Shown here piece by piece: positions 1 through 64,000 of a stretch of 64,000 bases of DNA. Each line of letters starts with the position of its first letter. Within the stretch, counting starts at the first letter, position 1. This stretch comes from Balneolales bacterium. Its GTDB lineage: Bacteria > Bacteroidota > Rhodothermia > Balneolales > Cyclonatronaceae. The stretch covers positions 1 to 64,000 of the forward strand of contig JAIULZ010000002.1 of NCBI GenBank assembly GCA_022565805.1. Direction: 5' to 3'. Below the pieces are notes generated by a model. That model did not search any database. It saw only the letters and a program-made list of their open reading frames with translations, and was not told the DNA's origin. Made by a program: the position numbers and the translations under genes.

Positions 1-914
1 GTCCTCGGTCATATTTTAAACGAACCAACATACAACAACACTCACCCACTCACCCCGTTCTCCCGCTCTCCCAATCTCCCCGTCCTCGGTCTTCGGTCAT
101 TTTTACCCTCTGCCAATTGTCTGATTTCATCCCTGAATAGCAGATCGCCATTCTTTGTAGCTGTAAAATAAGTTGATTTGTAGCCACTACATGGTCTTTT
201 TGCGGAAGTTAAGTTAGAGTTTAGGAATAAATGGCTCTCATTTTTTTTGCTTAAAACACAAAAACGATCTTCACCGCATTCTTCCCGTTAAAATAAAATA
301 TGCGAAAGCTCTTGTTTGCTGATATTTAGCCTTCTGAAAGAATTACCAATAAATGAGGGAATTCATTCTATAAGTCCAAAGAACCTTTGGGTGCAAAGAA
401 TATTATTTTCCAATAAAAGTCTACAACACCTTTTTTTGACGGTCATATCACCGGTGAAAAATTTTTGAATAAATAAAAGTACTACAAGGTGTTGAATATG
501 AGTTCAGATTTCAAGAAATATTTGCTTTATCTCTGCTTGCTCTTTGTGGAAAATTTTATTTGAAGTATGATATCCTGATTAGTCAAAATTCTGATCTAAT
601 CTAAGTCTTATTGAAAGCTAAAAAGAAACTTCTGTGTAATTTGTATTAAACGCCAGAGGCCCGAACATAGGCGTGACATGGCAAAAAACCTTGAAAGGAA
701 ATGTTTTGATAAAGCCGTCTATAAACCCGCTTTCTGACTCCTTAAAAAAATAAAACCACAGCTCCAAAACTTCGGAGCTGTGGTTTTTTATTTTATCACC
801 AATAAAAAACGAGATCAACACGGCCGGACTTCCGCTTCTATGATTATTCAAATCTCATTTTTCCGAAACCATATAGTATAGCATCAAGCTTTCGGTTTCA
901 TATTGAAATTTATT
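1..914. other. Gene-free region with pyrimidine-rich tract and CTTCGGTCAT boxes
   Basis: No convincing coding region. Bases 1-80 are a C/T-rich tract of CACTC/CTCCC words. Bases 81-110 carry the words CGTCCTCGGTCTTCGGTCAT and TTTTACCC, which recur near 59.2 and 59.45 kb. The rest is AT-rich and unremarkable until the hairpin at 752-787. The weak reading frame at 618-851 runs straight through that hairpin and is not believed. Confidence 0.6.
752..787. terminator. Bidirectional intrinsic terminator
   Basis: A perfect 14-bp stem (752-765 pairs with 774-787, arm AAAACCACAGCTCC) with an 8-nt loop. It is followed by T-rich sequence on the plus strand and, because the arm begins with A residues, by a T-run on the minus strand too. 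It lies about 130 bp beyond the stop of the reverse-strand gene ending at 915, so it probably terminates that cluster. Confidence 0.8.
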
Positions 915-1358
915 CTATTCTTTTTTTCTTTTGCTAAGGTTTTTATCGATTTGCTCTTCCAGCTTCATCATTAAAAAATCTGTAGTCTTTCTGGTAAGCA
1001 TGTGCTTTATTTCCTGTGCTGCAATATCAAAGATTCCCGGTTGTTGTTCTTGAACAGGAAGCCTTTGGTTGTACTGTGGTCTGGCTGACTGCCTTTCATT
1101 TTTCTGATAATCCTGATTTCTATTTTTTTTACGGGAAGGTGCAATCATAAACCCTAAAGCAACAGCAGCTCCAATACAATAAGCAGGATAGCGCTTTATC
1201 CAATAAGCAGGTCTCAGCTTACTTTTAGTTCTTTCAACTTTTTCTTCAACTCCTGTTTTAATTTCTTCAAACTGTTGTCCCAGCTTAGTTTCAAGCAACT
1301 TGAGTTCTTCTTCGATCTGCTCTTTACGGTCAGTTTTGTTTTGATCTTCCTTAGCCAT
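915..1358 (-). CDS. Small membrane-anchored protein, DUF883/YtxH-like
   Basis: A 147-aa protein with three parts. Residues 1-45 are a charged amphipathic helix rich in Glu and Lys, likely coiled coil. A single hydrophobic segment follows at about 52-72 (PAYCIGAAVALGFMIAP). The rest is a polar, Gln/Arg/Lys-rich tail ending in a second charged helix. The layout resembles DUF883 (ElaB/YqjD) and YtxH-type proteins, small membrane-tethered helical proteins linked to stress or stationary phase. The family assignment is a resemblance, not certain. It is the last gene of the three-gene reverse-strand cluster, 166 bp after the YqjE-like gene, and a terminator follows. The ATG at 1358 is the only sensible start. 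Confidence 0.55.
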   Translation of the reverse strand: MAKEDQNKTDRKEQIEEELKLLETKLGQQFEEIKTGVEEKVERTKSKLRPAYWIKRYPAYCIGAAVALGFMIAPSRKKNRNQDYQKNERQSARPQYNQRLPVQEQQPGIFDIAAQEIKHMLTRKTTDFLMMKLEEQIDKNLSKRKKE

Positions 1359-1524
1359 CTTGTTTTGATTCCATTAATTTTTTGGTTGCCCCTAAAGCAT
1401 CTGTAATTTTGTAAATGCTTAGATGTTAAAGCTTATCAGAAGAGGTTCGCATTACATATTGTCATTTCGAAGTTCAGCAATATTTATGCAAATAACTACT
1501 TTTCCGATCCAGAAGGTAAGTCTG

Positions 1525-1938
1525 CTATCGTATTTTCCTTCGTTCTTCTGCTTTGTTCCGGCTTCTTTTGTGAGCTTTTTCACCAGCATCTAATGCACTA
1601 TTTACAAATGATGTAATGGCTTTTTCCATTGGGCCTTTGAAAGCATTTTTTCCGGTTTTATAAACCAATATTCCAATAAAAATAAGAATCAGAGATAAGG
1701 CCAAAAAACCAAGCGTTCGGCTCTCGAGCAAATCCCCCAGAAAAAGTCCAAGGGTAAATAGCAAAAAAACAACACCAATAGCTATAAGAAATAAGCCTAG
1801 AGAATTACTCAGGACAGCAGCTGCAAGAACCGACGCTTTTTCCTGTACTTCTAATGTTTTTAGCTCTATACGTTTTTCTACGTAGGTCTTAAGGTCTTCA
1901 ACTAATAATTTAAATGACTCTTTCGGTTCGAAACGCAT
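1525..1938 (-). CDS. YqjE-like / phage-holin superfamily III-like membrane protein (DUF1469)
   Basis: 137 aa. Residues 1-40 form a charged helix, then two closely spaced hydrophobic helices follow at about 40-70 and 77-97. The tail is strongly basic (KRSRNKAEERRKIR). This two-helix pattern is that of the DUF1469/Actino_Holin-X/YqjE group; despite the name, members outside phages are not known to lyse cells. It starts 12 bp after the stop of the small gene 1951-2157, so the two are almost certainly co-transcribed. E. coli has a similar order, yqjD then yqjE. The cellular role is unknown; membrane stress or membrane organisation is the usual inference. Confidence 0.7.
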   Translation of the reverse strand: MRFEPKESFKLLVEDLKTYVEKRIELKTLEVQEKASVLAAAVLSNSLGLFLIAIGVVFLLFTLGLFLGDLLESRTLGFLALSLILIFIGILVYKTGKNAFKGPMEKAITSFVNSALDAGEKAHKRSRNKAEERRKIR

Positions 1939-1950
1939 ACGTTTTACCTG

Positions 1951-2157
1951 CTATTTTTTTAGGATTACACCCAGCAGAAAACCCACACCAAGGGCAACAC
2001 CGACCGCTAATAATGGTTTTTTTTGAATACCGTCCTGAACATTTTGTTTAATCTCTTTCAAATTCGATTCCAGCTCCTCTTGAGTAACCAGATGATCGAA
2101 CAGATTCTTAAGTTCTTCAAAACCGGATATTTTATCCTCATTTTCATGTTTTTCCAT
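1951..2157 (-). CDS. Small DUF883 (ElaB/YqjD)-like protein
   Basis: 68 aa. An acidic helical N-terminus (about 1-45) is followed by a C-terminal hydrophobic anchor (about 48-66, LLAVGVALGVGFLLGVILKK). The pattern of a 'KKP' turn, a Gly-rich anchor and terminal Lys is the signature arrangement of YqjD/ElaB proteins, C-tail-anchored inner membrane proteins that in E. coli associate with ribosomes in stationary phase. The ribosome role is family knowledge and is not shown here. It is the first gene of the cluster, with an ATG at 2157. Confidence 0.65.
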   Translation of the reverse strand: MEKHENEDKISGFEELKNLFDHLVTQEELESNLKEIKQNVQDGIQKKPLLAVGVALGVGFLLGVILKK

Positions 2158-2894
2158 AGCTCAAACTCTTTATGAATTAATATTATAGTTAATGTTAATT
2201 TTGGATTTGAGTCTTCATTCTACCCACCGGAATATAATTACTTTTCGCTGCTCCGATTATTTATAAAAGAAGACTTTGTAAAACATTCTATTTTTTCACC
2301 GAAGAAGAAGGAAGACAAAAGAGTGGTTTTGCAAAGACTTCTTAGAAACAAATCGTATATAATACCGATATCAGAATATAATAAATTCGAACATTTACAT
2401 AATCATAAATCATACAAGATTTTAATTCCACAATGTTTTGTTCTATACATACTTTGGAAATCCTCACATAGAATTATGAACAACAAAAGGACTTGTCGCC
2501 GTGAAATTCGTCATGTTAAAACAAAATATGTGCAAAAAATCATCTCTCAGTATTACTCCTTAGAGAGGACTTATGTAAAAAGCGCCGGATTACCCGAAAT
2601 CTTGGCAAATGCATATGTAATAAACAACTATTAGACAACAATCATCATTCAATCATCGCATTATCTTTAATAATTATTCAAATTTAGAGGGTTTGAAAAT
2701 GATCTAGCCAAACTGTTTTTGAGTTCTCGATTATAGATTATATAAGCCTTATTTTATTAAAACATACTGCATTTTTTGTTTATCCATAGTTGGGTAAAAT
2801 ACGTTCCAACACTAACCTGCTACAGTATTCTGTGGATGAAAGTGTTAAACTCAAATCATGCATTAGACACAATCCCAACCTCGTAATTTTAAAC
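2158..2894. other. Long intergenic region, no supported gene
   Basis: This is AT-rich sequence between the divergent yqjDE-like cluster and bshB1. Bases 2311-2343 hold one copy of a short dispersed repeat (GAGTGGTTTTGCAAAG core) also found inverted near 61.9 kb. A 103-codon open frame (2323-2634) begins inside this repeat, has unusual composition and no recognisable domain, so it is not annotated. Confidence 0.5.
2311..2343. repeat. Dispersed intergenic repeat, copy 1
   Basis: The stretch GAAGACAAAAGAGTGGTTTT followed by GCAAAGACTTCTT matches, in inverted orientation, 61921-61961, and more loosely 43714-43745. All three copies are intergenic. Confidence 0.5.
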
Positions 2895-3638
2895 ATGAAT
2901 ATTGACGTATTAGCGATCGCGGCGCATCCCGATGATACCGAACTTTGTTGTGCCGGAACCTTGGCTGCACTTGTTAAACAGGGATTAAAATGTGCCGTCC
3001 TGGATTTAACCCAAGGTGAAATGGGAACACGAGGTTCTGCAAAATTAAGACTTAAAGAGGCACAAAACGCTGCCGCCATCATTGGTTTAAGTACACGCAG
3101 AAACTTAGGTTTACCAGATAATCGATTAGAAAATACATTTCATAACCAACAACTCATAATATCTGCTGTACGCGATTTAAAACCGCATATTTGTTTAATT
3201 AACTCAAAACAAGACCGCCATCCCGATCACGGCCACGCTCATACACTAACCTCCGATGCGCTTTTTTATTCCGGGCTTAGTAAACGGGTTACCAAAGATC
3301 ATGCTGGCGATGAACAGCAACCCTGGCGCCCTAAGCATATTTTAGAATATATGCAGGATACACCCTTTGAGCCCGATTTCGTGTTCGATATTTCAGAAAC
3401 TCAGGATATTAAGGAAAAAGCGATTCTGGCTTTCAGCTCGCAGTTTAACGTAAAAAGTAATGATGATGAACCATCTACGTATATTTCGGGAACAAACTTT
3501 TTCGAGCTCCTTCGCAACAGAGCCCGTATCTATGGTCATCGAATTGGAGTAGATTATGGAGAGCCATTCCGCTATTTAGGGGGGCCATTACCACTAAAAG
3601 ACTTTACAGGTCTTATGAGCCATAATCCCTTAAGATAA
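2895..3638 (+). CDS. bshB1: Bacillithiol biosynthesis deacetylase BshB1 (PIG-L/LmbE family)
   Basis: 247 aa, a PIG-L-type zinc-dependent de-N-acetylase. BshB1 hydrolyses GlcNAc-malate to GlcN-malate, the second step of bacillithiol synthesis. The zinc-site motif AHPDD(T)E is at residues 10-16, and the second histidine motif, RHPDHGHAH, at 108-116. The ending, with a YG-EPF-Y-GG pattern (IGVDYGEPFRYLGG), is typical of BshB1 rather than other LmbE proteins. The reading frame is open upstream to a TTG at 2790, but the family N-terminus begins at the ATG at 2895 (MNIDVLAIAAHPDD), so that start is chosen. No other bacillithiol gene is adjacent. Confidence 0.88.
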   Translation: MNIDVLAIAAHPDDTELCCAGTLAALVKQGLKCAVLDLTQGEMGTRGSAKLRLKEAQNAAAIIGLSTRRNLGLPDNRLENTFHNQQLIISAVRDLKPHICLINSKQDRHPDHGHAHTLTSDALFYSGLSKRVTKDHAGDEQQPWRPKHILEYMQDTPFEPDFVFDISETQDIKEKAILAFSSQFNVKSNDDEPSTYISGTNFFELLRNRARIYGHRIGVDYGEPFRYLGGPLPLKDFTGLMSHNPLR

Positions 3639-4118
3639 AACAACGTAAGTTGGATATAAATTCTTTGAATTTGACAACCAACAAGTCCTCAATTTTGTCA
3701 AAAATAAAGTTTACTTCAGCTCGACTTAAGTTTTAAGTTAATTTTAAAATAATGCATTCAAAATTCTTCAAGTTGCTTAGTGACCTCGTGTCTTCGCGGC
3801 TAAAACGGGATTAATTTTTGCAGCGAAGTTTGCTTAATTTTTTAAGGCAATCATAAATTAAATATGCCTTATGATACAGCCTCGACTCTTTTTTTAAACC
3901 ATTAAGTGAATTTAGGGGTGGTTTAAACAGGCTTATTACTAAATCTTCAAGTTGCAGATTTAATAAAAGTATTGTAACCATCCCTGCCCCTCATTATGAA
4001 GGAGTTGAGCCTCTTTTCCCTATTCTTATATCGAACGCACGTTAAAATGCCAGTACAATATTCGATAAAAACTCATAACTGAATAAAATATATACCTTTT
4101 ATAAGCCTGGAAACTGCA
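3639..4118. other. Intergenic region, nothing recognised
   Basis: 480 bp of AT-rich sequence between bshB1 and the VOC-family gene. I see no open frame with gene-like composition, no tRNA and no strong hairpin with a T-run. Confidence 0.5.
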
Positions 4119-4520
4119 ATGCCTAAATCAGTACAGCAACAAATAAGTGCTGTTTCTATAGTCGTAGATAATTATGACGATGCCATCGAATTTTATACCC
4201 AAAAGCTTCAATTTGTTTTGATTGAAGATACCGAATTAGGTGGGGGCAAACGCTGGGTTCAGGTTTCTCCGCGAAATTCAAACGGAACAAACATTTTACT
4301 GGCTAAAGCTAATTCTGATGAACAAAGACAAATAATTGGAAATCAAACCGGTGGTCGTGTGTTCTTGTTTCTGCAAACAAATGATTTTTGGCGTGATTAT
4401 GAAATAATGAAATCTAATGGTGTGACTTTTAACGAAGAACCACGAATAGAAGAATATGGCACTGTTGTTGTTTTCCAGGATCTTTATGGTAATAAATGGG
4501 ATTTACTCCAACTAAAATAA
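4119..4520 (+). CDS. VOC (glyoxalase/bleomycin-resistance) superfamily protein
   Basis: 133 aa, the normal length for a single-chain VOC protein built from two beta-alpha-beta-beta-beta modules. The first module begins ISAVSIVVDNYDDAIEFYTQ (residues 9-28), and the second ends with FQDLYGNKWDLLQ (119-131), both characteristic of the fold. VOC proteins use a metal for isomerisation, dioxygenation or drug binding. The usual metal-binding His at the start of the first strand is not evident here (SIVV instead of an H-containing strand), so catalysis and substrate cannot be assigned. It stands alone and converges on the inositol monophosphatase gene. Confidence 0.75.
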   Translation: MPKSVQQQISAVSIVVDNYDDAIEFYTQKLQFVLIEDTELGGGKRWVQVSPRNSNGTNILLAKANSDEQRQIIGNQTGGRVFLFLQTNDFWRDYEIMKSNGVTFNEEPRIEEYGTVVVFQDLYGNKWDLLQLK

Positions 4521-4533
4521 GAACCCGACCCAC

Positions 4534-4549
4534 ACATACGTACGTATGT
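4534..4549. repeat. 16-bp perfect palindrome
   Basis: ACATACGTACGTATGT reads the same on both strands. A further TACGTAC word lies just downstream (4556-4562). It sits between two convergent genes with no T-run, so it is not an obvious terminator. Confidence 0.5.
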
Positions 4550-4638
4550 AAATAAGTACGTACAAAAAGTTCTGTATTAGGAAGAAATATGAACGTTTTC
4601 ATATAGCTCAAATTTACTAAGCAAAATTTTTAAGAAAC

Positions 4639-5457
4639 CTAACCCTTATGGACTAATGAGTTACCTGCAATTGTTTCTTTAATACTTTCTGATACATACT
4701 TCCATATTTGGGGGTTACCGCACACAATTCTCTTACCCTCAACCCATGAATCGCCTCCAGTCCAATCGGTTACAATACCACCAGCTTCCTGAATAATTAA
4801 TCCTCCAGCCGCCACATCCCAGGGAGAAAGACCATACTCAAAAAAACCGTCAAGCCTTCCAGAAGCAACGCAGACGAGGTCGTACGCTGCACTACCGGGC
4901 CTTCTTACGCCATGAGTCTCTTCCATAAACTTGCGAAAAAGAAGCATGTAATCGTCGAGTAAACCCAGATCTCTGTATGGAAATCCTGTACCAAGTAAAG
5001 CACTTGCCGGCTCTTGAATTTCTGATACGCGTATTTTGCTGCCATTAAGCCAGGCACCGGCTCCCTTTTGAGCCATAAACATTTCTTCCCGGTTAATTTC
5101 GTAAATAAGGCCTGCTTCGGCCTTGCCCCCTGTATAAAAACCTATTGAAATACAAAAAACAGGAAAGCCATGCGCAAAATTAGTAGTACCATCAATCGGA
5201 TCAATTATCCAGGTTCTTTCGTTAGTAAGCCGGCTTCCATCTGTTGTTTCTTCGCCCAGTATTATATCATTTGGAAAAACACTTCTGATTTCCGAAATAA
5301 TACGTTGCTCGGTTTCTACATCGGCCTGTGTTACAAGATCATGCCTACCTTTATAATCGACCTGTAGTTTTTCTCTATTTTGATGATAGTATTGTATAAT
5401 TTTAGCACCTTCAAGTGCAGCAGCTACGGCTGTTTCAACTTCTTTAGATGTATTCAT
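4639..5457 (-). CDS. suhB: Inositol-1-monophosphatase family protein
   Basis: 272 aa, a Mg2+-dependent phosphatase of the IMPase/SuhB family that removes phosphate from inositol monophosphate or related sugar phosphates. Motif A is ILGEET (residues 66-71), motif B IDPIDGTTNF (85-94), and the C-terminal motif SPWDVAAGGLIIQEAGG lies near 211-227. These supply all the expected metal ligands (E69/E70, D86, D89 and the WD of motif C). Length is normal. In bacteria the role may be inositol metabolism or an accessory RNA-polymerase/ribosome-biogenesis role as in E. coli SuhB; the sequence does not decide. The ATG at 5457 is the start. Confidence 0.85.
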   Translation of the reverse strand: MNTSKEVETAVAAALEGAKIIQYYHQNREKLQVDYKGRHDLVTQADVETEQRIISEIRSVFPNDIILGEETTDGSRLTNERTWIIDPIDGTTNFAHGFPVFCISIGFYTGGKAEAGLIYEINREEMFMAQKGAGAWLNGSKIRVSEIQEPASALLGTGFPYRDLGLLDDYMLLFRKFMEETHGVRRPGSAAYDLVCVASGRLDGFFEYGLSPWDVAAGGLIIQEAGGIVTDWTGGDSWVEGKRIVCGNPQIWKYVSESIKETIAGNSLVHKG

Positions 5458-5804
5458 GATTAATTATTGTCATTTGGGGTCACAGTTAAATACTCTGGAT
5501 TTCTGATTCACTCTAATCGGCAATCAAACCCAATACCATATGATAATTGAACGATATAAAGATAGTTGCCATTAATTGGTTTCATTAAAAAGGAGGATTT
5601 GTTCTCTCCATTCAAAATTCGGCTTATGGATTCGAAAACAGGATTTTTCTAAATCAGAGGATGTAAAATAAAATCTGTCTAATAATTTTAATCAATTATA
5701 ATATAACTTTCTGAAATACCTTCTCTATGCGTATTTTAAGGCTTTAATTTCAAGCTGGAAACTTTAAACCAGCATTTTAGCACATCCTTCACCTCAATCT
5801 CTGC
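5458..5804. other. Divergent promoter region, nothing specific recognised
   Basis: 347 bp of AT-rich sequence between the divergently read IMPase gene and the DUF1538 operon. It must hold both promoters. I saw no strong palindrome or riboswitch-like fold. Confidence 0.45.
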
Positions 5805-7277
5805 ATGGAAGTTGTAAAGGAAACTGTACTGGAGGTTTTATATGCCGTTTTTCCTATTGCTGCGGTAGTAGTTATTCTCCAGTTTACGGTCATATTCATG
5901 CCTGCCGAAATATTTATTCTGTTTCTGACCGGTTTGGGCATGGTTAGCTTTGGATTAATACTGTTTCTGATTGGCGTTCATTCCGGACTTTTACCAGTTG
6001 GGGAGATGATCGGTTCGGCCTTACCTCAAACCGGTAAACTTTGGGTTGTTCTTGTATTCAGCTTTATTTTGGGCTTTGCCATAACCGTTGCAGAGCCAGA
6101 TGTTTGGGTTCTTGCAGGCTACGTAGACCAGGCTTCGGGCAGCATTATACCGAGAGCCGTGCTCATTCTTACCGTTGCCATAGGTTTAGCTGTATTCGTT
6201 ACGCTTTCGATGGTGCGAATTGTTACCGGGCTGTCGATTAACTACTTTTTGATCGGTGGATATGCCTTAATTTTTCTGATTATTTTCAGTCCATGGTCAG
6301 ATGACTATTTCATCCCCATTTCTTTCGATTCGGGCGGGGTTACCACCGGGCCGATGGCCGTGCCATTTATACTGGCATTTGGTGTAGGTATTGCCTCTGT
6401 ACTTCGTAGCAAAACTTCTTCTCAGGATGGTTTTGGCCTGGTAGCCCTCGCTTCTATAGGGCCTGTACTTGCGGTGCTTATATTAGGAATTATTTACGAT
6501 ATCCCATCCGATATCGAGCTGGATCAAACTCCTACGGAATATACATTGTTGGGTACTTTTGGTGAAGTTGGTATTGCCCTCACCCCGCTCGTTTTGTTTT
6601 TTATCTTTTTCCAGTTTTATTTGCTTAAACTAAGTGCCCAGAAAGTACTAAAACTATTTGTCGGAATTTTATTTACCTGGGCTGGCATGACTTTTTTCCT
6701 TCATGGCGTACATATCGGTTTCCAGCCTGCGGGTACGGAAATGGGCGTAATTTTAGGAAACCTCGACTACAACTATATAATAATTCCTATTGGCATTGTG
6801 CTTGGCTTTGTAGCTACCTTTGCTGAACCAGCTGTACGGGTTCTCATTCAGGAAGTAGAAAAAGTATCCAGTGGTTACATCCCGCAAAGAGTTATGCTTA
6901 TTACTATTTCTCTTGGTGTGGCCTTTTCTATAGGCCTGGCAATGACCCGCATCATCTTTGGGATTAATTTGATATACCTCATCCTGCCTGGTTATATCAT
7001 TGCCCTAACGCTTATCTATTTTACCAGCAGAGAGTTTACATCTATTGCTTTTGATGCGGGTGGTGTTGCAACCGGGCCTATGACCGTAACTTTTGTGGTT
7101 GCCATAGCTCTTGGGTTTGCAGATGTTCTGGAAGACAGTAACCCGCTGGTAGAAGGCTTCGGTATGATAAGCCTTGTTGCCCTCGCGCCTATTCTTAGTG
7201 TGCTTATTTTGGGTATTTTATATGGAGCAAAAGACAAAGACAAAGACAACGATAGCAAAGAAAAATCTCATGAATGA
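5805..7277 (+). CDS. DUF1538 polytopic membrane protein with internal duplication
   Basis: 490 aa, almost entirely hydrophobic, with about 12-14 predicted membrane segments and a short charged tail. It is two homologous halves. AITVAEP (92-98) and SFDSGGVTTGPM (173-184) in the first half match VATFAEP (336-342) and AFDAGGVATGPM (415-426) in the second, with a roughly constant offset of 242-244 residues. This is the DUF1538 family. The repeated conserved Gly-rich motif placed inside membrane segments looks like the two inverted or parallel halves of a transporter, but no substrate is established. It overlaps the next gene, a P-II-like protein, by 8 nt, and a second P-II-like gene follows. P-II proteins commonly gate transporters such as AmtB and SbtA, so this operon is likely a P-II-regulated transport system. 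Confidence 0.85.
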   Translation: MEVVKETVLEVLYAVFPIAAVVVILQFTVIFMPAEIFILFLTGLGMVSFGLILFLIGVHSGLLPVGEMIGSALPQTGKLWVVLVFSFILGFAITVAEPDVWVLAGYVDQASGSIIPRAVLILTVAIGLAVFVTLSMVRIVTGLSINYFLIGGYALIFLIIFSPWSDDYFIPISFDSGGVTTGPMAVPFILAFGVGIASVLRSKTSSQDGFGLVALASIGPVLAVLILGIIYDIPSDIELDQTPTEYTLLGTFGEVGIALTPLVLFFIFFQFYLLKLSAQKVLKLFVGILFTWAGMTFFLHGVHIGFQPAGTEMGVILGNLDYNYIIIPIGIVLGFVATFAEPAVRVLIQEVEKVSSGYIPQRVMLITISLGVAFSIGLAMTRIIFGINLIYLILPGYIIALTLIYFTSREFTSIAFDAGGVATGPMTVTFVVAIALGFADVLEDSNPLVEGFGMISLVALAPILSVLILGILYGAKDKDKDNDSKEKSHE

Positions 7278-7632
7278 GTATAAAGCATCTCAGATTAAGC
7301 CCGAAAAACTGATTATAACCATTGTGCCGAAAGGTATGGGCTCTCAGGTTGTAGATATCTCACGCCAAAATGGATGCAGAGGTGGTACTATCTTGCCGGG
7401 CAGCGGTACCAGGCCCGAGTCTTTTGCTTCACTTCTTGGGCTTGCGAAAAATCCCGAAAAAGATGTTGTTTTTTCTCTGGTCTGCTATCGGGATGTTGAA
7501 AATGTGCTTAAAGCTATAACGGAAACAGCAGACTTGAATAACAACGAGGGAATAGCTTTTATAGTTAATATTCCAACGGTGGCGGGCATTCCGAGTATCA
7601 GCGCTACTTTAGACGACTCCGGACAATCCTGA
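7270..7632 (+). CDS. P-II-like signalling protein (first copy)
   Basis: 120 aa with a ferredoxin-like P-II pattern. The start is KLIITIVPKGMGSQVVDISR (residues 13-32), the turn is CRGGTILPGSGT (36-47), and FIVNIPTVAGI is the last strand. Compared with GlnB/GlnK, the long T-loop containing the uridylylated Tyr is missing or replaced, so classical nitrogen-control modification is not expected. The ATG at 7270 overlaps the DUF1538 stop by 8 nt and gives the natural N-terminus. A longer frame starting at 7174 lies inside the DUF1538 gene and is not used. Role by context: regulatory partner of the membrane protein. Confidence 0.78.
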   Translation: MNEYKASQIKPEKLIITIVPKGMGSQVVDISRQNGCRGGTILPGSGTRPESFASLLGLAKNPEKDVVFSLVCYRDVENVLKAITETADLNNNEGIAFIVNIPTVAGIPSISATLDDSGQS

Positions 7633-7677
7633 AATTAGCTGGTCTTTACACTTTATTTTTCTTCAATCAGATTCGTA

Positions 7678-7995
7678 ATGAATAAAAAAGAATTATTTAA
7701 ACTCATCGTAACTATAGTAGACAAGGGAAGCTGCCAAAAAGTTGTTAAAGCTTCTAAAGATGCCGGAGCTGAAGGCGGTACAATTATCTATGGCAGGGGA
7801 ACCGGTATCCATGAGCAAACAAAGCTTTTTTCGTTGCTTATTGAACCGGAGAAAGAGGTTGTGCTTACACTCGTTCAGCAAGATATTGCAGATAAAGTGC
7901 TTGCCAACATTGTAAGTGAAGCACAGCTGGACAAGCCTGGTTTCGGAATTGCTTTCATGGTTGATGTTGAAGACACAGCTGGAATAAACCACTAA
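7678..7995 (+). CDS. P-II-like signalling protein (second copy)
   Basis: 105 aa, a paralogue of the preceding gene: FKLIVTIVDKGSCQKVVKAS (residues 7-26), AEGGTIIYGRGTG (31-43), and a final strand FGIAFMVDVEDTAGI. The shared GGTI--G-GTG segment replaces the usual T-loop region. It lies 45 bp after the first copy, same strand, so the order DUF1538 - P-II - P-II forms one operon. Two different copies suggest a hetero-trimer or separate effector responses; both are inference. The ATG at 7678 is the start. Confidence 0.78.
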   Translation: MNKKELFKLIVTIVDKGSCQKVVKASKDAGAEGGTIIYGRGTGIHEQTKLFSLLIEPEKEVVLTLVQQDIADKVLANIVSEAQLDKPGFGIAFMVDVEDTAGINH

Positions 7996-7998
7996 CTT

Positions 7999-8072
7999 AG
8001 TTGATTTTTTCCGAATTCTTAAAACCTGATACAAGTCTGGTTTATTATAGCTAATCAACTTCTCTATCAGGT
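7999..8072. other. Interleaved inverted repeats between convergent genes
   Basis: AGTTGATT (7999-8006) is complementary to AATCAACT (8053-8060), and ACCTGATA (8024-8031) to TATCAGGT (8065-8072). The two pairs interleave, as in a pseudoknot. It lies just beyond the P-II gene and could be a transcript end structure. There is no clear T-run. Confidence 0.35.
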
Positions 8073-8128
8073 GGTTATTCGTACACAAAGGATAATGAAG
8101 CAACCAAAGCTAAAGACATTCCTGATTT

Positions 8129-10417
8129 CTAGAAATACAACCGATATAGTAGCGAAATATTCAGACCCGGTTCAGGGAATATGTCTTTAATTACAGAAGT
8201 ATGGTTACGATATTCTGTATTTAAAATATTTTGAACACTTGCCGAAAGTGTATGCAGTAAACCGCTCTCTCTCTGCGAAAATATATACGTCGCGCTAACA
8301 TCAAAAACCGAGTAAGCTGCCGTTTCACTTTCAAACTGATCGTTGCGACTTTGCTCTGCTGAAAACCTCCATTGAGGTCTTACACTAAACTGGTTGATCT
8401 GGAATTCTGTAAACAGAAGTCCTCCAAAAGGCGGAATTAGCGGCAGCGGTACAGAAGCGTCGGATGTGTCGAACTCTTCTCGCTCTGCTCTGTCTAAACG
8501 GCGCTCTGCATATACGTAAGATACGTTTCCTCCTGCAGACAAGCTTCTGTTCAGCCTTACTTTTGCGGAGGCTTCAAGACCGTAAAATAAAACTTCACCT
8601 TCATCAAACTGGAAGTTATTCAAGCCCGGAAATCGATTGCTTTCAATCCCTGTATCCCTGGGATATATGTAGTTCCAAAAAAAGTTTCGGAATGCAGTTA
8701 GTTCAATGTCGGCCAGCCGGTTACGATTACGTAAAAACACTTCTGCAGTAAATCCACGCTCAGCAGCCAAATCCGGATTACCAATTTCATACGTGTATGC
8801 CGCTAAATGGGGTCCTTCAGAATATAGTTCCTCTAATGAAGGGCTCCTGTAAGATAATAACATTGTGCTGCCAGCATAAATATCATTAAACAATCGGTAT
8901 ATAACAGCTGCAGAAGAGGAAACCCCTGCATTTGACCGTGATCTGATGAATCCTATTTCTGACATCCGCTCAGATTCAGGCACAGCGAGGCTTAAATCTA
9001 GCCGATTACCTAACTCAAAATGAAACCGGCCGTAGTCCATTTCCTGAATAGCAAAAACGGCTGCGCTAAACATCTGGCTATTAGGTGTTCGTGAGCCCGC
9101 AACCCGGTAGTCTTTCGCTTCTAACTGCAGACCGGCAAGTCCGGATTCAATAATCCCAAAACCTCTGTGTCTGGCCCTAAGCGCAAATTGAGCCATATTC
9201 TGGGCAAATTCTGTTCCCACAGATCCATTAGATTCCAGCTCTCTGTGATAGTATGCCGTAACACCAAGCTCTGCCTCGGCAAGCGTAAAAAAAGAATGAT
9301 CGAGAAGACGCTCTGCTCTTGAGGTATTCTGGAACCGCATCATCTCAATATCCACACCATTTGGATGTCCGCCATTGGGATCAGGTGGTATGCCGTAGTT
9401 AGATACATAAAAGTTGGCAGATGTTCCTGCATAACCCCACGGACGAATTGCAGAATAAGAAAACGTATTACTTGTAGTTTGAATGTAGGAATTCGTAAGT
9501 GTTCCCGAGGGTGTTTGAAAGTCACCGGCAAGTCTTCCATTCAGGTCAACTCCGAAAGCACCTCTGCCAGAAGGAAATCTTAATTGCACTGAGCCGGCTG
9601 CCTGTTCACTAACGGTTTGCCCCTGCAACGTTACGTTTCCAACCAGGCGATTGGGAATAGAAGTGGGTATATTATCACGAATAACGTTAATTACACCGCC
9701 TACAGCATTACCAGTATAAGCAAGCGCTGATGGCCCCCGTGCTATTTCAACTTCCCTGGCCGACATTGGGTCTATCGTTACAGCATGATCTGTTGCCACC
9801 GTTGAGACATCACCCGTTGAAAAACCGTCCTCCAGAATCATAACACGTTCGCCGGTCATTCCCCTAATAATTGGTCGGCCAGAAGCAGGACCAAGCGACC
9901 GTTGCTCAATGCCTGGCATATCCCGGAGTGTTTCTGCGAGAGTCGTACTTAGCTCTCTGCGCAAATCTTGACCTTGGATTTTAGCTGAAGCATGCTCAAC
10001 ACGCCCCCCAGAAACAGTTCGCTGATCCGTAACCACAACTGCGTCTCTGCCTATGTGTAGCGGCATCAGCTCAAAATGTCGATCCTCCTGGCCAATACCT
10101 TCCTCAATTTCAACCGTAAAGCTGCTCATTTCATAACCAATTCTATGAATAAAGATCGTAATCTTACCAATGGGAATATTTACAAGAGTAAACATACCTT
10201 CCCGGTCGGCAGTTACAGCCCGGTTAATATCATCAATATGAATGTATGCAAAAGCAACGGCCTGCCCTGTAATGCTATTCGTAATTTTTCCGGATAGTAC
10301 GCCTGTTGAGCTCTCGAATTTCGTATTTTCGATAGCTTTAGCACTGTAAGGCAAGAAAAAAGTTGCGACTGCAAAAAATACAGCGAATAATAACGGTATA
10401 GGGCTAAGTTTATACAT
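8129..10417 (-). CDS. TonB-dependent outer-membrane receptor, ZnuD-like
   Basis: 762 aa from the ATG at 10417. The frame is open to 10486, but the signal peptide starts here, MYKLSPIPLLFAV. A signal peptide (about 1-27) is followed by a carboxypeptidase-regulatory-like beta domain (about 40-120), a plug domain, then a 22-strand-type barrel ending LLYRLYF with a terminal Phe. The plug has GRPIIRGMTGERVMILEDG, DHAVTIDPM and EVEIARGPSALAYTGNAVGG. This resembles the zinc receptor ZnuD and related metal TonB-dependent receptors more than siderophore receptors. Just upstream in the same direction is a His-containing lipoprotein gene, and upstream of that a Fur/Zur-like palindrome. Together these suggest zinc or another metal as substrate, which is inference. 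Confidence 0.85.
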   Translation of the reverse strand: MYKLSPIPLLFAVFFAVATFFLPYSAKAIENTKFESSTGVLSGKITNSITGQAVAFAYIHIDDINRAVTADREGMFTLVNIPIGKITIFIHRIGYEMSSFTVEIEEGIGQEDRHFELMPLHIGRDAVVVTDQRTVSGGRVEHASAKIQGQDLRRELSTTLAETLRDMPGIEQRSLGPASGRPIIRGMTGERVMILEDGFSTGDVSTVATDHAVTIDPMSAREVEIARGPSALAYTGNAVGGVINVIRDNIPTSIPNRLVGNVTLQGQTVSEQAAGSVQLRFPSGRGAFGVDLNGRLAGDFQTPSGTLTNSYIQTTSNTFSYSAIRPWGYAGTSANFYVSNYGIPPDPNGGHPNGVDIEMMRFQNTSRAERLLDHSFFTLAEAELGVTAYYHRELESNGSVGTEFAQNMAQFALRARHRGFGIIESGLAGLQLEAKDYRVAGSRTPNSQMFSAAVFAIQEMDYGRFHFELGNRLDLSLAVPESERMSEIGFIRSRSNAGVSSSAAVIYRLFNDIYAGSTMLLSYRSPSLEELYSEGPHLAAYTYEIGNPDLAAERGFTAEVFLRNRNRLADIELTAFRNFFWNYIYPRDTGIESNRFPGLNNFQFDEGEVLFYGLEASAKVRLNRSLSAGGNVSYVYAERRLDRAEREEFDTSDASVPLPLIPPFGGLLFTEFQINQFSVRPQWRFSAEQSRNDQFESETAAYSVFDVSATYIFSQRESGLLHTLSASVQNILNTEYRNHTSVIKDIFPEPGLNISLLYRLYF

Positions 10418-10492
10418 TTTTAAGAATAAGGAAATAAAAAAGGGATAACAGCTAAAAAGCTGTATCCCAATTAAAAATATAAACAAGCTGTA

Positions 10493-10951
10493 TTAATTAT
10501 TCTCGGCTGGTGCTTGAATTAGAAAGCTAAATGGCCTGGAAGTATAGTCAGAATGATCTACATGAAATATTTCGAACTGAACTTCCGAGGACCCTGCCGC
10601 ATTGCCGTTGAGCTCAACTCTGAAGTTTTGGCTATCCATAGCTACTATATTAACGACATCTTCATTTGATATGCGTAATTCCATGAAGTAATCACTGCCC
10701 TCAGGAATAAATAACTCGTTGTCATCTCCTATAAACATGACGCTAATCATGCCGGTTGTCTCACCAACTTCCATTGAGATGTTATTCCCGTTCGCATAGG
10801 TTATGGTAGTTCCGTCTTGCCTTGCAATTTCTTCGCCATCGACCATTAATACTACACCATTAGCATCAATATGGCTGTGTGAACCAACATTACATGCGGC
10901 TAGCACAACAGAAAAAGATAAAATAAAAAAGATAGATAGATATTTGTTCAT
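10493..10951 (-). CDS. Small lipoprotein upstream of ZnuD-like receptor
   Basis: 152 aa. A signal peptide ends in a lipobox, VLAAC, with the lipidated Cys at residue 20. The mature part is acidic and beta-rich. It has GSHSHIDANG right after the lipid anchor and FHVDHSDY near residues 128-135, two His/Asp clusters that could bind a divalent metal. It resembles no family I can name with confidence. It lies 75 bp upstream of the receptor gene on the same strand, so the likely role is a surface or periplasmic metal-binding partner of that receptor. Confidence 0.7.
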   Translation of the reverse strand: MNKYLSIFFILSFSVVLAACNVGSHSHIDANGVVLMVDGEEIARQDGTTITYANGNNISMEVGETTGMISVMFIGDDNELFIPEGSDYFMELRISNEDVVNIVAMDSQNFRVELNGNAAGSSEVQFEIFHVDHSDYTSRPFSFLIQAPAENN

Positions 10952-10982
10952 AGCATTTTTTGGTTACTTGAATTTGAACTTG

Positions 10983-10998
10983 TGTTCTAAATATAACA
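10983..10998 (-). promoter_or_regulatory. Candidate Fur-family (Zur-like) operator
   Basis: TGTTCTAAATATAACA is an inverted repeat with six of eight half-site positions paired (TGTT-TA / TA-AACA). It ends 32 bp before the lipoprotein start codon. The E. coli Zur core is TGTTATA-N-TATAACA; this site has a two-base rather than one-base spacer, so the match is suggestive only. Confidence 0.4.
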
Positions 10999-11684
10999 AA
11001 GTTGCATTAAGAATGTTCCTAAGCTTTGTCCTTCATAGCATGTTTCATGATATTTTACATGCGTGAAAATAATTAGCATTAATTTTGCTTTAATAGAAAA
11101 CTGCCCACATACATTCAAAATCAATTATACCTTATAGTCATGCATGTTTAATCTCAAGTTAAACTATACGATTCTGGGTGCACTGCGTAAAGAGCGTGCG
11201 AATCACGTTTAACATACTACTATTATTATCTTTAGCTTAACAACATCTTCTTGCAAATAAGAAGCCAATTATAAGAACTCTTCTTTCTAATACTTAAAAA
11301 AAGGAGCAATAATTAAAAGACTTTGCACAACAGCTGTTAGACAATTACAAAATATAGCGTTTCAATAAAAGAAAGTTAATTAACGCAAAGGAGAACCCTG
11401 CTTCTTATGCCGCAATAGACGAACTTTGAGTCGCAAGCTTAAAAAAATAGTATGGCTTATCTTCTGTTTTCCGTCTTCCTGCTTCCTGCTTCCAAAAAAG
11501 CCTTCATTTAAGTGCTCCATTTCATAAGAGCCTATAAATCGATACCTTCTGCCATAAAACCACCTTTAAAGATTGCTACCGTGTCTCAAAACCGGGATAT
11601 TTATAAAAAATGAAAGAAAAAATTAATAATATTTGTGTCGTAAACGCAAGGCACTCAAATAATTAGATTGGGTTCGAATACAGC
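10999..11684. other. Long intergenic region, nothing firmly recognised
   Basis: About 690 bp, AT-rich, between divergently read genes. It includes a short C/T run near 11460-11495 (CTTCCTGCTTCCTGCTTCC). No open frame with gene-like composition and no RNA gene were seen. Confidence 0.45.
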
Positions 11685-12653
11685 TTGAAACTATTTAGCA
11701 CATTAAAAGGAATAGTCCGGCGACTAAAAACACATCCCCGTAAGGATTATTGGCAAAAGATTGTCAAGAAAACAGGAGTTTTACTCATACTTGGGCTTAT
11801 TTTTTATCAGCTAACGCAAATTGGATGGGCAGAAGTTCTGCAGTCGTTACCTGTACAGCCTTTGTTTTATATTCTGTTTCTGATGCTCTACATTTCGCTT
11901 CCGGTAGCAGAACTTTTTATTTACAGGCAAATCTGGCCAATAAAACGAATACCCCTGCTTAAAGCCTTCCTAACCAAAAGAGTGTACAACGAGGAAGTCA
12001 TGGGATATTCTGGTGAAGTATATTTAACGGTATGGGCAAAGGGCGAAACTGGTAAAAAAGCATCCGAATTAGCGCGAAACGTGCGGGACACGAATATTTT
12101 ATCGGCTGTATGTTCCTATACGATGGTCTTTATACTGGCCATTTTACTCATTACACAGGATATTATTCCTTTAAATCAAATTATTTCTGCAGGAAACAGT
12201 ACAGTTTGGTTAGCTGGTATTCTGGTTATAATTACTCTTTTAGGAACCGGGCTCTATTTCAGAAAATATTTTTTTGCTCTTCCTGCAGCAACTGCATCCA
12301 AAATCTTTGGGATATATAGTTTTCGTTTCGCTCTTCATCATGCCCTGCTGGTTCTGCAATGGGCTGTTGTAATACCTGAAACACCTCTGTCTACCTGGTT
12401 GATTTATCTGGCATTAATAATAGTTGTAAACCGTTTGCCTTTTATCCCCAGTAAAGATTTAGTTTTCGCGTGGGCAGGTATTGGACTGGCTGATACACTT
12501 GGTGTACCTGCCGCTGCAGTTGCGGCAATGCTACTCGTCTCGAGTGCACTCAATAAAAGCCTTAATTTCGGGCTTTATTTACTGGTTAGTAGCTGGAAGA
12601 CAAAAGTTAAAGCAATAGGAAAAGAAGATATGTCCAAAGATTTAATAGACTAA
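11685..12653 (+). CDS. Polytopic membrane protein, possible flippase-like protein
   Basis: 322 aa with a basic N-terminal stretch (about 1-25) followed by about seven membrane helices. The arrangement, with a cytosolic loop rich in charged residues (about 105-140), recalls lysylphosphatidylglycerol-synthase-type/UPF0104 flippase-like proteins, but no diagnostic motif was recognised. No in-frame ATG exists upstream, and the next Met lies inside a helix, so the TTG at 11685 is taken as start. It converges on the CDP-glycerol polymerase gene and overlaps it by 4 nt. The nearby polymer genes suggest an envelope role, but the opposite direction means it is a separate transcript. Confidence 0.55.
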   Translation: MKLFSTLKGIVRRLKTHPRKDYWQKIVKKTGVLLILGLIFYQLTQIGWAEVLQSLPVQPLFYILFLMLYISLPVAELFIYRQIWPIKRIPLLKAFLTKRVYNEEVMGYSGEVYLTVWAKGETGKKASELARNVRDTNILSAVCSYTMVFILAILLITQDIIPLNQIISAGNSTVWLAGILVIITLLGTGLYFRKYFFALPAATASKIFGIYSFRFALHHALLVLQWAVVIPETPLSTWLIYLALIIVVNRLPFIPSKDLVFAWAGIGLADTLGVPAAAVAAMLLVSSALNKSLNFGLYLLVSSWKTKVKAIGKEDMSKDLID

Positions 12654-13924
12654 CCGGCAGCAGCCTTTTCGGTATTATTGGGTAAAGAAAGCGGCATGGT
12701 TTCTTCAGAAGGCTGTTTCAGGATATGGGTATTAATAAATTCTATCACCCTTCCGGCTGCATCTCCGCTTTGATACTCAAAAAAAGATTTCCTCACCTGC
12801 TCCATCTTTTCATTATATAGGTCTGGCTGTTCAGATATGGCCAAAATTGTTTCAAGCAACCCTTTTTGAGTTGACACCTGTGGGCCTGTAATGACCTCTT
12901 CATAGGGAAGGGGCATTCCCCTTTCATATTCATTTTTATCGTAAGGAATAAAAACAGATGGTATATCGAGTAGAAGCCCTTCCAAATAAATACTGCTGTA
13001 ATCGGTTAAAATAAGATCAACGGCAGGGAGTAATTCCTCTACCGACTCTGCAATTTTATGATCTGCCAGAACAAAGCGATCCGATTGTTCCGAAAATTGA
13101 CCAAAGTTGAACTTGTCGTTAGGATGTGGTCGAAACAGCACTACTGCATTTAATTTTTCAAGAAAGTTCTTGACACCTGTTAAATCAACATCGTCAAAAG
13201 GAAACCAGCGTGTTTTGGTTCTTCTCCTGTAGGTAGGGGCATACATAATTACCATCGGTTCATTACGGCCCTTAAGGCTTCCAATATTCGGAAAAATACC
13301 CTGAAGTACTTGCTTGCTTTTAGGAGTATTTACCAGATGATCATACATAGGATAGCCCGTTTGCACAAAAGCTGACTCGTGTAAATTGAAGCGTTTTCCA
13401 AAAATATAGCTCACAAGAGATGACGAGCTCAAAAAATGGGTTAATGATCCAAAGCGATATTCCAAAATTTTCCGGTGAAGATATCCGGGGGGCTCATCAG
13501 TACCCGGGCGCATGTACTCCCCTTTTTTTGTTGGTAAACCGTGATATGTCTGTATTATTGCGGCTCTTCTGGGAAGCTTTAAAAAAGCAAAGTCGCTAGT
13601 TCCGTGTGTTAGAAGAATAGCCTTGGCAGTAGCCAAATGCTTTAAACCAGCCCAAGAATGCATCATACACACATGATTGGTCCCGAATTTTGATACCAGC
13701 TTTTTAAAAAGAACCGGGTTACGGGTCAGCCAGATAACCTTAGCATTATTTTCGCTAATAAGCTTTTCAAAAATAACCCGGGTATTTCCCCTGTATCCAT
13801 CGCCATGAAATGCAGTAAGCACGATCTTATCAGAATCTTGCTTCAAGAAACGGGGCAAAACGGCCGACAGCAGTCCTGCCAGCCATTGAATAGGGTAAAA
13901 TGTTTTGGGTGTATCCGTAATCAT
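12650..13924 (-). CDS. CDP-glycerol:poly(glycerophosphate) glycerophosphotransferase family protein
   Basis: 424 aa of the TagB/TagF-type family (PF04464), which transfers polyol phosphate from a CDP-activated donor to a growing chain. Visible features are IQTYHGLPTKKGEY near residues 122-135, a VIMYAPTYRRR segment near 223-233, VVLFRPHPN near 257-265, and the C-terminal LTDYSSIYLEGLLLDIP near 306-322. All are conserved landmarks of this family. Members in Gram-negative bacteria build teichoic-acid-like capsules or decorate glycans. It overlaps the upstream nucleotidyltransferase gene by one base (TGATG), implying coupled translation and that the two act in one pathway. Confidence 0.8.
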   Translation of the reverse strand: MITDTPKTFYPIQWLAGLLSAVLPRFLKQDSDKIVLTAFHGDGYRGNTRVIFEKLISENNAKVIWLTRNPVLFKKLVSKFGTNHVCMMHSWAGLKHLATAKAILLTHGTSDFAFLKLPRRAAIIQTYHGLPTKKGEYMRPGTDEPPGYLHRKILEYRFGSLTHFLSSSSLVSYIFGKRFNLHESAFVQTGYPMYDHLVNTPKSKQVLQGIFPNIGSLKGRNEPMVIMYAPTYRRRTKTRWFPFDDVDLTGVKNFLEKLNAVVLFRPHPNDKFNFGQFSEQSDRFVLADHKIAESVEELLPAVDLILTDYSSIYLEGLLLDIPSVFIPYDKNEYERGMPLPYEEVITGPQVSTQKGLLETILAISEQPDLYNEKMEQVRKSFFEYQSGDAAGRVIEFINTHILKQPSEETMPLSLPNNTEKAAAG

Positions 13925-14703
13925 CAGACTGTTGTGTCTGCAACAGAAAACGAATGAGACTTCATTTTTTCCTGCACTCTTGCCAAATCTGTCCGGGAAT
14001 CAATTTCATCCCAATAAACTTTACTAAAATCGGCCATTTTGAACGTAGCACCATGTTTTTTGATGATTTCCTGAATCACATATTCATAGTATACATTCGT
14101 TTTTCCTGCTAAAATATATTCGTTTAGCTCATTAAATAGCAGCTTTGAATAATCTGACGAAAATGAAGTGATATTTACCGTTTTATAAATCGTATCTGTC
14201 TTCGGAAGCTCCGAGCGAAAGCTCAAATACTCTACGAAACCTTTGGAGTTTACCGCAGCAGTTGTACCAGAATGGATTTCTGGATTGTAAATATCTAAAG
14301 CAATTGAGGGCTCGTTCACAAATTGCTTTAACATAGCTTCCGGATATATTAAATCGGCTTCAAGCAAAACATATGGCTCGTCTAATCTAAGACCAGCATA
14401 CGCCATCCACAAAGAGTAAATATTATTTGTTTTATCAAAAATATGATTATACAAAATATTTATTTCTGCCTGAAATTCGCGTGATTCCACGAAGTGCTGT
14501 ATCAACTCGTGTTTATATCCAGCTAAAATAATTATGCGCTCTATACCATTTGCAATTAAATTATGTATAGTTCTTTGTAGCAATGGTTTGCCGTTAACCT
14601 CTACAAGGCATTTGGGCTTATTTTTAGTAATATGCTCTAACCTGCTGCCTAATCCAGCAGCTAAAACTACAGCCGTTTTTATTTTCCCAATTGGTACTTT
14701 CAT
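13924..14703 (-). CDS. CTP-type sugar/alditol/amino-alcohol phosphate nucleotidyltransferase
   Basis: 259 aa. The N-terminal signature LAAGLGSRLEHITKNKPKCL (residues 14-33) is the nucleotide-binding loop of the NTP_transferase family. NNIYSLWMAY and YVLLEADLIYP mark the substrate and metal regions, and YWDEIDSRTDLARV closes the fold. The pattern is closest to LicC-type phosphocholine, aminoethylphosphonate or inositol-phosphate cytidylyltransferases rather than hexose-phosphate enzymes. Paired by a one-base overlap with a CDP-polyol polymerase, it likely makes the CDP-activated donor for that enzyme. The exact substrate cannot be read from sequence. Confidence 0.75.
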   Translation of the reverse strand: MKVPIGKIKTAVVLAAGLGSRLEHITKNKPKCLVEVNGKPLLQRTIHNLIANGIERIIILAGYKHELIQHFVESREFQAEINILYNHIFDKTNNIYSLWMAYAGLRLDEPYVLLEADLIYPEAMLKQFVNEPSIALDIYNPEIHSGTTAAVNSKGFVEYLSFRSELPKTDTIYKTVNITSFSSDYSKLLFNELNEYILAGKTNVYYEYVIQEIIKKHGATFKMADFSKVYWDEIDSRTDLARVQEKMKSHSFSVADTTV

Positions 14704-15112
14704 ACTTTCTCTTTGTTAGTAGAGTTATGAAGTTATAAACGAAGTTTATGCTTCAGTCTCATGCCATTTTTTAAAAAAAACTTTGGCCGACTTTACTTTG
14801 CTATGCTCTGTAAAAGGACTTATAAAAAAATCGTTTGGCCGTCTCGAAATTGTTTAACGAAGCCCGAATTATAATAGGTCTGAGCTGAAGTTATTTTTTT
14901 TCCTATGCATTCGCAGGAACCAGCTTATTCTTACAGAAACTTATCTTGTTAGCTGAATATTTATAAAAGATACAAATTATTTAAGGTATTTGTTACTGCG
15001 TTGCATCAAGCTGAATAATTATTTCCCAATAATTTAAGCGACTATTTGTTTGCAATATTCTTGATACAGCTAATCTAAGGGGCAATAAACTCAGTTACTC
15101 CAGATGTTTTCC
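14704..15112. other. Intergenic region, nothing recognised
   Basis: 409 bp, AT-rich, upstream of the nucleotidyltransferase gene and downstream of the methyltransferase gene, both on the minus strand. It presumably holds the promoter of the CDP-polyol pair. No RNA gene was seen. Confidence 0.45.
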
Positions 15113-15943
15113 TCAACGATTCACCTTCACTTTTTGAGCTAATCCCATAATTCCTGTTCCACTTACATTCGAGGCCCGTAAATCGGCCCAATTTAACAAC
15201 ATAGATGGTAAGAAAGTAATTAAGTACCAGAATGGCAAAACTAAAACAGCCAGAGCCCCATATTTATTAATCAAAAGCATGGGCCATTTTATGAGCATCA
15301 CCCATGCGGTATGACCGTAAAACCCATATGTGTATTTAATGTCTACCGGTTTTAATCCAGACTGCTTAAACTTAGACCGTAGCTCAGAGCTCGAATAACC
15401 GGCGCGCGCGTGCTCATCTACAAAGAATTCGTCTTCGCCAGCATCTTCTTCTGCAAGGTGAGACGGAGAATGCATCAAGAAATAGCCCCCATCCTTTAGT
15501 GCAGCTCGCATATTTCGCATTACGGACACATCCTCATGTATATGCTCGAGCACATCTACACAAAGAATAAAATCATAGATAGTTTCTTCTGAAAAAAAAC
15601 GGAGGTCGGCTTGTTTAAAGCTGATTTTACCTTCCCTAATTTCTTTTTCGAAATAGTGCTCACAATCTGCCAGATAATCTTCCTTAACATCTACTGCCAG
15701 AATATGATTTACTGCAAGATTACGAAGTAAAAAACGATCGTACTGACCAAAACCGTTTCCGGCATCCAGGATTCGTAATGGCCTATTTTTATCAGCATAA
15801 AGCGTGCGTATTCTGGATCTCACGTGCCAGCTTCTCAGAAAAAAAATGTCGAGTGTACGATAAAAAAGAGAGCGTAGAAACGAGTTAACTCGAATAATTT
15901 TGGCAAGCTTGTCTTTAACGGGATCGTAGGCAATTTGGCTCAT
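15113..15943 (-). CDS. Class I SAM-dependent methyltransferase with membrane-associated C-terminus
   Basis: 276 aa. Rossmann-fold motif I is LRILDAGNGFGQYDRFLL (residues about 54-71), followed by the acidic ligand of motif II (ILAVDVKEDYLADCEHYF) and motif IV (FILCVDVLEHIHED). A hydrophobic C-terminal region (about 215-255) could anchor it to the inner membrane. It starts 3 bp after the GT2 glycosyltransferase stop, so it is translated from the same transcript, and methylation of a lipid-linked sugar or glycan is plausible. Substrate unknown. Confidence 0.78.
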   Translation of the reverse strand: MSQIAYDPVKDKLAKIIRVNSFLRSLFYRTLDIFFLRSWHVRSRIRTLYADKNRPLRILDAGNGFGQYDRFLLRNLAVNHILAVDVKEDYLADCEHYFEKEIREGKISFKQADLRFFSEETIYDFILCVDVLEHIHEDVSVMRNMRAALKDGGYFLMHSPSHLAEEDAGEDEFFVDEHARAGYSSSELRSKFKQSGLKPVDIKYTYGFYGHTAWVMLIKWPMLLINKYGALAVLVLPFWYLITFLPSMLLNWADLRASNVSGTGIMGLAQKVKVNR

Positions 15944-15946
15944 TCT

Positions 15947-16951
15947 TTATTCCTCATAGCTAAAATATTCGTGTTGTCCATTACCAATCGATACTTGTAA
16001 ACCAACAGTTTCACCAATATTTACTTGCCTTGTATCTCTCTTATTACGCACCATCATTTCACCAAATAATCCTATGGAAAAAAACTGAAACCCTACGAGT
16101 ATGAGCAGAATACCAAATAAAAGCAGCGGTCGCTGCGCTAAAAACTGGTTATGAAATATGCGCATAAACACTAAATAGGCCGTAATTGCGCCGCCTGTAA
16201 ATACCGAAATAATTCCCGCAGAACCAAAAAAATGCATAGGGCGCTGTAAATACGACTTTATAAACATGAGTGTAATTAAATCCAGAAAACCGTAGATAAA
16301 CCGGCTTAAACCGAATTTGGATTTGCCGTATTTTCTTGGGTGATGCTTTACCTTTTTCTCTCCTATAGCTTCGTAGCCATCCCAATTTGCCAAAAGCGGG
16401 ATATACCTGTGTCGCTCGCCATAAAGCTCCAGCCGGTCTGCTACTTCTCTGCGATACACTTTTAATCCGCAATTAAAATCGTGCAGCTTAATACCGCTTA
16501 CAAGCGAGGTAATCTTATTAAAAAACAGTGATGGGATTTTTTTACCGGCAGGATCTTTCCGATCGTATTTCCAGCCTGAGACCAGGTCTAGATTTTCCAT
16601 GCGCAGCTGATCTGCCATTTCCGGCACTTCGAACGGATCATCCTGTAAGTCTGCATCCATTGTGGCTACATAGGAACCGGTGCAAACCGAAAAGCCGTTA
16701 TGAAGAGCTGTACTTTTACCGTAATTGCGTTTATGACGTATCCCCTTTATTCTCGAATTGGCTTTGGCCAGCGAAGAAATAACCTGCCACGATGAGTCTC
16801 GCGACCCATCGTCTACAAAGATTAATTCATAATCGTATCTGTTTTCCATCGCAGTATGAATACCACTTGCGAGTTCTTCCAGAGATTCAGCTTCGTCGAG
16901 AAGAGGAACTACAACACTAATTTTTTCTTTATCCAAACCGGGATTATTCAA
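15947..16951 (-). CDS. Family 2 glycosyltransferase, polyprenyl-phosphate sugar transferase type
   Basis: 334 aa. A GT-A domain (about 10-235) begins ISVVVPLLDEAESLEEL, with YELIFVDDGSRDSSW and the metal-binding MDADLQDDP. Two C-terminal membrane helices follow (about 240-265 and 275-300). This is the DPM1/GtrB layout: it transfers a sugar from a nucleotide donor to polyprenyl phosphate on the cytoplasmic face. It is the first gene of a two-gene unit with the methyltransferase. The product would feed envelope glycan synthesis, in keeping with the neighbouring polymer genes. Confidence 0.82.
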   Translation of the reverse strand: MNNPGLDKEKISVVVPLLDEAESLEELASGIHTAMENRYDYELIFVDDGSRDSSWQVISSLAKANSRIKGIRHKRNYGKSTALHNGFSVCTGSYVATMDADLQDDPFEVPEMADQLRMENLDLVSGWKYDRKDPAGKKIPSLFFNKITSLVSGIKLHDFNCGLKVYRREVADRLELYGERHRYIPLLANWDGYEAIGEKKVKHHPRKYGKSKFGLSRFIYGFLDLITLMFIKSYLQRPMHFFGSAGIISVFTGGAITAYLVFMRIFHNQFLAQRPLLLFGILLILVGFQFFSIGLFGEMMVRNKRDTRQVNIGETVGLQVSIGNGQHEYFSYEE

Positions 16952-17156
16952 AATTTATTGGTTACAATGCGTTTACAGAAAACGATCACAAAAATAAGCA
17001 GATACATTTTCTGCGAAATAGATTAAGTTACTTATTAAGCAGACTTCTGCTTCGTTTCATTATAACCGTTAATACTATTATTTTTGATTTTGATGAAAGG
17101 GTAACAGCCTTAATTTTTACCATCACAGAAGATATTTAATCTGTCAGACAATTTTA

Positions 17157-17504
17157 ATGGAAAAACTGTACTACAGCATTGGTGAAGTTAGCAAGTTAAC
17201 AGACGTAGAATCGCATGTTCTAAGATACTGGGAAACAGTGTTTACAGAGCTTAGTCCGGCAAAAAACAATTCCGGCAAGCGTACCTACACTAAAGAAGAC
17301 ATCGAAGTTGTAATGCGTTTAAAAGTTCTTATTAAAGATAAGGCTTATAGTACCGAGGGAGCTAAAAGAGCACTCCGCAATGAGGATGTAAATCAACAGA
17401 AACTGGATTTTCCCGAACAGCAAGATGTTCCTATTCCCGAGTTTCTTAAGAAAGACCTTCGTGAAATACGTCTTTTGCTAAAAGAAATTGCTGAAAAACT
17501 TTAG
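17157..17504 (+). CDS. MerR family transcriptional regulator
   Basis: 115 aa. The winged helix-turn-helix of MerR is at residues 4-70: YYSIGEVSKLTDVESHVLRY, then the recognition-wing segment NSGKRTYTKEDIEVVMRLK. A short C-terminal helix follows (about 88-115). There are no Cys residues for metal sensing and no effector domain, so this is the short HTH-only MerR type widespread in Bacteroidota. It is divergent from the glycosyltransferase gene with a 205-bp gap and could control it, but no operator was identified. The ATG at 17157 gives the natural N-terminus. Confidence 0.85.
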   Translation: MEKLYYSIGEVSKLTDVESHVLRYWETVFTELSPAKNNSGKRTYTKEDIEVVMRLKVLIKDKAYSTEGAKRALRNEDVNQQKLDFPEQQDVPIPEFLKKDLREIRLLLKEIAEKL

Positions 17505-17850
17505 CCTCACCATTTTGCCCGCATCTACTACATCTGTTACAAGTCCTTGAAAAACCAGCGTAAAATAAACGAGATATTTATAATTTGGCCGTATCCAAGG
17601 CGGCGCAGCAGAGTAAACTACAGCATAGCCTTCATTTATTTGCTATTCATTATAACGCTTAAACTCAGATTAAGTGAAAAGACCCTGAATCTTTGTTATT
17701 TTGATTAAACTCTCTGTATTTACTCTTTACGTTTAAAATATTGCAATCTGTATAAGAACGAACGGTTCTTAGATTTACTTCATTAAAACAAAAAAGAGCT
17801 ATAAAATACTGCCAAATTACAGGGCAGTCTCAGTTTACTTTAACCCGATT
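17505..17850. other. Intergenic region, nothing recognised
   Basis: 346 bp between the merR-type gene and the Lon-domain gene, AT-rich. No hairpin with a T-run and no tRNA were seen. Confidence 0.45.
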
Positions 17851-18492
17851 ATGAGCTTAATTCCTTTATTTCCGCTTCAGCTAGTACTTTTCCCCGGCGA
17901 CACACTGCCTCTTCATATTTTTGAGCCCCGTTACCGCGAGATGATCAAAGAGTGCATCAAGCTTGAAAAACCTTTTGGTATTGTAAGCTATATCGATAAT
18001 AAAATTTCAAAGATAGGATGTCTGGCCGAAATTAACAGCGTAGAGCAAACATACGAAGACGGCAAATACGATATTATTTGTAAGGGCGGCGACCGCTTTA
18101 TTTCTCATTCTTATAATTCGTCTCGTTCTTTTTTACAGGCTAATATTACAGAATTCCATGATGCTCTCGAAATTCTGCCCGAAGAACAACCGTTGCTTGA
18201 TGAAGCCATTGGTCTTTTCGATGAAATCAAAGAAGCCGCTACCTTCGAAATGGATCCATCCCGGCACAAAACTCCTTCCAATGCTTTTGGTTTTGCGCAT
18301 TTTATTGGATTTAATCTGGCACAAAAACAGAACTTGCTCGAAATAAAATCCGAAAAAGATCGGTTAGAATATATTATTTCTCACATGAAAGATACCTTGC
18401 CAAAACTGCAGAGTTTTAGAGAGGTTAAGCAGCTTATTCAATCAAACGGACATTTCAGAGAATTCCCTCCACTCAATTTCAAACCAGACTAA
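17851..18492 (+). CDS. Lon N-terminal (substrate-binding) domain protein
   Basis: 213 aa consisting only of the Lon N-terminal domain (PF02190). It begins LIPLFPLQLVLFPGDTLPLH, then IFEPRYREMI, and FGIVSYIDNK. There is no AAA+ or protease domain, so it is the stand-alone LON-substrate-binding type (YcaJ-neighbour/LonN family). Its role is unclear; such proteins are thought to bind unfolded peptides or ligands. The next gene starts 10 bp downstream, so they share a transcript. Confidence 0.85.
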   Translation: MSLIPLFPLQLVLFPGDTLPLHIFEPRYREMIKECIKLEKPFGIVSYIDNKISKIGCLAEINSVEQTYEDGKYDIICKGGDRFISHSYNSSRSFLQANITEFHDALEILPEEQPLLDEAIGLFDEIKEAATFEMDPSRHKTPSNAFGFAHFIGFNLAQKQNLLEIKSEKDRLEYIISHMKDTLPKLQSFREVKQLIQSNGHFREFPPLNFKPD

Positions 18493-18502
18493 TTTCGCCC
18501 TA

Positions 18503-19378
18503 ATGAAACTTTCTTCTGTTAAAAAAGGTCCTTTCACTCTATATACCATAGCAACAGGACGCTTTCGCCTCGATGGCGGTGCAATGTTCGGCGTTATTCC
18601 AAAACCAATGTGGAGCCGCGAAATTGAAGCCGATAGCGATAACAGAATTCTGATGGCTATGCGGTGTCTTCTTATTCACTCCGAGCAAACCGGTAAGCTT
18701 TATTTGATCGATAACGGAGCTGGTAACAAATTCAGCGACAAGCTTTCTGCTATTTATGATTTCAATTACGACGAGGGAAACCTTCACAGCTCGCTTAACT
18801 ATCATGGTTTTTCTGTAGATGATATAACCGACGTCGTGTTTACCCACCTCCATTTCGATCATTGCGGGGGATCAACTGCTTTTAACGAGAATAATGAAGC
18901 CGAACTGATTTTCAAAAATGCGCGTTTTTGGGTGCAAGCAACCCACTGGGCATCGGCTAACAGCCCGAATGCACGTGAACGTGCTTCGTTTTTCAAAGAA
19001 AATATTGACCCGCTAAGAACAAGTGGCCGAATGAGTTTTACTAAAGGCAAGCACGAGTTCGAGCCCGGCTTCTATGTAGAAGTGGTTAACGGCCATACTA
19101 CTGGTCAGCAGCTGCCCGTAATCGAAACAGGAGATTTTACCCTGGTTTTCGCAGGCGACCTTATACCAACCAAAGCGCACGTTTCTCTGCCGTGGGTGAT
19201 GGGTTACGATATGAAACCCGTTGATACGCTGCAGGAAAAGCAGCTTTTGCTGGATAAGTGGCTTCACCATAATGCCTTCCTTTTTCTGGAGCATGATGCT
19301 GTAAACGAAGTTATTGCGCTAAAACAAGGAAAAAAATATGTTGAAGCCGGCGAAACCTTTTCTTTGCACGAGATTTAA
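18503..19378 (+). CDS. Metallo-beta-lactamase fold hydrolase
   Basis: 291 aa. The zinc motif THLHFDHCGG is at residues 114-123 (H-x-H-x-D-H), with the further ligands VNGHTTGQQ near 193 and FAGDLIP near 215, and the last His near EHDAVNE. The protein is in the quorum-quenching-lactonase/SdsA-like branch, where the first part contains a DGGAMFG-IP segment (24-33). Many such members hydrolyse lactones or esters, but the substrate is not shown. It is in an operon with the Lon-domain gene. Confidence 0.83.
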   Translation: MKLSSVKKGPFTLYTIATGRFRLDGGAMFGVIPKPMWSREIEADSDNRILMAMRCLLIHSEQTGKLYLIDNGAGNKFSDKLSAIYDFNYDEGNLHSSLNYHGFSVDDITDVVFTHLHFDHCGGSTAFNENNEAELIFKNARFWVQATHWASANSPNARERASFFKENIDPLRTSGRMSFTKGKHEFEPGFYVEVVNGHTTGQQLPVIETGDFTLVFAGDLIPTKAHVSLPWVMGYDMKPVDTLQEKQLLLDKWLHHNAFLFLEHDAVNEVIALKQGKKYVEAGETFSLHEI

Positions 19379-19513
19379 ACACAACAGCACGAACCGGCCT
19401 ACGTTACTCCAAGGCAAAACATCTCCCTTAACTACGTCTTTCTAAAATTTAAACTGTTTTGAAAGACATCGCTATTGTTTTTTATCCGCACACATTTTTA
19501 AACGACCCCAGCT

Positions 19514-22500
19514 TTGCAGGACAAAAAAGATATTATTCAGGAAATTAACCACTACCAAAATCTGGTAGACAAAGCCTGGTCCAAGGCGCTTATAAACCGA
19601 AAATTGGCTTTGTTTTTTAGTGGCCTCACCGGGTTTATGATCGTTTTTGCCGTACTCATGCTCCTGGAACATCAGGCGTATCTTTCTCCGCTTTTAAAAT
19701 CCAGTTTATGGGTGGCCGCATCTGCAGTGGCGGCAATCGGAGCCTATCTTGTTTATCAAAAACTGCCAAAGCTCGAAAAAGACAGCTTTTACCGCCGTAT
19801 AACGAGAGAGACCGAGCTACAGCAAATGCGTTACCTGCTTGATCTTGGGCGACTTGAAGATTCTTCCAATCAGGTTTTTCGGGATACTGCAATACTTCAG
19901 AATCTTGAGGTATTAAGGGCGCATGAGCAACATCCCGACTCGAAGCCCGAAGTTCGCATACAGCGCTGGCTCTGGAATTTCCCTGGCGCCGTTTATTTTA
20001 GGAAAATTGCTTCGGTGGCCGGCGGCGTTTTTGCCATTATTCTTCTCATCAGTTTGTTTCGCACAGACGCTGCAGTCCGTTCGATTACGTTCTGGGGCGA
20101 GTTCGAGCGCCCGAATCCCTTTGAGTACAGTATTGATCCGGGTAATATTGCAGTAGAACAGGGTAGTAGAATATCAATTGAAGCAACATTTACCGGAGAC
20201 CAGCCGGAAACCGTTGCCCTTGCCCTAAGAAGCGGTGTTGAGGAGCGTTTCCGCACAATTCAAATGGAACAAACCCGATCGGGACGATTTGTTTCTCCTC
20301 CGCAAGAGATTTTTAATGACACCGAATACAGAGTCTTGATGGATGATTTTCAGTCCCCCATTTTTTCTCTGGAAGTTCAGCAAACACCTCGTTTTCGCGA
20401 GCTCATTGCAGAAGTAACTCCTCCGGCTTATACCGGAAGAGAATCGGAACGCTTTACCTACCCTTTTTCCCGAATTGAGGTTCCGGAAGGTTCCGAAATA
20501 GAATTGCGCGCCACTGCTAATAAACCAATTGCACTGGTTTCTGTACTTCGGGCAAAAGACAGAGACAGCGACGAGCCGGCACAATCCATGTCTGCTTTAA
20601 CCGAAGAGCAACAGTCTTTTTCCTATACATTTACGGCCACAGACCCCGATACGCTTTCTTTTCGTCTTACCGATGATGAAGGCCTGTTAAACCGTAATCC
20701 ATTTTCATTTAATCTTCGTGTAATACGGGATCAGGCGCCTACGGTGCGCATTATTCGCCCGGAGGCCGTTATTCAAAAGCTGAACCCCAGAGAACTTGAA
20801 ATTCAGGCAGAGGCAAGAGATGACTATGGCCTCAGCTCCATCCATCTCCGATACGAATTACGCCCCGGTTTCGGTGGTGATGTGCGCCGTGGCAATGTTC
20901 GCATTTCGGGTCGGGCACCGGCATCAACCAATATTCGCTATTCCTGGGATGTTTCTGAGCTACAAATGCAGGCCGCTGATGAAGTAGTCTATTGGATTGA
21001 AGTTTTTGATAATGACGAAATTAACGGCTTTAAATCTGCGGTTTCGGCGCGCCAAACGCTTCGTGCTTCTTCCCTGGCTGAATCCATTATGCAGCAAGAA
21101 GAGCAAGAAGACGACCTTACAAGACGACTGGATGAGCTAAGCCGGCAACAGGATCAGGCACGGGAAGAACTACAACAGCTTCGGGATAACATCATACAAA
21201 ACCCGAATGAAAGCTGGGAGCAGCAGCAGATGACCGACGAAATGAAGCAACAGCAGGAAAGAATGAGCGAGCAGCTGCAGCAGCTTCAGGAAGAGTTCGA
21301 TCGTATGAGTGAAGAAATGATGAACGACTCGGTGATTAGTGAAGAAACTCGGCAGCGTTATGAGGACTTACAGCAATTAATGAGCGAAATTGATGATCCG
21401 GAAATTCTTGAGCTACTCGAAAAGCTGCGCGAAAGCCTGGAAAATATGGATCAAAACCAGATTCGTGAGGCGCTGGAAAATCTTGAATTTAATGAGCAGT
21501 CCTATCGCGAAAGGCTGGAAAGAACCCTTGAATTATTTAAGCAGCTACGTCTGGAATTAGATCTTGACCGGGCCAGCGCACTTCTTGAAGAGCTTGCGCA
21601 GCAGGAAGAACGTTTGATGGAAATGGATAATGCCGGCGATCAACAGCAGCAGCAGGAAGCTATACAGGAAGAGCTGGATAAACTTCGTGAAAGACTCGAA
21701 CAGCTGCCTGAGAAAAGCCCGCAGCGCAGAATGCAAATGGTGGAAGAGCTTTCTGAGCAAATGGGCGGACAAATGGATGAAGTACAGCAGAAAATTGATG
21801 AAAACCTGCAGGAACTTCAAAGCGGTGATCCCGATCAGGAGCGCTCTAAGCAACAGCAGAGCGAAATTCGCGATCAGCTCAAGGAAATGAGTGAACAGCT
21901 GTCAATGGCGCGTAGCTCGATGCAGCAGCAGCAGCTGGAGATTAATATTGCGGCATTGCGATCCATCTTTCAAAGTATGATAACCCTTTCTGAAGCGCAG
22001 GAAGATTTGAACATAGAAACGCTGCAGCTGGAGCCAAACAGCATCGCTTTTGTGCGTCAGGCCAGGCTTCAGCGAAATATTTCCGCAAATTTCAGCATTA
22101 TCTCAGACTCGCTGATGCAGGTCGCTAAAGAAATTCCGCAGTTTACTAATGCAGCGCTTCGCTACAGACTGGAAGTAGAGCGTAGTTTGGAGCAGAGCGT
22201 AGATTTCTTGCGGGAAAGAAATAAAAATCAGGCCACAACGGCAGAGCGAATTGGGCTTGGTGGGCTAAATCAGCTGGGCGGCATGATTGCAGACCTGCTT
22301 GAGCAGCTGGATGAAATGGATGGCGAAGGTGGCGGCGGTGGCGGAATGGATTCCGAGCAAATGATGCAACAAATGGAGCAAATGGGCGAAATGCAACAAC
22401 AGTTGAATCAGCAGATACAGGATTTTATTAATGATATGGCAGGAGATCGCCTCACGCAGGATCAAATGGAGCGGCTCGACCAAATGGCGCGACAGCAGAA

Positions 22501-22921
22501 CGAAATCCGGCAGCAGGTTGAACAGCTTCAGCGAAGCGGCAATTTTCGTCAGGGTGACCGTATCTTAAGCGAGCTTCAGCGCCTTGCCGAGCAAATGGAA
22601 GACACTATTAACGATATTCGTGGCGGCAGCACCGATGAGCTATTAGTTGAGCGGCAGCAGAATATCCTAAATCGGATGCTCGAAACTCAGCGATCTATGG
22701 ACAGGCAGGATGAAAGCGAAGAGCGACTTGGCATAAGCGCAGAAGACGTGGAGCGATCCGATCCGCCGGAGCTTACCCTTGAAGAATTAGAGCGTGAAAT
22801 CCGAAACCGACTCCAGGATCCCAACCAAACCCGCTTTACAGATGATTATCAACAGCTTATAAGAATGTATTTCCAAATTCTCCAGGAGATTGAAGGTCAG
22901 GAAATTCTTATGAATCCTTAG
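19514..22921 (+). CDS. Large DUF4175-type membrane protein with Gln/Glu-rich coiled coil
   Basis: 1135 aa. Three membrane segments lie in the first 200 residues (about 29-50, 57-76 and 161-180). Then come Ig-like beta domains (about 200-510) and a very long helical region rich in Gln, Glu, Met and Arg (about 520-1080), with a short Gly-rich patch near 938-946. This matches the DUF4175 layout seen in Bacteroidota and Alphaproteobacteria, where function is unknown. The only in-frame start after the stop codon at 19499 is the TTG at 19514; no good ribosome site is visible. Base composition is as in neighbours. The gene stands alone after the MBL hydrolase (135-bp gap). Confidence 0.72.
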   Translation: MQDKKDIIQEINHYQNLVDKAWSKALINRKLALFFSGLTGFMIVFAVLMLLEHQAYLSPLLKSSLWVAASAVAAIGAYLVYQKLPKLEKDSFYRRITRETELQQMRYLLDLGRLEDSSNQVFRDTAILQNLEVLRAHEQHPDSKPEVRIQRWLWNFPGAVYFRKIASVAGGVFAIILLISLFRTDAAVRSITFWGEFERPNPFEYSIDPGNIAVEQGSRISIEATFTGDQPETVALALRSGVEERFRTIQMEQTRSGRFVSPPQEIFNDTEYRVLMDDFQSPIFSLEVQQTPRFRELIAEVTPPAYTGRESERFTYPFSRIEVPEGSEIELRATANKPIALVSVLRAKDRDSDEPAQSMSALTEEQQSFSYTFTATDPDTLSFRLTDDEGLLNRNPFSFNLRVIRDQAPTVRIIRPEAVIQKLNPRELEIQAEARDDYGLSSIHLRYELRPGFGGDVRRGNVRISGRAPASTNIRYSWDVSELQMQAADEVVYWIEVFDNDEINGFKSAVSARQTLRASSLAESIMQQEEQEDDLTRRLDELSRQQDQAREELQQLRDNIIQNPNESWEQQQMTDEMKQQQERMSEQLQQLQEEFDRMSEEMMNDSVISEETRQRYEDLQQLMSEIDDPEILELLEKLRESLENMDQNQIREALENLEFNEQSYRERLERTLELFKQLRLELDLDRASALLEELAQQEERLMEMDNAGDQQQQQEAIQEELDKLRERLEQLPEKSPQRRMQMVEELSEQMGGQMDEVQQKIDENLQELQSGDPDQERSKQQQSEIRDQLKEMSEQLSMARSSMQQQQLEINIAALRSIFQSMITLSEAQEDLNIETLQLEPNSIAFVRQARLQRNISANFSIISDSLMQVAKEIPQFTNAALRYRLEVERSLEQSVDFLRERNKNQATTAERIGLGGLNQLGGMIADLLEQLDEMDGEGGGGGGMDSEQMMQQMEQMGEMQQQLNQQIQDFINDMAGDRLTQDQMERLDQMARQQNEIRQQVEQLQRSGNFRQGDRILSELQRLAEQMEDTINDIRGGSTDELLVERQQNILNRMLETQRSMDRQDESEERLGISAEDVERSDPPELTLEELEREIRNRLQDPNQTRFTDDYQQLIRMYFQILQEIEGQEILMNP

Positions 22922-23267
22922 GATCGGATTGGATTTTTTTTCTTCCGGTGATAGGATTCTTTCGACATCGGAGGGCAAAAGACCGAGGACCTAATACGGA
23001 GGATCGAGATCAGACGTCAGAAGTCAGTGGCCGAGCTCAAAAACAGATAAACATATCAAAACCGGGCCGCATGTTCCGGTATTATAACCCCGGATGGAGG
23101 ACTCAGCGAAGCAGTCGCTAATCCTGTGATTACAACAAACGCAGAAAACGCCCGAGCCCGGATGGTTTCGAAATAAGAGAATAGGCCGAAGGCAACCATC
23201 CAAACACACAAAGAAATATGCACACGTACTCAAGTCGGGCATAAACTAAAACAGCCAAGCTTAATCC
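22922..23267. other. Convergent intergenic region with an inverted GGTCTT-box fragment
   Basis: 346 bp between two convergent genes. The minus strand around 22970-23000 reads TCCTCGGTCTTTTGCC, like the CCTCGGTCTTCGGTCAT box at 80-100 and 59.2 kb. No gene or clear terminator was seen. Confidence 0.4.
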
Positions 23268-26102
23268 TTACTTTAGTAGCAGCATTTTTTGTACAAGCAG
23301 AGAAGTTCCTGCGCGAAGCCGGTAGAGGTAAACTCCCGATGCAAGCCTCGTTCCATCGAACACGGTTTCATAGCGTCCCGGTTCTCTCAATCCTTCATTT
23401 AATGTAGCCACTCTTCTACCTGTAATATCATAAACTGTAATCGTGACTTCAGAGCGTGAACCAATTTCGTAGGGGATAATAGTTTGATTGTTAAACGGAT
23501 TAGGATAGTTGTTCCCTAAACGAATTTGAAAAGGCAGCTGATAGCCCGGGGGAAGCATGTCGCTCAATTCGCCCGAAACCCCGGTGGCAGAAACATCTGT
23601 ATACAGCCCGAAACCAATTTGCAAGCCAGAAAAGTTTATTCCATTACTGCTTACTCTGGTGGTAACCGCCCCTCGGGGCAGACTTGACTCCGCACGCGAT
23701 AGTATTTCAAGCTCCCCGCTATTTTGTGCTGTGCCAGCAGGAATAACATCAACGACGAGCGCCGCGCTGAAATCTTCAAGTAAGGCAATGCCAATTTCAG
23801 ACAAAGGGATGAAGTTTTCTAAAAATGGCGATAGGGATGAGAACGGAACTTCTGCTGAATCGCCTACAAATCGCCTGATGCCCTGCTGATCCGAATCCAT
23901 TTCGGCAAGCTGTACGCGCAAAATGCCATCACCCGAAATTTCCCCTGTATGTATTGTTATACCGTTTACAATACCCTGAAAAAGCGGCAATAACACTTTT
24001 GCGGCTTCGTCTCCTCCACTACGCAATAAAAATCTGTTTTCGGGATTTGTTTGGACAACTCCGGCGGTATAAAAATGTAGAGGAATTAAGCCAGTACCGG
24101 GATCATCAGACAATAATCCGGACCCGTAGCGTTCATCCAGCAGCTGAAGAGCACCGGGGAGCCTCAGTTTTCCAAAACCATATTCCATATTGGGCAGATT
24201 TCCTGTAAATGAATCCAAGCCTGCGCTTTCATGAATAGCCTCTTTAATATCTTCGGCCATAGCCTGTGGAAAAGCCTGCAGAAGCAGCGCAACGCCACCG
24301 GCAACTACCGGAGAAGCCATACTTGTTCCTCCCTGCCAAACATACCGGCTATCGAAAGCTACGAGCGAGTTAGAGTAGCTTGCGTCGGCCGACCGGCTGG
24401 ATGCCACAAAACGTCCGGAAGCCATTACATCCGGTTTGATGCGGCGATCTCGGGTTGGACCCAAACTGCTAAAAAAAGCGCGGCTTTCGAATGGATCGGA
24501 AGGAAATTCAGATACATTTCCCGAAACATTAACCAGATTGTTTTGCATTACATATGCTCCCACCGTAATTACGCTTTTGCCAGAACCGGGGGTGGTCACC
24601 GAAAAGTCGCTGGTTGCATCCCGAATCGTTGCGCTTCTGGTTCCCAGCCTGCTGGAAACCAGCCAGCTATCGAACATACGACCCGCATTTTCCACCACAA
24701 TTTTCCAGGTACCCGATGCCGGTGGAAAATTTGGATTCTGATCAATAACCTGCATCACTATATTACGGTGGCCGTTTGCAGACTGCACCATATTTATTCC
24801 AAGAATACTGCCATCAGAAATATCGGGAGCAAAAAACGAGCTTGACGAATTCCAGGTAAACTCAAGTCCACCCGGGCTAATGACCGTCATGCTGGCGTTA
24901 ACATCCGAATCAAACCAGACATCAACCAGAAAAAAATCATTAGTCGAACCGGCGTTCGGGTTATACTCTGGAACCTCCACATAAAGCGTGTCTGCGTCGG
25001 CCATGGCACTCACATATCGCGGCTGTGTGGCGCTGTTACCAGCGGCGGCAACCATTACAACACCAGGATTCTGACTAACTTCATCCATCATAATTTCTGT
25101 CGGTTCTGTTCCGTCTCGCGAAGTAAAAAATCCGCCGATACTAAAATTACCCACCACTGGCCGGTTGTATGTCTCGTTAAGCCAGCCCATAAACTGAGTT
25201 GCTGCTATAATATTTCCTGATGAAAACGTGTTGTCTCCGCCCTTTATCGCCACAATATCGGCTCCCGGCGCCATCCCCGTAAAGGCCGCGCTGCCTGCTG
25301 CAGTACCCGCAACATGACTGCCATGACCAGTAATATCGCGGGATGAAATCCCTTCTCCTGAAGATAATCCCTGCTCAATATCGGCTCTGCTGTACAGCAC
25401 GCCAAAGTTAAATGGAGATGGTGGAGAACTTTCGCCCTGAGCTGGTTCTCGGGTTTGATCCCAAACGTATTTAATACGGCTACTCAAACTATCGCCCGGC
25501 ACCCGAAACGAAGGATGCTTTACATCGATTCCGGAATCGAATATCGCAACAATTACGCCTTCTCCGGTTAGCGGTTCGCTTCCTGCAAATCCCTGATGGA
25601 GCATATCGGCACCGGTTGCCGCTCTTGCCCGGTTACCCATTGTAACATGTAATTTACCCGGCTCGAGCCAGCGTACATCATCCCGTAATGCGAGATTCCT
25701 GATTTCGTTTAGCGTAGCATAAACAACAAAAAGTCCGTCGCGGACCGGCAGAGCGTTTTCTATTACCACACCGGGATTAGTGTAAACGATTAGTTCGGTA
25801 CTCATTTCGCTGCTTCCGGCTCTGTATCGAACCCCCGGCATGCGTTGCCCGGCCATTTGCTGAAGCATTTCATTTACATCATTTTCTGATGCTCTCAGCA
25901 GTGCTTCAACAGCCGGATGTAGTCGGTTTTCTGCAAACTCCATTTGAAGAGCATTCTCCGAAACCTGAAGGCTAAAAGCAGCATCCAAAGTAGTGAGTCC
26001 GCGAAATTCATCACCCTGCTGGGCAAAAATCTGAGATGGGCAGGTCGCCATTAAGCTTACGACAAATAACAGGAAACCGTAAATTCGTATCTTTTTTTTC
26101 AT
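23268..26102 (-). CDS. Exported subtilisin-like serine protease with type IX-like sorting domain
   Basis: 944 aa. A signal peptide (about 1-27, ending SQIFAQ) is followed by a prodomain (about 30-150) and an S8 catalytic domain. The triad is Asp189 (AIFDSGID), His260 (GHGSHVAGTAAG) and Ser594 (GGTSMASPVVAG). The Asp-Ser gap is long because a beta insertion occupies about 355-510. A C-terminal beta domain of about 85 residues begins NYPNPFNNQTIIPYEI and ends in SGVYLYRLRAG and a Lys-terminated strand. That is the FlgD-like/T9SS type A sorting domain, so it is probably secreted or surface-attached through type IX secretion. It is monocistronic. Confidence 0.88.
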   Translation of the reverse strand: MKKKIRIYGFLLFVVSLMATCPSQIFAQQGDEFRGLTTLDAAFSLQVSENALQMEFAENRLHPAVEALLRASENDVNEMLQQMAGQRMPGVRYRAGSSEMSTELIVYTNPGVVIENALPVRDGLFVVYATLNEIRNLALRDDVRWLEPGKLHVTMGNRARAATGADMLHQGFAGSEPLTGEGVIVAIFDSGIDVKHPSFRVPGDSLSSRIKYVWDQTREPAQGESSPPSPFNFGVLYSRADIEQGLSSGEGISSRDITGHGSHVAGTAAGSAAFTGMAPGADIVAIKGGDNTFSSGNIIAATQFMGWLNETYNRPVVGNFSIGGFFTSRDGTEPTEIMMDEVSQNPGVVMVAAAGNSATQPRYVSAMADADTLYVEVPEYNPNAGSTNDFFLVDVWFDSDVNASMTVISPGGLEFTWNSSSSFFAPDISDGSILGINMVQSANGHRNIVMQVIDQNPNFPPASGTWKIVVENAGRMFDSWLVSSRLGTRSATIRDATSDFSVTTPGSGKSVITVGAYVMQNNLVNVSGNVSEFPSDPFESRAFFSSLGPTRDRRIKPDVMASGRFVASSRSADASYSNSLVAFDSRYVWQGGTSMASPVVAGGVALLLQAFPQAMAEDIKEAIHESAGLDSFTGNLPNMEYGFGKLRLPGALQLLDERYGSGLLSDDPGTGLIPLHFYTAGVVQTNPENRFLLRSGGDEAAKVLLPLFQGIVNGITIHTGEISGDGILRVQLAEMDSDQQGIRRFVGDSAEVPFSSLSPFLENFIPLSEIGIALLEDFSAALVVDVIPAGTAQNSGELEILSRAESSLPRGAVTTRVSSNGINFSGLQIGFGLYTDVSATGVSGELSDMLPPGYQLPFQIRLGNNYPNPFNNQTIIPYEIGSRSEVTITVYDITGRRVATLNEGLREPGRYETVFDGTRLASGVYLYRLRAGTSLLVQKMLLLK

Positions 26103-26507
26103 AAATCAGTAAAGTTCAGACAAAATGGACATTCGGTAAAAGACGATGAATGAATGAATAAACACCATGAAGTTGGCCTCAGGAACCTTATCTTTAAATC
26201 ATATAGTGATGAGAACGTTCAAAAAAGAAATTTCGTAAATATGAGCTCTGTAAATATAGCTTTTTGAACAGTCATTTATGATGTTTCATACATTCTATAC
26301 CAATTAACACCTGTTTATACAGACGTGACTGGCTATAAATGGCTTGAGTATAGAAGTGGAGCAATTTCAAAAGGTGCTATAATCCCTTAAAGACTTTTTC
26401 TTAAACCTTTCGTATGATCCGAGTGTTCTTTAAAATAACGGTTTTATCCCCATATTTGGGAAAACCAAGCTACACAAAACAACTACGATTATAAAAGCTG
26501 TTCCGGA
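26103..26507. other. Divergent promoter region, nothing specific recognised
   Basis: 405 bp between the protease and cysteine desulfurase genes, AT-rich. No recognisable riboswitch, operator or small gene. Confidence 0.45.
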
Positions 26508-26549
26508 TTGGTTCCGGGAATCCAATTCATGCATACCAAAGCTGTAAAC

Positions 26550-27725
26550 ATGCAAAAACCTGCTTCATTTATTTATCTTGATAACGCATCTACTACCAAA
26601 ACAGACCCTTTGGTAGCAGAAACCATGATTCCCTATCTCACTGAAGTTTACGGGAATGCGTCCTCCATACATCAGCCGGGCCGCGTGGCGCAGGTTGCGG
26701 TAGAAGAATCCCGAGAAAAAATCGCGCGGGTACTGCAGTGCGAGGTTTCTGAAATTATTTTTACCAGCGGAGCTACCGAAAGCAATAACGCCGCAATTGC
26801 CGGACTCGCAGAAAAAGCCGGACCGGGCCATATTATTACATCTCTTGCCGAGCATCATGCGGTGCTTCACCCTTTGCACGAGCTCGAAAAAAAAGGCTAC
26901 AGTTGCACCTATCTTAAACCAGGCCCGGGCGGAGTAATATCTGCATCACAGGTTGAGGAAGCCCTGCAGCCCGACACCATTTTCGTTTCGCTGATGCTTG
27001 TAAACAACGAAACGGGCGGCATAACACCGGTGCACGAAATTGCAAGTTTGTGCCAGTCGAAAAATATTCCCCTCCACTCAGACACTGTACAGGCAGCCGG
27101 CAAAATCAGATGGGATGTGCAACAGCTCGGTGTAGATTTACTGAGTCTGAGCAGCCATAAGTTTCACGGACCCAAAGGTTGCGGCATCTTATACGTGAAA
27201 GCAGGAAGCCCTTGGAGTCCTTTTCTGCAAGGCGGTTCTCAGGAAAGAAACCGTAGAGGCGGCACGCTAAACGTAGCCGGAATTGCCGGAACCGGAAAAG
27301 CAATGGAAATCCTGCAAGAAAATTTTGATAAAAACCTGAAGCACGTCGCGCAGTTAAGTCAAAAACTTATTTCCGGACTTCAGGAAGCCTTGCCGGGCAT
27401 AGTTCACCTCAACCGGCACCCAGATCCGGCCCTTAGCGTTCCGCATATCGTAAACTGCTCTTTCCCCCTGCCCGATGGAAAAGCAATAGACGGAGAAATG
27501 CTGCTTCTAAATCTGGATATCGAGGGTATTTGCGTCTCTAACGGTTCGGCCTGCACTTCGGGCGCAATCGAGCCGTCGCATGTGCTTCAAAGCCTCGGGC
27601 TCGATTCCAAAACAGCGAAATCATCCATACGATTTAGCCTGAGTAAATTTACCACTACCGAAGAAATCGACTACGTTTTAGCTGCGCTTCCGCCCATAAT
27701 TCGGCGAATGGCCGCCAATGCCTGA
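26550..27725 (+). CDS. Cysteine desulfurase family protein (NifS/IscS-like)
   Basis: 391 aa, PLP-dependent. It abstracts sulfur from cysteine as a persulfide for Fe-S cluster or thiolation pathways. The start YLDNASTTKTDP is the family N-terminus. The PLP Lys is K204 in SSHKFHGPKG, and the catalytic Cys is C335 in SNGSACTSGAIEPSHVL, in the long-loop (class I, IscS/NifS) style. The frame is open to a TTG at 26508, with ATGs at 26529 and 26550; the last fits the family N-terminus best. No iscU or mnmA gene is next to it, so which pathway it feeds is open. Confidence 0.85.
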   Translation: MQKPASFIYLDNASTTKTDPLVAETMIPYLTEVYGNASSIHQPGRVAQVAVEESREKIARVLQCEVSEIIFTSGATESNNAAIAGLAEKAGPGHIITSLAEHHAVLHPLHELEKKGYSCTYLKPGPGGVISASQVEEALQPDTIFVSLMLVNNETGGITPVHEIASLCQSKNIPLHSDTVQAAGKIRWDVQQLGVDLLSLSSHKFHGPKGCGILYVKAGSPWSPFLQGGSQERNRRGGTLNVAGIAGTGKAMEILQENFDKNLKHVAQLSQKLISGLQEALPGIVHLNRHPDPALSVPHIVNCSFPLPDGKAIDGEMLLLNLDIEGICVSNGSACTSGAIEPSHVLQSLGLDSKTAKSSIRFSLSKFTTTEEIDYVLAALPPIIRRMAANA

Positions 27726-27772
27726 TGTTAGCTTAATTCAATTACCACCTTTTTATCCCGACAAAAAAATGT

Positions 27773-28231
27773 ATGAGCGTTTCCAGCAAATCGATCGTCA
27801 TTCAAACTCTAACCTATATTCTGTTTCTATTTAATCCAATGAGTTCTACTTCTGAGAATACATCAGCAAAATTCGAAACCGGAAACCCGCTTCCCGCCTG
27901 CCCCGACAGCCCAAATTGTGAGCGGGAAACCCGTATTTTCGCCCTTGAAATTAGCGCCGTAAAAGAAGCTTCCAAAAAAGTTTTAAAAGAGATGCGGGCC
28001 GAAACTATAGAAGAGCACGACACCGCAGATCTCCATGCCGTATTCAGAATTCCGGTATTTGGTTTTCGGGATGATGTGCTTCTCAGCTTTAGCCCGGCCA
28101 GCGAAGATGGTAAAACCGCGGTGCACATACGCAGCGCCAGCCGAACCGGATACAGCGATTTTGGCGTAAACAAAAGAAGAGTTAATGACTTTTACCAACG
28201 CCTGCAGAAGGAATTAGAAAAGACAAAATAG
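27773..28231 (+). CDS. DUF1499 family protein
   Basis: 152 aa. An N-terminal hydrophobic segment (about 8-24) is probably a signal or anchor. The DUF1499 core follows, with the diagnostic PACPDSPNC (residues 41-49), FRIPVFGFRDDVLLSF and IRSASRTGYSDFGVNKRRV. DUF1499 proteins are small, mostly exported or membrane-attached and functionally uncharacterised. The gene starts 47 bp after the cysteine desulfurase, same strand, and may be co-transcribed. Confidence 0.82.
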   Translation: MSVSSKSIVIQTLTYILFLFNPMSSTSENTSAKFETGNPLPACPDSPNCERETRIFALEISAVKEASKKVLKEMRAETIEEHDTADLHAVFRIPVFGFRDDVLLSFSPASEDGKTAVHIRSASRTGYSDFGVNKRRVNDFYQRLQKELEKTK

Positions 28232-28312
28232 TTAGGATGAGTCAAAGCTTTACAAAGATCCTCTATTTCAAATCATTTGTTTAAAATTAAAATCAAATTC
28301 CGCAAACAGTAC

Positions 28313-28684
28313 ATGAATAAGATGCTCAACAACAAGCAATTTCTCTGGTTTTTCGTGCTAATTTCTCAGCTAATTATTGCGGTCGCATATGTTTTGGCAA
28401 TACAATTCAGACTGATTAACTCATCCTTTTTCTTTTTTACTTCCTGGATTTTGGCCACTCTTAGCGTAGAGTTTATCTATCTGTTGTTTCAGCTTAGAAG
28501 TAAACCGGACAAAACAAGAGAATTCAATGCAAGCTGGCTATTTTGGATTGGTCTGATATTCGTCAACTTCGGCATCGTGCTTTTCTTTTTCACCGAATTC
28601 TGGTTTGCCGGCATCTTCACCCTTATTCCGGTATCACTATTTTTCCTGGCTACCAGTTTTAGCTTTGTATTTATGGAGACTTAG
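28313..28684 (+). CDS. Small four-helix membrane protein, unknown
   Basis: 123 aa from the ATG at 28313. The frame is open upstream to a TTG at 28277, but MNKMLNNKQFLWFF is a more natural start. Four hydrophobic helices fill most of the protein, rich in Phe. There is no recognised domain. It lies 81 bp after the DUF1499 gene. Composition is AT-richer than neighbours but compatible with a membrane protein. Confidence 0.5.
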   Translation: MNKMLNNKQFLWFFVLISQLIIAVAYVLAIQFRLINSSFFFFTSWILATLSVEFIYLLFQLRSKPDKTREFNASWLFWIGLIFVNFGIVLFFFTEFWFAGIFTLIPVSLFFLATSFSFVFMET

Positions 28685-28725
28685 CGTTAGCGGGTTTTAG
28701 GTAAGACTATTTCCTTTATTCATTA

Positions 28726-31572
28726 TTAACGCCTTCCCCCCTGCTGAATAGCCCTGAAGTTGTAGCTGAAGGTTACCATGGCATAGCGGGATAATACGTT
28801 GGAGCGAACGTCTTCGATGTATGTGTCTTCGATAATCCGGTTTATGTTGTCGTTTTGGTTCAATAAATCGACCACGGTAAAACGTACTTCAGCTGCCCGG
28901 TTTTCGAGGAATTTATAGCCAATGGCAGCGTTCCAAAGCACAAAGTCGTTTGAGAAATCGTCGGGCAAGCCTACAAAATGCCTTAATCGAGTGTCGGATT
29001 CCAGAATAAGCCCGCGCCACGGATTTAAATTTACGCGCAGTGCCGCTGTACCAGAGTAGTAGTCAGAATCCAGCCCGCCCGGTATGGCGTCGTCTACCAG
29101 ATTATACGAAGCCTGATACGAAATCCGGAAATCGGTCTCAGGAGAAATATTGCTGCTTAATACCGTGCCCAGGTTCAGGGTCCAGTTGTTGGTGTCGAAA
29201 CGCTCCTGATTTACGGCAGCCGGAGACCGGTTAAATGTAACGCCTCCGTTCAGATTCAGATTGCTGCGCAGCGCCTCTACAACAAGGCTTCTAAACATGA
29301 ATGCCCGCACATTCCATGAATCACCAATGTTTTCAGGACGAATAAATCTTGAGCCCGATCCCAGAAAAATACCGCCAGGAAGCACCGAATCGGCTCCGGC
29401 GATGTAGGTTACATTACTGATGGTATCGGTGGTGTAGCTGGCATTCAGGAATAAGACTAACGAACTTGCCGTTCGCGGATCAACTCTTCTCCAGCGAGCC
29501 GAAACCGAATGCGAATACGACTGACCCAGATCAGGGTTTCCACCGCGCAGCTGTATTGGGTTTGTATTATCGATTACATCCTGTAGCTGATTTGCCGAAG
29601 GCGTTCTTGTGTTGGTGTTGTAGCGCAATCGCATATTGCCGTTTTCGAGCAGATTAAACGTAAATGTCGCCGATGGCAGCAGATTCCTGTACAGCTGTCT
29701 GGTTTGGGCATCAAACGGGAATTCCTGATTTCCCCGAAGCAAAGTCTGCTGATACGAAAGGTTTATGTTGTAGCGCAGATTTCCTTCGGTGCGCGCATTA
29801 TAGCCAGTTGTAAATCGATGACGATAAAGCTGGTTTTCAAATACATTCGACAGACCGGGCTCGGGTATGTCGAAGGCCTCACTTACTTCATCACGTGAAA
29901 AAACGGAGCGGTCCGCATTCGAGACCGTGTAGCTTGGATTGTAGCTGAGCTGCAGCTGCGCACGCTCGCCCATGCGCTCGGTGTAGGTAAGATTAGTACC
30001 GAGAGTATAGCCGCGGTCGTCGCTATCTGTAAACTGGTTTTCAACAATATCGCCCCGGTCTGAGTCGAAAAAGAATGTTTGACCACTCCGGAACTGATCT
30101 CCCCGCCGGTTGTTGGCATCGGCCTGTACATTCATCGATAGCGTACGGCCGGGTGTTTCGAACCGGTGTCTTACCAAAAGCGAAGATGTAAGGTCGAAAG
30201 CACTCCGCTCGCTGGCATTGTCGTTCAAGGTTTCGTTTACAAGTTCGCCACCATTTCTACGGGTGATGGCCTCAAAAACGCTACGGCTATCGTTGGATTG
30301 AAAGCTCAGTCTTGGCGTAAATATAAAGGATGTCGACTCGCTGAGCGTGTACTCTGCTCTCATGTTAAAACGGTGGTTCAAGTTATCTGCAGAACCAGTT
30401 GAGAACTCGTCGTAAATTTGGTTTCCGGCAAATCCCCCAGTGTACTGTCTTTCGCTCAGTCTTTCAGAAACATTGTCTGTACTGTTAAAGAAGTAGCTGG
30501 CGTTTATACGAAAGGCATCACCCATACGATCTATGTAATTTAGCCCGAAAGAATGAGTCTGAGTTATGCCATCCTGTCCACCGACCATAAAATCGCGGGT
30601 TGCGCCGCCGCCGCCCCAGCCGCCACGACCTCCGCCCCAGCCGCCGCCGCCTCTTCCGCCACGTCCTCCGGAAGCCGCTTCCTGCACCCCCACCAGGTCC
30701 TCACCAGAAAAGTTGATTTGATTTATATTATTGGTTTGCCCCAAAACAGAAACCCGCTGATTCCCGCTAAAGTAGTTATAGCTTCCGCTTCCTGTATATC
30801 GGTCATCAGATCCATATCCGCTTTGGGCACGCCCAAACTGACCGTTTCGAATTCCCGAGCGTGTCACGATATTTAGGGTTCGCTCCCCCGAGCCATCATC
30901 GAAGCCGGTAAAACGAGCCTGATCGCCCATACGGTCAAAGACCTCAATTTGTTGCACAATTTGTGCTGGTAGATTACGTAAGGCAAGGGTTGCATCGTCA
31001 CCAAAAAACTCGTTTCCATCTACAAGAACACGCCGTACCTGCTCGCCCTGCGCCTCAACCTGACCATTTTGAACCGTAATCCCCGGCATTCGGCTAATCA
31101 GGTCTTCTACGGTGGCATCCCGGTTTACGGTATACGCATCAGCATTAAATGCCGTGGTATCGCCACGCACCACAACGCGGTCTATCAATGCGGTTACCCG
31201 AAGCTCCTCCAGCTGAGCCGGATCTGGGCGCAGACGTATAATTTTGGAAAGCGGATCACCACCTGACCATCGAACCGTATCCTCAAAAGCGTGGTAACCC
31301 ACATAGCTCACACGAAGAAAATATTCGCCGGGACGAACCATTCTCAAGCTGAAATTTCCTTCCGCATCGCTTGTTGCACCGCGTAGCAGGGTAGAATCAG
31401 GCAGGCTAAAAAGGGCCACATTAGCACCAAGAAGCGCCCCTGAAGTCTCCGAATCGCTAACAGTACCGCTCATAAAGACCGGCGCAGACTGTGCCTTAAT
31501 TTCCCCGTTCAATGCTGGGACAATCAGAAATATGATCGCAAGAAATGCAGGAATGATGCGATTGAAACGCAT
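28726..31572 (-). CDS. TonB-dependent receptor-like outer-membrane beta-barrel protein
   Basis: 948 aa from the ATG at 31572. The frame is open to 31737, but the signal peptide, MRFNRIIPAFLAIIFLIVPA, starts here. Order: signal peptide (1-28), a carboxypeptidase-regulatory-like domain (about 32-120), a plug (ATVEDLISRMPGITV, VLVDGNEFFGDDATLALRNLPAQ), then a long beta-barrel of the OMP_b-brl_3 type ending in YNFR. A Gly/Trp/Arg-rich insert at about 300-325 is encoded by 30599-30672. Such proteins are SusC-related but typically without a SusD partner; none is present here. The ligand is unknown. Confidence 0.83.
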   Translation of the reverse strand: MRFNRIIPAFLAIIFLIVPALNGEIKAQSAPVFMSGTVSDSETSGALLGANVALFSLPDSTLLRGATSDAEGNFSLRMVRPGEYFLRVSYVGYHAFEDTVRWSGGDPLSKIIRLRPDPAQLEELRVTALIDRVVVRGDTTAFNADAYTVNRDATVEDLISRMPGITVQNGQVEAQGEQVRRVLVDGNEFFGDDATLALRNLPAQIVQQIEVFDRMGDQARFTGFDDGSGERTLNIVTRSGIRNGQFGRAQSGYGSDDRYTGSGSYNYFSGNQRVSVLGQTNNINQINFSGEDLVGVQEAASGGRGGRGGGGWGGGRGGWGGGGATRDFMVGGQDGITQTHSFGLNYIDRMGDAFRINASYFFNSTDNVSERLSERQYTGGFAGNQIYDEFSTGSADNLNHRFNMRAEYTLSESTSFIFTPRLSFQSNDSRSVFEAITRRNGGELVNETLNDNASERSAFDLTSSLLVRHRFETPGRTLSMNVQADANNRRGDQFRSGQTFFFDSDRGDIVENQFTDSDDRGYTLGTNLTYTERMGERAQLQLSYNPSYTVSNADRSVFSRDEVSEAFDIPEPGLSNVFENQLYRHRFTTGYNARTEGNLRYNINLSYQQTLLRGNQEFPFDAQTRQLYRNLLPSATFTFNLLENGNMRLRYNTNTRTPSANQLQDVIDNTNPIQLRGGNPDLGQSYSHSVSARWRRVDPRTASSLVLFLNASYTTDTISNVTYIAGADSVLPGGIFLGSGSRFIRPENIGDSWNVRAFMFRSLVVEALRSNLNLNGGVTFNRSPAAVNQERFDTNNWTLNLGTVLSSNISPETDFRISYQASYNLVDDAIPGGLDSDYYSGTAALRVNLNPWRGLILESDTRLRHFVGLPDDFSNDFVLWNAAIGYKFLENRAAEVRFTVVDLLNQNDNINRIIEDTYIEDVRSNVLSRYAMVTFSYNFRAIQQGGRR

Positions 31573-32231
31573 GGTACATTCTGCGGATGTGAAAAGGAGA
31601 AAAGAAAAATTCATATAAAATGCAGAGGCGTTGAAAATAGAGTTTTGAGCAGAGTGCAGCATTGAGATCCGGACTTTAATGCCGTGAACTTTACAATACT
31701 GACTGATGATATCAGCAATTGGACGAATTCCGTTCATTATTGTTCTTCACGTTTTCGAATCTTTACAAACCCTTTTTTCCCGCAAATAGAATTCAGCTAT
31801 TATTTAGGATGATGCACTCCTCAATCCTGCTTAAACTCCCGTTTTCACCTATTCCACGATGATACGATTTTGATAAGTTCTGTTTTGATGATCCTGCTAA
31901 AGTCCTGCTTATAAAAATGAATTTACGAACCTATAAACACTCAGCAAGCAGACTTTGAAAAAACTACAAACAGACAAAATTGATGCTATTTGCCCTTTGG
32001 ATTATGTAAGCGCTTTCATTAATTTTGATCTGATTTTGGATGAGCACGTGTAACAATCCTTCAAATTAATTATTTGAATTCGATCAATAGAAATCGGAGG
32101 TAATTTGGAGCCGGTTTCGCACTGCTATTGCGATGATGACAGTGATTTGGCCAAAGGCTAATTTTATACTGCATATCTTTGCAATTACTTAGCCTCAGCA
32201 TAATTTTACCCGAAATTTATCCTTCAATTAC
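31573..32231. other. Divergent intergenic region, nothing recognised
   Basis: About 660 bp upstream of both the outer-membrane receptor and the sugar transporter genes. AT-rich; no clear operator or RNA structure. Confidence 0.45.
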
Positions 32232-33749
32232 ATGCTTGAAATTCAGAAAAAACTCTCCACACCGTTCTACGCCCTGCTTGCGCTTCCTGCCACGGCTATG
32301 GGACTGGGTCTTTCTATACAAATTGCTGCCTTAAGCTGGATTCTTACCTACGAATACGGTCTCTCAATCAGCGAGATTGGCCTTGTTTGGGCTACTGGAC
32401 CGATTGCAGGAATTTTGGGTCAGGTTATTATTGGTATCATTAGCGATAACGTATGGGTTATGAACGGCAGGCGCCGGGTGTTTATCCTTATTGGTGGAGT
32501 TTTGGCCTCGCTTATGCTACTGGCATTGCCCAATATTGGGATAATTCAATCCGGGCTCGGTATTGAGGGAATTTTAGGTATCGCCATCGTTATTTCGATG
32601 GTGCTCGATCTTTCCATAAATGTGTCGTTTAACCCGACACGCTCTATTATTGCCGATGTAACGCCCGAAGGTCCGCTCCGCACAAAAGGATATACCTGGA
32701 TGCAGTTCGTTTCCGGCTCTTTTGGGGTTCTTTCCTATTTTATCGGTGCCACTTTAGGTAACATTGCCCTTATTTATATAGGTGCCGGAGTTGTGCTTAT
32801 TTTTTCCATTATCCCACCGTTTTTTATAAAAGAGCCGCGCTATCTTGGCCGGTATGGCGAAGACGAAGACGAAATTACCAAAGCCGCCTCGCTTTCAGAT
32901 CCAACTCCAAAGCACTATGCGTCGCTTACCGAAGTCTTTTTTAATATTCGTCCGCTTTGGGGTTTTCTGCTGTACGGTATTTATGCGATCGTTAAAAGGC
33001 TGACAGGACTGGAGTTTCCGGGTTTTTACTTTGAACTCTTTGCGCTTGGCTTATCTATCCTTCTCATTATCGAGGCGCTTAAAAAATCAGAAACCGGAAA
33101 ATCTGCCGAAGAAGCAGGCAAAATCGGATTCCACAAAATTCTTGCGGCTCACTCCTTTTCATGGATTGGGGTGCAAAGTATGTTTATTTACTTTTTCGCC
33201 TTTGTGGAATTTCAGCTTCCCGACCTTACCGATGTGCAAATTGGAAGCGTAGTGAACTGGAGTTTTTTCTCTTTAAACCTGGTAGCAGCCTTTATTCCGG
33301 TTTTATTACTTGAGCCTCTCGCCAACAAATTTGGCAGGGTAAAAACACATGCCTATGCTCTTTTTGTGATGGCTGCCGGATACGGAACCTTGGCTTTTGC
33401 CGGTTTAACACCCGCCACAATTTATATTTTAATGCTAATCATTGGCATTGGCTGGGCTTCCATCATAAGTCTGCCTTTTGCGATTATGAGTCAGAAAGTG
33501 GCGCAAAACCAAATGGGGCTTTATATGGGTTTGTTTAACCTTTCTGTAGTTTTGCCACAGCTCGTTTCAAGCTTCGCTATTGCCGAAATTGTTCAGTCGG
33601 TGGTTGCAAAAAATATTTTACTTATGATTTGCGCCGTTACCGTACTTGCATCCGCGGTTGCCTGGCTATTTGTTAAAGAACCTGAAGACCGGATTACCGA
33701 AAACCCCGTCTTACTATCCGAAGAAGCTGAAGATGATATCCGTAGCTAA
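32232..33749 (+). CDS. MFS / GPH-type sugar:cation symporter
   Basis: 505 aa with about 12 membrane helices in two halves separated by a longer cytosolic loop (about 200-285). The N-terminal half carries the loop 2-3 signature GIISDNVWVMNGRRRVFI (residues about 70-87), typical of the GPH/SLC45-like sucrose and glycoside transporters of the major facilitator superfamily. The substrate is probably a di- or oligosaccharide taken up with a cation, judged by family only. No sugar hydrolase is adjacent, so the sugar cannot be named. Start ATG at 32232. Confidence 0.82.
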   Translation: MLEIQKKLSTPFYALLALPATAMGLGLSIQIAALSWILTYEYGLSISEIGLVWATGPIAGILGQVIIGIISDNVWVMNGRRRVFILIGGVLASLMLLALPNIGIIQSGLGIEGILGIAIVISMVLDLSINVSFNPTRSIIADVTPEGPLRTKGYTWMQFVSGSFGVLSYFIGATLGNIALIYIGAGVVLIFSIIPPFFIKEPRYLGRYGEDEDEITKAASLSDPTPKHYASLTEVFFNIRPLWGFLLYGIYAIVKRLTGLEFPGFYFELFALGLSILLIIEALKKSETGKSAEEAGKIGFHKILAAHSFSWIGVQSMFIYFFAFVEFQLPDLTDVQIGSVVNWSFFSLNLVAAFIPVLLLEPLANKFGRVKTHAYALFVMAAGYGTLAFAGLTPATIYILMLIIGIGWASIISLPFAIMSQKVAQNQMGLYMGLFNLSVVLPQLVSSFAIAEIVQSVVAKNILLMICAVTVLASAVAWLFVKEPEDRITENPVLLSEEAEDDIRS

Positions 33750-33954
33750 TTTCCGTTTAAATAAGGGTTTTTTACGCCGATTTGAAGATTTGGCTGAACT
33801 GGAATTTGACTGGTTTTACTATTGATTCTATGTGATTTATAGTATGATGCATTCTGAAAATTACCTTCGGATAATTTTCAAGCCGGAGGTGGAGGCCACA
33901 CTATATGCTGCGGCCTCTACCACGGGCTAAATCATGTCGCCCCCCGGTCTTCTA

Positions 33955-33999
33955 TCCTCGCTCTCACTCTCCCACTCTCCTTCCCTCCCGCTCTCCAAA
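33955..33999. repeat. Pyrimidine-rich CTCTCACTCTCCC tract
   Basis: A C/T-only-biased stretch made of CTCTC and CACTCTCC words, like those at 1-80 and 59505-59537. All three are read on the plus strand and lie outside genes. Confidence 0.55.
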
Positions 34000-34003
34000 A
34001 AAA

Positions 34004-34621
34004 CTACTTCAGCCAGCCTGTAATACTCAATCTCTCCCGGACCGACGGCAGTACTTCGTGCTCAACTATTTCACTCCGGAAAATTACGCTTGTACCGAAT
34101 TCGGGCAAAATTTGCAAGGCTTCCCCGTTTAGATACATCACAAGCTGACCGCCGTCGGCACTCGTCCAATCTGAATTCAAATAGGTGATTACAGAAAATT
34201 TACGGGCGTCATCATTCTTAAACTGATCGATATGGCGCTTGTAAAATGCTCCGGGCTCGTAGCAGGCATAATGAAATTCCCATTCCCGAATTCCTGTAAA
34301 ACAAGTACGGTTCATGTAGGCAGACAAATCTGCTATGCGAGCATTGAAAACACGCTCATGTTCATTCATATTTTGTTCAGAAGGATCAATCCAAAGAATT
34401 TTATCCCTGCGAATATCTTTGCGTTTCGTCTCGAGAGTTTTGTTTCCGATAGCGGCTTCAATGAGCTCTCCTTCGGCCTGCTTTTCTGCCAGCACTGAGC
34501 GAAGCGCACCAAGCGTAACCGGGTTTACAAGAAAGTGGCAAATGGCGAAATCCTTTTCGGCAAGATCATTAATAATCTGCTCGTACTGAGATTCCGATAA
34601 TTCCATTGAATTTAAAAGCAT
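34004..34621 (-). CDS. 2OG-Fe(II) oxygenase (prolyl-4-hydroxylase-like)
   Basis: 205 aa, a complete double-stranded beta-helix. Iron ligands are His130 and Asp132 (YKRHIDQF) and His188 (SEIVEHEVLPS), and Arg197 (VRERLSITGW) binds 2-oxoglutarate. All catalytic residues are present. It matches the SM-20/PKHD-type bacterial prolyl hydroxylase-like group, which hydroxylates protein prolines such as those of EF-Tu; the target here is unknown. It stands alone with an ATG at 34621. Confidence 0.86.
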   Translation of the reverse strand: MLLNSMELSESQYEQIINDLAEKDFAICHFLVNPVTLGALRSVLAEKQAEGELIEAAIGNKTLETKRKDIRRDKILWIDPSEQNMNEHERVFNARIADLSAYMNRTCFTGIREWEFHYACYEPGAFYKRHIDQFKNDDARKFSVITYLNSDWTSADGGQLVMYLNGEALQILPEFGTSVIFRSEIVEHEVLPSVRERLSITGWLK

Positions 34622-34997
34622 AGTGGTTTTACTGAATGATGATTACGTTCTGAATAGACTTTACAATTGTTTACCGTTCCTGCAACATGCTTTTTAAAAC
34701 GGGTGATGCATCTCAAACTCGAAATAGACGCCTTACCAGTTTAAGTGGTACAGATTTTTCCTGCGCAAAAAAAAATGAAACTTTATCGAATGTAGTCGCC
34801 GGAGAAAAGCAAAAATGATCCCCGCTTTCGGATTCATCTTTTCGGAACTACCAGAAACCCACACAGGAAAGCTGATGTGAGCCTAAATTGCTGCGTTTAC
34901 TTTATTTTGAAAGTATCCTTTATTTTACGGACTTTTCAGTAAATAAATTGTGCAGTGCCAGGCGATTTTGAAAATATTTTTAATTCCTACAAGGGGC
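34622..34997. other. Intergenic region, nothing recognised
   Basis: 376 bp between the stop of pbpC and the start of the oxygenase gene, both minus strand. It holds the promoter of the oxygenase gene. No strong terminator hairpin was identified for pbpC. Confidence 0.4.
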
Positions 34998-37406
34998 CTA
35001 TCGGCTTAATATAGTCACTTTCTGCCGATGCCTGTTCCCAAAATTATCTGTGAGTGAAAGAATGTACTCTCCTGGCGATGCGTCTATACTAAGCTGATGC
35101 CGCGAGCTGGTCTTGCCAATAAAAACTTCATCCATAAACCAGAATACCTCTGCGCCGGAAGACTCGTGAGCCAGTTCAAAAACAGCTCTTCCTTTTTGAC
35201 CGTCTGCCTCCAGCGGGATGTAAATTTCGGCATTGGCAGGTGGATAAACCATCTCCATGGGTTGCGTATTTCCTGTTTCTTCACAACCCTGTGCCCAGCC
35301 CGGCAGCTCGCGATAGCCAGTATTTACAGTTCGGTAATAGGCAGCCATGGCCGGTGGCAGACGAAACAGCTGCTCGGCCTGCATGTTTTCCGGGCTTGAG
35401 CAGCGGCTGCTCACACGCTTACTTCGGGTTTCCCGATCAGTAAAAATAACGCTGTGATACGGGCACAATCCTGTTTGTAAACCCTTTGCTGGAATACTTA
35501 CAAGATGAGTTTTCTCGCAGTCGGACCCGGCTCTGTGGCCACTTTTGGTACAGATTACAACCTGCTCGGTTTCATATACAGGCTCGCTGAACCAGCTTGT
35601 CTCCGGCAGCTGATGGAAGATATCGAACATTACAGGTCCGGCTACAGAAGCTCCCGTTAAGCCCGCTCGCCCTTCGCCATCAGCATTTCCAACCCAGACC
35701 GCAACTACATATTCGGGAGTTACGCCAATGGCCCAGGCATCCCGATGACCAAAGCTGGTTCCGGTTTTCCAGCCTATTCGCCGGGCCGAATCAAACCGAC
35801 GCCAGTCGACCTCACCATCGGGACGGGTAACTTCCTGCATGGCGTTAAACATTACCCAAAGCGAACCATTGCCCGGCAGCCGACCGGACGATTCCCACAA
35901 AAAAGATGGGTAAGGCTCAGACCATAGCCGCAAGCCAAACTCAGGGTCACTGCTGGCATCTGATAGCTCAAAATGCTTGCCAAGCTGATTCGCCATCCTT
36001 GCATACAGACCGCCCATTTCCAGCAAACGAGTTTCGGCTCCGCCCAGAATAAGCGTAAGACCGTAGTGGTCGGCTGGCTTTTTAATTGTTGTAAGCCCCA
36101 TCTCATTAAGCTGAAAATGAAAGCGCTCCAGCCCATATTCTCTCAGCATACGAACAGACGGCACATTTAACGATCGTGATACCACCTCGCCGGCCGGAAC
36201 GGCCCCGGAATACGTTCTGGAAAAGTTTTGAGGCATGTAACCCGAAATCTGAGTGGGCACGTCGGGGATTAAAGTTCCGGGCAAAATTTGTCCATCGTCG
36301 AGCATCAAAGCATAAAGCAAAGGCTTTAGTATGCTTCCAGAACTTCGTTCGGCCTGCACCAGATCAACGGCGTGGCCCCGGGCTGGCTCAAAGCTTGTTG
36401 TGTTTCCGGTATAGGCTTTTATTTCTCCGGTTCTCACACAAATTACAAGTGCGGCTGCATGGTGTATATCATTTTGCACCAGCCTGGAATAATGCCGGCC
36501 AATCACCGTATTAAGCCTGTCCTGCAGGCGATAGTTGATAGTAGTTGTAATTCTTTTCCCTCTCAGACGTGAACTACTCCAAGCCCGGTCGAGCACATGT
36601 GGACTCAAAGTAGGAAGAGGATGAGGCGCTTCAGGAATCTGCTCGAGTAAGGCCAACTCAAGATCCATTTCATCCAGATGGCCGGCTTTGTGAAGCCTAT
36701 GGAGCAATCCGTTGCGTTTTTGCAGAAGCATTTCGCGGTTACGGCCCGGATGAATCAGAGATGGACTATTGGGTAGCACGGCAAGCAGCGCGCTTTCGGA
36801 CCAGGACAATTCATGAATATCTCTTGCAAAATAACGCCAGGAAGCAGCTTCAATCCCCACTACATTTCCGCCAAAAGGCGAATGAGCAGCATACAATAGC
36901 AGAATTTCATCTTTATTATACTTGAGCTCCAACCCAATTGCCCGAAATATTTCAGCCGCTTTTTCCATAGGTGTTCGGGCTGGGTTTTCACGGGATAATC
37001 GCACCAGCTGCATAGTAATCGTACTTGCACCGCTTACCACTCTGCCCTGCTGAACATTTTGTGTTATCGCTCTGCTTAACGCCAACGGATCTACTCCCGG
37101 GTGGTATCGAAAACGTTTATCTTCGAAAACCAGAACCGATGCCACGTACTTTTCCGGCAAAGCTTCGGGCTCCGGAAATCGCCACTGACCGTCTGCCGCA
37201 ATTCTGGCGCCAAGCAGCTCTCCGTCGCGATCGGTAAGCACCGTAGAATAGGGCACATCAAACAGTGTACCCGCCGCTAAAAAGCGAGCCACTAGCAAAA
37301 AAGCCATCACCATACCCCCAACAAAAAGAAAAATCCATGAGAATCGAATGGATTTGGCGTTTTTACCTTGCTTTAGGTTTGATGAACTTTCCGTGCTTTG
37401 CATCAC
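34998..37406 (-). CDS. pbpC: Penicillin-binding protein 1C
   Basis: 802 aa bifunctional peptidoglycan synthase, anchored by a membrane helix (about 22-45). The GT51 transglycosylase has catalytic Glu95 in VFEDKRFRYHPGVDP. The transpeptidase has Ser358-x-x-Lys361 (SGSILKPLLY), SLN at 412-414 and KTGT at 547-550. The C-terminal domain of about 90 residues (PPANAEIYIPLEADGQKG and beyond) is the BiPBP_C domain specific to PbpC. All catalytic motifs are intact. It is the last gene of an operon with an A2M gene, the same partnership as yfhM-pbpC in E. coli, thought to repair and protect the wall after attack. Confidence 0.93.
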   Translation of the reverse strand: MMQSTESSSNLKQGKNAKSIRFSWIFLFVGGMVMAFLLVARFLAAGTLFDVPYSTVLTDRDGELLGARIAADGQWRFPEPEALPEKYVASVLVFEDKRFRYHPGVDPLALSRAITQNVQQGRVVSGASTITMQLVRLSRENPARTPMEKAAEIFRAIGLELKYNKDEILLLYAAHSPFGGNVVGIEAASWRYFARDIHELSWSESALLAVLPNSPSLIHPGRNREMLLQKRNGLLHRLHKAGHLDEMDLELALLEQIPEAPHPLPTLSPHVLDRAWSSSRLRGKRITTTINYRLQDRLNTVIGRHYSRLVQNDIHHAAALVICVRTGEIKAYTGNTTSFEPARGHAVDLVQAERSSGSILKPLLYALMLDDGQILPGTLIPDVPTQISGYMPQNFSRTYSGAVPAGEVVSRSLNVPSVRMLREYGLERFHFQLNEMGLTTIKKPADHYGLTLILGGAETRLLEMGGLYARMANQLGKHFELSDASSDPEFGLRLWSEPYPSFLWESSGRLPGNGSLWVMFNAMQEVTRPDGEVDWRRFDSARRIGWKTGTSFGHRDAWAIGVTPEYVVAVWVGNADGEGRAGLTGASVAGPVMFDIFHQLPETSWFSEPVYETEQVVICTKSGHRAGSDCEKTHLVSIPAKGLQTGLCPYHSVIFTDRETRSKRVSSRCSSPENMQAEQLFRLPPAMAAYYRTVNTGYRELPGWAQGCEETGNTQPMEMVYPPANAEIYIPLEADGQKGRAVFELAHESSGAEVFWFMDEVFIGKTSSRHQLSIDASPGEYILSLTDNFGNRHRQKVTILSR

Positions 37407-37446
37407 TTTTTTCTTAACTGCAGTTTATGAAGGCTTTGAAAAACCT

Positions 37447-37866
37447 TTATGAAAACAGCGAACTGATTACCCCGTAAGGAACACGGGTATTTTCTTCAAA
37501 TTCACGCTCCAATTTCTCCAGCTCCTTCGGGCTCGTTGCGGCATGCAATCCATTTTTGAACTGATACCACTCCTCCAACACCTGAATACAGGCCCGGTAA
37601 TAATCCGGATAGTGCTCGTCTGGCAAAACCGGCAGCGCGCTAAGCTCCGAAGCGAAGGATTCCAGAGTTTGATCATGCTCGTCGGCGAGTTCATCGGGGA
37701 TGTTAATGGCATACAGCATTTGGAGCTGCATAAGAGTTTCCATCCAGTCTACATCATCGAAACCGGCCTCAAAAAGCTCCGAAATAAGCGTTTGAGGCGA
37801 GAGAGCGGTATCCTCGTCGAAATGAGATCCGATTTCTGATATTAGTGCGTAGGTGTATTTGTTCAT
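37447..37866 (-). CDS. Acyl-carrier-protein-like protein lacking the modified Ser (unknown)
   Basis: 139 aa, no family recognised with certainty. Residues about 20-75 resemble the ACP four-helix pattern. LFEAGFDDVDWMETLMQLQM (31-50) followed by YAINIPDELAD (52-62) matches the ACP stretch D-S-L-D...LEE-F-IEIPDE, but the phosphopantetheine-bearing Ser is Asp38. Without it the protein could not carry an acyl chain. The remaining C-terminal part (about 85-139) is acidic and helical. It sits between the A2M gene (67-bp gap) and pbpC (40-bp gap) on the same strand, so it is most likely co-expressed with both. The ACP relation is inference from pattern. Confidence 0.6.
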   Translation of the reverse strand: MNKYTYALISEIGSHFDEDTALSPQTLISELFEAGFDDVDWMETLMQLQMLYAINIPDELADEHDQTLESFASELSALPVLPDEHYPDYYRACIQVLEEWYQFKNGLHAATSPKELEKLEREFEENTRVPYGVISSLFS

Positions 37867-37933
37867 TTTTTAAGTATGCTTTCATATTGTAGGGTGATGT
37901 AGAAGCCTTAGCTGTTTTCTCCTACGAAAAGGA

Positions 37934-40900
37934 TTAGGGCACCGGCACTGCGCTTCTGCTTATGCGGATTCGGTCGGATGCGCTTCTTGCAAAAATACGC
38001 GCATCAGAAACCGACACACTGCGGACCGGAGCAAGCAGGAATTCCCCTTCATAAACCACCGTAAACCGCTGTGCAAACGTTTTGGTTTCGCCCGCCGAAA
38101 GCCTGAAATACGTAATAATTTCGCTATCGCGGCGATCTCTGGCAAAAAATGCGGATGTTTCCTGCTGCGTTTCGCCAAACACTATGGCATCAATCTGCCC
38201 GGGTAAAGGCTGCCATCCGGCAGGTACAGGCTGCACAAGAGCCAGCTGCTCCATATCGCCACGGGTTCCGGGATTAGTAATACGAACTTCGGCCGTAATT
38301 TCCATACCGGGGTACAGCCGGCTCAAATCGGCAACCGAACCATCTGCGGTAAGATACCGGAGCTGCTGAACAAGGCCGTTGCTGTCTTCTGATATTCGCC
38401 TTGCCGCCAGATCGGGAACCGATTCGACCGAAAGCGTGATATAAACCCGTGCATTGCCTTTATTTTCAATTACCAGCTCTCCGGATCGCAAATCGGGTCG
38501 AAACCGAACCGAATAGGATGCCGACTGCGACGCCACAGCTGTAGCATCGAGACCGCTGCCGCTCATTTTAAGCTCTAACTGATCGCCTGCTCCGTATTTT
38601 TTTATGAAATCCGTCATGGCGCCAATCGAAAACGCGATAGCCTGAGGAGAAACCCAACCTGCGTTTTCACGAATCCGGACCAAATCCCGAAGCGCATCGG
38701 CGGCCTCCGGCTCCATATCCAGATAGACCAGCGTTTGTAGCAAAAATGCCTGATCCCGAACAGCAGAACCATACATCCACCGACCGGAACCTGCATTTGC
38801 GTCTGCCGGAATTGAGGATATCAACGAAACGGCTGCCCGATCCTGCCCGGTTGCGGCATAGGCTGCGGCAAGTCTCCACCGAGCCTGAACAGAAAGTCCC
38901 GGCATTTCCCTAAACCGATTCATAGCGCCCATATCCGGCTGACCTATTTTTGCCAGCACATATAAACGATAGGCCTGCACCAAATCGTGGTGCATGGCGC
39001 CAGAATCGGCGGCTCTCCAGCCCGAAGCTGCCCGGCGAACATACTTCAGCAGCGGGTCCATTTGCTGTGATGACACATAATAGCCCGATCTGGAAGCCTC
39101 ATGCAAAAAGTGAAGCGCATAGCTGCTCATCCAATCATCAGAAAGCGGGCTCCCCGGCCACATAGAAACCGCCCCGGAAGCATGCATAAAACGAGGAATT
39201 TCCTGTATGAGCCGCTCAATATCGCGATCGGCATTTCGGCTAAAATCATCACTCAGCTGTATTTCCGCATTTTTAAGCCACAGAAGCGGAAAAACCGCCG
39301 ATATCTGCCTTTCTATGCTCCCAAACGGATAACGATTTATCCGCTGCAGCCAGCTCTCAAAATCGACTGCCGGAATGGTGGATACTTCTGCAACAGCCAT
39401 CTGCGTACCATCAATACCCGTAGCCGTAAATGGAATTCGGGTTGTGTCGCCCGGTTCTGCTTGTTTCCGAATAATTTCTGTGATGGGATCTCCGTAGCGA
39501 CTAAGCTGCAAGTTTGCGGCATAAGAAGCCTGCTCACGTCCGGAGGTAGCTGTCCAGAAGAGCTGACCTTCTCCTTCGTCGGTGCCGGTTATGCTAAAAC
39601 GGGCTGTTTGTGTTCCGGCCTCCGAAAAAGAAACCATCCTGCGCCCACTTTCGCCCCCTGCATTTTTAACAGCACCTTCACTTCGTAATTCAAGCTGTAC
39701 ATTTCCGGAAATACCAGCATCTGCAAATACGGTAGCCGAAACAACCAGACTGTCGCCGTAGTTCAGGTGCGATGGGGCAGAGCCGAGCAGCATTAGCGGT
39801 TGTTTTACCAGTGTATTTGCGGTAGTACTGCCATGCCTGCGATGTTCGGGATTCGTGGCGACCACCATAGTGCGCACTCTTCCGGTGTAAGCCGGCATGG
39901 TAAAGGCATGAGTGCGCGAGGCACCGGCATCCAGCAAAAACGGCCCCATCACTCTAACAACCGGCCGGAACCGACCCGGACCGTCTGCATCTGCATCGGG
40001 ATCTATCTCCATATCTCCACCCACCGACAAAATTCTGCGCATACTTCCGGCATATACGCCCGCAACCATATCGAACAAATCCCATGTGCGTATTCCAAGA
40101 GCTCTGCGACGATTAAAAGCAGAGAAAGGATCGGGAGTACGAAAATTAGTGAGGTTCAGTAAGCCTTCATCTACAACCATAATGGTGTAGGTCATGGCCC
40201 GGCCCGAATCTTCCGAAATCTGAATCGTCATTTCATCTCCCGGCCTAACCTGCTCAGGAACCCTTGCAACTGGTTTAAGCATCGCATCATCGGCCTGCAC
40301 GGTAACCGGCACAATTCCGAACATGCGCACCGGCAAATCGTTACTACTTTGGCCGTGCGGCTGCAGCAAATGCACGCTTACATACACGTTCGGCCTCATT
40401 TCTTCCGTAATCCTAATCGCCGCCTTATTCTCGCCAGCCTGAGTATCCACCCATTTCCAGTCTATAACCCGGCCGGCTGTTTCTGTTGTGATGAGAGCTT
40501 TCCCACCCTCAACTCCGTTAAAGCTCAAATTCAAATTATCACCCGGACGATAGGTTTCTTGATCGGTTTCCAGTACCAGCATTGCCGGCGCTCCGCTTAT
40601 TCTTGATGAACCGTAGCCTACATAGAATTCCATGCCCGCTGCGTGTCCGCCGCCTTCATCCATCACCCTTACAAAATATCTGCCATAATCGAGGCGATGT
40701 GTCGGAAGAGTAACCGTAGCTTTGCCATCCGATTGTGTACGGGCCAGCACCCTGAAAACCGGCCTGCTTGCCGACTGCTGAAAATACTGACTCAGCTGCT
40801 CCCGGCTACGCTGCCACCACCATCTCCACTCCAGCTCATAAACTTCAACCATAAGTTCAGCATCGCGCTGCGGTTTTCCGTCGGCATCGAGCAGAACCAG

Positions 40901-43579
40901 CTGAGCCGTAGTTTGAGTTTCGTATTCCACCGACGCAAACTCCGAATCAAGATCGGGCAGCCGGATACCGGCAAAGCGGTTATACGCCAGCACCGTAAAC
41001 TGCGATCGATGCGTATTTATGCTGCCCGAGGGTTCAAAAACACGAGTAACTACGTTCGCACTAAGAGCCGGTGGAGAATCAGCCAGCCGATCCAGCCGAA
41101 TGGCTACATTGGCAGCACCATCGGAATCGAGCGCCCCGTCTGCAACAAGAGCGGGAGCGAGCTCGGCGGTACGGCCGGGATCTGTAAAGCGAAATTCCGC
41201 GTAATCAGAAAACCCAAAAGGCACTTCGCGCAGCCCTGCTTCTATTTCGAAATTCAGGTTCTGAGCGATCGCACCATGAAGCCATTCTGCCCGAATTTGC
41301 GCATCCATCAACTGACGCGGCCAGATCAGGCGCTCATCATCGAAGTTTACCTCAATTGCAAGACGATTGGGAAGTATATTTTCAATATTAAGACGATGGA
41401 AAAAGTCGGAACCACCGATTTGAGCCTGAACCATCCAGCGCCCGGTTTGGGCATCGCGCGGTGTGGCAGAACGAAAAGCATACATACCGCCAACAGGCCG
41501 CACGGTTTGCACCTCAGAAAGTCTGCCCCCAGGATCACGAAGCTCAAAACGCGCCGGCACATCCGGAAAACGTTCACCCGTATGCGGCTCAACAATCAGA
41601 TGCACATACAGCGAATCTCCGGGACGATGTACATCCCGTTCGGCAAACATAAAGCCCTGCAGACCTTCTGAGGGTGATACCCCGGTTACATCGAATTCAC
41701 TTATAGATAAGGCTGCATTTCTGGGAGTTCGCAGAAACCCGCGCTGTTTGCCAAGAGCAGCCTTCAGCAGGTAAATTTCATCTCCGGCATTCAGTTTCAG
41801 CGAACCATCGGAGCCGGTATGCCCCTGCCCAACCCGCTGATACTGATAATCAAGCGCAGTTACCGATACCCCCGGCATTGGTGCAGCAGTTTTAAGATTG
41901 GTTGCAAAAACGAGCATGCTGCCATCGGGACCAGCTTTTGCCAATAAACCAATATTGGATGCAAGCACATTACGATACACCCGTACATTAGAGGTATAAT
42001 ACGAATCGGAACAAGGATTGTCGCGCTCATTCCAGCGATAATTACCGCTCATCCACCAGGAATCGAATTCACTCCAGTAGTTCTGCTCATCACGAGGTGA
42101 TAAAACCCAGCGGTTTTCGCTATCTGCGGTTTCCATAGTCAACTCCTGCTCGCACGGATACAGCGACTGATGCCGGCGGAAACCCAGGGTTACCGCATAA
42201 AGTGCACCCTGCTCAGGCTCTATCAGCTCGCTAAGATCGAGTGCATAAGTATTCCACTGACCCGGATTAACATCGCCCAGAGTCTGTAGCGGAATTACTT
42301 TCTGCACAACAGGCTTACCCACTTCGCGGATTCCCCAGCTTCGATCCATATCTCCTTGCTGCAAAAACTGTGGGATATTTTCTTCGAAAATGCGGGTAAT
42401 CTGCACGTCTACAGCACCCAAGTTTACCGACTCAAAAGGCAGGAGCAAATCTTTAGAATCGGGCAGAATAACGCCGGAGCCAATCAGCCGCAGTTCCGGC
42501 GGCACATCACCAAAATCCACATTAAGCTCCACGGTTTCATCCAGCCTGCTCCTTCCTTTGGCTGTAATGCCAGGAAAAAGCTGTATCACGTGATCTCCTC
42601 TTCGCTCAGTCGTAGGATATACTCTCAGCTCATTTCTATGAAGTATGGTAGTAAGAGCCTCGCTGTTATTCACCAAAACCATTCCCCTTAGCTGCTGCGT
42701 CTCTTCCAGAAACTTAGAAAAAGAAATACGAATAAAAGGACTCCCGCTACGCTCGACCCGATATCCGGTTACGTAAAAATCCGATTCTGCCGGTATATCG
42801 ATAGTTTCTCTTCCTCGGGTTTCTCCTCCGGCCTCACGCCAGTCCCAGCTAAGAGTTGCGCTACGTTTTTGTGCTGTTTTGGTGATGGCTGCAGATACAA
42901 ATTCGAAATCTGTGGGGGAAACACTCTTCCATTCAAGCGGCACATTTCGGCCGTCGAGTCGCAGCAAAACCGATCTTTCGAGACGAGACAGTTCAACAAT
43001 ATCGGCAGAGCGGATGGAGCCTGAAATACGAACCCGGTCGTTTTCGGTAATCTGAGGAGGGTCTGCAGTTAGTTCGAAATCCTGAGGAAGCACCTGAACC
43101 GGGAACCGGAAAACATCGGCATCGGGCTCATCTACTACGGCAGGCAGATCGAAAGAAAAAGTATATACTTTACCATTTTGAAGCTTCTCGGCCGGATGAA
43201 ACCGGGCCGTAAAGGCATCGGTCCAAACCATCTCTCCCCGAACCGACGGTTTAACTGAAAACAAATTACCAGATCTTTGCTGCACCGACTCAGAAACAGC
43301 CTTTTGAAGACTAATGCTAACCGAACCATCGGCCCGAATAAGCCCGCGTGTATACCCGCTAACATATGGAGAACCCGGAAAATGAAGCTCCGCTGCATCT
43401 GCTCTGCTTTTTACATCGCCCGACTTACTGCCGCATCCTGTAAACATAAAAATACTGCTTAGCAGAAGTATCAGGATAAGAAAAAGAGGTCTTCCAAGGG
43501 AACCTGCAACGGTTTTCAAGATTTCTGCTGTCTTCAAAAATTTTACAGCCGTAATGCTGAGCAACATATTCATATTCAA
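37934..43579 (-). CDS. Bacterial alpha-2-macroglobulin family lipoprotein lacking the thioester motif
   Basis: 1881 aa. The signal peptide ends in a lipobox, FTGC, with Cys49 lipidated, so it sits in the periplasm. MG-type beta domains follow, the A2M_N region, a bait region, an A2M domain and the alpha/alpha TED domain (about 1380-1650), then receptor-like domains. In thioester-containing members TED carries C-L-E-Q; here the equivalent is Ser1421-Ile-Glu1423-Arg1424 in RYPFGSIERQIS (codons 39308-39322). Cys and Gln are both replaced, so no thioester can form. The protein can still trap proteases by shape, as other thioester-less members are thought to do. It is first in the operon with a carrier-like gene and pbpC. 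Confidence 0.88.
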   Translation of the reverse strand: MNMNMLLSITAVKFLKTAEILKTVAGSLGRPLFLILILLLSSIFMFTGCGSKSGDVKSRADAAELHFPGSPYVSGYTRGLIRADGSVSISLQKAVSESVQQRSGNLFSVKPSVRGEMVWTDAFTARFHPAEKLQNGKVYTFSFDLPAVVDEPDADVFRFPVQVLPQDFELTADPPQITENDRVRISGSIRSADIVELSRLERSVLLRLDGRNVPLEWKSVSPTDFEFVSAAITKTAQKRSATLSWDWREAGGETRGRETIDIPAESDFYVTGYRVERSGSPFIRISFSKFLEETQQLRGMVLVNNSEALTTILHRNELRVYPTTERRGDHVIQLFPGITAKGRSRLDETVELNVDFGDVPPELRLIGSGVILPDSKDLLLPFESVNLGAVDVQITRIFEENIPQFLQQGDMDRSWGIREVGKPVVQKVIPLQTLGDVNPGQWNTYALDLSELIEPEQGALYAVTLGFRRHQSLYPCEQELTMETADSENRWVLSPRDEQNYWSEFDSWWMSGNYRWNERDNPCSDSYYTSNVRVYRNVLASNIGLLAKAGPDGSMLVFATNLKTAAPMPGVSVTALDYQYQRVGQGHTGSDGSLKLNAGDEIYLLKAALGKQRGFLRTPRNAALSISEFDVTGVSPSEGLQGFMFAERDVHRPGDSLYVHLIVEPHTGERFPDVPARFELRDPGGRLSEVQTVRPVGGMYAFRSATPRDAQTGRWMVQAQIGGSDFFHRLNIENILPNRLAIEVNFDDERLIWPRQLMDAQIRAEWLHGAIAQNLNFEIEAGLREVPFGFSDYAEFRFTDPGRTAELAPALVADGALDSDGAANVAIRLDRLADSPPALSANVVTRVFEPSGSINTHRSQFTVLAYNRFAGIRLPDLDSEFASVEYETQTTAQLVLLDADGKPQRDAELMVEVYELEWRWWWQRSREQLSQYFQQSASRPVFRVLARTQSDGKATVTLPTHRLDYGRYFVRVMDEGGGHAAGMEFYVGYGSSRISGAPAMLVLETDQETYRPGDNLNLSFNGVEGGKALITTETAGRVIDWKWVDTQAGENKAAIRITEEMRPNVYVSVHLLQPHGQSSNDLPVRMFGIVPVTVQADDAMLKPVARVPEQVRPGDEMTIQISEDSGRAMTYTIMVVDEGLLNLTNFRTPDPFSAFNRRRALGIRTWDLFDMVAGVYAGSMRRILSVGGDMEIDPDADADGPGRFRPVVRVMGPFLLDAGASRTHAFTMPAYTGRVRTMVVATNPEHRRHGSTTANTLVKQPLMLLGSAPSHLNYGDSLVVSATVFADAGISGNVQLELRSEGAVKNAGGESGRRMVSFSEAGTQTARFSITGTDEGEGQLFWTATSGREQASYAANLQLSRYGDPITEIIRKQAEPGDTTRIPFTATGIDGTQMAVAEVSTIPAVDFESWLQRINRYPFGSIERQISAVFPLLWLKNAEIQLSDDFSRNADRDIERLIQEIPRFMHASGAVSMWPGSPLSDDWMSSYALHFLHEASRSGYYVSSQQMDPLLKYVRRAASGWRAADSGAMHHDLVQAYRLYVLAKIGQPDMGAMNRFREMPGLSVQARWRLAAAYAATGQDRAAVSLISSIPADANAGSGRWMYGSAVRDQAFLLQTLVYLDMEPEAADALRDLVRIRENAGWVSPQAIAFSIGAMTDFIKKYGAGDQLELKMSGSGLDATAVASQSASYSVRFRPDLRSGELVIENKGNARVYITLSVESVPDLAARRISEDSNGLVQQLRYLTADGSVADLSRLYPGMEITAEVRITNPGTRGDMEQLALVQPVPAGWQPLPGQIDAIVFGETQQETSAFFARDRRDSEIITYFRLSAGETKTFAQRFTVVYEGEFLLAPVRSVSVSDARIFARSASDRIRISRSAVPVP

Positions 43580-43713
43580 ATCTTGTAGAGAAGGGAAAGT
43601 GGTGGTCAGAGTTTAAATTTAAGCTATTTTTAAACTCTTCGTTGAATCTTTTCTTTCATTTTATCGCATACAGATACGGTACCCTAAAATTTTACGGAAA
43701 TCTGCGTAGCAAA

Positions 43714-43745
43714 AAGACGGGCAAAAGAGAGTTTTTACAAAGCCC
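43714..43745. repeat. Dispersed intergenic repeat, copy 2 (diverged)
   Basis: AAGACGGGCAAAAGAGAG followed by TTTTTACAAAGCC resembles the inverse of 61921-61961 and the copy at 2311-2343. It lies in the divergent gap between the A2M and lemA genes. Confidence 0.4.
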
Positions 43746-43839
43746 TATGCAAGTAGTTTTTAATGCTTGGGTTGCTTAGCTTGATTACGGGACCTCGCCT
43801 AACAGTTTATGGTTCAATTACTCACAAATAAATACACTC

Positions 43840-44433
43840 ATGACGATTCTAATAATCATATTGATTCTCATTCCGGTACTGATCATAATCTGGCAGATCA
43901 GTATTTACAATGGTTTGGTAACGCTGCGAAATCGCTACAAAAACTCTTTCTCGCAAATTGATGTACAGCTAAAGCGACGCTACGACTTGATTCCCAATCT
44001 TGTTGAAACCGCAAAAGGCTATATGAAACACGAACGGGAAACGCTCGAAGCAGTAATACAAGCGCGGAATCAGGCGCAGTCTGCCGAAAAAAGCGTGGCC
44101 GCCGATCCGGGAAATCCACAGGCATTAAAGCAGTTACAGAGTAGTGAAGCCATGCTATCAGGAGCTATGACCCGCTTTTTTGCGCTATCAGAATCTTACC
44201 CGGATTTGAAAGCCAACCAAAATATGATGCAGCTAACCGAAGAGCTTACATCAACAGAAAACAAGATATCGTTTGCACGACAGTCGTTTAATGATTCGGT
44301 TATGCTTTACAATACACAGCGCGAAAAGTTTCCGAATATTATCTTCGCCAACATGTTTGGTTTTTCTGAAGCGGCATTATTCGAATTAGAAAACCCGGCC
44401 GAAGAGCGTAAAAATGTAAAAGTCTCTTTTTAG
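43840..44433 (+). CDS. lemA: LemA family protein
   Basis: 197 aa. An N-terminal membrane helix (about 2-22) is followed by the helical LemA core: VTLRNRYKNSFSQIDVQLKR (residues about 27-46) with RYDLIPNLVETAKGYMKHE just after, and NDSVMLYNTQREKFPN near the end. All are hallmarks of the family. LemA proteins are membrane-anchored and of unclear function, but are very often encoded beside an M48 protease, as here (53-bp gap). Start ATG at 43840. Confidence 0.9.
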   Translation: MTILIIILILIPVLIIIWQISIYNGLVTLRNRYKNSFSQIDVQLKRRYDLIPNLVETAKGYMKHERETLEAVIQARNQAQSAEKSVAADPGNPQALKQLQSSEAMLSGAMTRFFALSESYPDLKANQNMMQLTEELTSTENKISFARQSFNDSVMLYNTQREKFPNIIFANMFGFSEAALFELENPAEERKNVKVSF

Positions 44434-44486
44434 TAAGACGATGCCATCACCCCCCAAAAAACGTTCAAACAAGTTAAATAAGCTGC

Positions 44487-46415
44487 ATGGATTTTTTTAA
44501 AGCGCAGGACGACGCACGGCGCAATACCGGTAAACTACTTTTTTTCTATCTGCTTGCCGTGCTTGGCCTCATCATTTCCATTTATTTGGTAAGCTGGGCG
44601 CTATTTGCCGGAAGCGGTGCCGCAGAGCCAGGCACCCTTGCGTTCTGGAATCCGGTGCTGTTTACCTCTATTGCAACCATCACACTGCTTATTATAGGTG
44701 CGGGATCGGCCTATCGTATTATAAGCTTGCGAAAAGGGGGTCGCGCTGTGGCAGAAATGATGGGGGCCCGGCTCGTAGAATCTTCCACCAAAGATCCCGA
44801 TGAGCGAAAACTGATGAACATAATTGAAGAAATGTCGATTGCCAGCGGCATTCCGGTGCCGGCAGTATACATTCTTGATCAGGAGAATTCCATCAATGCA
44901 TTTGCCGCAGGTTACACCCCGAATGATGCTGCCGTGGGAGTTACGCTTGGCTGTATAAGGCTGCTCAGCAGAGATCAGCTACAGGGTGTTATTGCGCATG
45001 AATTCAGCCATATTTTTAACGGAGACATGAAGCTGAATATACGGCTGATCGGGATTTTGAACGGTATCCTTATTATTCATCTTCTCGGGGCGGTACTCAT
45101 GCGCGCACAGTTTTACTCAAATATAGGACGAAGCGGGCGAAACGATCAGAAGGGCCGGCTGGCTATCTTGGTATTTGGAATCGCCCTTATGTTTATTGGC
45201 TACATGGGCGTTATTTTTGGCAGGATGATACAGGCGGCGGTTTCCAGGCAGCGGGAGTATCTGGCCGATGCAGCCGCGGTACAATACACCAGAAATCCCG
45301 ACGGCATTGCCGGGGCGCTTTTAGCGATTAAAAATCATAGCGAAGGCTCACAAATAAAGGAAGCGCATGCTGCAGAATTTAGTCACCTGTTTTTTTCGTC
45401 GGGCCACAAAAGCTGGCTCAACAGTATGATGGCCACACATCCGCCTATCAACAAAAGAATTGAAGCTATCAAGGCCTCATTTATGATGGAAATGTCGGGC
45501 GAGCGTGCCAGCAAAAAGTTTAATCACGAGCAGGATAGCGGAAAGAAAAAATCCGGTGACTCGGGATCTGACAAGTTCGATAAAATTGTTAAAGGCTCCA
45601 TGCTGATTATGGCCGCTGGAAATCCTGCGGCATCGCATCTTACGGCAGCGCGAAAAATGCTTGATGAACTTCCGGAAACCGTAACCGTAGCCCTGCGCGA
45701 AACGGATGGCGCCCGCGCGCTTGTAGCCGGGCTCCTGCTATCTCCGGAGGACTCAACCCGCGAAAAGCAGCATCTCATATGCGAAAATTACGACAGCAGT
45801 ATTTACGCCGAAGCCGAATTGCATCAAAAAGCCCTGAGCAGCAAGCCCGCGTACGTACACATAGCGCTTGCAGAACTATGCATAAACCCGCTTCGTACAC
45901 TTAAAAAAGCCGACTCCGTTGCCTTCACCGGATTTCTCAAAGAGTTGATAAATGCCGACGGGAAAGTGGATTTGCTGGAGTTTTGTCTGGAGGAAATCAT
46001 TGTTAACTCACTTCTGCGCTATCACAAAAACGGCAAAGAAGAAAAGGTGATTTACACTTCGATTCATGAGCTGATACCCGAATTAAACGTTTTACTTTCG
46101 GCTGTAGCCCTTCGTGCCGGTAATCCACAAAAAGCCTTTCAAACTTCCTCAGAAATTATCATTACAAGCTCAGACCGCGAATTTGAGCTTACCTTGCTTA
46201 CATCTGAATCCTTAACAAACGAGCGCCTTCGCTTGGCTCTTGAAGCCTTTAGAAAAGCATCTGGCGAACTAAAAAACTCTATGTTGCACGGGCTTGCCGA
46301 AGGTATGATTCACGATCGTAAAATAAATGAGGAAGAACTAAGCCTTTTCAGAGCTATAGCTGCATCTGTTGAGGTTCCGATTCCATTTATCATGCCCGAC
46401 AAACTGCTTTCATAG
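44487..46415 (+). CDS. M48 family metalloprotease, membrane-bound, with extended C-terminal region
   Basis: 642 aa. Two membrane helices near 17-42 and 56-76, then the Ste24/HtpX-like catalytic domain. The zinc motif is His171-Glu-Phe-Ser-His175, with the third ligand Glu257 in RQREYLADAAAVQYTR. Two more hydrophobic segments lie between (about 188-208 and 225-245). The region after about 350 is soluble; it contains two DGKV/DRKI-acidic helices (FLKELINADGKVDLLEF and IHDRKINEEELSLFR) reminiscent of TerB-like helical repeats. Length far exceeds HtpX (~290 aa). It follows lemA in an operon. The likely job is degradation of misfolded membrane proteins. Confidence 0.86.
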   Translation: MDFFKAQDDARRNTGKLLFFYLLAVLGLIISIYLVSWALFAGSGAAEPGTLAFWNPVLFTSIATITLLIIGAGSAYRIISLRKGGRAVAEMMGARLVESSTKDPDERKLMNIIEEMSIASGIPVPAVYILDQENSINAFAAGYTPNDAAVGVTLGCIRLLSRDQLQGVIAHEFSHIFNGDMKLNIRLIGILNGILIIHLLGAVLMRAQFYSNIGRSGRNDQKGRLAILVFGIALMFIGYMGVIFGRMIQAAVSRQREYLADAAAVQYTRNPDGIAGALLAIKNHSEGSQIKEAHAAEFSHLFFSSGHKSWLNSMMATHPPINKRIEAIKASFMMEMSGERASKKFNHEQDSGKKKSGDSGSDKFDKIVKGSMLIMAAGNPAASHLTAARKMLDELPETVTVALRETDGARALVAGLLLSPEDSTREKQHLICENYDSSIYAEAELHQKALSSKPAYVHIALAELCINPLRTLKKADSVAFTGFLKELINADGKVDLLEFCLEEIIVNSLLRYHKNGKEEKVIYTSIHELIPELNVLLSAVALRAGNPQKAFQTSSEIIITSSDREFELTLLTSESLTNERLRLALEAFRKASGELKNSMLHGLAEGMIHDRKINEEELSLFRAIAASVEVPIPFIMPDKLLS

Positions 46416-46898
46416 TATCTATTCCAGACTACATACGGCACATCACAAAAATAACAGATAGTTATAAGCACATTCAAGCATAAATGGGCTTTGAAAGGCT
46501 TGTTTAACTATGCTCTTTATTAAAAAAATATTACACTTACCTATATTCAAAAATAGTGTTTATAAAACTCGCCCTAATTGAGTTAATAGCCATGAAAACG
46601 CATTTCCCTTTGTGCACAGCGAGCTTTTTACCAACGCAATAAAGAGTAAACTAATGAGCTAGCTACAAATAATTGGTCAAGAATATTGCGTATTATTAAT
46701 AAATTTTACATTTTAAGTCGTCCTCAACTCTTACGAGTAAAAAAATTAATTTGCCTGGCCAAACGTTTGCGCCTCTAATTGTAATTACTGCATTAATTTA
46801 ATACGGTTAGACTATTTTCTTGTATTTATATAAGATGTGTTGGCCAACACTAAAGACAAAAAAGCTTTGAGTCATTTTATATAGCTTTTAAATGTATT

Positions 46899-46917
46899 AA
46901 GCCCCATTTGGGCTTTT
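46899..46917 (+). terminator. Weak terminator-like hairpin
   Basis: AAGCCC pairs with GGGCTT around the loop CATTT, followed by TT and C. The stem is only six base pairs, and it lies about 480 bp beyond the protease stop. It could end a longer transcript. Confidence 0.35.
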
Positions 46918-46945
46918 CGTTCACCAAAAACGGCAGTTTACTCGA

Positions 46946-46967
46946 CTTACAACTCTCGAGTTGTAAG
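46946..46967. promoter_or_regulatory. Palindromic site upstream of histidine kinase
   Basis: Arms CTTACAACTC and GAGTTGTAAG, 10 bp each, are separated by two bases (TC). The site lies about 310 bp before the kinase start. With no T-run after it, it looks more like a dyad operator than a terminator. Confidence 0.4.
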
Positions 46968-47276
46968 ATTATTTTATGTAAAATAAGCATAAAGAGAACA
47001 TACGGGTACTTCCAAACAGCAAATCAAGCGAATTAAAAGCTATACGTTACTGAGAAGCGAAACATGTGAACAAAGTAATTACAAAGTGTTGAAGTTAGGA
47101 CTTTATAATAAAACAACTCGAATAAGTTCTGGCATGTATTCTATGAGAAAAAAGAATTTAATGCAGAGCCGATGAGATGTCTGCAGATGCTGGTCGAAAT
47201 ATCTGCTACCGTTAATTAATGTGTCTGTGTAATAGAACAGACAGGTCTGAAATAATGCATATTTTGGTTTAAATTA

Positions 47277-49946
47277 ATGAAAAAAGCGCTGCGTTCTCTC
47301 AAGAAATCAAAGGAAAAAGTCGCTTACAAAGGGATTTGCTTTCGCTATTCTGAAAATGAAAAAACAACCTTTGAAAGCCAAAATGCCGAAATTTATATCG
47401 GTCACGAGTTTACAAATCATGGAAAAGCAGATCAGTCCAGACATTCGAAAGATCCCCTCAAAATTAGCAAAAGCCACTGGCTTCACCTAAGCAACCGCAT
47501 ACATCCTGAAGACAGGAACCGGGTTTTCTCAATTTTAGAGGAGCATTTTACTACCGAACAGAGTTTAAGTGATTTACAGTACAGAATTTACGATACAGAC
47601 ACTGGTAGATATACATGGCGTAATGAATCTGTATTTTCTGAGAAATCTAACAATAAGCTGTTAACTGCGGTTTCAAGTCATTGTATAACGCATATAAAGA
47701 AAACTACCAAAGAGTTTCAACAATCTACAGCTGCACTACGTAAAAGAGAACGTCTTTTAAATGCAACAGCTAGTGTAGCAAGCCTTCTTCTTTCAGAAAC
47801 ATCCTTTAACGAGGCTGTAAATCGTTCTCTGGAACTTATTGGCAAGGCCGCAGAAGCAGACAGAACCTATATTTTTAAAAACGAGACAAATCCGCTCGAC
47901 CTTACCAAAGTTTATACTAGCCTGCGCTACAACTGGAGCCGAAAAAACGAAAATACAGAAAGGCGCAAGCATATTCTGCATAAAGTAGAAATCAGCTCTA
48001 TACAGGGCTTCAAATCTTTTTCAAAAGGAGAAGCTTTTTCCTGCTCTGTGAGCGAACTTGAACCCGAGCATATTATTCGTAAAATTGCTGAACGTGTTAA
48101 TACAAGCTCGGTACTGCTCTTCCCAATACTGCTTAAAGAACATTTATGGGGTATGGTTGGCTTCGATGTATGCGAGGGAGACCGAGTATGGGATGCTTCA
48201 GACATGGCATCGCTTAGAAACTTTGCTAGTAACATTGGCAGTGCTATAAGTCGTTATAAACTTGAGAAAAGTTTAAAGAAAGAAAAAGAAAAGGCAGACT
48301 TAAATAACCGCTTCAAAACCCAATTTCTGGCTAATATGAGCCATGAAATACGAACACCCCTAAGCGGTATTATTGGCTATACAGAATTAATTAAAAGTTC
48401 TGCAATAAGTGCAGAGCAAGAGCAATACATTAGCGCCCTGGCCGAATCGTCACGAACACTTTTATCTATAGTAAACGATGTTCTGGATATGTCGAAAATT
48501 GAGTCCGGGAAAATAGAGCTTCATTATCAGCTTGTAGATCTGCCCGATTTAGTTACTAAGACAATCAATTTCTTTAAACAGCAGGCCGGCGCAAAAGGCC
48601 TCGAAATTCGAACTCAAATAAATCTTAAAAAGCAGCAGTGCGTTTGGGCAGACGAACTTAGGCTAAAACAAATATTAGTAAATCTACTAAGTAATGCTAT
48701 TAAGTTTACAGACAAAGGCTACATTAGTCTTGAAATTAATGAGCTAAAACAGTTAAATAACGGAAAAACCCTGCTACGCTTCAGTGTTATAGATACAGGT
48801 ATTGGAATTAAGCCTGAGAATCAGCAGAAAATATTTCAGGCTTTTATGCAAGAGTCCGGATCAATTTCATTAAACTACGGTGGTACTGGCCTAGGACTTA
48901 GCATATCGGGGAATTTACTGAAATTGATGAACAGCCGGCTTCTGCTGCAAAGCGAGCCCGGGATTGGGAGTACTTTTTTCTTTGACCTGCAACTTGTTAT
49001 GTTGCATGGCGAAGATCATAATTCCGAAGCAGAACCTGCGAAAGATTTGCAGACAGAAATGTCTGCAGCACAAGTAATTTCATCGACTCCATTAAGCGTT
49101 TTTTCGAGTTCGCTGGCCAAAAAAACCAGGATATTAATTGTAGACGATAGCCCTGTTATTGCCAAGCTTGTAAAAATTTTACTCTCGAAAGTTTTACCGG
49201 AAAGCGGTACTTTGGTTTGCGCATCAGGTGAAGAAGCGGTAGATTCATGTAACAACGAATCTTTTTCACTAATCTTCATGGACCTCAAACTTCCGGGAAT
49301 AGATGGATTCGAAGCAACCAAACGTATACGAAAAATACCCGGTTACCAAAAAATACCTATTATCGCTTTAACCGCCTCTACAGTTGAAGGCGTAAAACAT
49401 AACTGCCTTATATCGGGTATGAATGACTTCATAAGCAAACCGCTGCCTCTCGACCGCTTGCTCGAAATTATAAGGCAATGGATTTACAAAGAACAGTTAA
49501 ATCATACTGCAAATAAACAAACTGATGTATATCAAATGCAGGATGCAGACGAGCCCGTTGATATACAGCATACTTTTTCTACTAAAAAACCGCGTTCTTC
49601 CACTATGGAATCATTACAAAACCAGCCGAACAACCATTTCGATAAGCGCATTCTCATCGAGAGAATGGGTGGAGATGAATCGGCAGCAGAAGAAATTCTT
49701 GGAATTACCCGGAGTATGATAGATGTATTGTACACCGAGTTTGAAGCGGCCATGAATACCGATACAGAAAAAAATATTAAGGCTGCAGCTCACAAAATAA
49801 AGGGTACTGCCAACAGTCTTACATTTAACAAACTTGCCGAGATGGGCCTTGAGCTCGAAAAAATGTCTCCGTTTAACTCAGAAGAAGCCCAAAAACTTGG
49901 TGAAGACATAAAAAAAGAAATTAAATACCTTAAAACGCTCATATAA
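47277..49946 (+). CDS. Hybrid histidine kinase (PAS-like, GAF, HisKA, HATPase, REC, Hpt)
   Basis: 889 aa with no membrane segment, so a cytoplasmic sensor. Order: PAS-like region (about 20-145, with HPEDRNRVFSILEEHF), GAF-like domain (about 160-325), and HisKA with phospho-His356 in NMSHEIRTPLSG. HATPase_c follows with NLLSNAIKFTDKG, DTGIGI and GGTGLGLSIS. REC has phospho-Asp669 in FMDLKLPGIDGF. The C-terminal Hpt domain has His839 in AAHKIKGTANSL. The full His-Asp-His relay is intact, but no separate DNA-binding regulator is adjacent, so the phosphoryl group must pass to one encoded elsewhere. Confidence 0.9.
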   Translation: MKKALRSLKKSKEKVAYKGICFRYSENEKTTFESQNAEIYIGHEFTNHGKADQSRHSKDPLKISKSHWLHLSNRIHPEDRNRVFSILEEHFTTEQSLSDLQYRIYDTDTGRYTWRNESVFSEKSNNKLLTAVSSHCITHIKKTTKEFQQSTAALRKRERLLNATASVASLLLSETSFNEAVNRSLELIGKAAEADRTYIFKNETNPLDLTKVYTSLRYNWSRKNENTERRKHILHKVEISSIQGFKSFSKGEAFSCSVSELEPEHIIRKIAERVNTSSVLLFPILLKEHLWGMVGFDVCEGDRVWDASDMASLRNFASNIGSAISRYKLEKSLKKEKEKADLNNRFKTQFLANMSHEIRTPLSGIIGYTELIKSSAISAEQEQYISALAESSRTLLSIVNDVLDMSKIESGKIELHYQLVDLPDLVTKTINFFKQQAGAKGLEIRTQINLKKQQCVWADELRLKQILVNLLSNAIKFTDKGYISLEINELKQLNNGKTLLRFSVIDTGIGIKPENQQKIFQAFMQESGSISLNYGGTGLGLSISGNLLKLMNSRLLLQSEPGIGSTFFFDLQLVMLHGEDHNSEAEPAKDLQTEMSAAQVISSTPLSVFSSSLAKKTRILIVDDSPVIAKLVKILLSKVLPESGTLVCASGEEAVDSCNNESFSLIFMDLKLPGIDGFEATKRIRKIPGYQKIPIIALTASTVEGVKHNCLISGMNDFISKPLPLDRLLEIIRQWIYKEQLNHTANKQTDVYQMQDADEPVDIQHTFSTKKPRSSTMESLQNQPNNHFDKRILIERMGGDESAAEEILGITRSMIDVLYTEFEAAMNTDTEKNIKAAAHKIKGTANSLTFNKLAEMGLELEKMSPFNSEEAQKLGEDIKKEIKYLKTLI

Positions 49947-49991
49947 CGGCCTCCGGAACGATATTCAATTTTCTGATAAAATAGCGTGGAA

Positions 49992-50768
49992 TCAACCCTG
50001 TTTCACTTCTATCAACGGGAACAAGCGTCTGGCATTGAGACTGGTAATACGCACAACTTCTTCAATTCCCATACCAGTAACTTCAGCCAGTTTTTCTGCA
50101 ACAAGAGCCGTGTAAGCCGGCTCGTTTCGCTTGCCGCGATGAGGCGCAGGCGTTAGATATGGCGCATCTGTTTCGAGTATCATAAATTCTGCGGGAAGCT
50201 CTTTTACCGACTTATCAACTCCCGCATTTTTAAAGGTGAGGACACCGCCTATTCCGAGAAAAAGGCCTAAGTCAATAGCTTTTTTTCCTTCATCTGCAGA
50301 GCCGTTAAAACAGTGCCAAACGCCGGTAAGTCGCCCGTCCTGCTCCTCAGAAATTATTTTAAGCAAATCATCTGTAGCATCCCGGTTGTGTAGTACAATC
50401 GGTTTGCCAAGCGTTTTAGCTACCGAGCAATGCCTTCTCAAGCTAATTTTTTGCTCTTCCACAAAGTCTTTACTCCAGTAGTAGTCGAGCCCGGTTTCTC
50501 CAACCGCGACAATTTCCTTACCGGCACATGCCGCCAGCAGAGAAGCTTCCAGATTGCACCGGCTGTTGTTAATTTCGCAGGGATGTACTCCCGCCATTTT
50601 ATGCAGCCGAATACGGTTATGGACAAGCTTATCCATCGCATGGAGGGAATCAAAGTCGATGGCTGGCATCAGAATATCGGTTAATCCGGCCTCGGCAGCC
50701 CTGTCGAGCATTTCCTGGCGGTCTTCTTTAAAAGCATCGAGGTAAATATGGCTGTGGGTATCTATCAA
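49992..50768 (-). CDS. tatD: TatD family metal-dependent hydrolase
   Basis: 258 aa, a TIM-barrel amidohydrolase. Metal-ligand motifs: DTHSHIYLDAF (residues 3-13), AVGETGLDYYW (about 93-103), VLHNRDATDDLL (about 129-140), a WHCFNG segment near 156, and LETDAPYLTPAPHRGKRNEP (about 198-217). TatD-type enzymes act as 3'-5' DNA exonucleases or nuclease-like hydrolases in repair. The gene stands alone and converges on the hybrid kinase gene. The ATG at 50768 is natural. Confidence 0.9.
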   Translation of the reverse strand: MIDTHSHIYLDAFKEDRQEMLDRAAEAGLTDILMPAIDFDSLHAMDKLVHNRIRLHKMAGVHPCEINNSRCNLEASLLAACAGKEIVAVGETGLDYYWSKDFVEEQKISLRRHCSVAKTLGKPIVLHNRDATDDLLKIISEEQDGRLTGVWHCFNGSADEGKKAIDLGLFLGIGGVLTFKNAGVDKSVKELPAEFMILETDAPYLTPAPHRGKRNEPAYTALVAEKLAEVTGMGIEEVVRITSLNARRLFPLIEVKQG

Positions 50769-51037
50769 AACAAGTAATGTAAATTAAATTTTAGTTAGAA
50801 ATATGCGCGGGCTTACGGCTCAATTCCCAAAAGTTTATGCTATATGGAATTGGCAAAACCCATTCCAAAATAGTAAGTTTAGCCAGCATACAATATTCTT
50901 TAAGTATTGATACATCTTTTTTCATTCTTTGTAGGATGATGGCATCCAAATAAAAATACAGCCGGATGCAGCTACACTATTCTTTTTATTACTCCCGTCT
51001 GCCGGGAGCCTAATAATCTACTTATTGCTAATTACTT

Positions 51038-52027
51038 ATGAGTAAAACGCTACGCTGGGGTGTGCTCAGCACCGCAAAAATCGGTCTAAAATACGTAATT
51101 CCTGCCATGCAGCAGGCCTCTGAAACTACTATTGCCGGTATTTCATCCAGAAATTTCGATAAAGCCCGCGAAGCTGCGCATCAACTTGGTATTCCGCGCG
51201 CCTACGGCAGCTACGAAGACCTGCTAAGCGACCCCGCCATAGATGCCATCTACAACCCACTGCCAAACCACCTGCACGTTCCGGAAACAATTCGGGCCTT
51301 AGAAGCCGGTAAACACGTTCTTTGCGAAAAGCCTTTCTGCATTAATGCCGCAGATTTTACAGCACTGCGCGCTGCTGCAAGCAAGCACCCAAATTTGCTT
51401 GTTGCAGAGGCCGTAATGTACCGTCATCATCCTCAGTGGCAATTCGTAATTCGCCAGGTACGGAATGGTCGCATCGGAGAAGTTAAAATGGTTCAGATTC
51501 ACTTTTCTTACTACAATACCGATCCCCAAAATATTCGAAATATTGCGGACTATGGTGGAGGCGGACTCCTCGATATTGGCTTTTACTGCGTATCATCCTC
51601 CCGCTGGATTTTTGGTCGGGAGCCAGAGCGGCTTGTGGCCACACAGCAGATTCACCCACAATCGCAGGTCGATACGCTTACAGCTGGCATACTCGATTTT
51701 GGAAGCGGAACGGCGATTTTCCACTGCGCAACGGTTGCCAACGCCTGGCAGGGCATCATCATAACAGGTACCGAAGGCCGCATCGAAATACCCATACCGT
51801 TTAATCCGCCACCCGATCGGTCAGCTATCGTTCACGTATATGCCGGAGGTGGCGAGGAGCTTTTCCAGACAGAACCCGTTAACCACTTTACGATTCAGGC
51901 AGAAGCTTTTGCATCAGCAGTTGCCGGCAACAGCCGTTTTTTGATTTCGCTTAACGAGTCGGAAGCCAACCAAACCGTACTCGACAAACTGCGGCAAAGT
52001 GCTTCGGAGGCGCGTTGGGTATCATAG
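51038..52027 (+). CDS. Gfo/Idh/MocA family oxidoreductase
   Basis: 329 aa. A Rossmann NAD(P)-binding domain (about 1-120) begins LRWGVLSTAKIGLKYVIPAM. The active-site signature CEKPFC (residues 95-100) carries the conserved Lys97, and a C-terminal alpha/beta domain contains the GGGGLLDIGFYCVSSSRW segment (about 173-190). The group dehydrogenates sugars or similar polyols; the D-xylose 1-dehydrogenase-like subfamily is possible. The next gene overlaps by 13 nt, so they are co-translated. Confidence 0.87.
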   Translation: MSKTLRWGVLSTAKIGLKYVIPAMQQASETTIAGISSRNFDKAREAAHQLGIPRAYGSYEDLLSDPAIDAIYNPLPNHLHVPETIRALEAGKHVLCEKPFCINAADFTALRAAASKHPNLLVAEAVMYRHHPQWQFVIRQVRNGRIGEVKMVQIHFSYYNTDPQNIRNIADYGGGGLLDIGFYCVSSSRWIFGREPERLVATQQIHPQSQVDTLTAGILDFGSGTAIFHCATVANAWQGIIITGTEGRIEIPIPFNPPPDRSAIVHVYAGGGEELFQTEPVNHFTIQAEAFASAVAGNSRFLISLNESEANQTVLDKLRQSASEARWVS

Positions 52028-53007
52028 AAAACAGCAGCTACCGGGCTCCGGCCGGGTTCAGTAATCCACACCTGCAAACGATTCTGCCCTCTCTTTTCCG
52101 AAAAGTAAAAGGCCTTCCGCTACCCGAAAAGCGCTGCATCGAGCTGCCCGACGGAGACTTTCTTGCTCTCGATATTTACCAAAACCAGAATAGCGGCAAC
52201 AGCTCAAAAAAAGCTGTAATTATAAGTCACGGCCTGGAAGGAAACAGCAGCCGGGCTTATGTATTGGGGATGGCAAAAGCTTTTTTACGCTCTGGCTGGC
52301 ATGCTATCGCCTGGAATTTCAGAGGATGTGCGGGCATGAACAGGCTACCGCGCTTTTATCACAGCGGCGACACCGCCGACCTCGCCTGCGTTGCAAAATA
52401 TGCCACGCAGGAATTGGGGTACACCTCACTCTGCCTCACCGGCTTTAGCATGGGCGGGAATATCACGTTAAAATACGCAGGAGAACAGGGTGATGCGCTT
52501 CCTGCCGAAATTCGCGCTCTTTGTGCCTTTTCTGTCCCATGCCATCTGGAAAGTTCCGCAATGCGGCTCTCCGAAGTTTTTGGCGGGCTGTATGTAAAAC
52601 GATTTTTGCGCATGCTTAAGGCAAAAATCACAGAAAAAGAAGCGGCGATGCCCGGCACTTTCGACCTTTCGAAGCTCAGGGAAATACGCAATTTCAAAAG
52701 TTTTGACGATGCCTTTACGGCTCCGCTACACGGTTTTATCAGTGCCGAAGACTACTGGCACAAAAGCAGCAGCCTTCATGTGCTCGGGCAGATTAAAAGG
52801 CCGGCGCTACTTGTAAACGCCCTGGACGATCCTTTCCTCACTCCGAAATGCTACCCACGTACACAGGCCGCCAGCCATAGCTACCTGCATCTCGAACTAC
52901 CATGCCGGGGCGGACACGCGGGTTTCCTGAGCTTTGGAAGACCGGACGGACTTTACTGGAGCGAGACCCGTGCAGTAAACTTTGCACAAGACCATATTTC
53001 GGGCTGA
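52015..53007 (+). CDS. YheT-like alpha/beta-hydrolase
   Basis: 330 aa. The family N-terminus is YRAPAGFSNPHLQTI (residues 9-23). SHGLEGNSSRAY is the oxyanion region, and the nucleophile is Ser145 in TGFSMGGNI. The late Asp and His are in NALDDPFL and RGGHAGFL. All three catalytic residues are present. YheT/ABHD1-type hydrolases are probably esterases or thioesterases of unknown substrate. The start is TTG at 52015, inside the upstream gene's end, and is the only in-frame choice near the family N-terminus. Confidence 0.85.
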   Translation: MGIIENSSYRAPAGFSNPHLQTILPSLFRKVKGLPLPEKRCIELPDGDFLALDIYQNQNSGNSSKKAVIISHGLEGNSSRAYVLGMAKAFLRSGWHAIAWNFRGCAGMNRLPRFYHSGDTADLACVAKYATQELGYTSLCLTGFSMGGNITLKYAGEQGDALPAEIRALCAFSVPCHLESSAMRLSEVFGGLYVKRFLRMLKAKITEKEAAMPGTFDLSKLREIRNFKSFDDAFTAPLHGFISAEDYWHKSSSLHVLGQIKRPALLVNALDDPFLTPKCYPRTQAASHSYLHLELPCRGGHAGFLSFGRPDGLYWSETRAVNFAQDHISG

Positions 53008-53043
53008 TTTTTTTGTCCATGCAAAAGCCACAGTCTCAGCGGT

Positions 53044-54366
53044 TTACCGGTCAAGAAAATGCGTTTTCCCCTTTACATCCTCAAAAGAAGACGCAACTAC
53101 AAGGCTCTCGAAGCCATAGCGATTGTTTACAGCATCTCTCGCCCGGAACAAACTTCTCATTTTTTCATCTTCACGAAAAAAAAGCTCGATCTGCCCGCTT
53201 GCATCAAGCTCCAAAGTATGCACACCAAATCCGCGGATTCGGTGGCCGTTTGCCAGATAATAGGCAACCACAGGCATCACTGAGGCCAGCCCCGCCTTAA
53301 GCACGTATTCGTCAAGATTGGTAAGTCCAGGAGTGGCAAACAAAATACGCACACCGCGCCAGCTTTCGTCCTGAAACCGCAAATAGGCCGAATACTTCTT
53401 CGCACGCCGTTTATATCCGCGCATTCTGTAGCAAAGCTGTCGCACCGCCTTTACAACCTCACCTTTCACTTCCTCCGCATTTTTAGTCCAGTCGGAGAAA
53501 GTATGCATATAGGTTACCTCCTGAGGCACATGCTCGGCCGGATCTTCCACCACAGCGCGATCCAGACCACATACGGTTTCATGCAACATCGAGCCAAAAT
53601 AAGCTCCAAAAAGCTTTTGGAAAACAGAGCGACCATTCGTTATCGCATCCCGGATAGTATGCAACCCGGCCTGACTCAGCCGGGCATATCTGCGGCTGCC
53701 GATTCCCCAAACCTCATCCAGCTTCAGCGGCCATATCATTTTCTTTTCGGCCTCTTCATCAAGCACAATAGTAAGACCATTCGGCTTTACCAGGTCGGAA
53801 GCCAGTTTCGCGTAGGTTTTAGAACGTGCGATGCCTACAGAGCAAAATAAAGCCGTTTCTTTATAGATTTCCTGCTTCAATCGGGTCGCAAAATCTTTAA
53901 AAGACGCCTCTTTGGTACTGGCCATAAAAGTAAGGTCCATAAAATATTCATCCATAGAATAGCTTTCTACATCGGCCGCGTAACGATCCAGCACGCCACG
54001 AATCTGTCTGCTAATAGCCTGATATTTATCGTAATGCACCTGCATAAAAACCAGATACGGACAAAGCTGCACAGCTTCGAAAGCGCTCATTCCAGTTTTA
54101 ACCCCGAACTTACGGGCTTCATAGCTGGATGTCGCCACAATTCCCCGCGCCGTTCCATTTGGTTTGCGCCACCCACCTACAACCAAAGGTAAGCCCTGCA
54201 AATCGTAGCTCACCTGCTCCACCTGCGCGTAAAAGCAGTTCATATCCAAATGGAGATAAATACGCGGTTTTTTCCGTATATGCCGCTGCGAGGCAGCTAT
54301 CGTATTGTACAGAGTGATGCGGTGCACATTCCGCGTTAAGTCGTAAGAGCCCGGATCATTTTTCAT
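53044..54366 (-). CDS. dinB: Y-family DNA polymerase (DinB/Pol IV-like)
   Basis: 440 aa from the ATG at 54366; a TTG six bases further upstream is not used. Catalytic motifs: IYLHLDMNCFYAQVEQ (about 36-51), with the first metal Asp, and SYSMDEYFMDL (about 137-147), with the Asp-Glu pair. The helix-hairpin-helix EVWGIGSRRYARL follows, then a little-finger domain. It is an error-prone translesion polymerase. The N-terminal extension of about 35 residues before the first motif is longer than in E. coli Pol IV. Divergent from it, 216 bp away, is an unknown gene; the gap contains a palindrome and repeated CACATAT half-sites. Confidence 0.88.
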   Translation of the reverse strand: MKNDPGSYDLTRNVHRITLYNTIAASQRHIRKKPRIYLHLDMNCFYAQVEQVSYDLQGLPLVVGGWRKPNGTARGIVATSSYEARKFGVKTGMSAFEAVQLCPYLVFMQVHYDKYQAISRQIRGVLDRYAADVESYSMDEYFMDLTFMASTKEASFKDFATRLKQEIYKETALFCSVGIARSKTYAKLASDLVKPNGLTIVLDEEAEKKMIWPLKLDEVWGIGSRRYARLSQAGLHTIRDAITNGRSVFQKLFGAYFGSMLHETVCGLDRAVVEDPAEHVPQEVTYMHTFSDWTKNAEEVKGEVVKAVRQLCYRMRGYKRRAKKYSAYLRFQDESWRGVRILFATPGLTNLDEYVLKAGLASVMPVVAYYLANGHRIRGFGVHTLELDASGQIELFFREDEKMRSLFRARDAVNNRYGFESLVVASSFEDVKGKTHFLDR

Positions 54367-54386
54367 GCACAAAATTACATATAATG

Positions 54387-54585
54387 CACATATATTTTAA
54401 GGAAAATTTTATAAAAAAAGAAAACAAAGCCAGATTAAGCGCCAGAATATGTCACACCTCAGAGCAAAATGAGTGTGCTTCAGCGTTTAAGCCGAAGTAA
54501 AAATGTCACCGCCAAACAGCCCGGATTTTACTCCGGATTATGACTCATTTCTTGCCTGCCACATATAATATGTGTAATATATGTG
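54387..54585. promoter_or_regulatory. Shared divergent control region with CACATAT-type palindrome
   Basis: CACATATAATATGTG at 54560-54574 is a perfect 7-1-7 palindrome ending 8 bp before the GTG of the rightward gene. Half-sites recur as CACATAT (54387-54393), 21 bp before the polymerase start, and ATATGTG (54579-54585) over the GTG. One regulator could thus bind at both ends and control both genes. It differs from the common LexA boxes. Confidence 0.45.
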
Positions 54586-55083
54586 TATAAAATTTATACA
54601 GTCGTGCCCGACTTTCAACAAACGGGTTTTCACGGCAGAAGCGGCCATATGGTAACTTTCTCCGCGGTTTCAAGCAGCTTCGCACCTGTATTCCTTGCCT
54701 ACTGGCTTAGAAAAGAAAACCAACAAGAAACATTTACCCGGCTTTCAAAAGCGTATCCAAAACCTTCAGATTTACTCACTATGCAAGTAGCAAAGCTTGA
54801 AAAAATAAACGTCATTGCCGCCTATGCGGGCTTCAAAACACCCGCGCTTCAGCGAGCCATAACGCCCATTCGGTTTATGCTGCCCGACGGCGAAAAACAC
54901 CATGTCGAAGAAGTAAAGCGTTCGTATTCGGAGCGTGTGGGCGACTCGCTTCATGTTCATTTCGTAATCAAAACCAAAGAAAGACGATATTTCGACATCG
55001 TTTACGACAGCAAAAGAGTTACATGGATGCTCGTAGTCGAACTCGAAGAAGCGCTATTTACATCTCAGGGCATGCAGGATTAA
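54583..55083 (+). CDS. Unknown protein divergent from DNA polymerase gene
   Basis: 166 aa. No known domain was recognised. Residues about 40-110 are helical with basic patches, and the C-terminal part is alternating beta-like (LHVHFVIKTKERRYFDIVYD, residues about 125-144). Codon and base composition are gene-like and there are no membrane helices. The GTG at 54583 gives the longest frame; an ATG at 54649 (residue 23) is a possible alternative. The operator-like sites shared with dinB suggest the two respond together, perhaps to DNA damage. That is inference. Confidence 0.6.
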   Translation: MYKIYTVVPDFQQTGFHGRSGHMVTFSAVSSSFAPVFLAYWLRKENQQETFTRLSKAYPKPSDLLTMQVAKLEKINVIAAYAGFKTPALQRAITPIRFMLPDGEKHHVEEVKRSYSERVGDSLHVHFVIKTKERRYFDIVYDSKRVTWMLVVELEEALFTSQGMQD

Positions 55084-55398
55084 GAAATTACCGTATCTCT
55101 TGCTGGTGATTTTTGAGCTGGAGGGCTTAGAGGTTGATGAGCACATCCCAAACAGCCCAAGCTGAAGCATGGGCTCATGAGATTTTGTTATTTGGCTGTG
55201 ATGGGTTTCTGGGTCGATAGGAATTTCTGAGCAGATATTAACTACTGGGGCTCAGAGGTTAATGAGAAAATCCCAAGTCCAGAATCAAGCTGAAGCATGA
55301 TTCCGGAACGAGATGTTTTCCACTGCCATGCTTCAGCTTGGCGTTGACTACGGCGGCAGCCATTGGGCAGGAGTTTTTGAGCTAAAGAGAAACGAGGG
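55084..55398. other. Gene-free region containing left hairpin repeat
   Basis: 315 bp downstream of the unknown gene and of higA. Most is taken up by the left copy of the direct repeat that flanks higBA. Apart from that I see nothing. Confidence 0.5.
55143..55342. repeat. Left ~200-bp direct repeat flanking higBA
   Basis: It aligns with 56118-56319 with only a 1-2 nt shift in offset (975-977). Shared words include ACATCCCA, AAGCTGAAGCATGGGCTC, GAGATTTTGTTA, TTAACTACTGGGGCTC and GCCATGCTTCAGCTTGGC. It holds three hairpins: 55154-55175, 55282-55303 and 55325-55342. All have a GC-TGAA-GC apex (the third in reverse orientation). Confidence 0.8.
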
Positions 55399-55698
55399 CT
55401 AAGCAGGGTCTGTATGAAGAGATTTTATTTTTTTTAGCTCCGCTTCTTTGGATTTCCATTCTTCTTCAAGGTCGTAATCATCTTGTAAGCCTAACCAAAA
55501 CCTGGCTGAGTTTCCAAAATACTTGCTTAGTCGTAAAGCTGTATCTGCGGTAATTCTGCGTTTGCCTTTTATGATTTGCGAGAGTCGTGTTTGTGGAATA
55601 TTCAAGTCTTTAGACAGCCGATACGCCGTTATTTCCAGAGGTTTCAGAAACTCTTCGAGCAGAATTTCGCCCGGATGCACATTTGACAGCTTTTTCAT
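55399..55698 (-). CDS. higA: HigA-type antitoxin
   Basis: 99 aa. An XRE-type helix-turn-helix antitoxin of the HigA group. The N-terminus NVHPGEILLEEFLKPLEIT (residues 6-24) is the family signature, and the HTH is YRLSKDLNIPQTRLSQIIKG (26-45), followed by DTALRLSKYFGNSARFWLGLQ. HigA neutralises HigB and represses its own promoter. It starts 13 bp downstream of the toxin stop, in the reversed, toxin-first order normal for hig modules. Confidence 0.92.
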   Translation of the reverse strand: MKKLSNVHPGEILLEEFLKPLEITAYRLSKDLNIPQTRLSQIIKGKRRITADTALRLSKYFGNSARFWLGLQDDYDLEEEWKSKEAELKKIKSLHTDPA

Positions 55699-55711
55699 AG
55701 TTAATACTTTT

Positions 55712-55993
55712 TTAATGATAATCTATTATTTCTACTTCGCTGGCATTTCCTTCACTCCACTTAAAAATGATGCGCCACTGCTTATTTATTCTAATGCTGT
55801 AAAAGCCTTTCAGATTACCCGACAGCTTCTCAAGTCTGTTCGATGGAGGAATTGTTAAATCTAAAATACTTTGCGAGTTATTGATCATCCGTAACTTTCG
55901 CCGACCAATATTTTGGATGTCTAAAGGTATTTTTTTCACCCTGTTTCCAAGCCAAATTTGCTCTGTATGCTTTGATCCGAAAGATAGTATCAT
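55712..55993 (-). CDS. higB: HigB-type toxin (RelE/ParE superfamily)
   Basis: 93 aa, the normal size. The pattern MILSFGSKHTEQIWLG, DIQNIGRRKLRMINNSQSIL, LEKLSGNLKGFYSIRI and QWRIIFKWSEGNASEVEIID is typical of HigB, a ribosome-dependent mRNA endonuclease. The conserved W-R-I-x-F segment is intact, so it should be active. The promoter must lie in 55994-56117, just inside the right flanking repeat. A frame in the other register (55878-56126) overlaps it and is not real. Confidence 0.92.
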   Translation of the reverse strand: MILSFGSKHTEQIWLGNRVKKIPLDIQNIGRRKLRMINNSQSILDLTIPPSNRLEKLSGNLKGFYSIRINKQWRIIFKWSEGNASEVEIIDYH

Positions 55994-56117
55994 AACTTCG
56001 TGCGTTAGTAACGCTTAAGATAAGCATTTTCTGTCTGTCTTGATAGTCCCGCCCGAACTGATGCATGTTGTACATTTCTAACCTGGTAGTGGTTTCCGGT
56101 CTTGGAGATTGATTCAT

Positions 56118-56319
56118 ACATCCCAAATGAGCCCAAGCTGAAGCATGGGCTCTTGAGATTTTGTTACTTGGTTATGATGAGTTTCGAGCTCGTAAAGAAT
56201 TTCTGTCAAGATTTTAACTACTGGGGCTCGGAGTTTAATGAAGAGATACCAAATCCGGAATCAAGCTGAAGCATGATTCCGGGATGAGATGTTTTTCCAT
56301 TGCCATGCTTCAGCTTGGC
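56118..56319. repeat. Right ~200-bp direct repeat flanking higBA
   Basis: Counterpart of 55143-55342. Hairpins are at 56130-56151, 56255-56282 and 56302-56319. The last part is also the start of the tandem array, so the flanking repeat and the array share sequence. Confidence 0.8.
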
Positions 56320-56970
56320 AGTGGGCCGACGCACTTTGTTCTGCCCCGTAGACCCAGTCGTGGCTCGTTTGGTGGGCTTTTTGATTCGATTTGGGATACC
56401 TTCACCGCCCGAATGGAAATCTCCGCAGCGCCGTGCTTCAGCCGGCGTTGACCACGGAGCAGCTTAATTGACTCGATTCGCGCATCCTCCTTCCAGAATC
56501 AAGCTGAAGCATGATTCCGGAATGAGAGATTTTTTTTCCATTGCCATGCTTCAGCTTGGCGATGGGCCGACGCATGTTGTTCTGCCCCGTAGACCCAGGC
56601 GTGGCTGGTTTGGCAGGCTTTTTGATTCGAATTGGGATGTCATCACCACCCAAATGAAAACTTCCGCAGCGCCGCGCTTCAGCCGGCGTTGACCACGGAG
56701 CAGCTTAATTAACTCGATTCGCGCATCCCAAATCCGGAATCAAGCTGAAGCATGATTCCGGAATGAGATTTTTTTCCATTGCCATGCTTCAGCTTGGCAA
56801 TGGGCCGACGCATGTTGTTCTGCCCCGTAGACCCAGGCGTGGCTGGTTTGGGGGGCTTTTTGATTCGATTTGGGGTGTCATCACCGCCCAAATGAAAACT
56901 TCCACAGCGCCGCGCTTCAGCCGGCGTTGACCACGGAGCTAATCGTTTGCGTAGATTCACGCATCATCCC
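56255..56970. repeat. Three tandem ~240-bp repeat units
   Basis: Units begin at 56255, 56493 and 56734 (periods 238 and 241), and the third fades out near 56970. Each contains CATGATTCCGG, GCCATGCTTCAGCTTGGC, CTGCCCCGTAGACCCAG, CTTTTTGATTCGA and GCGTTGACCACGGAG. Each unit has three hairpins sharing the TGAA apex. Open frames inside the units (for example 56438-56653 and 56709-56960) read the same repeat in one register and are judged spurious. Confidence 0.85.
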
Positions 56971-56983
56971 GCAAAAATAAAAA

Positions 56984-57015
56984 GGGCTTTGAAAACCGTG
57001 TTGTTTTCAAAGCCC
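56984..57015 (-). terminator. Intrinsic terminator of htpG
   Basis: A perfect 13-bp stem (GGGCTTTGAAAAC, 56984-56996, with 57003-57015) with a 6-nt loop. On the minus strand it is followed by TTTTTATTTTT, as expected for the end of the leftward htpG transcript, 65 bp past its stop codon. Confidence 0.88.
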
Positions 57016-57079
57016 CGAATTGAATTAGAGCAGCAAACCTGTGTTCTGTGTTAATTATTTATTTAGGAGTGCTGGGTCG

Positions 57080-58966
57080 CTATTTTTTCTTCTTTTTGGG
57101 AGTACTTTTTGTGGCCGTATCGCTGGCCACTTTCATGAAGCTGGTCATCCTGTTTACAAATGCGGCGGGAGATTCGAGATGTCCCTGCATTAGTAGGGCG
57201 CCATCATACAGCTGTTCGGCAAAAAGTTTTACACGGTCGGTTTGACCGGCTTCGGTTAGAGCTGCAAGGTTTTTGATGAGCGGGTGAGACGGGTTGATCT
57301 CAAAAAGCCGCTTGGAAACCGGCATATCCTGGTTCATCATTTTCATCATGCGCTCCATGTGGCTGTCCATGCCTTCTTTGCCAACGGTAAGTGTTGCGGC
57401 AGAGTCTACGAGTCGCTTCGAAGCCACTATGTCTTCTACCCTGTCGCCTATGGTTTCGCGGAAAACGGCGAGTAGCTTGTCGAGAGCTTCTCCTTGTAAT
57501 GAATCTTCGGGAGCGGCATCGTCTTCTCCGAGGTTGATGTCGGATTTTTCGATGCTTTTCAGCTCTTTTTCCTCAAAATTCATGAGTCCCGGAACTACAA
57601 AAGAATCAACCGGCTCGTGTAGCAAGATTACTTCTACGTCTTTCTTTTTGAAGTATTCCAGACGCGGATCGTTACGCAATTCTGTAAGGCTATCGCCACT
57701 CAGGAAATAGATTTCTTTTTGAAAATCTGGCATACGACCTACGTAATCTTTAAGAGATACCAGCTCATCATCTGTAGATTTGGAGGTCTGGAAACGAAGC
57801 AGGTTTATGAGACGATCTCGATTTGTGAAATCGGAATTCAGCCCGCTTTTAAACAAGGGTCCGAATTCTTTGAGGAATGCTTTGAATTTATCTTGCTCGC
57901 TTTCTGCCCAGTATTCGATCATGGAAAGTACTTTTCCTGTAATCACTTCCCGGATTTTATTCATTATGGGCGAATACTGAGTTACCTCGCGCGATACATT
58001 TAGCGGCAGGTCTTCGCTGTCTACGAGACCTTCCATAAAACGGAGGTATTCCGGGAGCAGCTCTTCGCAGTCTTCCTGCACAAATACGCGGTTAGAATAC
58101 AGCTGAACCGATTTGAACTCTTCGTTCTGGAAGAAGTTGGGCTTACGTTTAGACGGCACAAAAAGTAGCGCCTTAAAGTTCATCCGACCTTCCATGGCAA
58201 GATGCAGATGATCCAGAGGATCGTTGAAATCATTGGAAACGAATTTGTAGAATTCCTTGAGCTCTTCATCCGTTATGTCACTTTTCTGCTTATGCCAGAG
58301 AGCTCCTTTTTTGTTGATTTCCTCATCACCAATCAGAATGGGGTAATCTACAAAGTTTGAGTATTTACGGATTACAGACTCTACGCGATAGCGGGTGGCG
58401 AAATCTTTGTAGTCGTCTTTTAGCGTAAATGAAATGCGGGTTCCGCGCTCTTCACGATCCGATTCCTCTATGCTGAAGGTTCCTTTGCCGTCAGAGATCC
58501 ATTTTACAGCAGGCTGTGAAGCATCGAAATGGCGGGTTTCTACCGTTATTTCGTCTGTAACCATAAATGCAGAGTAGAAGCCAACACCAAACTGACCAAT
58601 CATATTGCCGTCGAGCTTGCCCTTGTTTTCTTTCATATCGCGGATAAACTCGAGCGTTCCGGAGCTGGCAATTGTCCCGAGGCGCTCAACAAGCTCCTGC
58701 TCGGTCATTCCCACGCCGGTATCTTCTATGGTGAAGGTTTTCTTTTCCTCATCTAGCTCGAGCTTAATTCGAAGCGGGATATCCGGCGAATGGATGTCTT
58801 CTCCTTTCAGCTGCCGAAATCGGATTTTGTTCAGCGCATCTGATGAATTTGAAATTAACTCGCGGAGGAAAACTTCCGGATTCGTATATAAAGAATTGAT
58901 TATAAGATGAAGCAGCTGCTTCATCTCGGCTTTAAATTCGTACTGTTGTTTCGTTTGTTCGGACAT
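57080..58966 (-). CDS. htpG: Molecular chaperone HtpG (Hsp90 family)
   Basis: 628 aa. The GHKL ATPase domain begins with EFKAEMKQLLHLIINSLYTN, then LRELISNSSDALNKIR, and the ATP-lid motif IEDTGVGMTEQELVERLG and GQFGVGFYSAFMV. The middle domain has NVSREVTQ (with the catalytic Arg) and LNSDFTNRDRL, and the C-terminal dimerisation domain is complete. The tail is Lys-rich. Length is typical. It is a cytosolic ATP-driven chaperone, and probably monocistronic: a terminator follows. A 15-bp palindrome lies about 97 bp upstream of the start. Confidence 0.96.
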   Translation of the reverse strand: MSEQTKQQYEFKAEMKQLLHLIINSLYTNPEVFLRELISNSSDALNKIRFRQLKGEDIHSPDIPLRIKLELDEEKKTFTIEDTGVGMTEQELVERLGTIASSGTLEFIRDMKENKGKLDGNMIGQFGVGFYSAFMVTDEITVETRHFDASQPAVKWISDGKGTFSIEESDREERGTRISFTLKDDYKDFATRYRVESVIRKYSNFVDYPILIGDEEINKKGALWHKQKSDITDEELKEFYKFVSNDFNDPLDHLHLAMEGRMNFKALLFVPSKRKPNFFQNEEFKSVQLYSNRVFVQEDCEELLPEYLRFMEGLVDSEDLPLNVSREVTQYSPIMNKIREVITGKVLSMIEYWAESEQDKFKAFLKEFGPLFKSGLNSDFTNRDRLINLLRFQTSKSTDDELVSLKDYVGRMPDFQKEIYFLSGDSLTELRNDPRLEYFKKKDVEVILLHEPVDSFVVPGLMNFEEKELKSIEKSDINLGEDDAAPEDSLQGEALDKLLAVFRETIGDRVEDIVASKRLVDSAATLTVGKEGMDSHMERMMKMMNQDMPVSKRLFEINPSHPLIKNLAALTEAGQTDRVKLFAEQLYDGALLMQGHLESPAAFVNRMTSFMKVASDTATKSTPKKKKK

Positions 58967-59062
58967 ATACCTGATTTGTCTAAGCGGTTCGTCTTATCAC
59001 GCCTGCTTTGCCTTTCCTGTAGCTCATAATGACAAAACCTGCAGTGTACTTGTTCCTTGTGC

Positions 59063-59077
59063 TTGCTTAGTAAGCAA
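59063..59077. promoter_or_regulatory. Palindrome upstream of htpG
   Basis: TTGCTTAGTAAGCAA, a perfect 7-1-7 inverted repeat about 97 bp before the htpG ATG. It is not the HrcA CIRCE element, which has 9-bp TTAGCACTC arms. It is a candidate operator only. Confidence 0.35.
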
Positions 59078-59156
59078 AGTTAATGCCAAGACTGAACTAA
59101 ACAGCACTTTTTCATACCAATTATGTCAGTAAAGAATCAGCGATGAAGAAAATTGC

Positions 59157-59485
59157 GCCTGCCTCCACCATTCGGGAAAATGCCGGCAAGGGTCAGAAAT
59201 TTTAAAATATTTCCGACCCCTACTCCGGTCCTCCGTCTTCGGTCTTCGGTCATCTTTACCCAGCGAATTTGCACGGATTTAGCGAATTATTCTTGGCTTT
59301 AGAGATTTGTTCGAAATTTTATGAACCAAGTACTACTTTATTTTTATACTCACGGGCAACACAGCCTGCACCAGCCTGCCTCCACCATTCGGGAAAATGC
59401 CGGCAAGGGTCAGAAATTTTAAAATATTTCCGACCCCTACTCCGGTCCTCCGTCTTCGGTCATCGGTCATATTTACCCAGCGAAT
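59157..59485. repeat. Two 112-bp direct repeats with CTTCGGTCAT boxes
   Basis: 59157-59268 and 59374-59485 align without gaps at an offset of 217. Both read GCCTCCACCATTCGGGAAAA, GGTCAGAAATTTTAAAATAT, and the CCGTCTTCGGT box. The TTTTAAAA core is an imperfect palindrome (GGTC..GAAA / TTTC..GACC). The final box, TCGGTCATxTTTACCC, recurs at 81-110. Confidence 0.75.
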
Positions 59486-59504
59486 AAGCCTGCCGCGCAT
59501 CGAG

Positions 59505-59537
59505 TCTCCCACTCTCCCTCTCTCCCTCTCTCCCACA
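59505..59537. repeat. Pyrimidine-rich CTCCCACTCTCCC tract
   Basis: A pure C/T-rich stretch (CTCCCACTCTCCCTCTCTCC and on), like the tracts at 1-80 and 33955-33999. Confidence 0.55.
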
Positions 59538-59612
59538 AAAAATCACCATTCATCTCACGAAACCAGAAGTGAAGCAAGTACACAGTTAGTATTAAATACC
59601 TTCTGTACGCAG

Positions 59613-59658
59613 AAAAGGCAGGGAGCCTTCATTTTTTGCCGAAGATTCCCTGCCTTTT
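59613..59658. terminator. Bidirectional terminator after the lipoprotein gene
   Basis: A 12-bp stem AAAAGGCAGGGA (59613-59624) with TCCCTGCCTTTT (59647-59658), and an inner GCCTTC/GAAG pair. T-runs flank it on both strands. It ends the leftward lipoprotein gene whose stop is at 59717. Confidence 0.75.
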
Positions 59659-59716
59659 TGCTCTCACATTCCTAATAATGATGACAATATATTCATCATA
59701 CTATAAAATTATAGCG

Positions 59717-61768
59717 CTATTCAATCAGCTGCTGTCCGGCTACCGGTAGCGTGCTAATTCTAAAGACGGCATCATCCCAAAACATGCTAGCTCTGCCTTC
59801 AACTTTTAGCGTCATCCAGGCTGCGTTTGCGGGGGCGGCTGCGGTTTGTATGGAAAGCCGGGTCCAGTCGGTGTTGTAGCCGAGCTCTTTTGCGCTTATC
59901 TGGCTAAATTGGGTATCGCGGCGTAGCTCTCTGCCGTTCTCATCATAAATTACTGCGGTAAGTGCGGCTATTTCCTCTTCGCTGTATTCGGCAAGATACC
60001 AGATAAGGCCCTCAATTGACATGCCTGGAAGTACCGAGATTCTGGTTTCGATGGCAGTTTGGCCTGCTTCAGAAGGTTCGGTTTGCAGCATAAAGGTTCC
60101 GGCTCTTGGCGGTTGTTGCGGCAGCTCCGTAAAAGTATCCAGTACCGGAGCTTTCGAAACCCGACGCGGATGCATAGAGCTGCTCCATTTCGACTCTACC
60201 CGACGCGTAGAAAACTGTCGCTCGCTAGTTAGCTGTGCAACATCTTCATGAAAAGTAAGATTAGATGGGAAATGCATTCTTCGGAATTCTCCGTCTTGCA
60301 CAGAACGAGCCCATATGCCCGATTCCAGCGCTGCCGCACGAAAACCCGGCAGTGCTTCAGAAGAAACTGCCTGATTAGTGTGATTTACAGCAAAAAGATA
60401 TTCGTAGCCGCCGTATTCGTAAATAATCCATTCGAGCCCTTCGCCCCATACATGATCCTGATAGGAACCACGCTCAAGAACCGGACGCCAGAACTGTATT
60501 TCTTTAATTAAATCGAAGGTTAATTCCCAAAGGCGCTCATCATGCTCATCGTCGTTGCCACGAACTCGTGTATCAGGGTAAAATAGAAGACCGGATACTT
60601 CATTAGCCAAAGCCGAAAAAGTCTGTCGGCGAATAGAATCCATCGCCTCATCCGGATCGCCAAAGCGGAAATTCTCGGCTGAAATCCATATCCAAACAGG
60701 CTTTGTTTTCGCTATTGTTGGGTGATTAAGCATGTTCCGAACAATGGCACCCGTGCGGGAAGGTTCAGAATTTTGTAATGCGTAGCTGTTTAGCCATAAA
60801 ATATCGTAGGTACCTTCATAGTAATTCATTGAAATATCCAGAACTTCTTGCCAGGTAAGCGAAGTTCGGGCAAGCTCAGACACAGGAGGCACGTTCATAT
60901 CTCCGGGATTTTCCAGCGACCAGATGAGTTTATTGCCACGACCGCTTCCGTTAGCCTGCCCAACCGGACCAAGGCCCAGCGCAACCAGGCTGCGGCCATC
61001 AACGGCATCATACAACATTCTCAGACCATCTGCGGTATAGCTCCAGCTGTCTCCGGCGCCACCATGCTCGGGTTCATCAATTAGTTTTACTATAAGATTA
61101 CTTTCGCCGGCAAGATCATAGAGTGCGTCTACCTCGGCCTTTAGACCGTCGGGGTCTGTAATTTGTCGCAGATTTTCCTGTTGCTCGCGTCTCAGCCAGG
61201 TTTCTCCTTCCGGAGCATAACGATTACGCAGCCACCAGTTTAAGTGACCGGAACCCATTATCATTGTTTTATCGCCGCTTGCAAAATCGTAGTAATCGGG
61301 CCGTTCCAGCAACCGGTTTCTGGTATATCTGGTATAGACCAGATTCATAGATTCCATGAGACTGCTAAACACATGGTCGTCTATAATTCTGCTGTGTATT
61401 GGGTCGTAGCGCGTATAATGGCGTGGGTGTACGCGGGGTGTATAAATCCCAAGGCCGAATATACGCCGCAGACTATCGCCATCTGTAACATGCAAAAAAT
61501 GGCTGTAAGTATCGCTTTCGGGGGCAAGTCTTAAAGTTCCTTCAGATGGTACGCGGGTTGTTTCGAGCGATACACCAGCTTCGGAAAGCATCCTGCGCTC
61601 TTGCTGCAAAGCCGTTGCGATATCATCTGATGAAGCCCGCTGCGCTGAGCGACAAGACCACAAACTTGCGCTGCAGAGAAACAAAATCAGCATTACTGCA
61701 ACTCCATCTTTTAACCTTAACCGGCGGGTTGCTGCTTTACATGTATCATTTAGTTTCATCTTTTTCAT
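59717..61768 (-). CDS. Exported lipoprotein of unknown function, possible glycoside-hydrolase-like fold
   Basis: 683 aa. A signal peptide with a lipobox, LWSC, gives Cys39 as the lipidated residue, so it is outer-membrane or periplasmic. Residues about 80-440 have an alternating alpha/beta pattern with acidic strand ends: LIVKLIDEPEHGG, YDILWLNSY, KPVWIWISAENFRFGDPDEA, and SGLLFYPDTRVRGNDD. This looks like a TIM-barrel hydrolase. A C-terminal beta region follows (about 455-683). No family was recognised. It is monocistronic with a terminator. The role may be glycan processing, which is inference. Confidence 0.6.
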   Translation of the reverse strand: MKKMKLNDTCKAATRRLRLKDGVAVMLILFLCSASLWSCRSAQRASSDDIATALQQERRMLSEAGVSLETTRVPSEGTLRLAPESDTYSHFLHVTDGDSLRRIFGLGIYTPRVHPRHYTRYDPIHSRIIDDHVFSSLMESMNLVYTRYTRNRLLERPDYYDFASGDKTMIMGSGHLNWWLRNRYAPEGETWLRREQQENLRQITDPDGLKAEVDALYDLAGESNLIVKLIDEPEHGGAGDSWSYTADGLRMLYDAVDGRSLVALGLGPVGQANGSGRGNKLIWSLENPGDMNVPPVSELARTSLTWQEVLDISMNYYEGTYDILWLNSYALQNSEPSRTGAIVRNMLNHPTIAKTKPVWIWISAENFRFGDPDEAMDSIRRQTFSALANEVSGLLFYPDTRVRGNDDEHDERLWELTFDLIKEIQFWRPVLERGSYQDHVWGEGLEWIIYEYGGYEYLFAVNHTNQAVSSEALPGFRAAALESGIWARSVQDGEFRRMHFPSNLTFHEDVAQLTSERQFSTRRVESKWSSSMHPRRVSKAPVLDTFTELPQQPPRAGTFMLQTEPSEAGQTAIETRISVLPGMSIEGLIWYLAEYSEEEIAALTAVIYDENGRELRRDTQFSQISAKELGYNTDWTRLSIQTAAAPANAAWMTLKVEGRASMFWDDAVFRISTLPVAGQQLIE

Positions 61769-62369
61769 TTCGATAGATTATTTTTATTCTGATCAGAATT
61801 TCCGGCTCGGCGTCCGGTAATCCCATTTACACAGTTGTAGCGACAGCTATTCTTCGAAGAACACCTCTCTGGCACAACCTAAACCTCGTGCCTATCTTAA
61901 TCTAAATTTTATATTATTCAAAGAAGGCTTTGCAAAACCACTCTTTTGCCCGTCTTCTTCCTGTTTTTTCCAAAGTGTTACGATGCCTAACCCCTTGGTA
62001 TTGAATACGAATTAAAAGGGTAATTTTCGGAATCTGCAGATATACAATTAATAGTAAGACTACAGATTTCTGTAGTTGATGTGATTACGGATATGAAGGC
62101 TGAATTTACAGGCACAAAATCGTATATTGCCAACCCGTGTTTTTCTGAACGCTCAGTAATTCCTTCCTCATACGAGAAAAGCTGTTTATTTGCTGTTTTA
62201 TCACAATTGTTTTGAAAAATGCTCAAAAACCGGATAGAATAATAGTATGCAAGCTATGCGTCTTTTTTTCACAAATTACTTCTGTCCTGGCAAATAGCTA
62301 TTCTTCGGGTCTGTCTTAAATTTTCTATTCCCGAAATTAAATTTGATTTAACTTAATTAACTGTTTTAA
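61769..62369. other. Divergent intergenic region with repeat
   Basis: 600 bp between the lipoprotein gene and the UvrD-like helicase gene. Bases 61921-61961 hold the best copy of the dispersed GCAAAACCACTCTTTTG repeat. A 79-codon frame on the minus strand (61987-62226) lacks a recognisable domain and is not annotated. Confidence 0.45.
61921..61961. repeat. Dispersed intergenic repeat, copy 3
   Basis: AAGAAGGCTTTGCAAAACCA followed by CTCTTTTGCCCGTCTTCTTCC. It is inverted relative to 2311-2343 and 43714-43745. Confidence 0.5.
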
Positions 62370-64000
62370 ATGCGAACGTTTAAACTCGAACCGGAAAACT
62401 CGCCAGAAACTTCAAAACAAAATTCGGGTAGCGCTCTTTTAGACGGGCTTAATGGCAACCAGGCAAAAGCAGTTGGTTATGGTGAAGGTCCATTATTGAT
62501 AATTGCCGGAGCGGGTAGCGGAAAAACAAGAGTACTAACCTATCGGATTGCTTATTTGCTTGAGCAGAAAATGGCAAATCCGTGGAACATTCTGGCCCTA
62601 ACGTTTACCAATAAGGCTGCCGCGGAGATGCGGCAGCGTATTCAAAAACTTATAGGTGAGTCTGCCTCGCGGCTATGGATGGGCACGTTCCACTCTGTTT
62701 TTTCAAGAATTTTGCGAATTGAAGCCGACAAAATTGGCTACAGCTCCAGCTTTAGTATTTACGACTCCGACGACAGCGAGCGGGCTGTAAAGGGCATCCT
62801 CAAAGAAATGGGTTTAGAACCCCGCGAAGTTAAGCCGCGCGACATCCGGTATCGAATTAGCGGAGCTAAAAACCAACTGATAGACCCCTTCACTTACGCC
62901 GATAAATTTGTAGGAAGCTCTCTCGACGACGTTGCAGCACAGGTTTACCCGGTATACCTCAAGCGGCTGAAGCAAAGCAATGCTATGGATTTTGATGATC
63001 TGCTCACCCTGCCTATAGAACTGTTCGAATCTCATCCGGAAGTTCTTGCCAAGTATCAGGAGTATTTCCGGTTTCTGCTTATTGATGAGTATCAGGATAC
63101 CAACCATGCTCAGTACAAGGTGGCGAAAATGCTGGCCGACAAGTACAAGAATATTACCGTTGTAGGGGATGATGCACAAAGTATTTATTCGTTTCGCGGC
63201 GCGGACATTTCCAATATTCTGAATTTCAAGGAAGATTACCCAAATGCGGCCGAAATACCTTTGGAGCAAAATTACCGGTCTACGCAGGCAATTCTAAAAG
63301 CCGCCGACTCCATCATAAAACAAAACAAACGACAGCTGGAAAAAACCCTATGGACCGAAAATACTAAGGGGGAGCCCATCATCCTGCTGGAAAATTATGA
63401 TGAGTACGACGAAGCTAACCGTGTTGCCAGTAAGCTGATGGATTTGAAGGTAAAAAAAGGCTACTCCTACAATGATTTTGCCATTCTTTACCGCACAAAC
63501 TATCAGTCTAGAGTTTTTGAAGACATTTTACGTCGCAAGGGCATAAATTATCAGCTGGTGGGCGGGGTTTCGTTTTACCAGCGCAAGGAAATTAAAGACG
63601 TAATCGCATATTTACGATTGCTGGTAAATCCCGGAGACGAAGAGGCCTTATTACGCGTAATTAACGAGCCTGCACGGGGAATTGGTGATAAAAGTATCTT
63701 AACAGCAGTACAGGCCGCCCGGGAGAAAGGCGTAACCGTTTGGGAAATTTTTGGCGAAGTAGAAACAACAGATGTCTACAAACCAGCCAAAACACGTATC
63801 ACGCAATTTGTGGAAATAATTAACCAAAGCCGGATGATGATGAGCAGCAGCGATCACAGTCTGGTAGATGTAACCCGCGATTTACTCGAAAAAACCGGGT
63901 ATGTGAAGCAGTATGTGGAGGAAAATTCTACCGAATCGCTGGGAAGGCGGGAGAACGTAATGGAATTAATTAACGCCATTGCGCAACATGAAGATCAGCG
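62370..64000 (+). CDS. UvrD/PcrA-family DNA helicase (5' part)
   Basis: The first 543 codons; the gene runs off the window end. Superfamily 1A helicase. The N-terminal part has LNGNQAKAV (Q-motif-like), and the Walker A is GAGSGKT (residues 47-53). LALTFTNKAAAEMRQRI, the DEYQDT Walker B, VVGDDAQSIYSFRGADI (motif III) and the LEQNYRSTQ motif IV are all as in PcrA/UvrD/Rep. It unwinds DNA in repair and replication restart. The start is ATG at 62370. No C-terminal motifs can be checked in this window. Confidence 0.92.
   Translation, partial: MRTFKLEPENSPETSKQNSGSALLDGLNGNQAKAVGYGEGPLLIIAGAGSGKTRVLTYRIAYLLEQKMANPWNILALTFTNKAAAEMRQRIQKLIGESASRLWMGTFHSVFSRILRIEADKIGYSSSFSIYDSDDSERAVKGILKEMGLEPREVKPRDIRYRISGAKNQLIDPFTYADKFVGSSLDDVAAQVYPVYLKRLKQSNAMDFDDLLTLPIELFESHPEVLAKYQEYFRFLLIDEYQDTNHAQYKVAKMLADKYKNITVVGDDAQSIYSFRGADISNILNFKEDYPNAAEIPLEQNYRSTQAILKAADSIIKQNKRQLEKTLWTENTKGEPIILLENYDEYDEANRVASKLMDLKVKKGYSYNDFAILYRTNYQSRVFEDILRRKGINYQLVGGVSFYQRKEIKDVIAYLRLLVNPGDEEALLRVINEPARGIGDKSILTAVQAAREKGVTVWEIFGEVETTDVYKPAKTRITQFVEIINQSRMMMSSSDHSLVDVTRDLLEKTGYVKQYVEENSTESLGRRENVMELINAIAQHEDQ

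Follow-up and report, generated by a model that had tools for sequence, protein, structure and literature searches.

A probable two-gene zinc-uptake unit in a Balneolales bacterium: a ZnuD-like receptor, a small lipoprotein of an unnamed family and a predicted response to zinc shortage

What do a receptor gene and a small lipoprotein gene, adjacent on the minus strand of a Balneolales bacterium, take up together, and what switches them on? In the window, by which we mean the whole analysed stretch of 64,000 nucleotides, they probably form a two-gene zinc-uptake unit composed of an outer-membrane receptor and a small lipoprotein of an unnamed family, and zinc shortage is predicted to switch it on. 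The lipoprotein ORF comes first on the strand and the receptor follows, its ATG lying 75 bp past the lipoprotein stop; an in-frame TTG is also present at 10486.

10493..10951, minus strand: lipoprotein of an unnamed family, 152 aa, with a predicted Ig-like beta-sandwich (model) and no Pfam or NCBIfam family over cut-off
8129..10417, minus strand: ZnuD-like TonB-dependent receptor, 762 aa from the ATG, with a carboxypeptidase-regulatory-like domain, plug and barrel (Pfam, NCBIfam, PDB)

The explanation that we prefer, with a probability of about 0.7 for the whole, is a Zur-repressed zinc operon with a ZnuD-type receptor and a lipoprotein that captures zinc and hands it over. The two genes would constitute an operon bringing zinc across the outer membrane.

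The initial annotation likened the receptor plug to ZnuD, and the searches bear this out, ZnuD being the top match in the PDB, in NCBIfam and in the receptor-profile search. Three Pfam domains are over cut-off in the receptor (Plug, TonB_dep_Rec_b-barrel and CarbopepD_reg_2). As a single sequence it scores 98 bits with ZnuD in the PDB (4rdr; runner-up 43) and 189.5 bits with ZnuD in NCBIfam (NF038289; runner-up 104), which does not reach the family cut-off of 950. The receptor profile scores 310.8 bits with ZnuD in the PDB, followed by the next match at 119 and the copper receptor OprC at 116. Judged by sequence, the receptor is nearest to ZnuD. The high-affinity ligands of ZnuD are Asp99, His100, Glu340 and His499, in a buried site (PMC4557270, available text), and all four (D, H, E, H) are invariant in the 43 receptors of alignment A2, which comprises 38 of the 52 listed pair receptors, the window's receptor and four second receptors. 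In the 4rdr alignment the corresponding codons are as follows.

9785..9790, minus strand: D210-H211 (ATG numbering; D212-H213 in A2), equivalent to ZnuD Asp99-His100 (PMC4557270, available text); invariant in 43/43
9239..9241, minus strand: E393 (E395 in A2), equivalent to ZnuD Glu340; invariant in 43/43
8807..8809, minus strand: H537 (H539 in A2), equivalent to ZnuD His499; invariant in 43/43

The receptor would bind Zn(II) at this buried Asp-His/Glu/His site as ZnuD does, with import powered by TonB. No counterpart of the His-rich loop 3 of ZnuD (4rdr chain residues ~271-316) was found in the receptor profile, where it falls between two aligned stretches.

A lipoprotein carrying GSHSHIDANG had also been proposed ahead of the receptor. 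The ORF is there; its lipobox is LAAC, the lipid Cys is Cys20 and GSHSHIDANG follows shortly afterwards, and the protein is presumed to sit in the outer membrane, on the outer face. It has nothing over cut-off in Pfam, no match whatever in NCBIfam and no credible match by sequence in the PDB. Among the other 44 members of alignment A1, no single Pfam family matches more than six at E 0.1, the best lone match being Big_1 (4.6e-7). By these searches, the lipoprotein belongs to an unnamed family, outside those of Pfam and NCBIfam. Alignment A1 (n=45) holds the window's lipoprotein and those of 44 of the 50 script-handled pairs; five two-domain members were left out, as was L091, which is almost identical to L089. 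Two stretches contain its conserved His and acidic positions.

10865..10894, minus strand: codons of lipid Cys20 to D29 (CNVGSHSHID), the His/acidic tail, with H27 and D29 conserved
10547..10564, minus strand: codons of H130-V-D-H133-S-D135 (HxxHxD)

Position 27 is H in 38/45 members and position 29 is D or E in 39/45; the H/D/E fraction is 0.46 from the Cys to G32 and 0.23 beyond G32. In the second stretch, H130 is present in 45/45 and H133 in 41/45, and position 135 is D in 40/45 and E in 4/45. From the conserved His and Asp positions we infer that the lipoprotein binds metal. The H/D/E-rich tail and the HxxHxD edge would capture zinc and then hand it to the receptor, and this capture would stand in for the His-rich loop missing from these receptors. 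Alternatively, the lipoprotein could be a structural or gating partner, such as an Ig-like cap or an assembly factor, or could bind a zinc chelate or a carrier protein and not zinc. The structure model (pLDDT 72.9, built from two sequences) is an Ig-like beta-sandwich; a fold search with it returns Ig-like and S-layer domains (Z up to 9.8, 94 aligned residues, 2.6 A), and the lipoprotein profile has weak PDB matches to Ig-like S-layer domains (best E 0.0044). The Ig-like fold is a common arrangement that says nothing on function, and as a common scaffold it would suit a structural partner; HxxHxD could itself be structural, and H133 is missing in 4/45 and H27 in 7/45. Against this stand the H/D/E enrichment of the tail and the near-invariance of the His/Asp positions, and we consider a lipoprotein of this kind unlikely.

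The pairing was also examined in related genomes. The lipoprotein homology search gave matches in 57 genomes, including the window's own, and 57 loci were taken, from 56 other genomes plus a further place in G278. Among these loci, found by lipoprotein homology alone, the receptor is directly downstream in 53 of the 57, leaving 53 pairs, or in 53/54 without three loci (L082, L083 and L096) unmatched by the lipoprotein family profile. At L090 the receptor was not found nearby. The receptor match at L071 is split into two pieces. In fresh loci the receptor is directly downstream in 38/40. The suggestion that the lipoprotein is a new partner of the receptor is supported: its family is unnamed, the pairing is kept in 53/54 and 38/40 loci, and sequence comparison shows both the gene order and the conserved partnership.

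Regarding the switch, a candidate operator lies ahead of the lipoprotein gene.

10990..11008, minus strand: predicted Zur box AATGCAACTTTGTTATATT, matching the consensus at 14/16 positions and lying 38 bp ahead of the lipoprotein ATG

The box is identical in G000, G112, G022 and G299; in the window one half is degenerate (GTTATATT) and the symmetry is just 12/19. In this family the palindrome AATGCAACNNNGTTGCATT, with at least 13/16 matches, is found upstream of zur (10/10), zigA (8/8) and receptor 2 (4/6, the other two being without a box), a total of 22/24 upstream regions, vs at most 2 for 200 scrambled palindromes. The count used a cut-off of 13/16 positions and excluded the fragments L187, L188 and L196-L198. 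Genome-wide, the pattern TGCAACNNNNTTGCATT occurs 134 times at two or fewer mismatches, vs 47 for the reversed control. Within the family, no box is present in the stretch examined at four of the ten loci for receptor 1 (both copies in G297, G298, G302). The family motif agrees with the published Desulfovibrio Zur consensus, ATGCAACnnnGTTGCAT (PMC545781, available text). We took AATGCAACTTTGTTATATT as the operator because the same palindrome precedes zur and zigA and equals the published consensus, and these comparisons support Zur control of the unit through the predicted box.

The Zur candidate, a Fur-family protein (G000:C7:50455-50898) whose gene adjoins a MerC-family gene, has PF01475 over cut-off; its best NCBIfam match is Zur at 42.9 bits (cut-off 167), with PerR close behind at 42.3. 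The chaperone gene product scores 540 bits with NCBIfam ZigA, under the cut-off of 600. The gene for the second ZnuD-like receptor has a 14/16 box and is divergent from a PF01297 binding-protein gene. A ZnuABC partner was rejected, as the genome search found a single PF01297 binding protein, which sits, by eye, with DtxR-type regulators; its NCBIfam matches are mixed, to zinc (AztC) and manganese (EfaA, MntC) proteins, all under cut-offs. Under Zur control, high cell zinc would lead Zur to bind the box and repress the unit, and at low zinc the operon would open along with zur, the ZigA-like zinc chaperone gene and the second ZnuD-like receptor.

Most related pairs carry something else upstream. 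In 46 of 50 the lipoprotein-receptor pair is headed by a small CruR/CutF-like leader of ~100-130 aa with R[AGSD]PP at its C-terminal end, and the four leaderless pairs belong to the four genomes in which the Zur hit is strong. The leader script covered these 50 pairs and the remaining three were read by hand: L073 carries a RAPP leader, L056 is leaderless and L062 ends at a contig edge. CXXC is present in 23/46 leaders, 41-45 residues before the RAPP-type motif in all 23 and exactly 42 in 17. With PF11162 (DUF2946), the five leaders scanned of the 46 gave 22.1 bits, 13.6 bits and, in three cases, no score, the cut-off of 23.7 not being reached. The leader end is predicted to pair with the lipoprotein start. 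In the hairpin test, which took 45 of the 46 leaders (one was dropped because the gap was too long), only 7/45 pass at the level of 5 in 100 shuffles set for a single locus, compared with 4/90 control gene pairs, and 8/45 have no long-range pair at all; the support lies in the group mean. The leader folding z-scores were computed without matched control gene pairs. The strict leader rule holds in 34 of a fresh set of 40. Of the six misses, four carry KAPP or KSPP or extend further beyond RAPP, another is G387 and the last (L227) is without a leader. For G387, an f3 genome, a Zur box and no leader had been predicted in advance: there is no leader, and the box matches 12/16, under the cut-off of 13. 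Strict mutual exclusion of box and leader was rejected, since L081 has a leader and a 13/16 box together. In the window's own genome there is no match to a DUF2946 gene, and from the lipoprotein start to the divergent gene the script found no ORF on the minus strand with PP at its end. Judging from how box and leader are distributed over the pairs, therefore, it seems that the same importer is controlled by Zur in some genomes and by a leader peptide in others.

A broader reading, which we offer tentatively, is that of a widespread importer in which the Ig-like lipoprotein replaces the ZnuD capture loop and the switches are interchangeable, either a Zur box or a leader of CruR/CutF type that senses zinc and, by stalling at RAPP, opens a hairpin covering the lipoprotein start. 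Zur would serve in the window's family and the leader peptide in the majority of the other lineages covered; which metal the leaders sense is something that we infer. The same leaders are an argument for a unit that imports copper or another divalent metal, Zur having taken over in this family only: the leaders of those 46 pairs resemble a group best known from copper, CruR/CutF leaders respond to copper (PMC9426467, PMC9973294) and CruR stands at the head of a copper-receptor operon (PMC12914433), as the available parts of these papers describe. However, all 43 aligned receptors keep the four zinc ligands of ZnuD, the receptor profile scores far higher with ZnuD than with OprC, and the box is common to zur and zigA in the window's family, which makes a copper importer improbable.

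The initial annotation had attributed Zur control to a palindrome just before the lipoprotein start, which is indeed present, 31 bp ahead of the ATG.

10983..10998, plus strand: palindrome TGTTCTAAATATAACA, overlapping the predicted Zur box; judged not the operator

It is scarcely credible that Zur or a different Fur-family protein has TGTTCTAAATATAACA as its operator, and the idea was rejected: the palindrome is 12/16 symmetric and resembles proteobacterial Zur sites, for instance in Caulobacter (PMC4176598, available text), but genome-wide it has 6 places at two or fewer mismatches where the reversed control has 5, relatives of the same genus do not conserve its outer half (TGTTATATTTAGCGCA in G112, TGTTATATTTAGATGA in G022, TGTTATATTTAGAACA in the window), and its conserved part is accounted for by the overlapping box, ~8 bp further out. 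The proposal of Zur control is supported by the comparisons above, with box AATGCAACTTTGTTATATT and not TGTTCTAAATATAACA as the probable operator.

Among the open-licence PMC matches listed, there is no account of outer-membrane zinc transport in bacteria of this kind, neither the lipoprotein nor a zinc-sensing leader appears, and there is no zinc-responsive arrest-peptide switch. For experiments, the unit provides a small regulon, an operator sequence and two adjacent genes, one of which encodes the conserved lipoprotein of the unnamed family. At one operon a zinc repressor that binds DNA appears to have been exchanged for a leader peptide, a natural comparison that raises the question of whether leaders of the CruR/CutF type, which are known from copper, sense zinc as well.

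Bacteroidota have several surface lipoprotein/TonB-receptor systems, such as BtuG-BtuB, SusD-SusC and HmuY. The present unit is like them in having a lipoprotein beside the receptor and acidic residues after the lipid Cys, and differs in its small predicted Ig-like fold and in a ligand presumed to be a metal ion. ZnuD, for its part, is under Zur control. The window's receptor has the plug, the barrel and the four buried zinc ligands in common with ZnuD of Neisseria (4RDR; PMC4557270, available text), whereas it adds an N-terminal carboxypeptidase-regulatory-like domain, has a low overall score (189.5 bits, cut-off 950), is without a counterpart of His-rich loop 3 and has a conserved lipoprotein partner. 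The leaders of the related loci resemble CruR (Bordetella, PMC9426467) and CutF (Rhodobacter, PMC9973294), as far as the available texts describe these, in ORF size, C-terminal RAPP-type motif, upstream place, CXXC spacing (23/46) and predicted pairing with the next gene's start; unlike them, they head a zinc-type receptor and lipoprotein and score weakly or not at all with PF11162, and such a leader is absent from the window's own operon. The Desulfovibrio Zur regulon (PMC545781, available text) is alike in its consensus ATGCAACnnnGTTGCAT, its zinc-uptake targets and the place of zur inside a controlled operon, but its box precedes znuABC-zur, whereas here the boxes precede TonB receptors, the lipoprotein, zur and the ZigA-like chaperone.

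Judged by its sequence, the unit pairs a ZnuD-like zinc receptor with a conserved lipoprotein partner, and its control by Zur is predicted. The assembly that holds the window has 4.47 Mb in 290 contigs, and the genes concerned are as follows:

10951-10493, minus strand: lipoprotein gene, with a lipobox and CNVGSHSHIDANG starting at the lipid Cys
10417-8129, minus strand: TonB-dependent receptor gene, starting 75 bp after the lipoprotein gene
5805-7995: double DUF1538 (UmpA/UmpB-like) gene, followed by the next two
7174-7632: ORF resembling P-II, by eye
7678-7995: P-II gene (PF00543)

The lipoprotein-receptor pair is flanked by a convergent P-II-like gene downstream and a divergent gene upstream. 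The adjoining P-II-like ORF and P-II gene suggest that the DUF1538 transporter is under P-II control. At a locus of the same-genus genome G022 (L159, 4302-5093), both P-II-like parts look like a single ORF.

Regarding the receptor, the initial annotation had noted a resemblance to ZnuD, and ZnuD is indeed its top match both in NCBIfam (189.5 bits; next 104) and in the PDB (4rdr). A profile of 43 aligned receptors matches 4rdr with 310.8 bits, followed by PhuR (119) and the copper receptor OprC (116). The high-affinity zinc ion ligands of ZnuD, Asp99, His100, Glu340 and His499 (PMC4557270), align with D212, H213, E395 and H539 of the window receptor (alignment numbering), all four identical in 43 of 43 receptors. 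This alignment uses a chain-number offset of 14 for 4rdr, inferred from the match of the Asp-His pair; with it, the other two ligands also fall on a Glu and a His. Loop 3 of ZnuD, which has two His-rich clusters, lies between the two stretches that align and lacks a counterpart in window-type receptors. By curated score the predicted receptor is outside ZnuD; its site leads one to expect a ZnuD-like function.

The lipoprotein had been described as His-rich and as belonging to no named family. Both descriptions stand: the lipobox and the His-rich stretch from the lipid Cys onward are present, and the window protein has nothing over the cut-off in Pfam and zero NCBIfam matches. When all 45 aligned members were compared with Pfam, no family matched more than six at E 0.1; most of what matched were Ig-like domains in scattered members, with Big_1 the strongest (4.6e-7, one member). 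The conserved positions are Cys20 (43/45), H27 (38/45), D29 as D or E (39/45), G32 (41/45), H130 (45/45), H133 (41/45) and D135 (40/45). H, D or E make up 46% of residues from the lipid Cys to G32 vs 23% beyond it. The structure model, built from two sequences, is a beta-sandwich (pLDDT 72.9, pTM 0.61), and among solved structures it is closest to Ig-like and S-layer domains (at best Z 9.8, 2.6 A, 94 residues). In some members, of about 270-300 residues, the Ig-like unit occurs twice and seems to have been duplicated in tandem; those at L059, L074, L078, L080 and L086 have 272-294 aa. Metal binding by the lipoprotein, and its function, are putative.

A search with the lipoprotein only, covering 296 genomes of the phylum, gave matches in 57 including the window's own. 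A receptor like the window's starts directly downstream on the same strand at 53 of 57 other loci fetched, and in three of the four exceptions the family profile fails to match the lipoprotein. When 394 genomes were searched with a profile, 95 had the lipoprotein, among them 48 of the 52 genomes of the order; in 40 loci newly fetched from this search the receptor is directly downstream in 38, one exception stopping at a contig end and the other having its receptor 764 bp off. Within the window's family, the lipoprotein is upstream at all ten loci tested of this receptor (receptor 1), and tblastn found none at five second-receptor loci, one of which (L192) has a weak profile match (12.6 bits) on the opposite strand. 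At L184 (= L095), L183, L185 and L189, also of this family, a second lipoprotein-like ORF lies ahead of the first.

The palindrome at 10983-10998, initially proposed as the operator, was rejected, as it is not enriched across the genome; the proposed Zur control is retained on the strength of an overlapping predicted box (10990-11008, minus strand). Comparison of upstream regions revealed that AATGCAACTTTGTTATATT, which overlaps the rejected palindrome, does not vary among four of the family's genomes, whereas its flanks do. We searched 11 genomes of the family for the 19-bp palindrome AATGCAACNNNGTTGCATT at 13 or more of 16 positions. It precedes zur in 10/10 loci found, a COG0523 gene in 8/8 and the second receptor in 4/6 tested; none of 200 scrambled palindromes was present in more than 2 of the 24 regions. 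Against the zinc chaperone ZigA of NCBIfam (cut-off 600), the product of the COG0523 gene has a score of 540 bits. ATGCAACnnnGTTGCAT is the Zur site predicted for Desulfovibrio in 2004 (PMC545781). Among the ten receptor-1 loci of the family, five have a box in the examined stretch, a sixth (G104) has it farther upstream, and none was found at four. The window box matches 14/16 positions; one half-site is degenerate, yet identical in the four genomes. The G104 locus (L095) has up to three box-like sites (13-14/16) far upstream. In the window's own genome, a MerC-family membrane protein gene lies close behind the Zur candidate at G000:C7:50455 (L097:5965-6857). On contig C46 of this genome (L098:2926-10237), an ABC metal transporter with DtxR-like regulator parts, one ending a permease ORF (by eye), is divergent from a second ZnuD-like receptor with a 14/16 predicted Zur box; the metal of the transporter could be zinc or manganese.

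Of 50 related pairs (L042-L094), 46 have a CruR/CutF-like ORF, here called the leader, whose product terminates in R[AGSD]PP and which is at most 320 nt ahead of the lipoprotein. The 2207 ORFs of 50-220 aa at the pair loci include 47 with such an ending in total. CXXC occurs in 23 of the 46 leaders, invariably 41-45 residues ahead of R[AGSD]PP (42 in 17), and none of five leaders scanned reached the PF11162 cut-off. The leader end is predicted to pair with the lipoprotein start region, with a mean of 10.0 long-range pairs vs 4.8 in shuffles (34/45 exceed their own shuffle mean; Wilcoxon 2.5e-6); 90 control gene pairs gave 5.3 vs 5.9. Single loci are seldom convincing (7/45 leaders at 5 in 100; 4/90 controls). 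Folding z-scores, for which there are no control pairs, average -2.4 and are below -2 in 29/45. For instance, at L049 and L078 the Pro-Pro codons CCTCC are opposite GGAGG ahead of the lipoprotein start.

These leaders seemingly stand in for Zur control in related genomes. Among 53 genomes searched, Zur-profile matches above 200 bits are confined to G219 and to G112, G022 and G104, the last three among the profile's source rows; the four leaderless pairs are those of the same four genomes, each with a box. The chance of four of four is 1 in 230,300, which is not a fair probability because only two lineages carry the exchange. Next in score come G286 with 113 bits, where a leader could not be judged, G184 with 103 bits and a leader, and G066 with 91 bits, where a Fur-family gene stands immediately ahead of leader and pair. 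A fresh f3 genome (G387) again has no leader, and its box scores 12, below the cut-off. Some cases speak against a clean exchange: G279 has neither leader nor Zur match, L081 has both leader and a 13/16 box, and G183, whose pair has a leader, has a Fur-like gene preceded by a 13/16 box. This box (L204) lies 39 bp ahead of the gene's matched start (73 bits, Zur profile), and G183 may have a Zur-like regulator beside the leader.

Copper stays a rival as the metal of the unit through the precedent of CruR of Bordetella, which stands at the head of a TonB-receptor operon. CruR has a CXXC separated by 45 residues from RAPP, where it is believed to stall ribosomes when copper is absent (PMC9426467). 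Against copper, the receptors keep the zinc ligands and the unit has its box in common with zur and zigA; given both, we favour zinc. The metal seen by the leaders of other genomes is presumptive. In CutF, slow export is believed to unfold a hairpin covering the ribosome-binding site of the next gene (PMC9973294). The leaders of the related pairs resemble CruR and CutF, and those with CXXC have the same layout.

Follow-up and report, generated by a model that had tools for sequence, protein, structure and literature searches.

A thioester-less alpha-2-macroglobulin placed within the Type I lineage and paired with PbpC in Balneolales

The alpha-2-macroglobulins (A2Ms) of bacteria are divided in the literature into Type I, which carries a thioester and is encoded beside PBP1c, and Type II, which has no thioester and is encoded in the mag operon. 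In animals, complement C5 and the ovostatins have independently lost thioester residues while the rest of their A2M-superfamily scaffold was conserved. C5 has a signalling role, ovostatin forms a tetramer, and these proteins have no link to cell-wall synthesis. The locus described here lies in a 64,000-nucleotide stretch of DNA from a Balneolales bacterium (the window) and encodes an A2M together with PbpC, although the thioester motif of this A2M has been replaced. It raises the question of the type to which such a protein belongs, whether its gene is still maintained and what function it may have. The following features were considered.

34998-37406, minus strand: PbpC (PBP1C), with intact GT51 and transpeptidase motifs and a BiPBP_C tail (TIGR02073, motifs).
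37447-37866, minus strand: genus-specific gene of 139 amino acids between A2M and pbpC (open reading frame conserved in the genus).
37934-43579, minus strand: A2M, a bacterial Type I lipoprotein alpha-2-macroglobulin with the thioester lost (sequence, Pfam, alignments).
38006-38011, minus strand: lost CTMG/MG10 lock, Val1857-Ser1858 replacing Met-Tyr (Met1625-Tyr1626 of Salmonella A2M; alignment and PMC4498604).
39308-39319, minus strand: former thioester site, Ser1421-Ile-Glu-Arg1424 replacing CxEQ (direct frame reading).
39971-40021, minus strand: approximate bait loop, at about residues 1187-1203, GGDMEIDPDADADGPGR (alignment; positioned from its homology to the bait region of ECAM).

Residue numbers presume a TTG start at 43579 and would shift if either of the ATG codons 2 or 4 residues downstream were used. 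Read directly on the minus strand, the A2M contains RYPFGSIERQIS, and the frame CGT TAT CCG TTT GGG AGC ATA GAA AGG gives R-Y-P-F-G-S1421-I-E1423-R1424, with the Ser1421 codon at 39319-39317 and the Arg1424 codon at 39310-39308. The initial annotation had described both the Cys and the Gln of the thioester as lost within a retained flanking framework, and the codons bear this out: serine and arginine stand in their places, R-Y-P-F-G precedes Ser1421 and Glu1423 is kept. However, the span that it gave for the motif, 39308-39322, covers five codons, of which 39320-39322 encode Gly1420. The SIER segment corresponds in alignments to YPYGCLEQ in YfhM of E. coli (Y1183...C1187-Q1190) and in Salmonella A2M, and the CxEQ signature of an internal thioester is absent; since both Cys and Gln are missing, thioester coupling is chemically impossible. 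A second, thioester-bearing A2M that could compensate was not found in the window genome, in which bMG10 and A2M_BRD each gave a single match.

The window A2M contains the Pfam domains bMG3, MG2, bMG5, bMG6, A2M_BRD, A2M and bMG10, and its architecture of MG domains, BRD, TED and MG10 is that of Type I. It has in common with the Type I proteins YfhM (ECAM) of E. coli and SaA2M of Salmonella the domain order, the lipoprotein signal, the BRD, the TED framework (YP.G.xE) and the pairing with PBP1c, and trees place its descent inside the Type I lineage; YfhM was matched at 208 bits, whereas K-12 YfaS gave no detectable match. It differs from Type I in lacking the Cys and Gln of CLEQ, the Met-Tyr lock of CTMG (V1857-S1858 instead) and the TED threonine T1645, and is approximately 230 residues longer than YfhM. 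Like the Type II proteins MagD of P. aeruginosa and YfaS of E. coli, it is a large bait-bearing MG protein without CxEQ; however, the mag/yfa operon partners DUF2135, DUF2300, DUF1175 and DUF2138 are absent beside it and, unlike Type II, it is nested within the Type I tree and accompanied by PbpC. A Type II assignment was rejected on the tree, the neighbours and the YfaS comparison, and on these sequence criteria the window A2M is a thioester-less derivative of Type I.

To place the loss in the phylum, the order was sampled with 129 genomes and the phylum with 394, to which named loci of GTDB genomes were added; the sample was almost all from Bacteroidota in the GTDB sense, and a few genomes were counted twice as they were present in two collections. 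The order was assigned to Balneolales on the basis of named records that match its members; the Balneolaceae record L043, for example, is identical in the tree to L136 of G081. CxEQ was kept in 209 of 214 Bacteroidota A2M loci (156 of 161 aligned A2Ms, and then all 53 further loci). The five exceptions, with SIER in the window, SLEH in G002, SLEA in G004 and G005, and NLEF in G020, belong to four species of the window's genus and, in the case of G020, to another family of the order; Glu1423 is retained in all five, and every full-length A2M found in the window's genus lacks the thioester. The initial annotation had asked whether the loss was lineage-wide or confined to one genome. As it is common to the genus and to one more genome, it is a lineage-wide change and neither a recent accidental loss nor an artefact of assembly. 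The genome of the window is split into 290 contigs, a circumstance in which the SIER motif could reflect faulty sequencing or assembly; however, the four other genomes, one of them in a single contig, carry differing replacements of CxEQ and the lock residues are changed as well. Because these genomes are independent, such an error is excluded.

In the A2M trees, the thioester-less five and G037, which has CLEQ, form a six-member group with full support. Support for the five-member clade was 88/97 on A2M, 51 in a quick tree and 78/97 with PbpC added, and a single loss was recovered in 88% of the bootstraps with A2M, 81% with A2M and PbpC, and 20% with PbpC alone, which does not settle the branching within the six or the placement of loci L121 and L126. 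One ancestral loss, rather than two, is most likely from these trees. A possible cause lies in alkaline adaptation: the thioester hydrolyzes rapidly at high pH, and a soda-lake lineage may have exchanged this liability for a thioester-free trap, which would be a cause of the loss and not a separate mechanism. The window lies in Balneolales and its family may be Cyclonatronaceae, the type species of which is a soda-lake organism with a cell-bound protease most active at pH 9-10 (PMC6243061). However, G006, G007 and G010, from other genera of the same family, keep CLEQ, and this cause is considered highly improbable. The genus itself is represented by a single-contig genome of 4.3 Mb (G005).

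The thioester was not the only element to be lost. A position was counted as abandoned when it was conserved at 93% or more among the thioester-bearing proteins and had been dropped by at least three of the thioester-less five, and eight of 117 conserved positions (K1007, G1420, C1421, Q1424, T1645, N1793, M1857 and Y1858) fell in this class, compared with none or one in each of the control groups of relatives (n = 6). At 99% conservation five of 29 positions were abandoned, none of which lay outside the thioester site, T1645 and the lock tyrosine. M1857-Y1858 align with the lock Met-Tyr of Salmonella A2M and with M1634-Y1635 of E. coli; in the Salmonella protein, this Met-Tyr pair of the C-terminal MG domain and tyrosines of the TED form a pocket guarding the thioester (PMC4498604). 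In the alignment the loss of the lock tyrosine is graded across the thioester-less members: G002 and G020 retain the residue, G004 and G005 have Asn or His at this position, and the window has Ser. The thioester and its shielding lock have thus been lost in coordination. This parallel loss had been overlooked in the initial annotation, as had the 139-residue gene.

Whether the remainder of the protein is still maintained was considered from its rates, reading frames and predicted fold. Between the A2Ms of G004 and G005, dN/dS was 0.162 for the whole gene, 0.112 for the bait-region domain and 0.087 for TED plus CUB, the lowest part; whole-gene values in thioester-bearing pairs were 0.06-0.13. 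The bait loop of the window A2M matches those of thioester-bearing relatives in length and acidic character. A model of residues 1205-1881 (MG8-CUB-TED-MG10) predicted using AF2 had a pLDDT of 86.7 and best matched native Salmonella A2M (4u48) and native ECAM (4ziu), with a TMq of 0.73-0.74 compared with 0.37-0.39 for the activated forms. The structure prediction called for in the initial annotation returned a native-like fold, although its closed pose is weak evidence because the model alignment consisted mostly of thioester-bearing relatives, which favour the native pose.

Slow decay of the gene following loss of function would be consistent with several features: the window A2M has a terminal branch of 1.87 (about 0.5 in its sisters) and breaks ten of 66 near-invariant positions, G003, from the same genus, has neither A2M nor PbpC, and G001 has only a fragment of A2M at a contig end. 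The long branch suggests that constraint may be weaker in the window species; faster evolution of all thioester-less members was rejected, as only the window copy is on a long branch. Against decay stand open reading frames of 1847-1892 residues in the members that are not cut by a contig end, a dN/dS of 0.16, a visible lipoprotein-type signal in the thioester-less members checked and the retention in the sister species of almost all 97%-conserved positions outside the thioester region. The thioester-less A2M is not decaying, its remainder being under purifying selection, and the decay reading was judged improbable. An interrupted A2M was seen elsewhere in Balneolales, at L124 (G064:C2:447252-452726), where a CIEQ protein is cut by one in-frame TAA into 890 and 1056 residues and the adjoining PbpC is intact.

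The partner protein is complete, as the initial annotation had proposed. PbpC of the window scores 657 bits on TIGR02073, above the equivalog cut-off of 494, contains all of the catalytic motifs (EDKRF, GASTITMQ, S358-ILK, S412-LN and K547-TGT) and has no notable difference from PBP1C. In the order, PBP1C exceeded the cut-off in 21 of 129 genomes, and in two more once split matches had been joined. These 23 coincide exactly with the genomes whose A2M is full or long; neither protein occurs without the other, except in G001, in which the A2M match at the contig end comprises 50 residues. All five thioester-less members belong to this set. The pbpC gene adjoins A2M in the window, G005 and G020, with the 139-residue gene intervening in the first two, but in G002 it lies apart at G002:C75 beside trp-like genes, and in G003 no PBP1C over the cut-off was found anywhere in the genome. 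The pair is thus co-inherited with or without a thioester, usually though not invariably as neighbouring genes, which supports the view that the thioester is not what ties A2M to PbpC. The earlier claim that the pairing must rest on a thioester-free mechanism is supported as regards its independence of the thioester, which strict co-occurrence backs; its 'must' goes beyond the data, because the pairing could be partly inherited and pbpC of G002 is no longer adjacent.

Other genes lie beside the pair. Among 60 relatives, the 139-residue gene was found only in the window's genus (the window, L204:6943-7356, L202 and L203); it lies between A2M and pbpC in the window and G005, at different chromosomal sites, follows A2M in G002 and is present in G003, where it lies with the LemA and MFS genes (86% and 82% identity, respectively). 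Its product gave a weak, sub-threshold match resembling a phosphopantetheine carrier (PF00550, 19.1 bits) without the DSL serine, and no signal peptide was seen in it. A role as a Mag-like partner was not supported, given the lack of a signal peptide, its absence from the thioester-less G020 and its retention in G003 without A2M or PbpC. In G002, a transposase-like open reading frame of 481 residues (L120:6805-8247) follows the A2M and 139-residue genes, and the operon there may have been broken by an insertion element. The neighbours of the window A2M are PbpC, a 2OG oxygenase, MFS, LemA and M48, the last two forming a LemA-M48 peptidase pair (43840-46415, plus strand) divergent from A2M. Approximately 9 kb from the A2M-PbpC genes, the gene at 23268-26102 on the minus strand encodes a protease of the subtilase family that carries a Por secretion tail (PF00082, PF18962), and the long open reading frames at 19514-22921 (plus strand) and 59717-61768 (minus strand), of 1135 and 683 residues, had no Pfam match.

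As to function, we infer non-covalent trapping and a division of labour with PbpC. One ancestral loss would have removed the Cys and Gln, after which the shielding residues would have drifted or been replaced while the rest was kept. As a lipoprotein tethered in the envelope, the A2M would have its bait loop cut by an incoming protease, the MG ring and TED would rearrange upon this cleavage and the protease would be held sterically, without a covalent bond, while PbpC re-synthesizes the damaged wall. MagD, a thioester-less A2M, holds protease non-covalently (PMC5764988). However, mutational inactivation of the thioester of SaA2M was reported to abolish protease trapping (PMC5764988), and two inhibitors that act as monomers, A2ML1 and rat A1I3, require the thioester (PMC9156758); inhibition may therefore be lost in a Type I monomer that lacks it.

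If inhibition has been lost, the A2M could instead serve PbpC in a structural or regulatory capacity, as a large lipoprotein of the envelope whose TED and MG10 faces contact PbpC or the wall and signal bait cleavage to PbpC. The thioester dependence reported for trapping by monomeric A2Ms favours this, as do the strong constraint on TED plus CUB despite the lost chemistry, the strict co-occurrence with PbpC, the joint absence of both from G003 with the flanking genes kept, and a direct contact between the A2M C-terminus and PBP1c that has been suggested (PMC3328433); the retained bait loop and BRD, the separate pbpC of G002 and the alteration of the MG10 lock face, itself a possible partner surface, argue against it. 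With MagD on one side and the SaA2M mutant and the monomeric animal A2Ms on the other, a bait-triggered non-covalent protease trap is ranked first, at somewhat less than an even chance, and the role as a PbpC partner second, as a possibility of clearly lower probability. That a covalent trap became a thioester-free partner of the wall synthase, its TED and MG10 being maintained as a module for interaction with PbpC or for sensing, is somewhat unlikely; if true, the conserved pairing of A2M and PbpC in bacteria would have a basis other than covalent capture of proteases.

This clade breaks the rule that separates Type I from Type II, being Type I by descent and by its pairing with PbpC, yet thioester-free. 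It constitutes a natural experiment in which the thioester has been separated from the partnership with PbpC, and offers a testable case of an A2M-PbpC pair without covalent capture.
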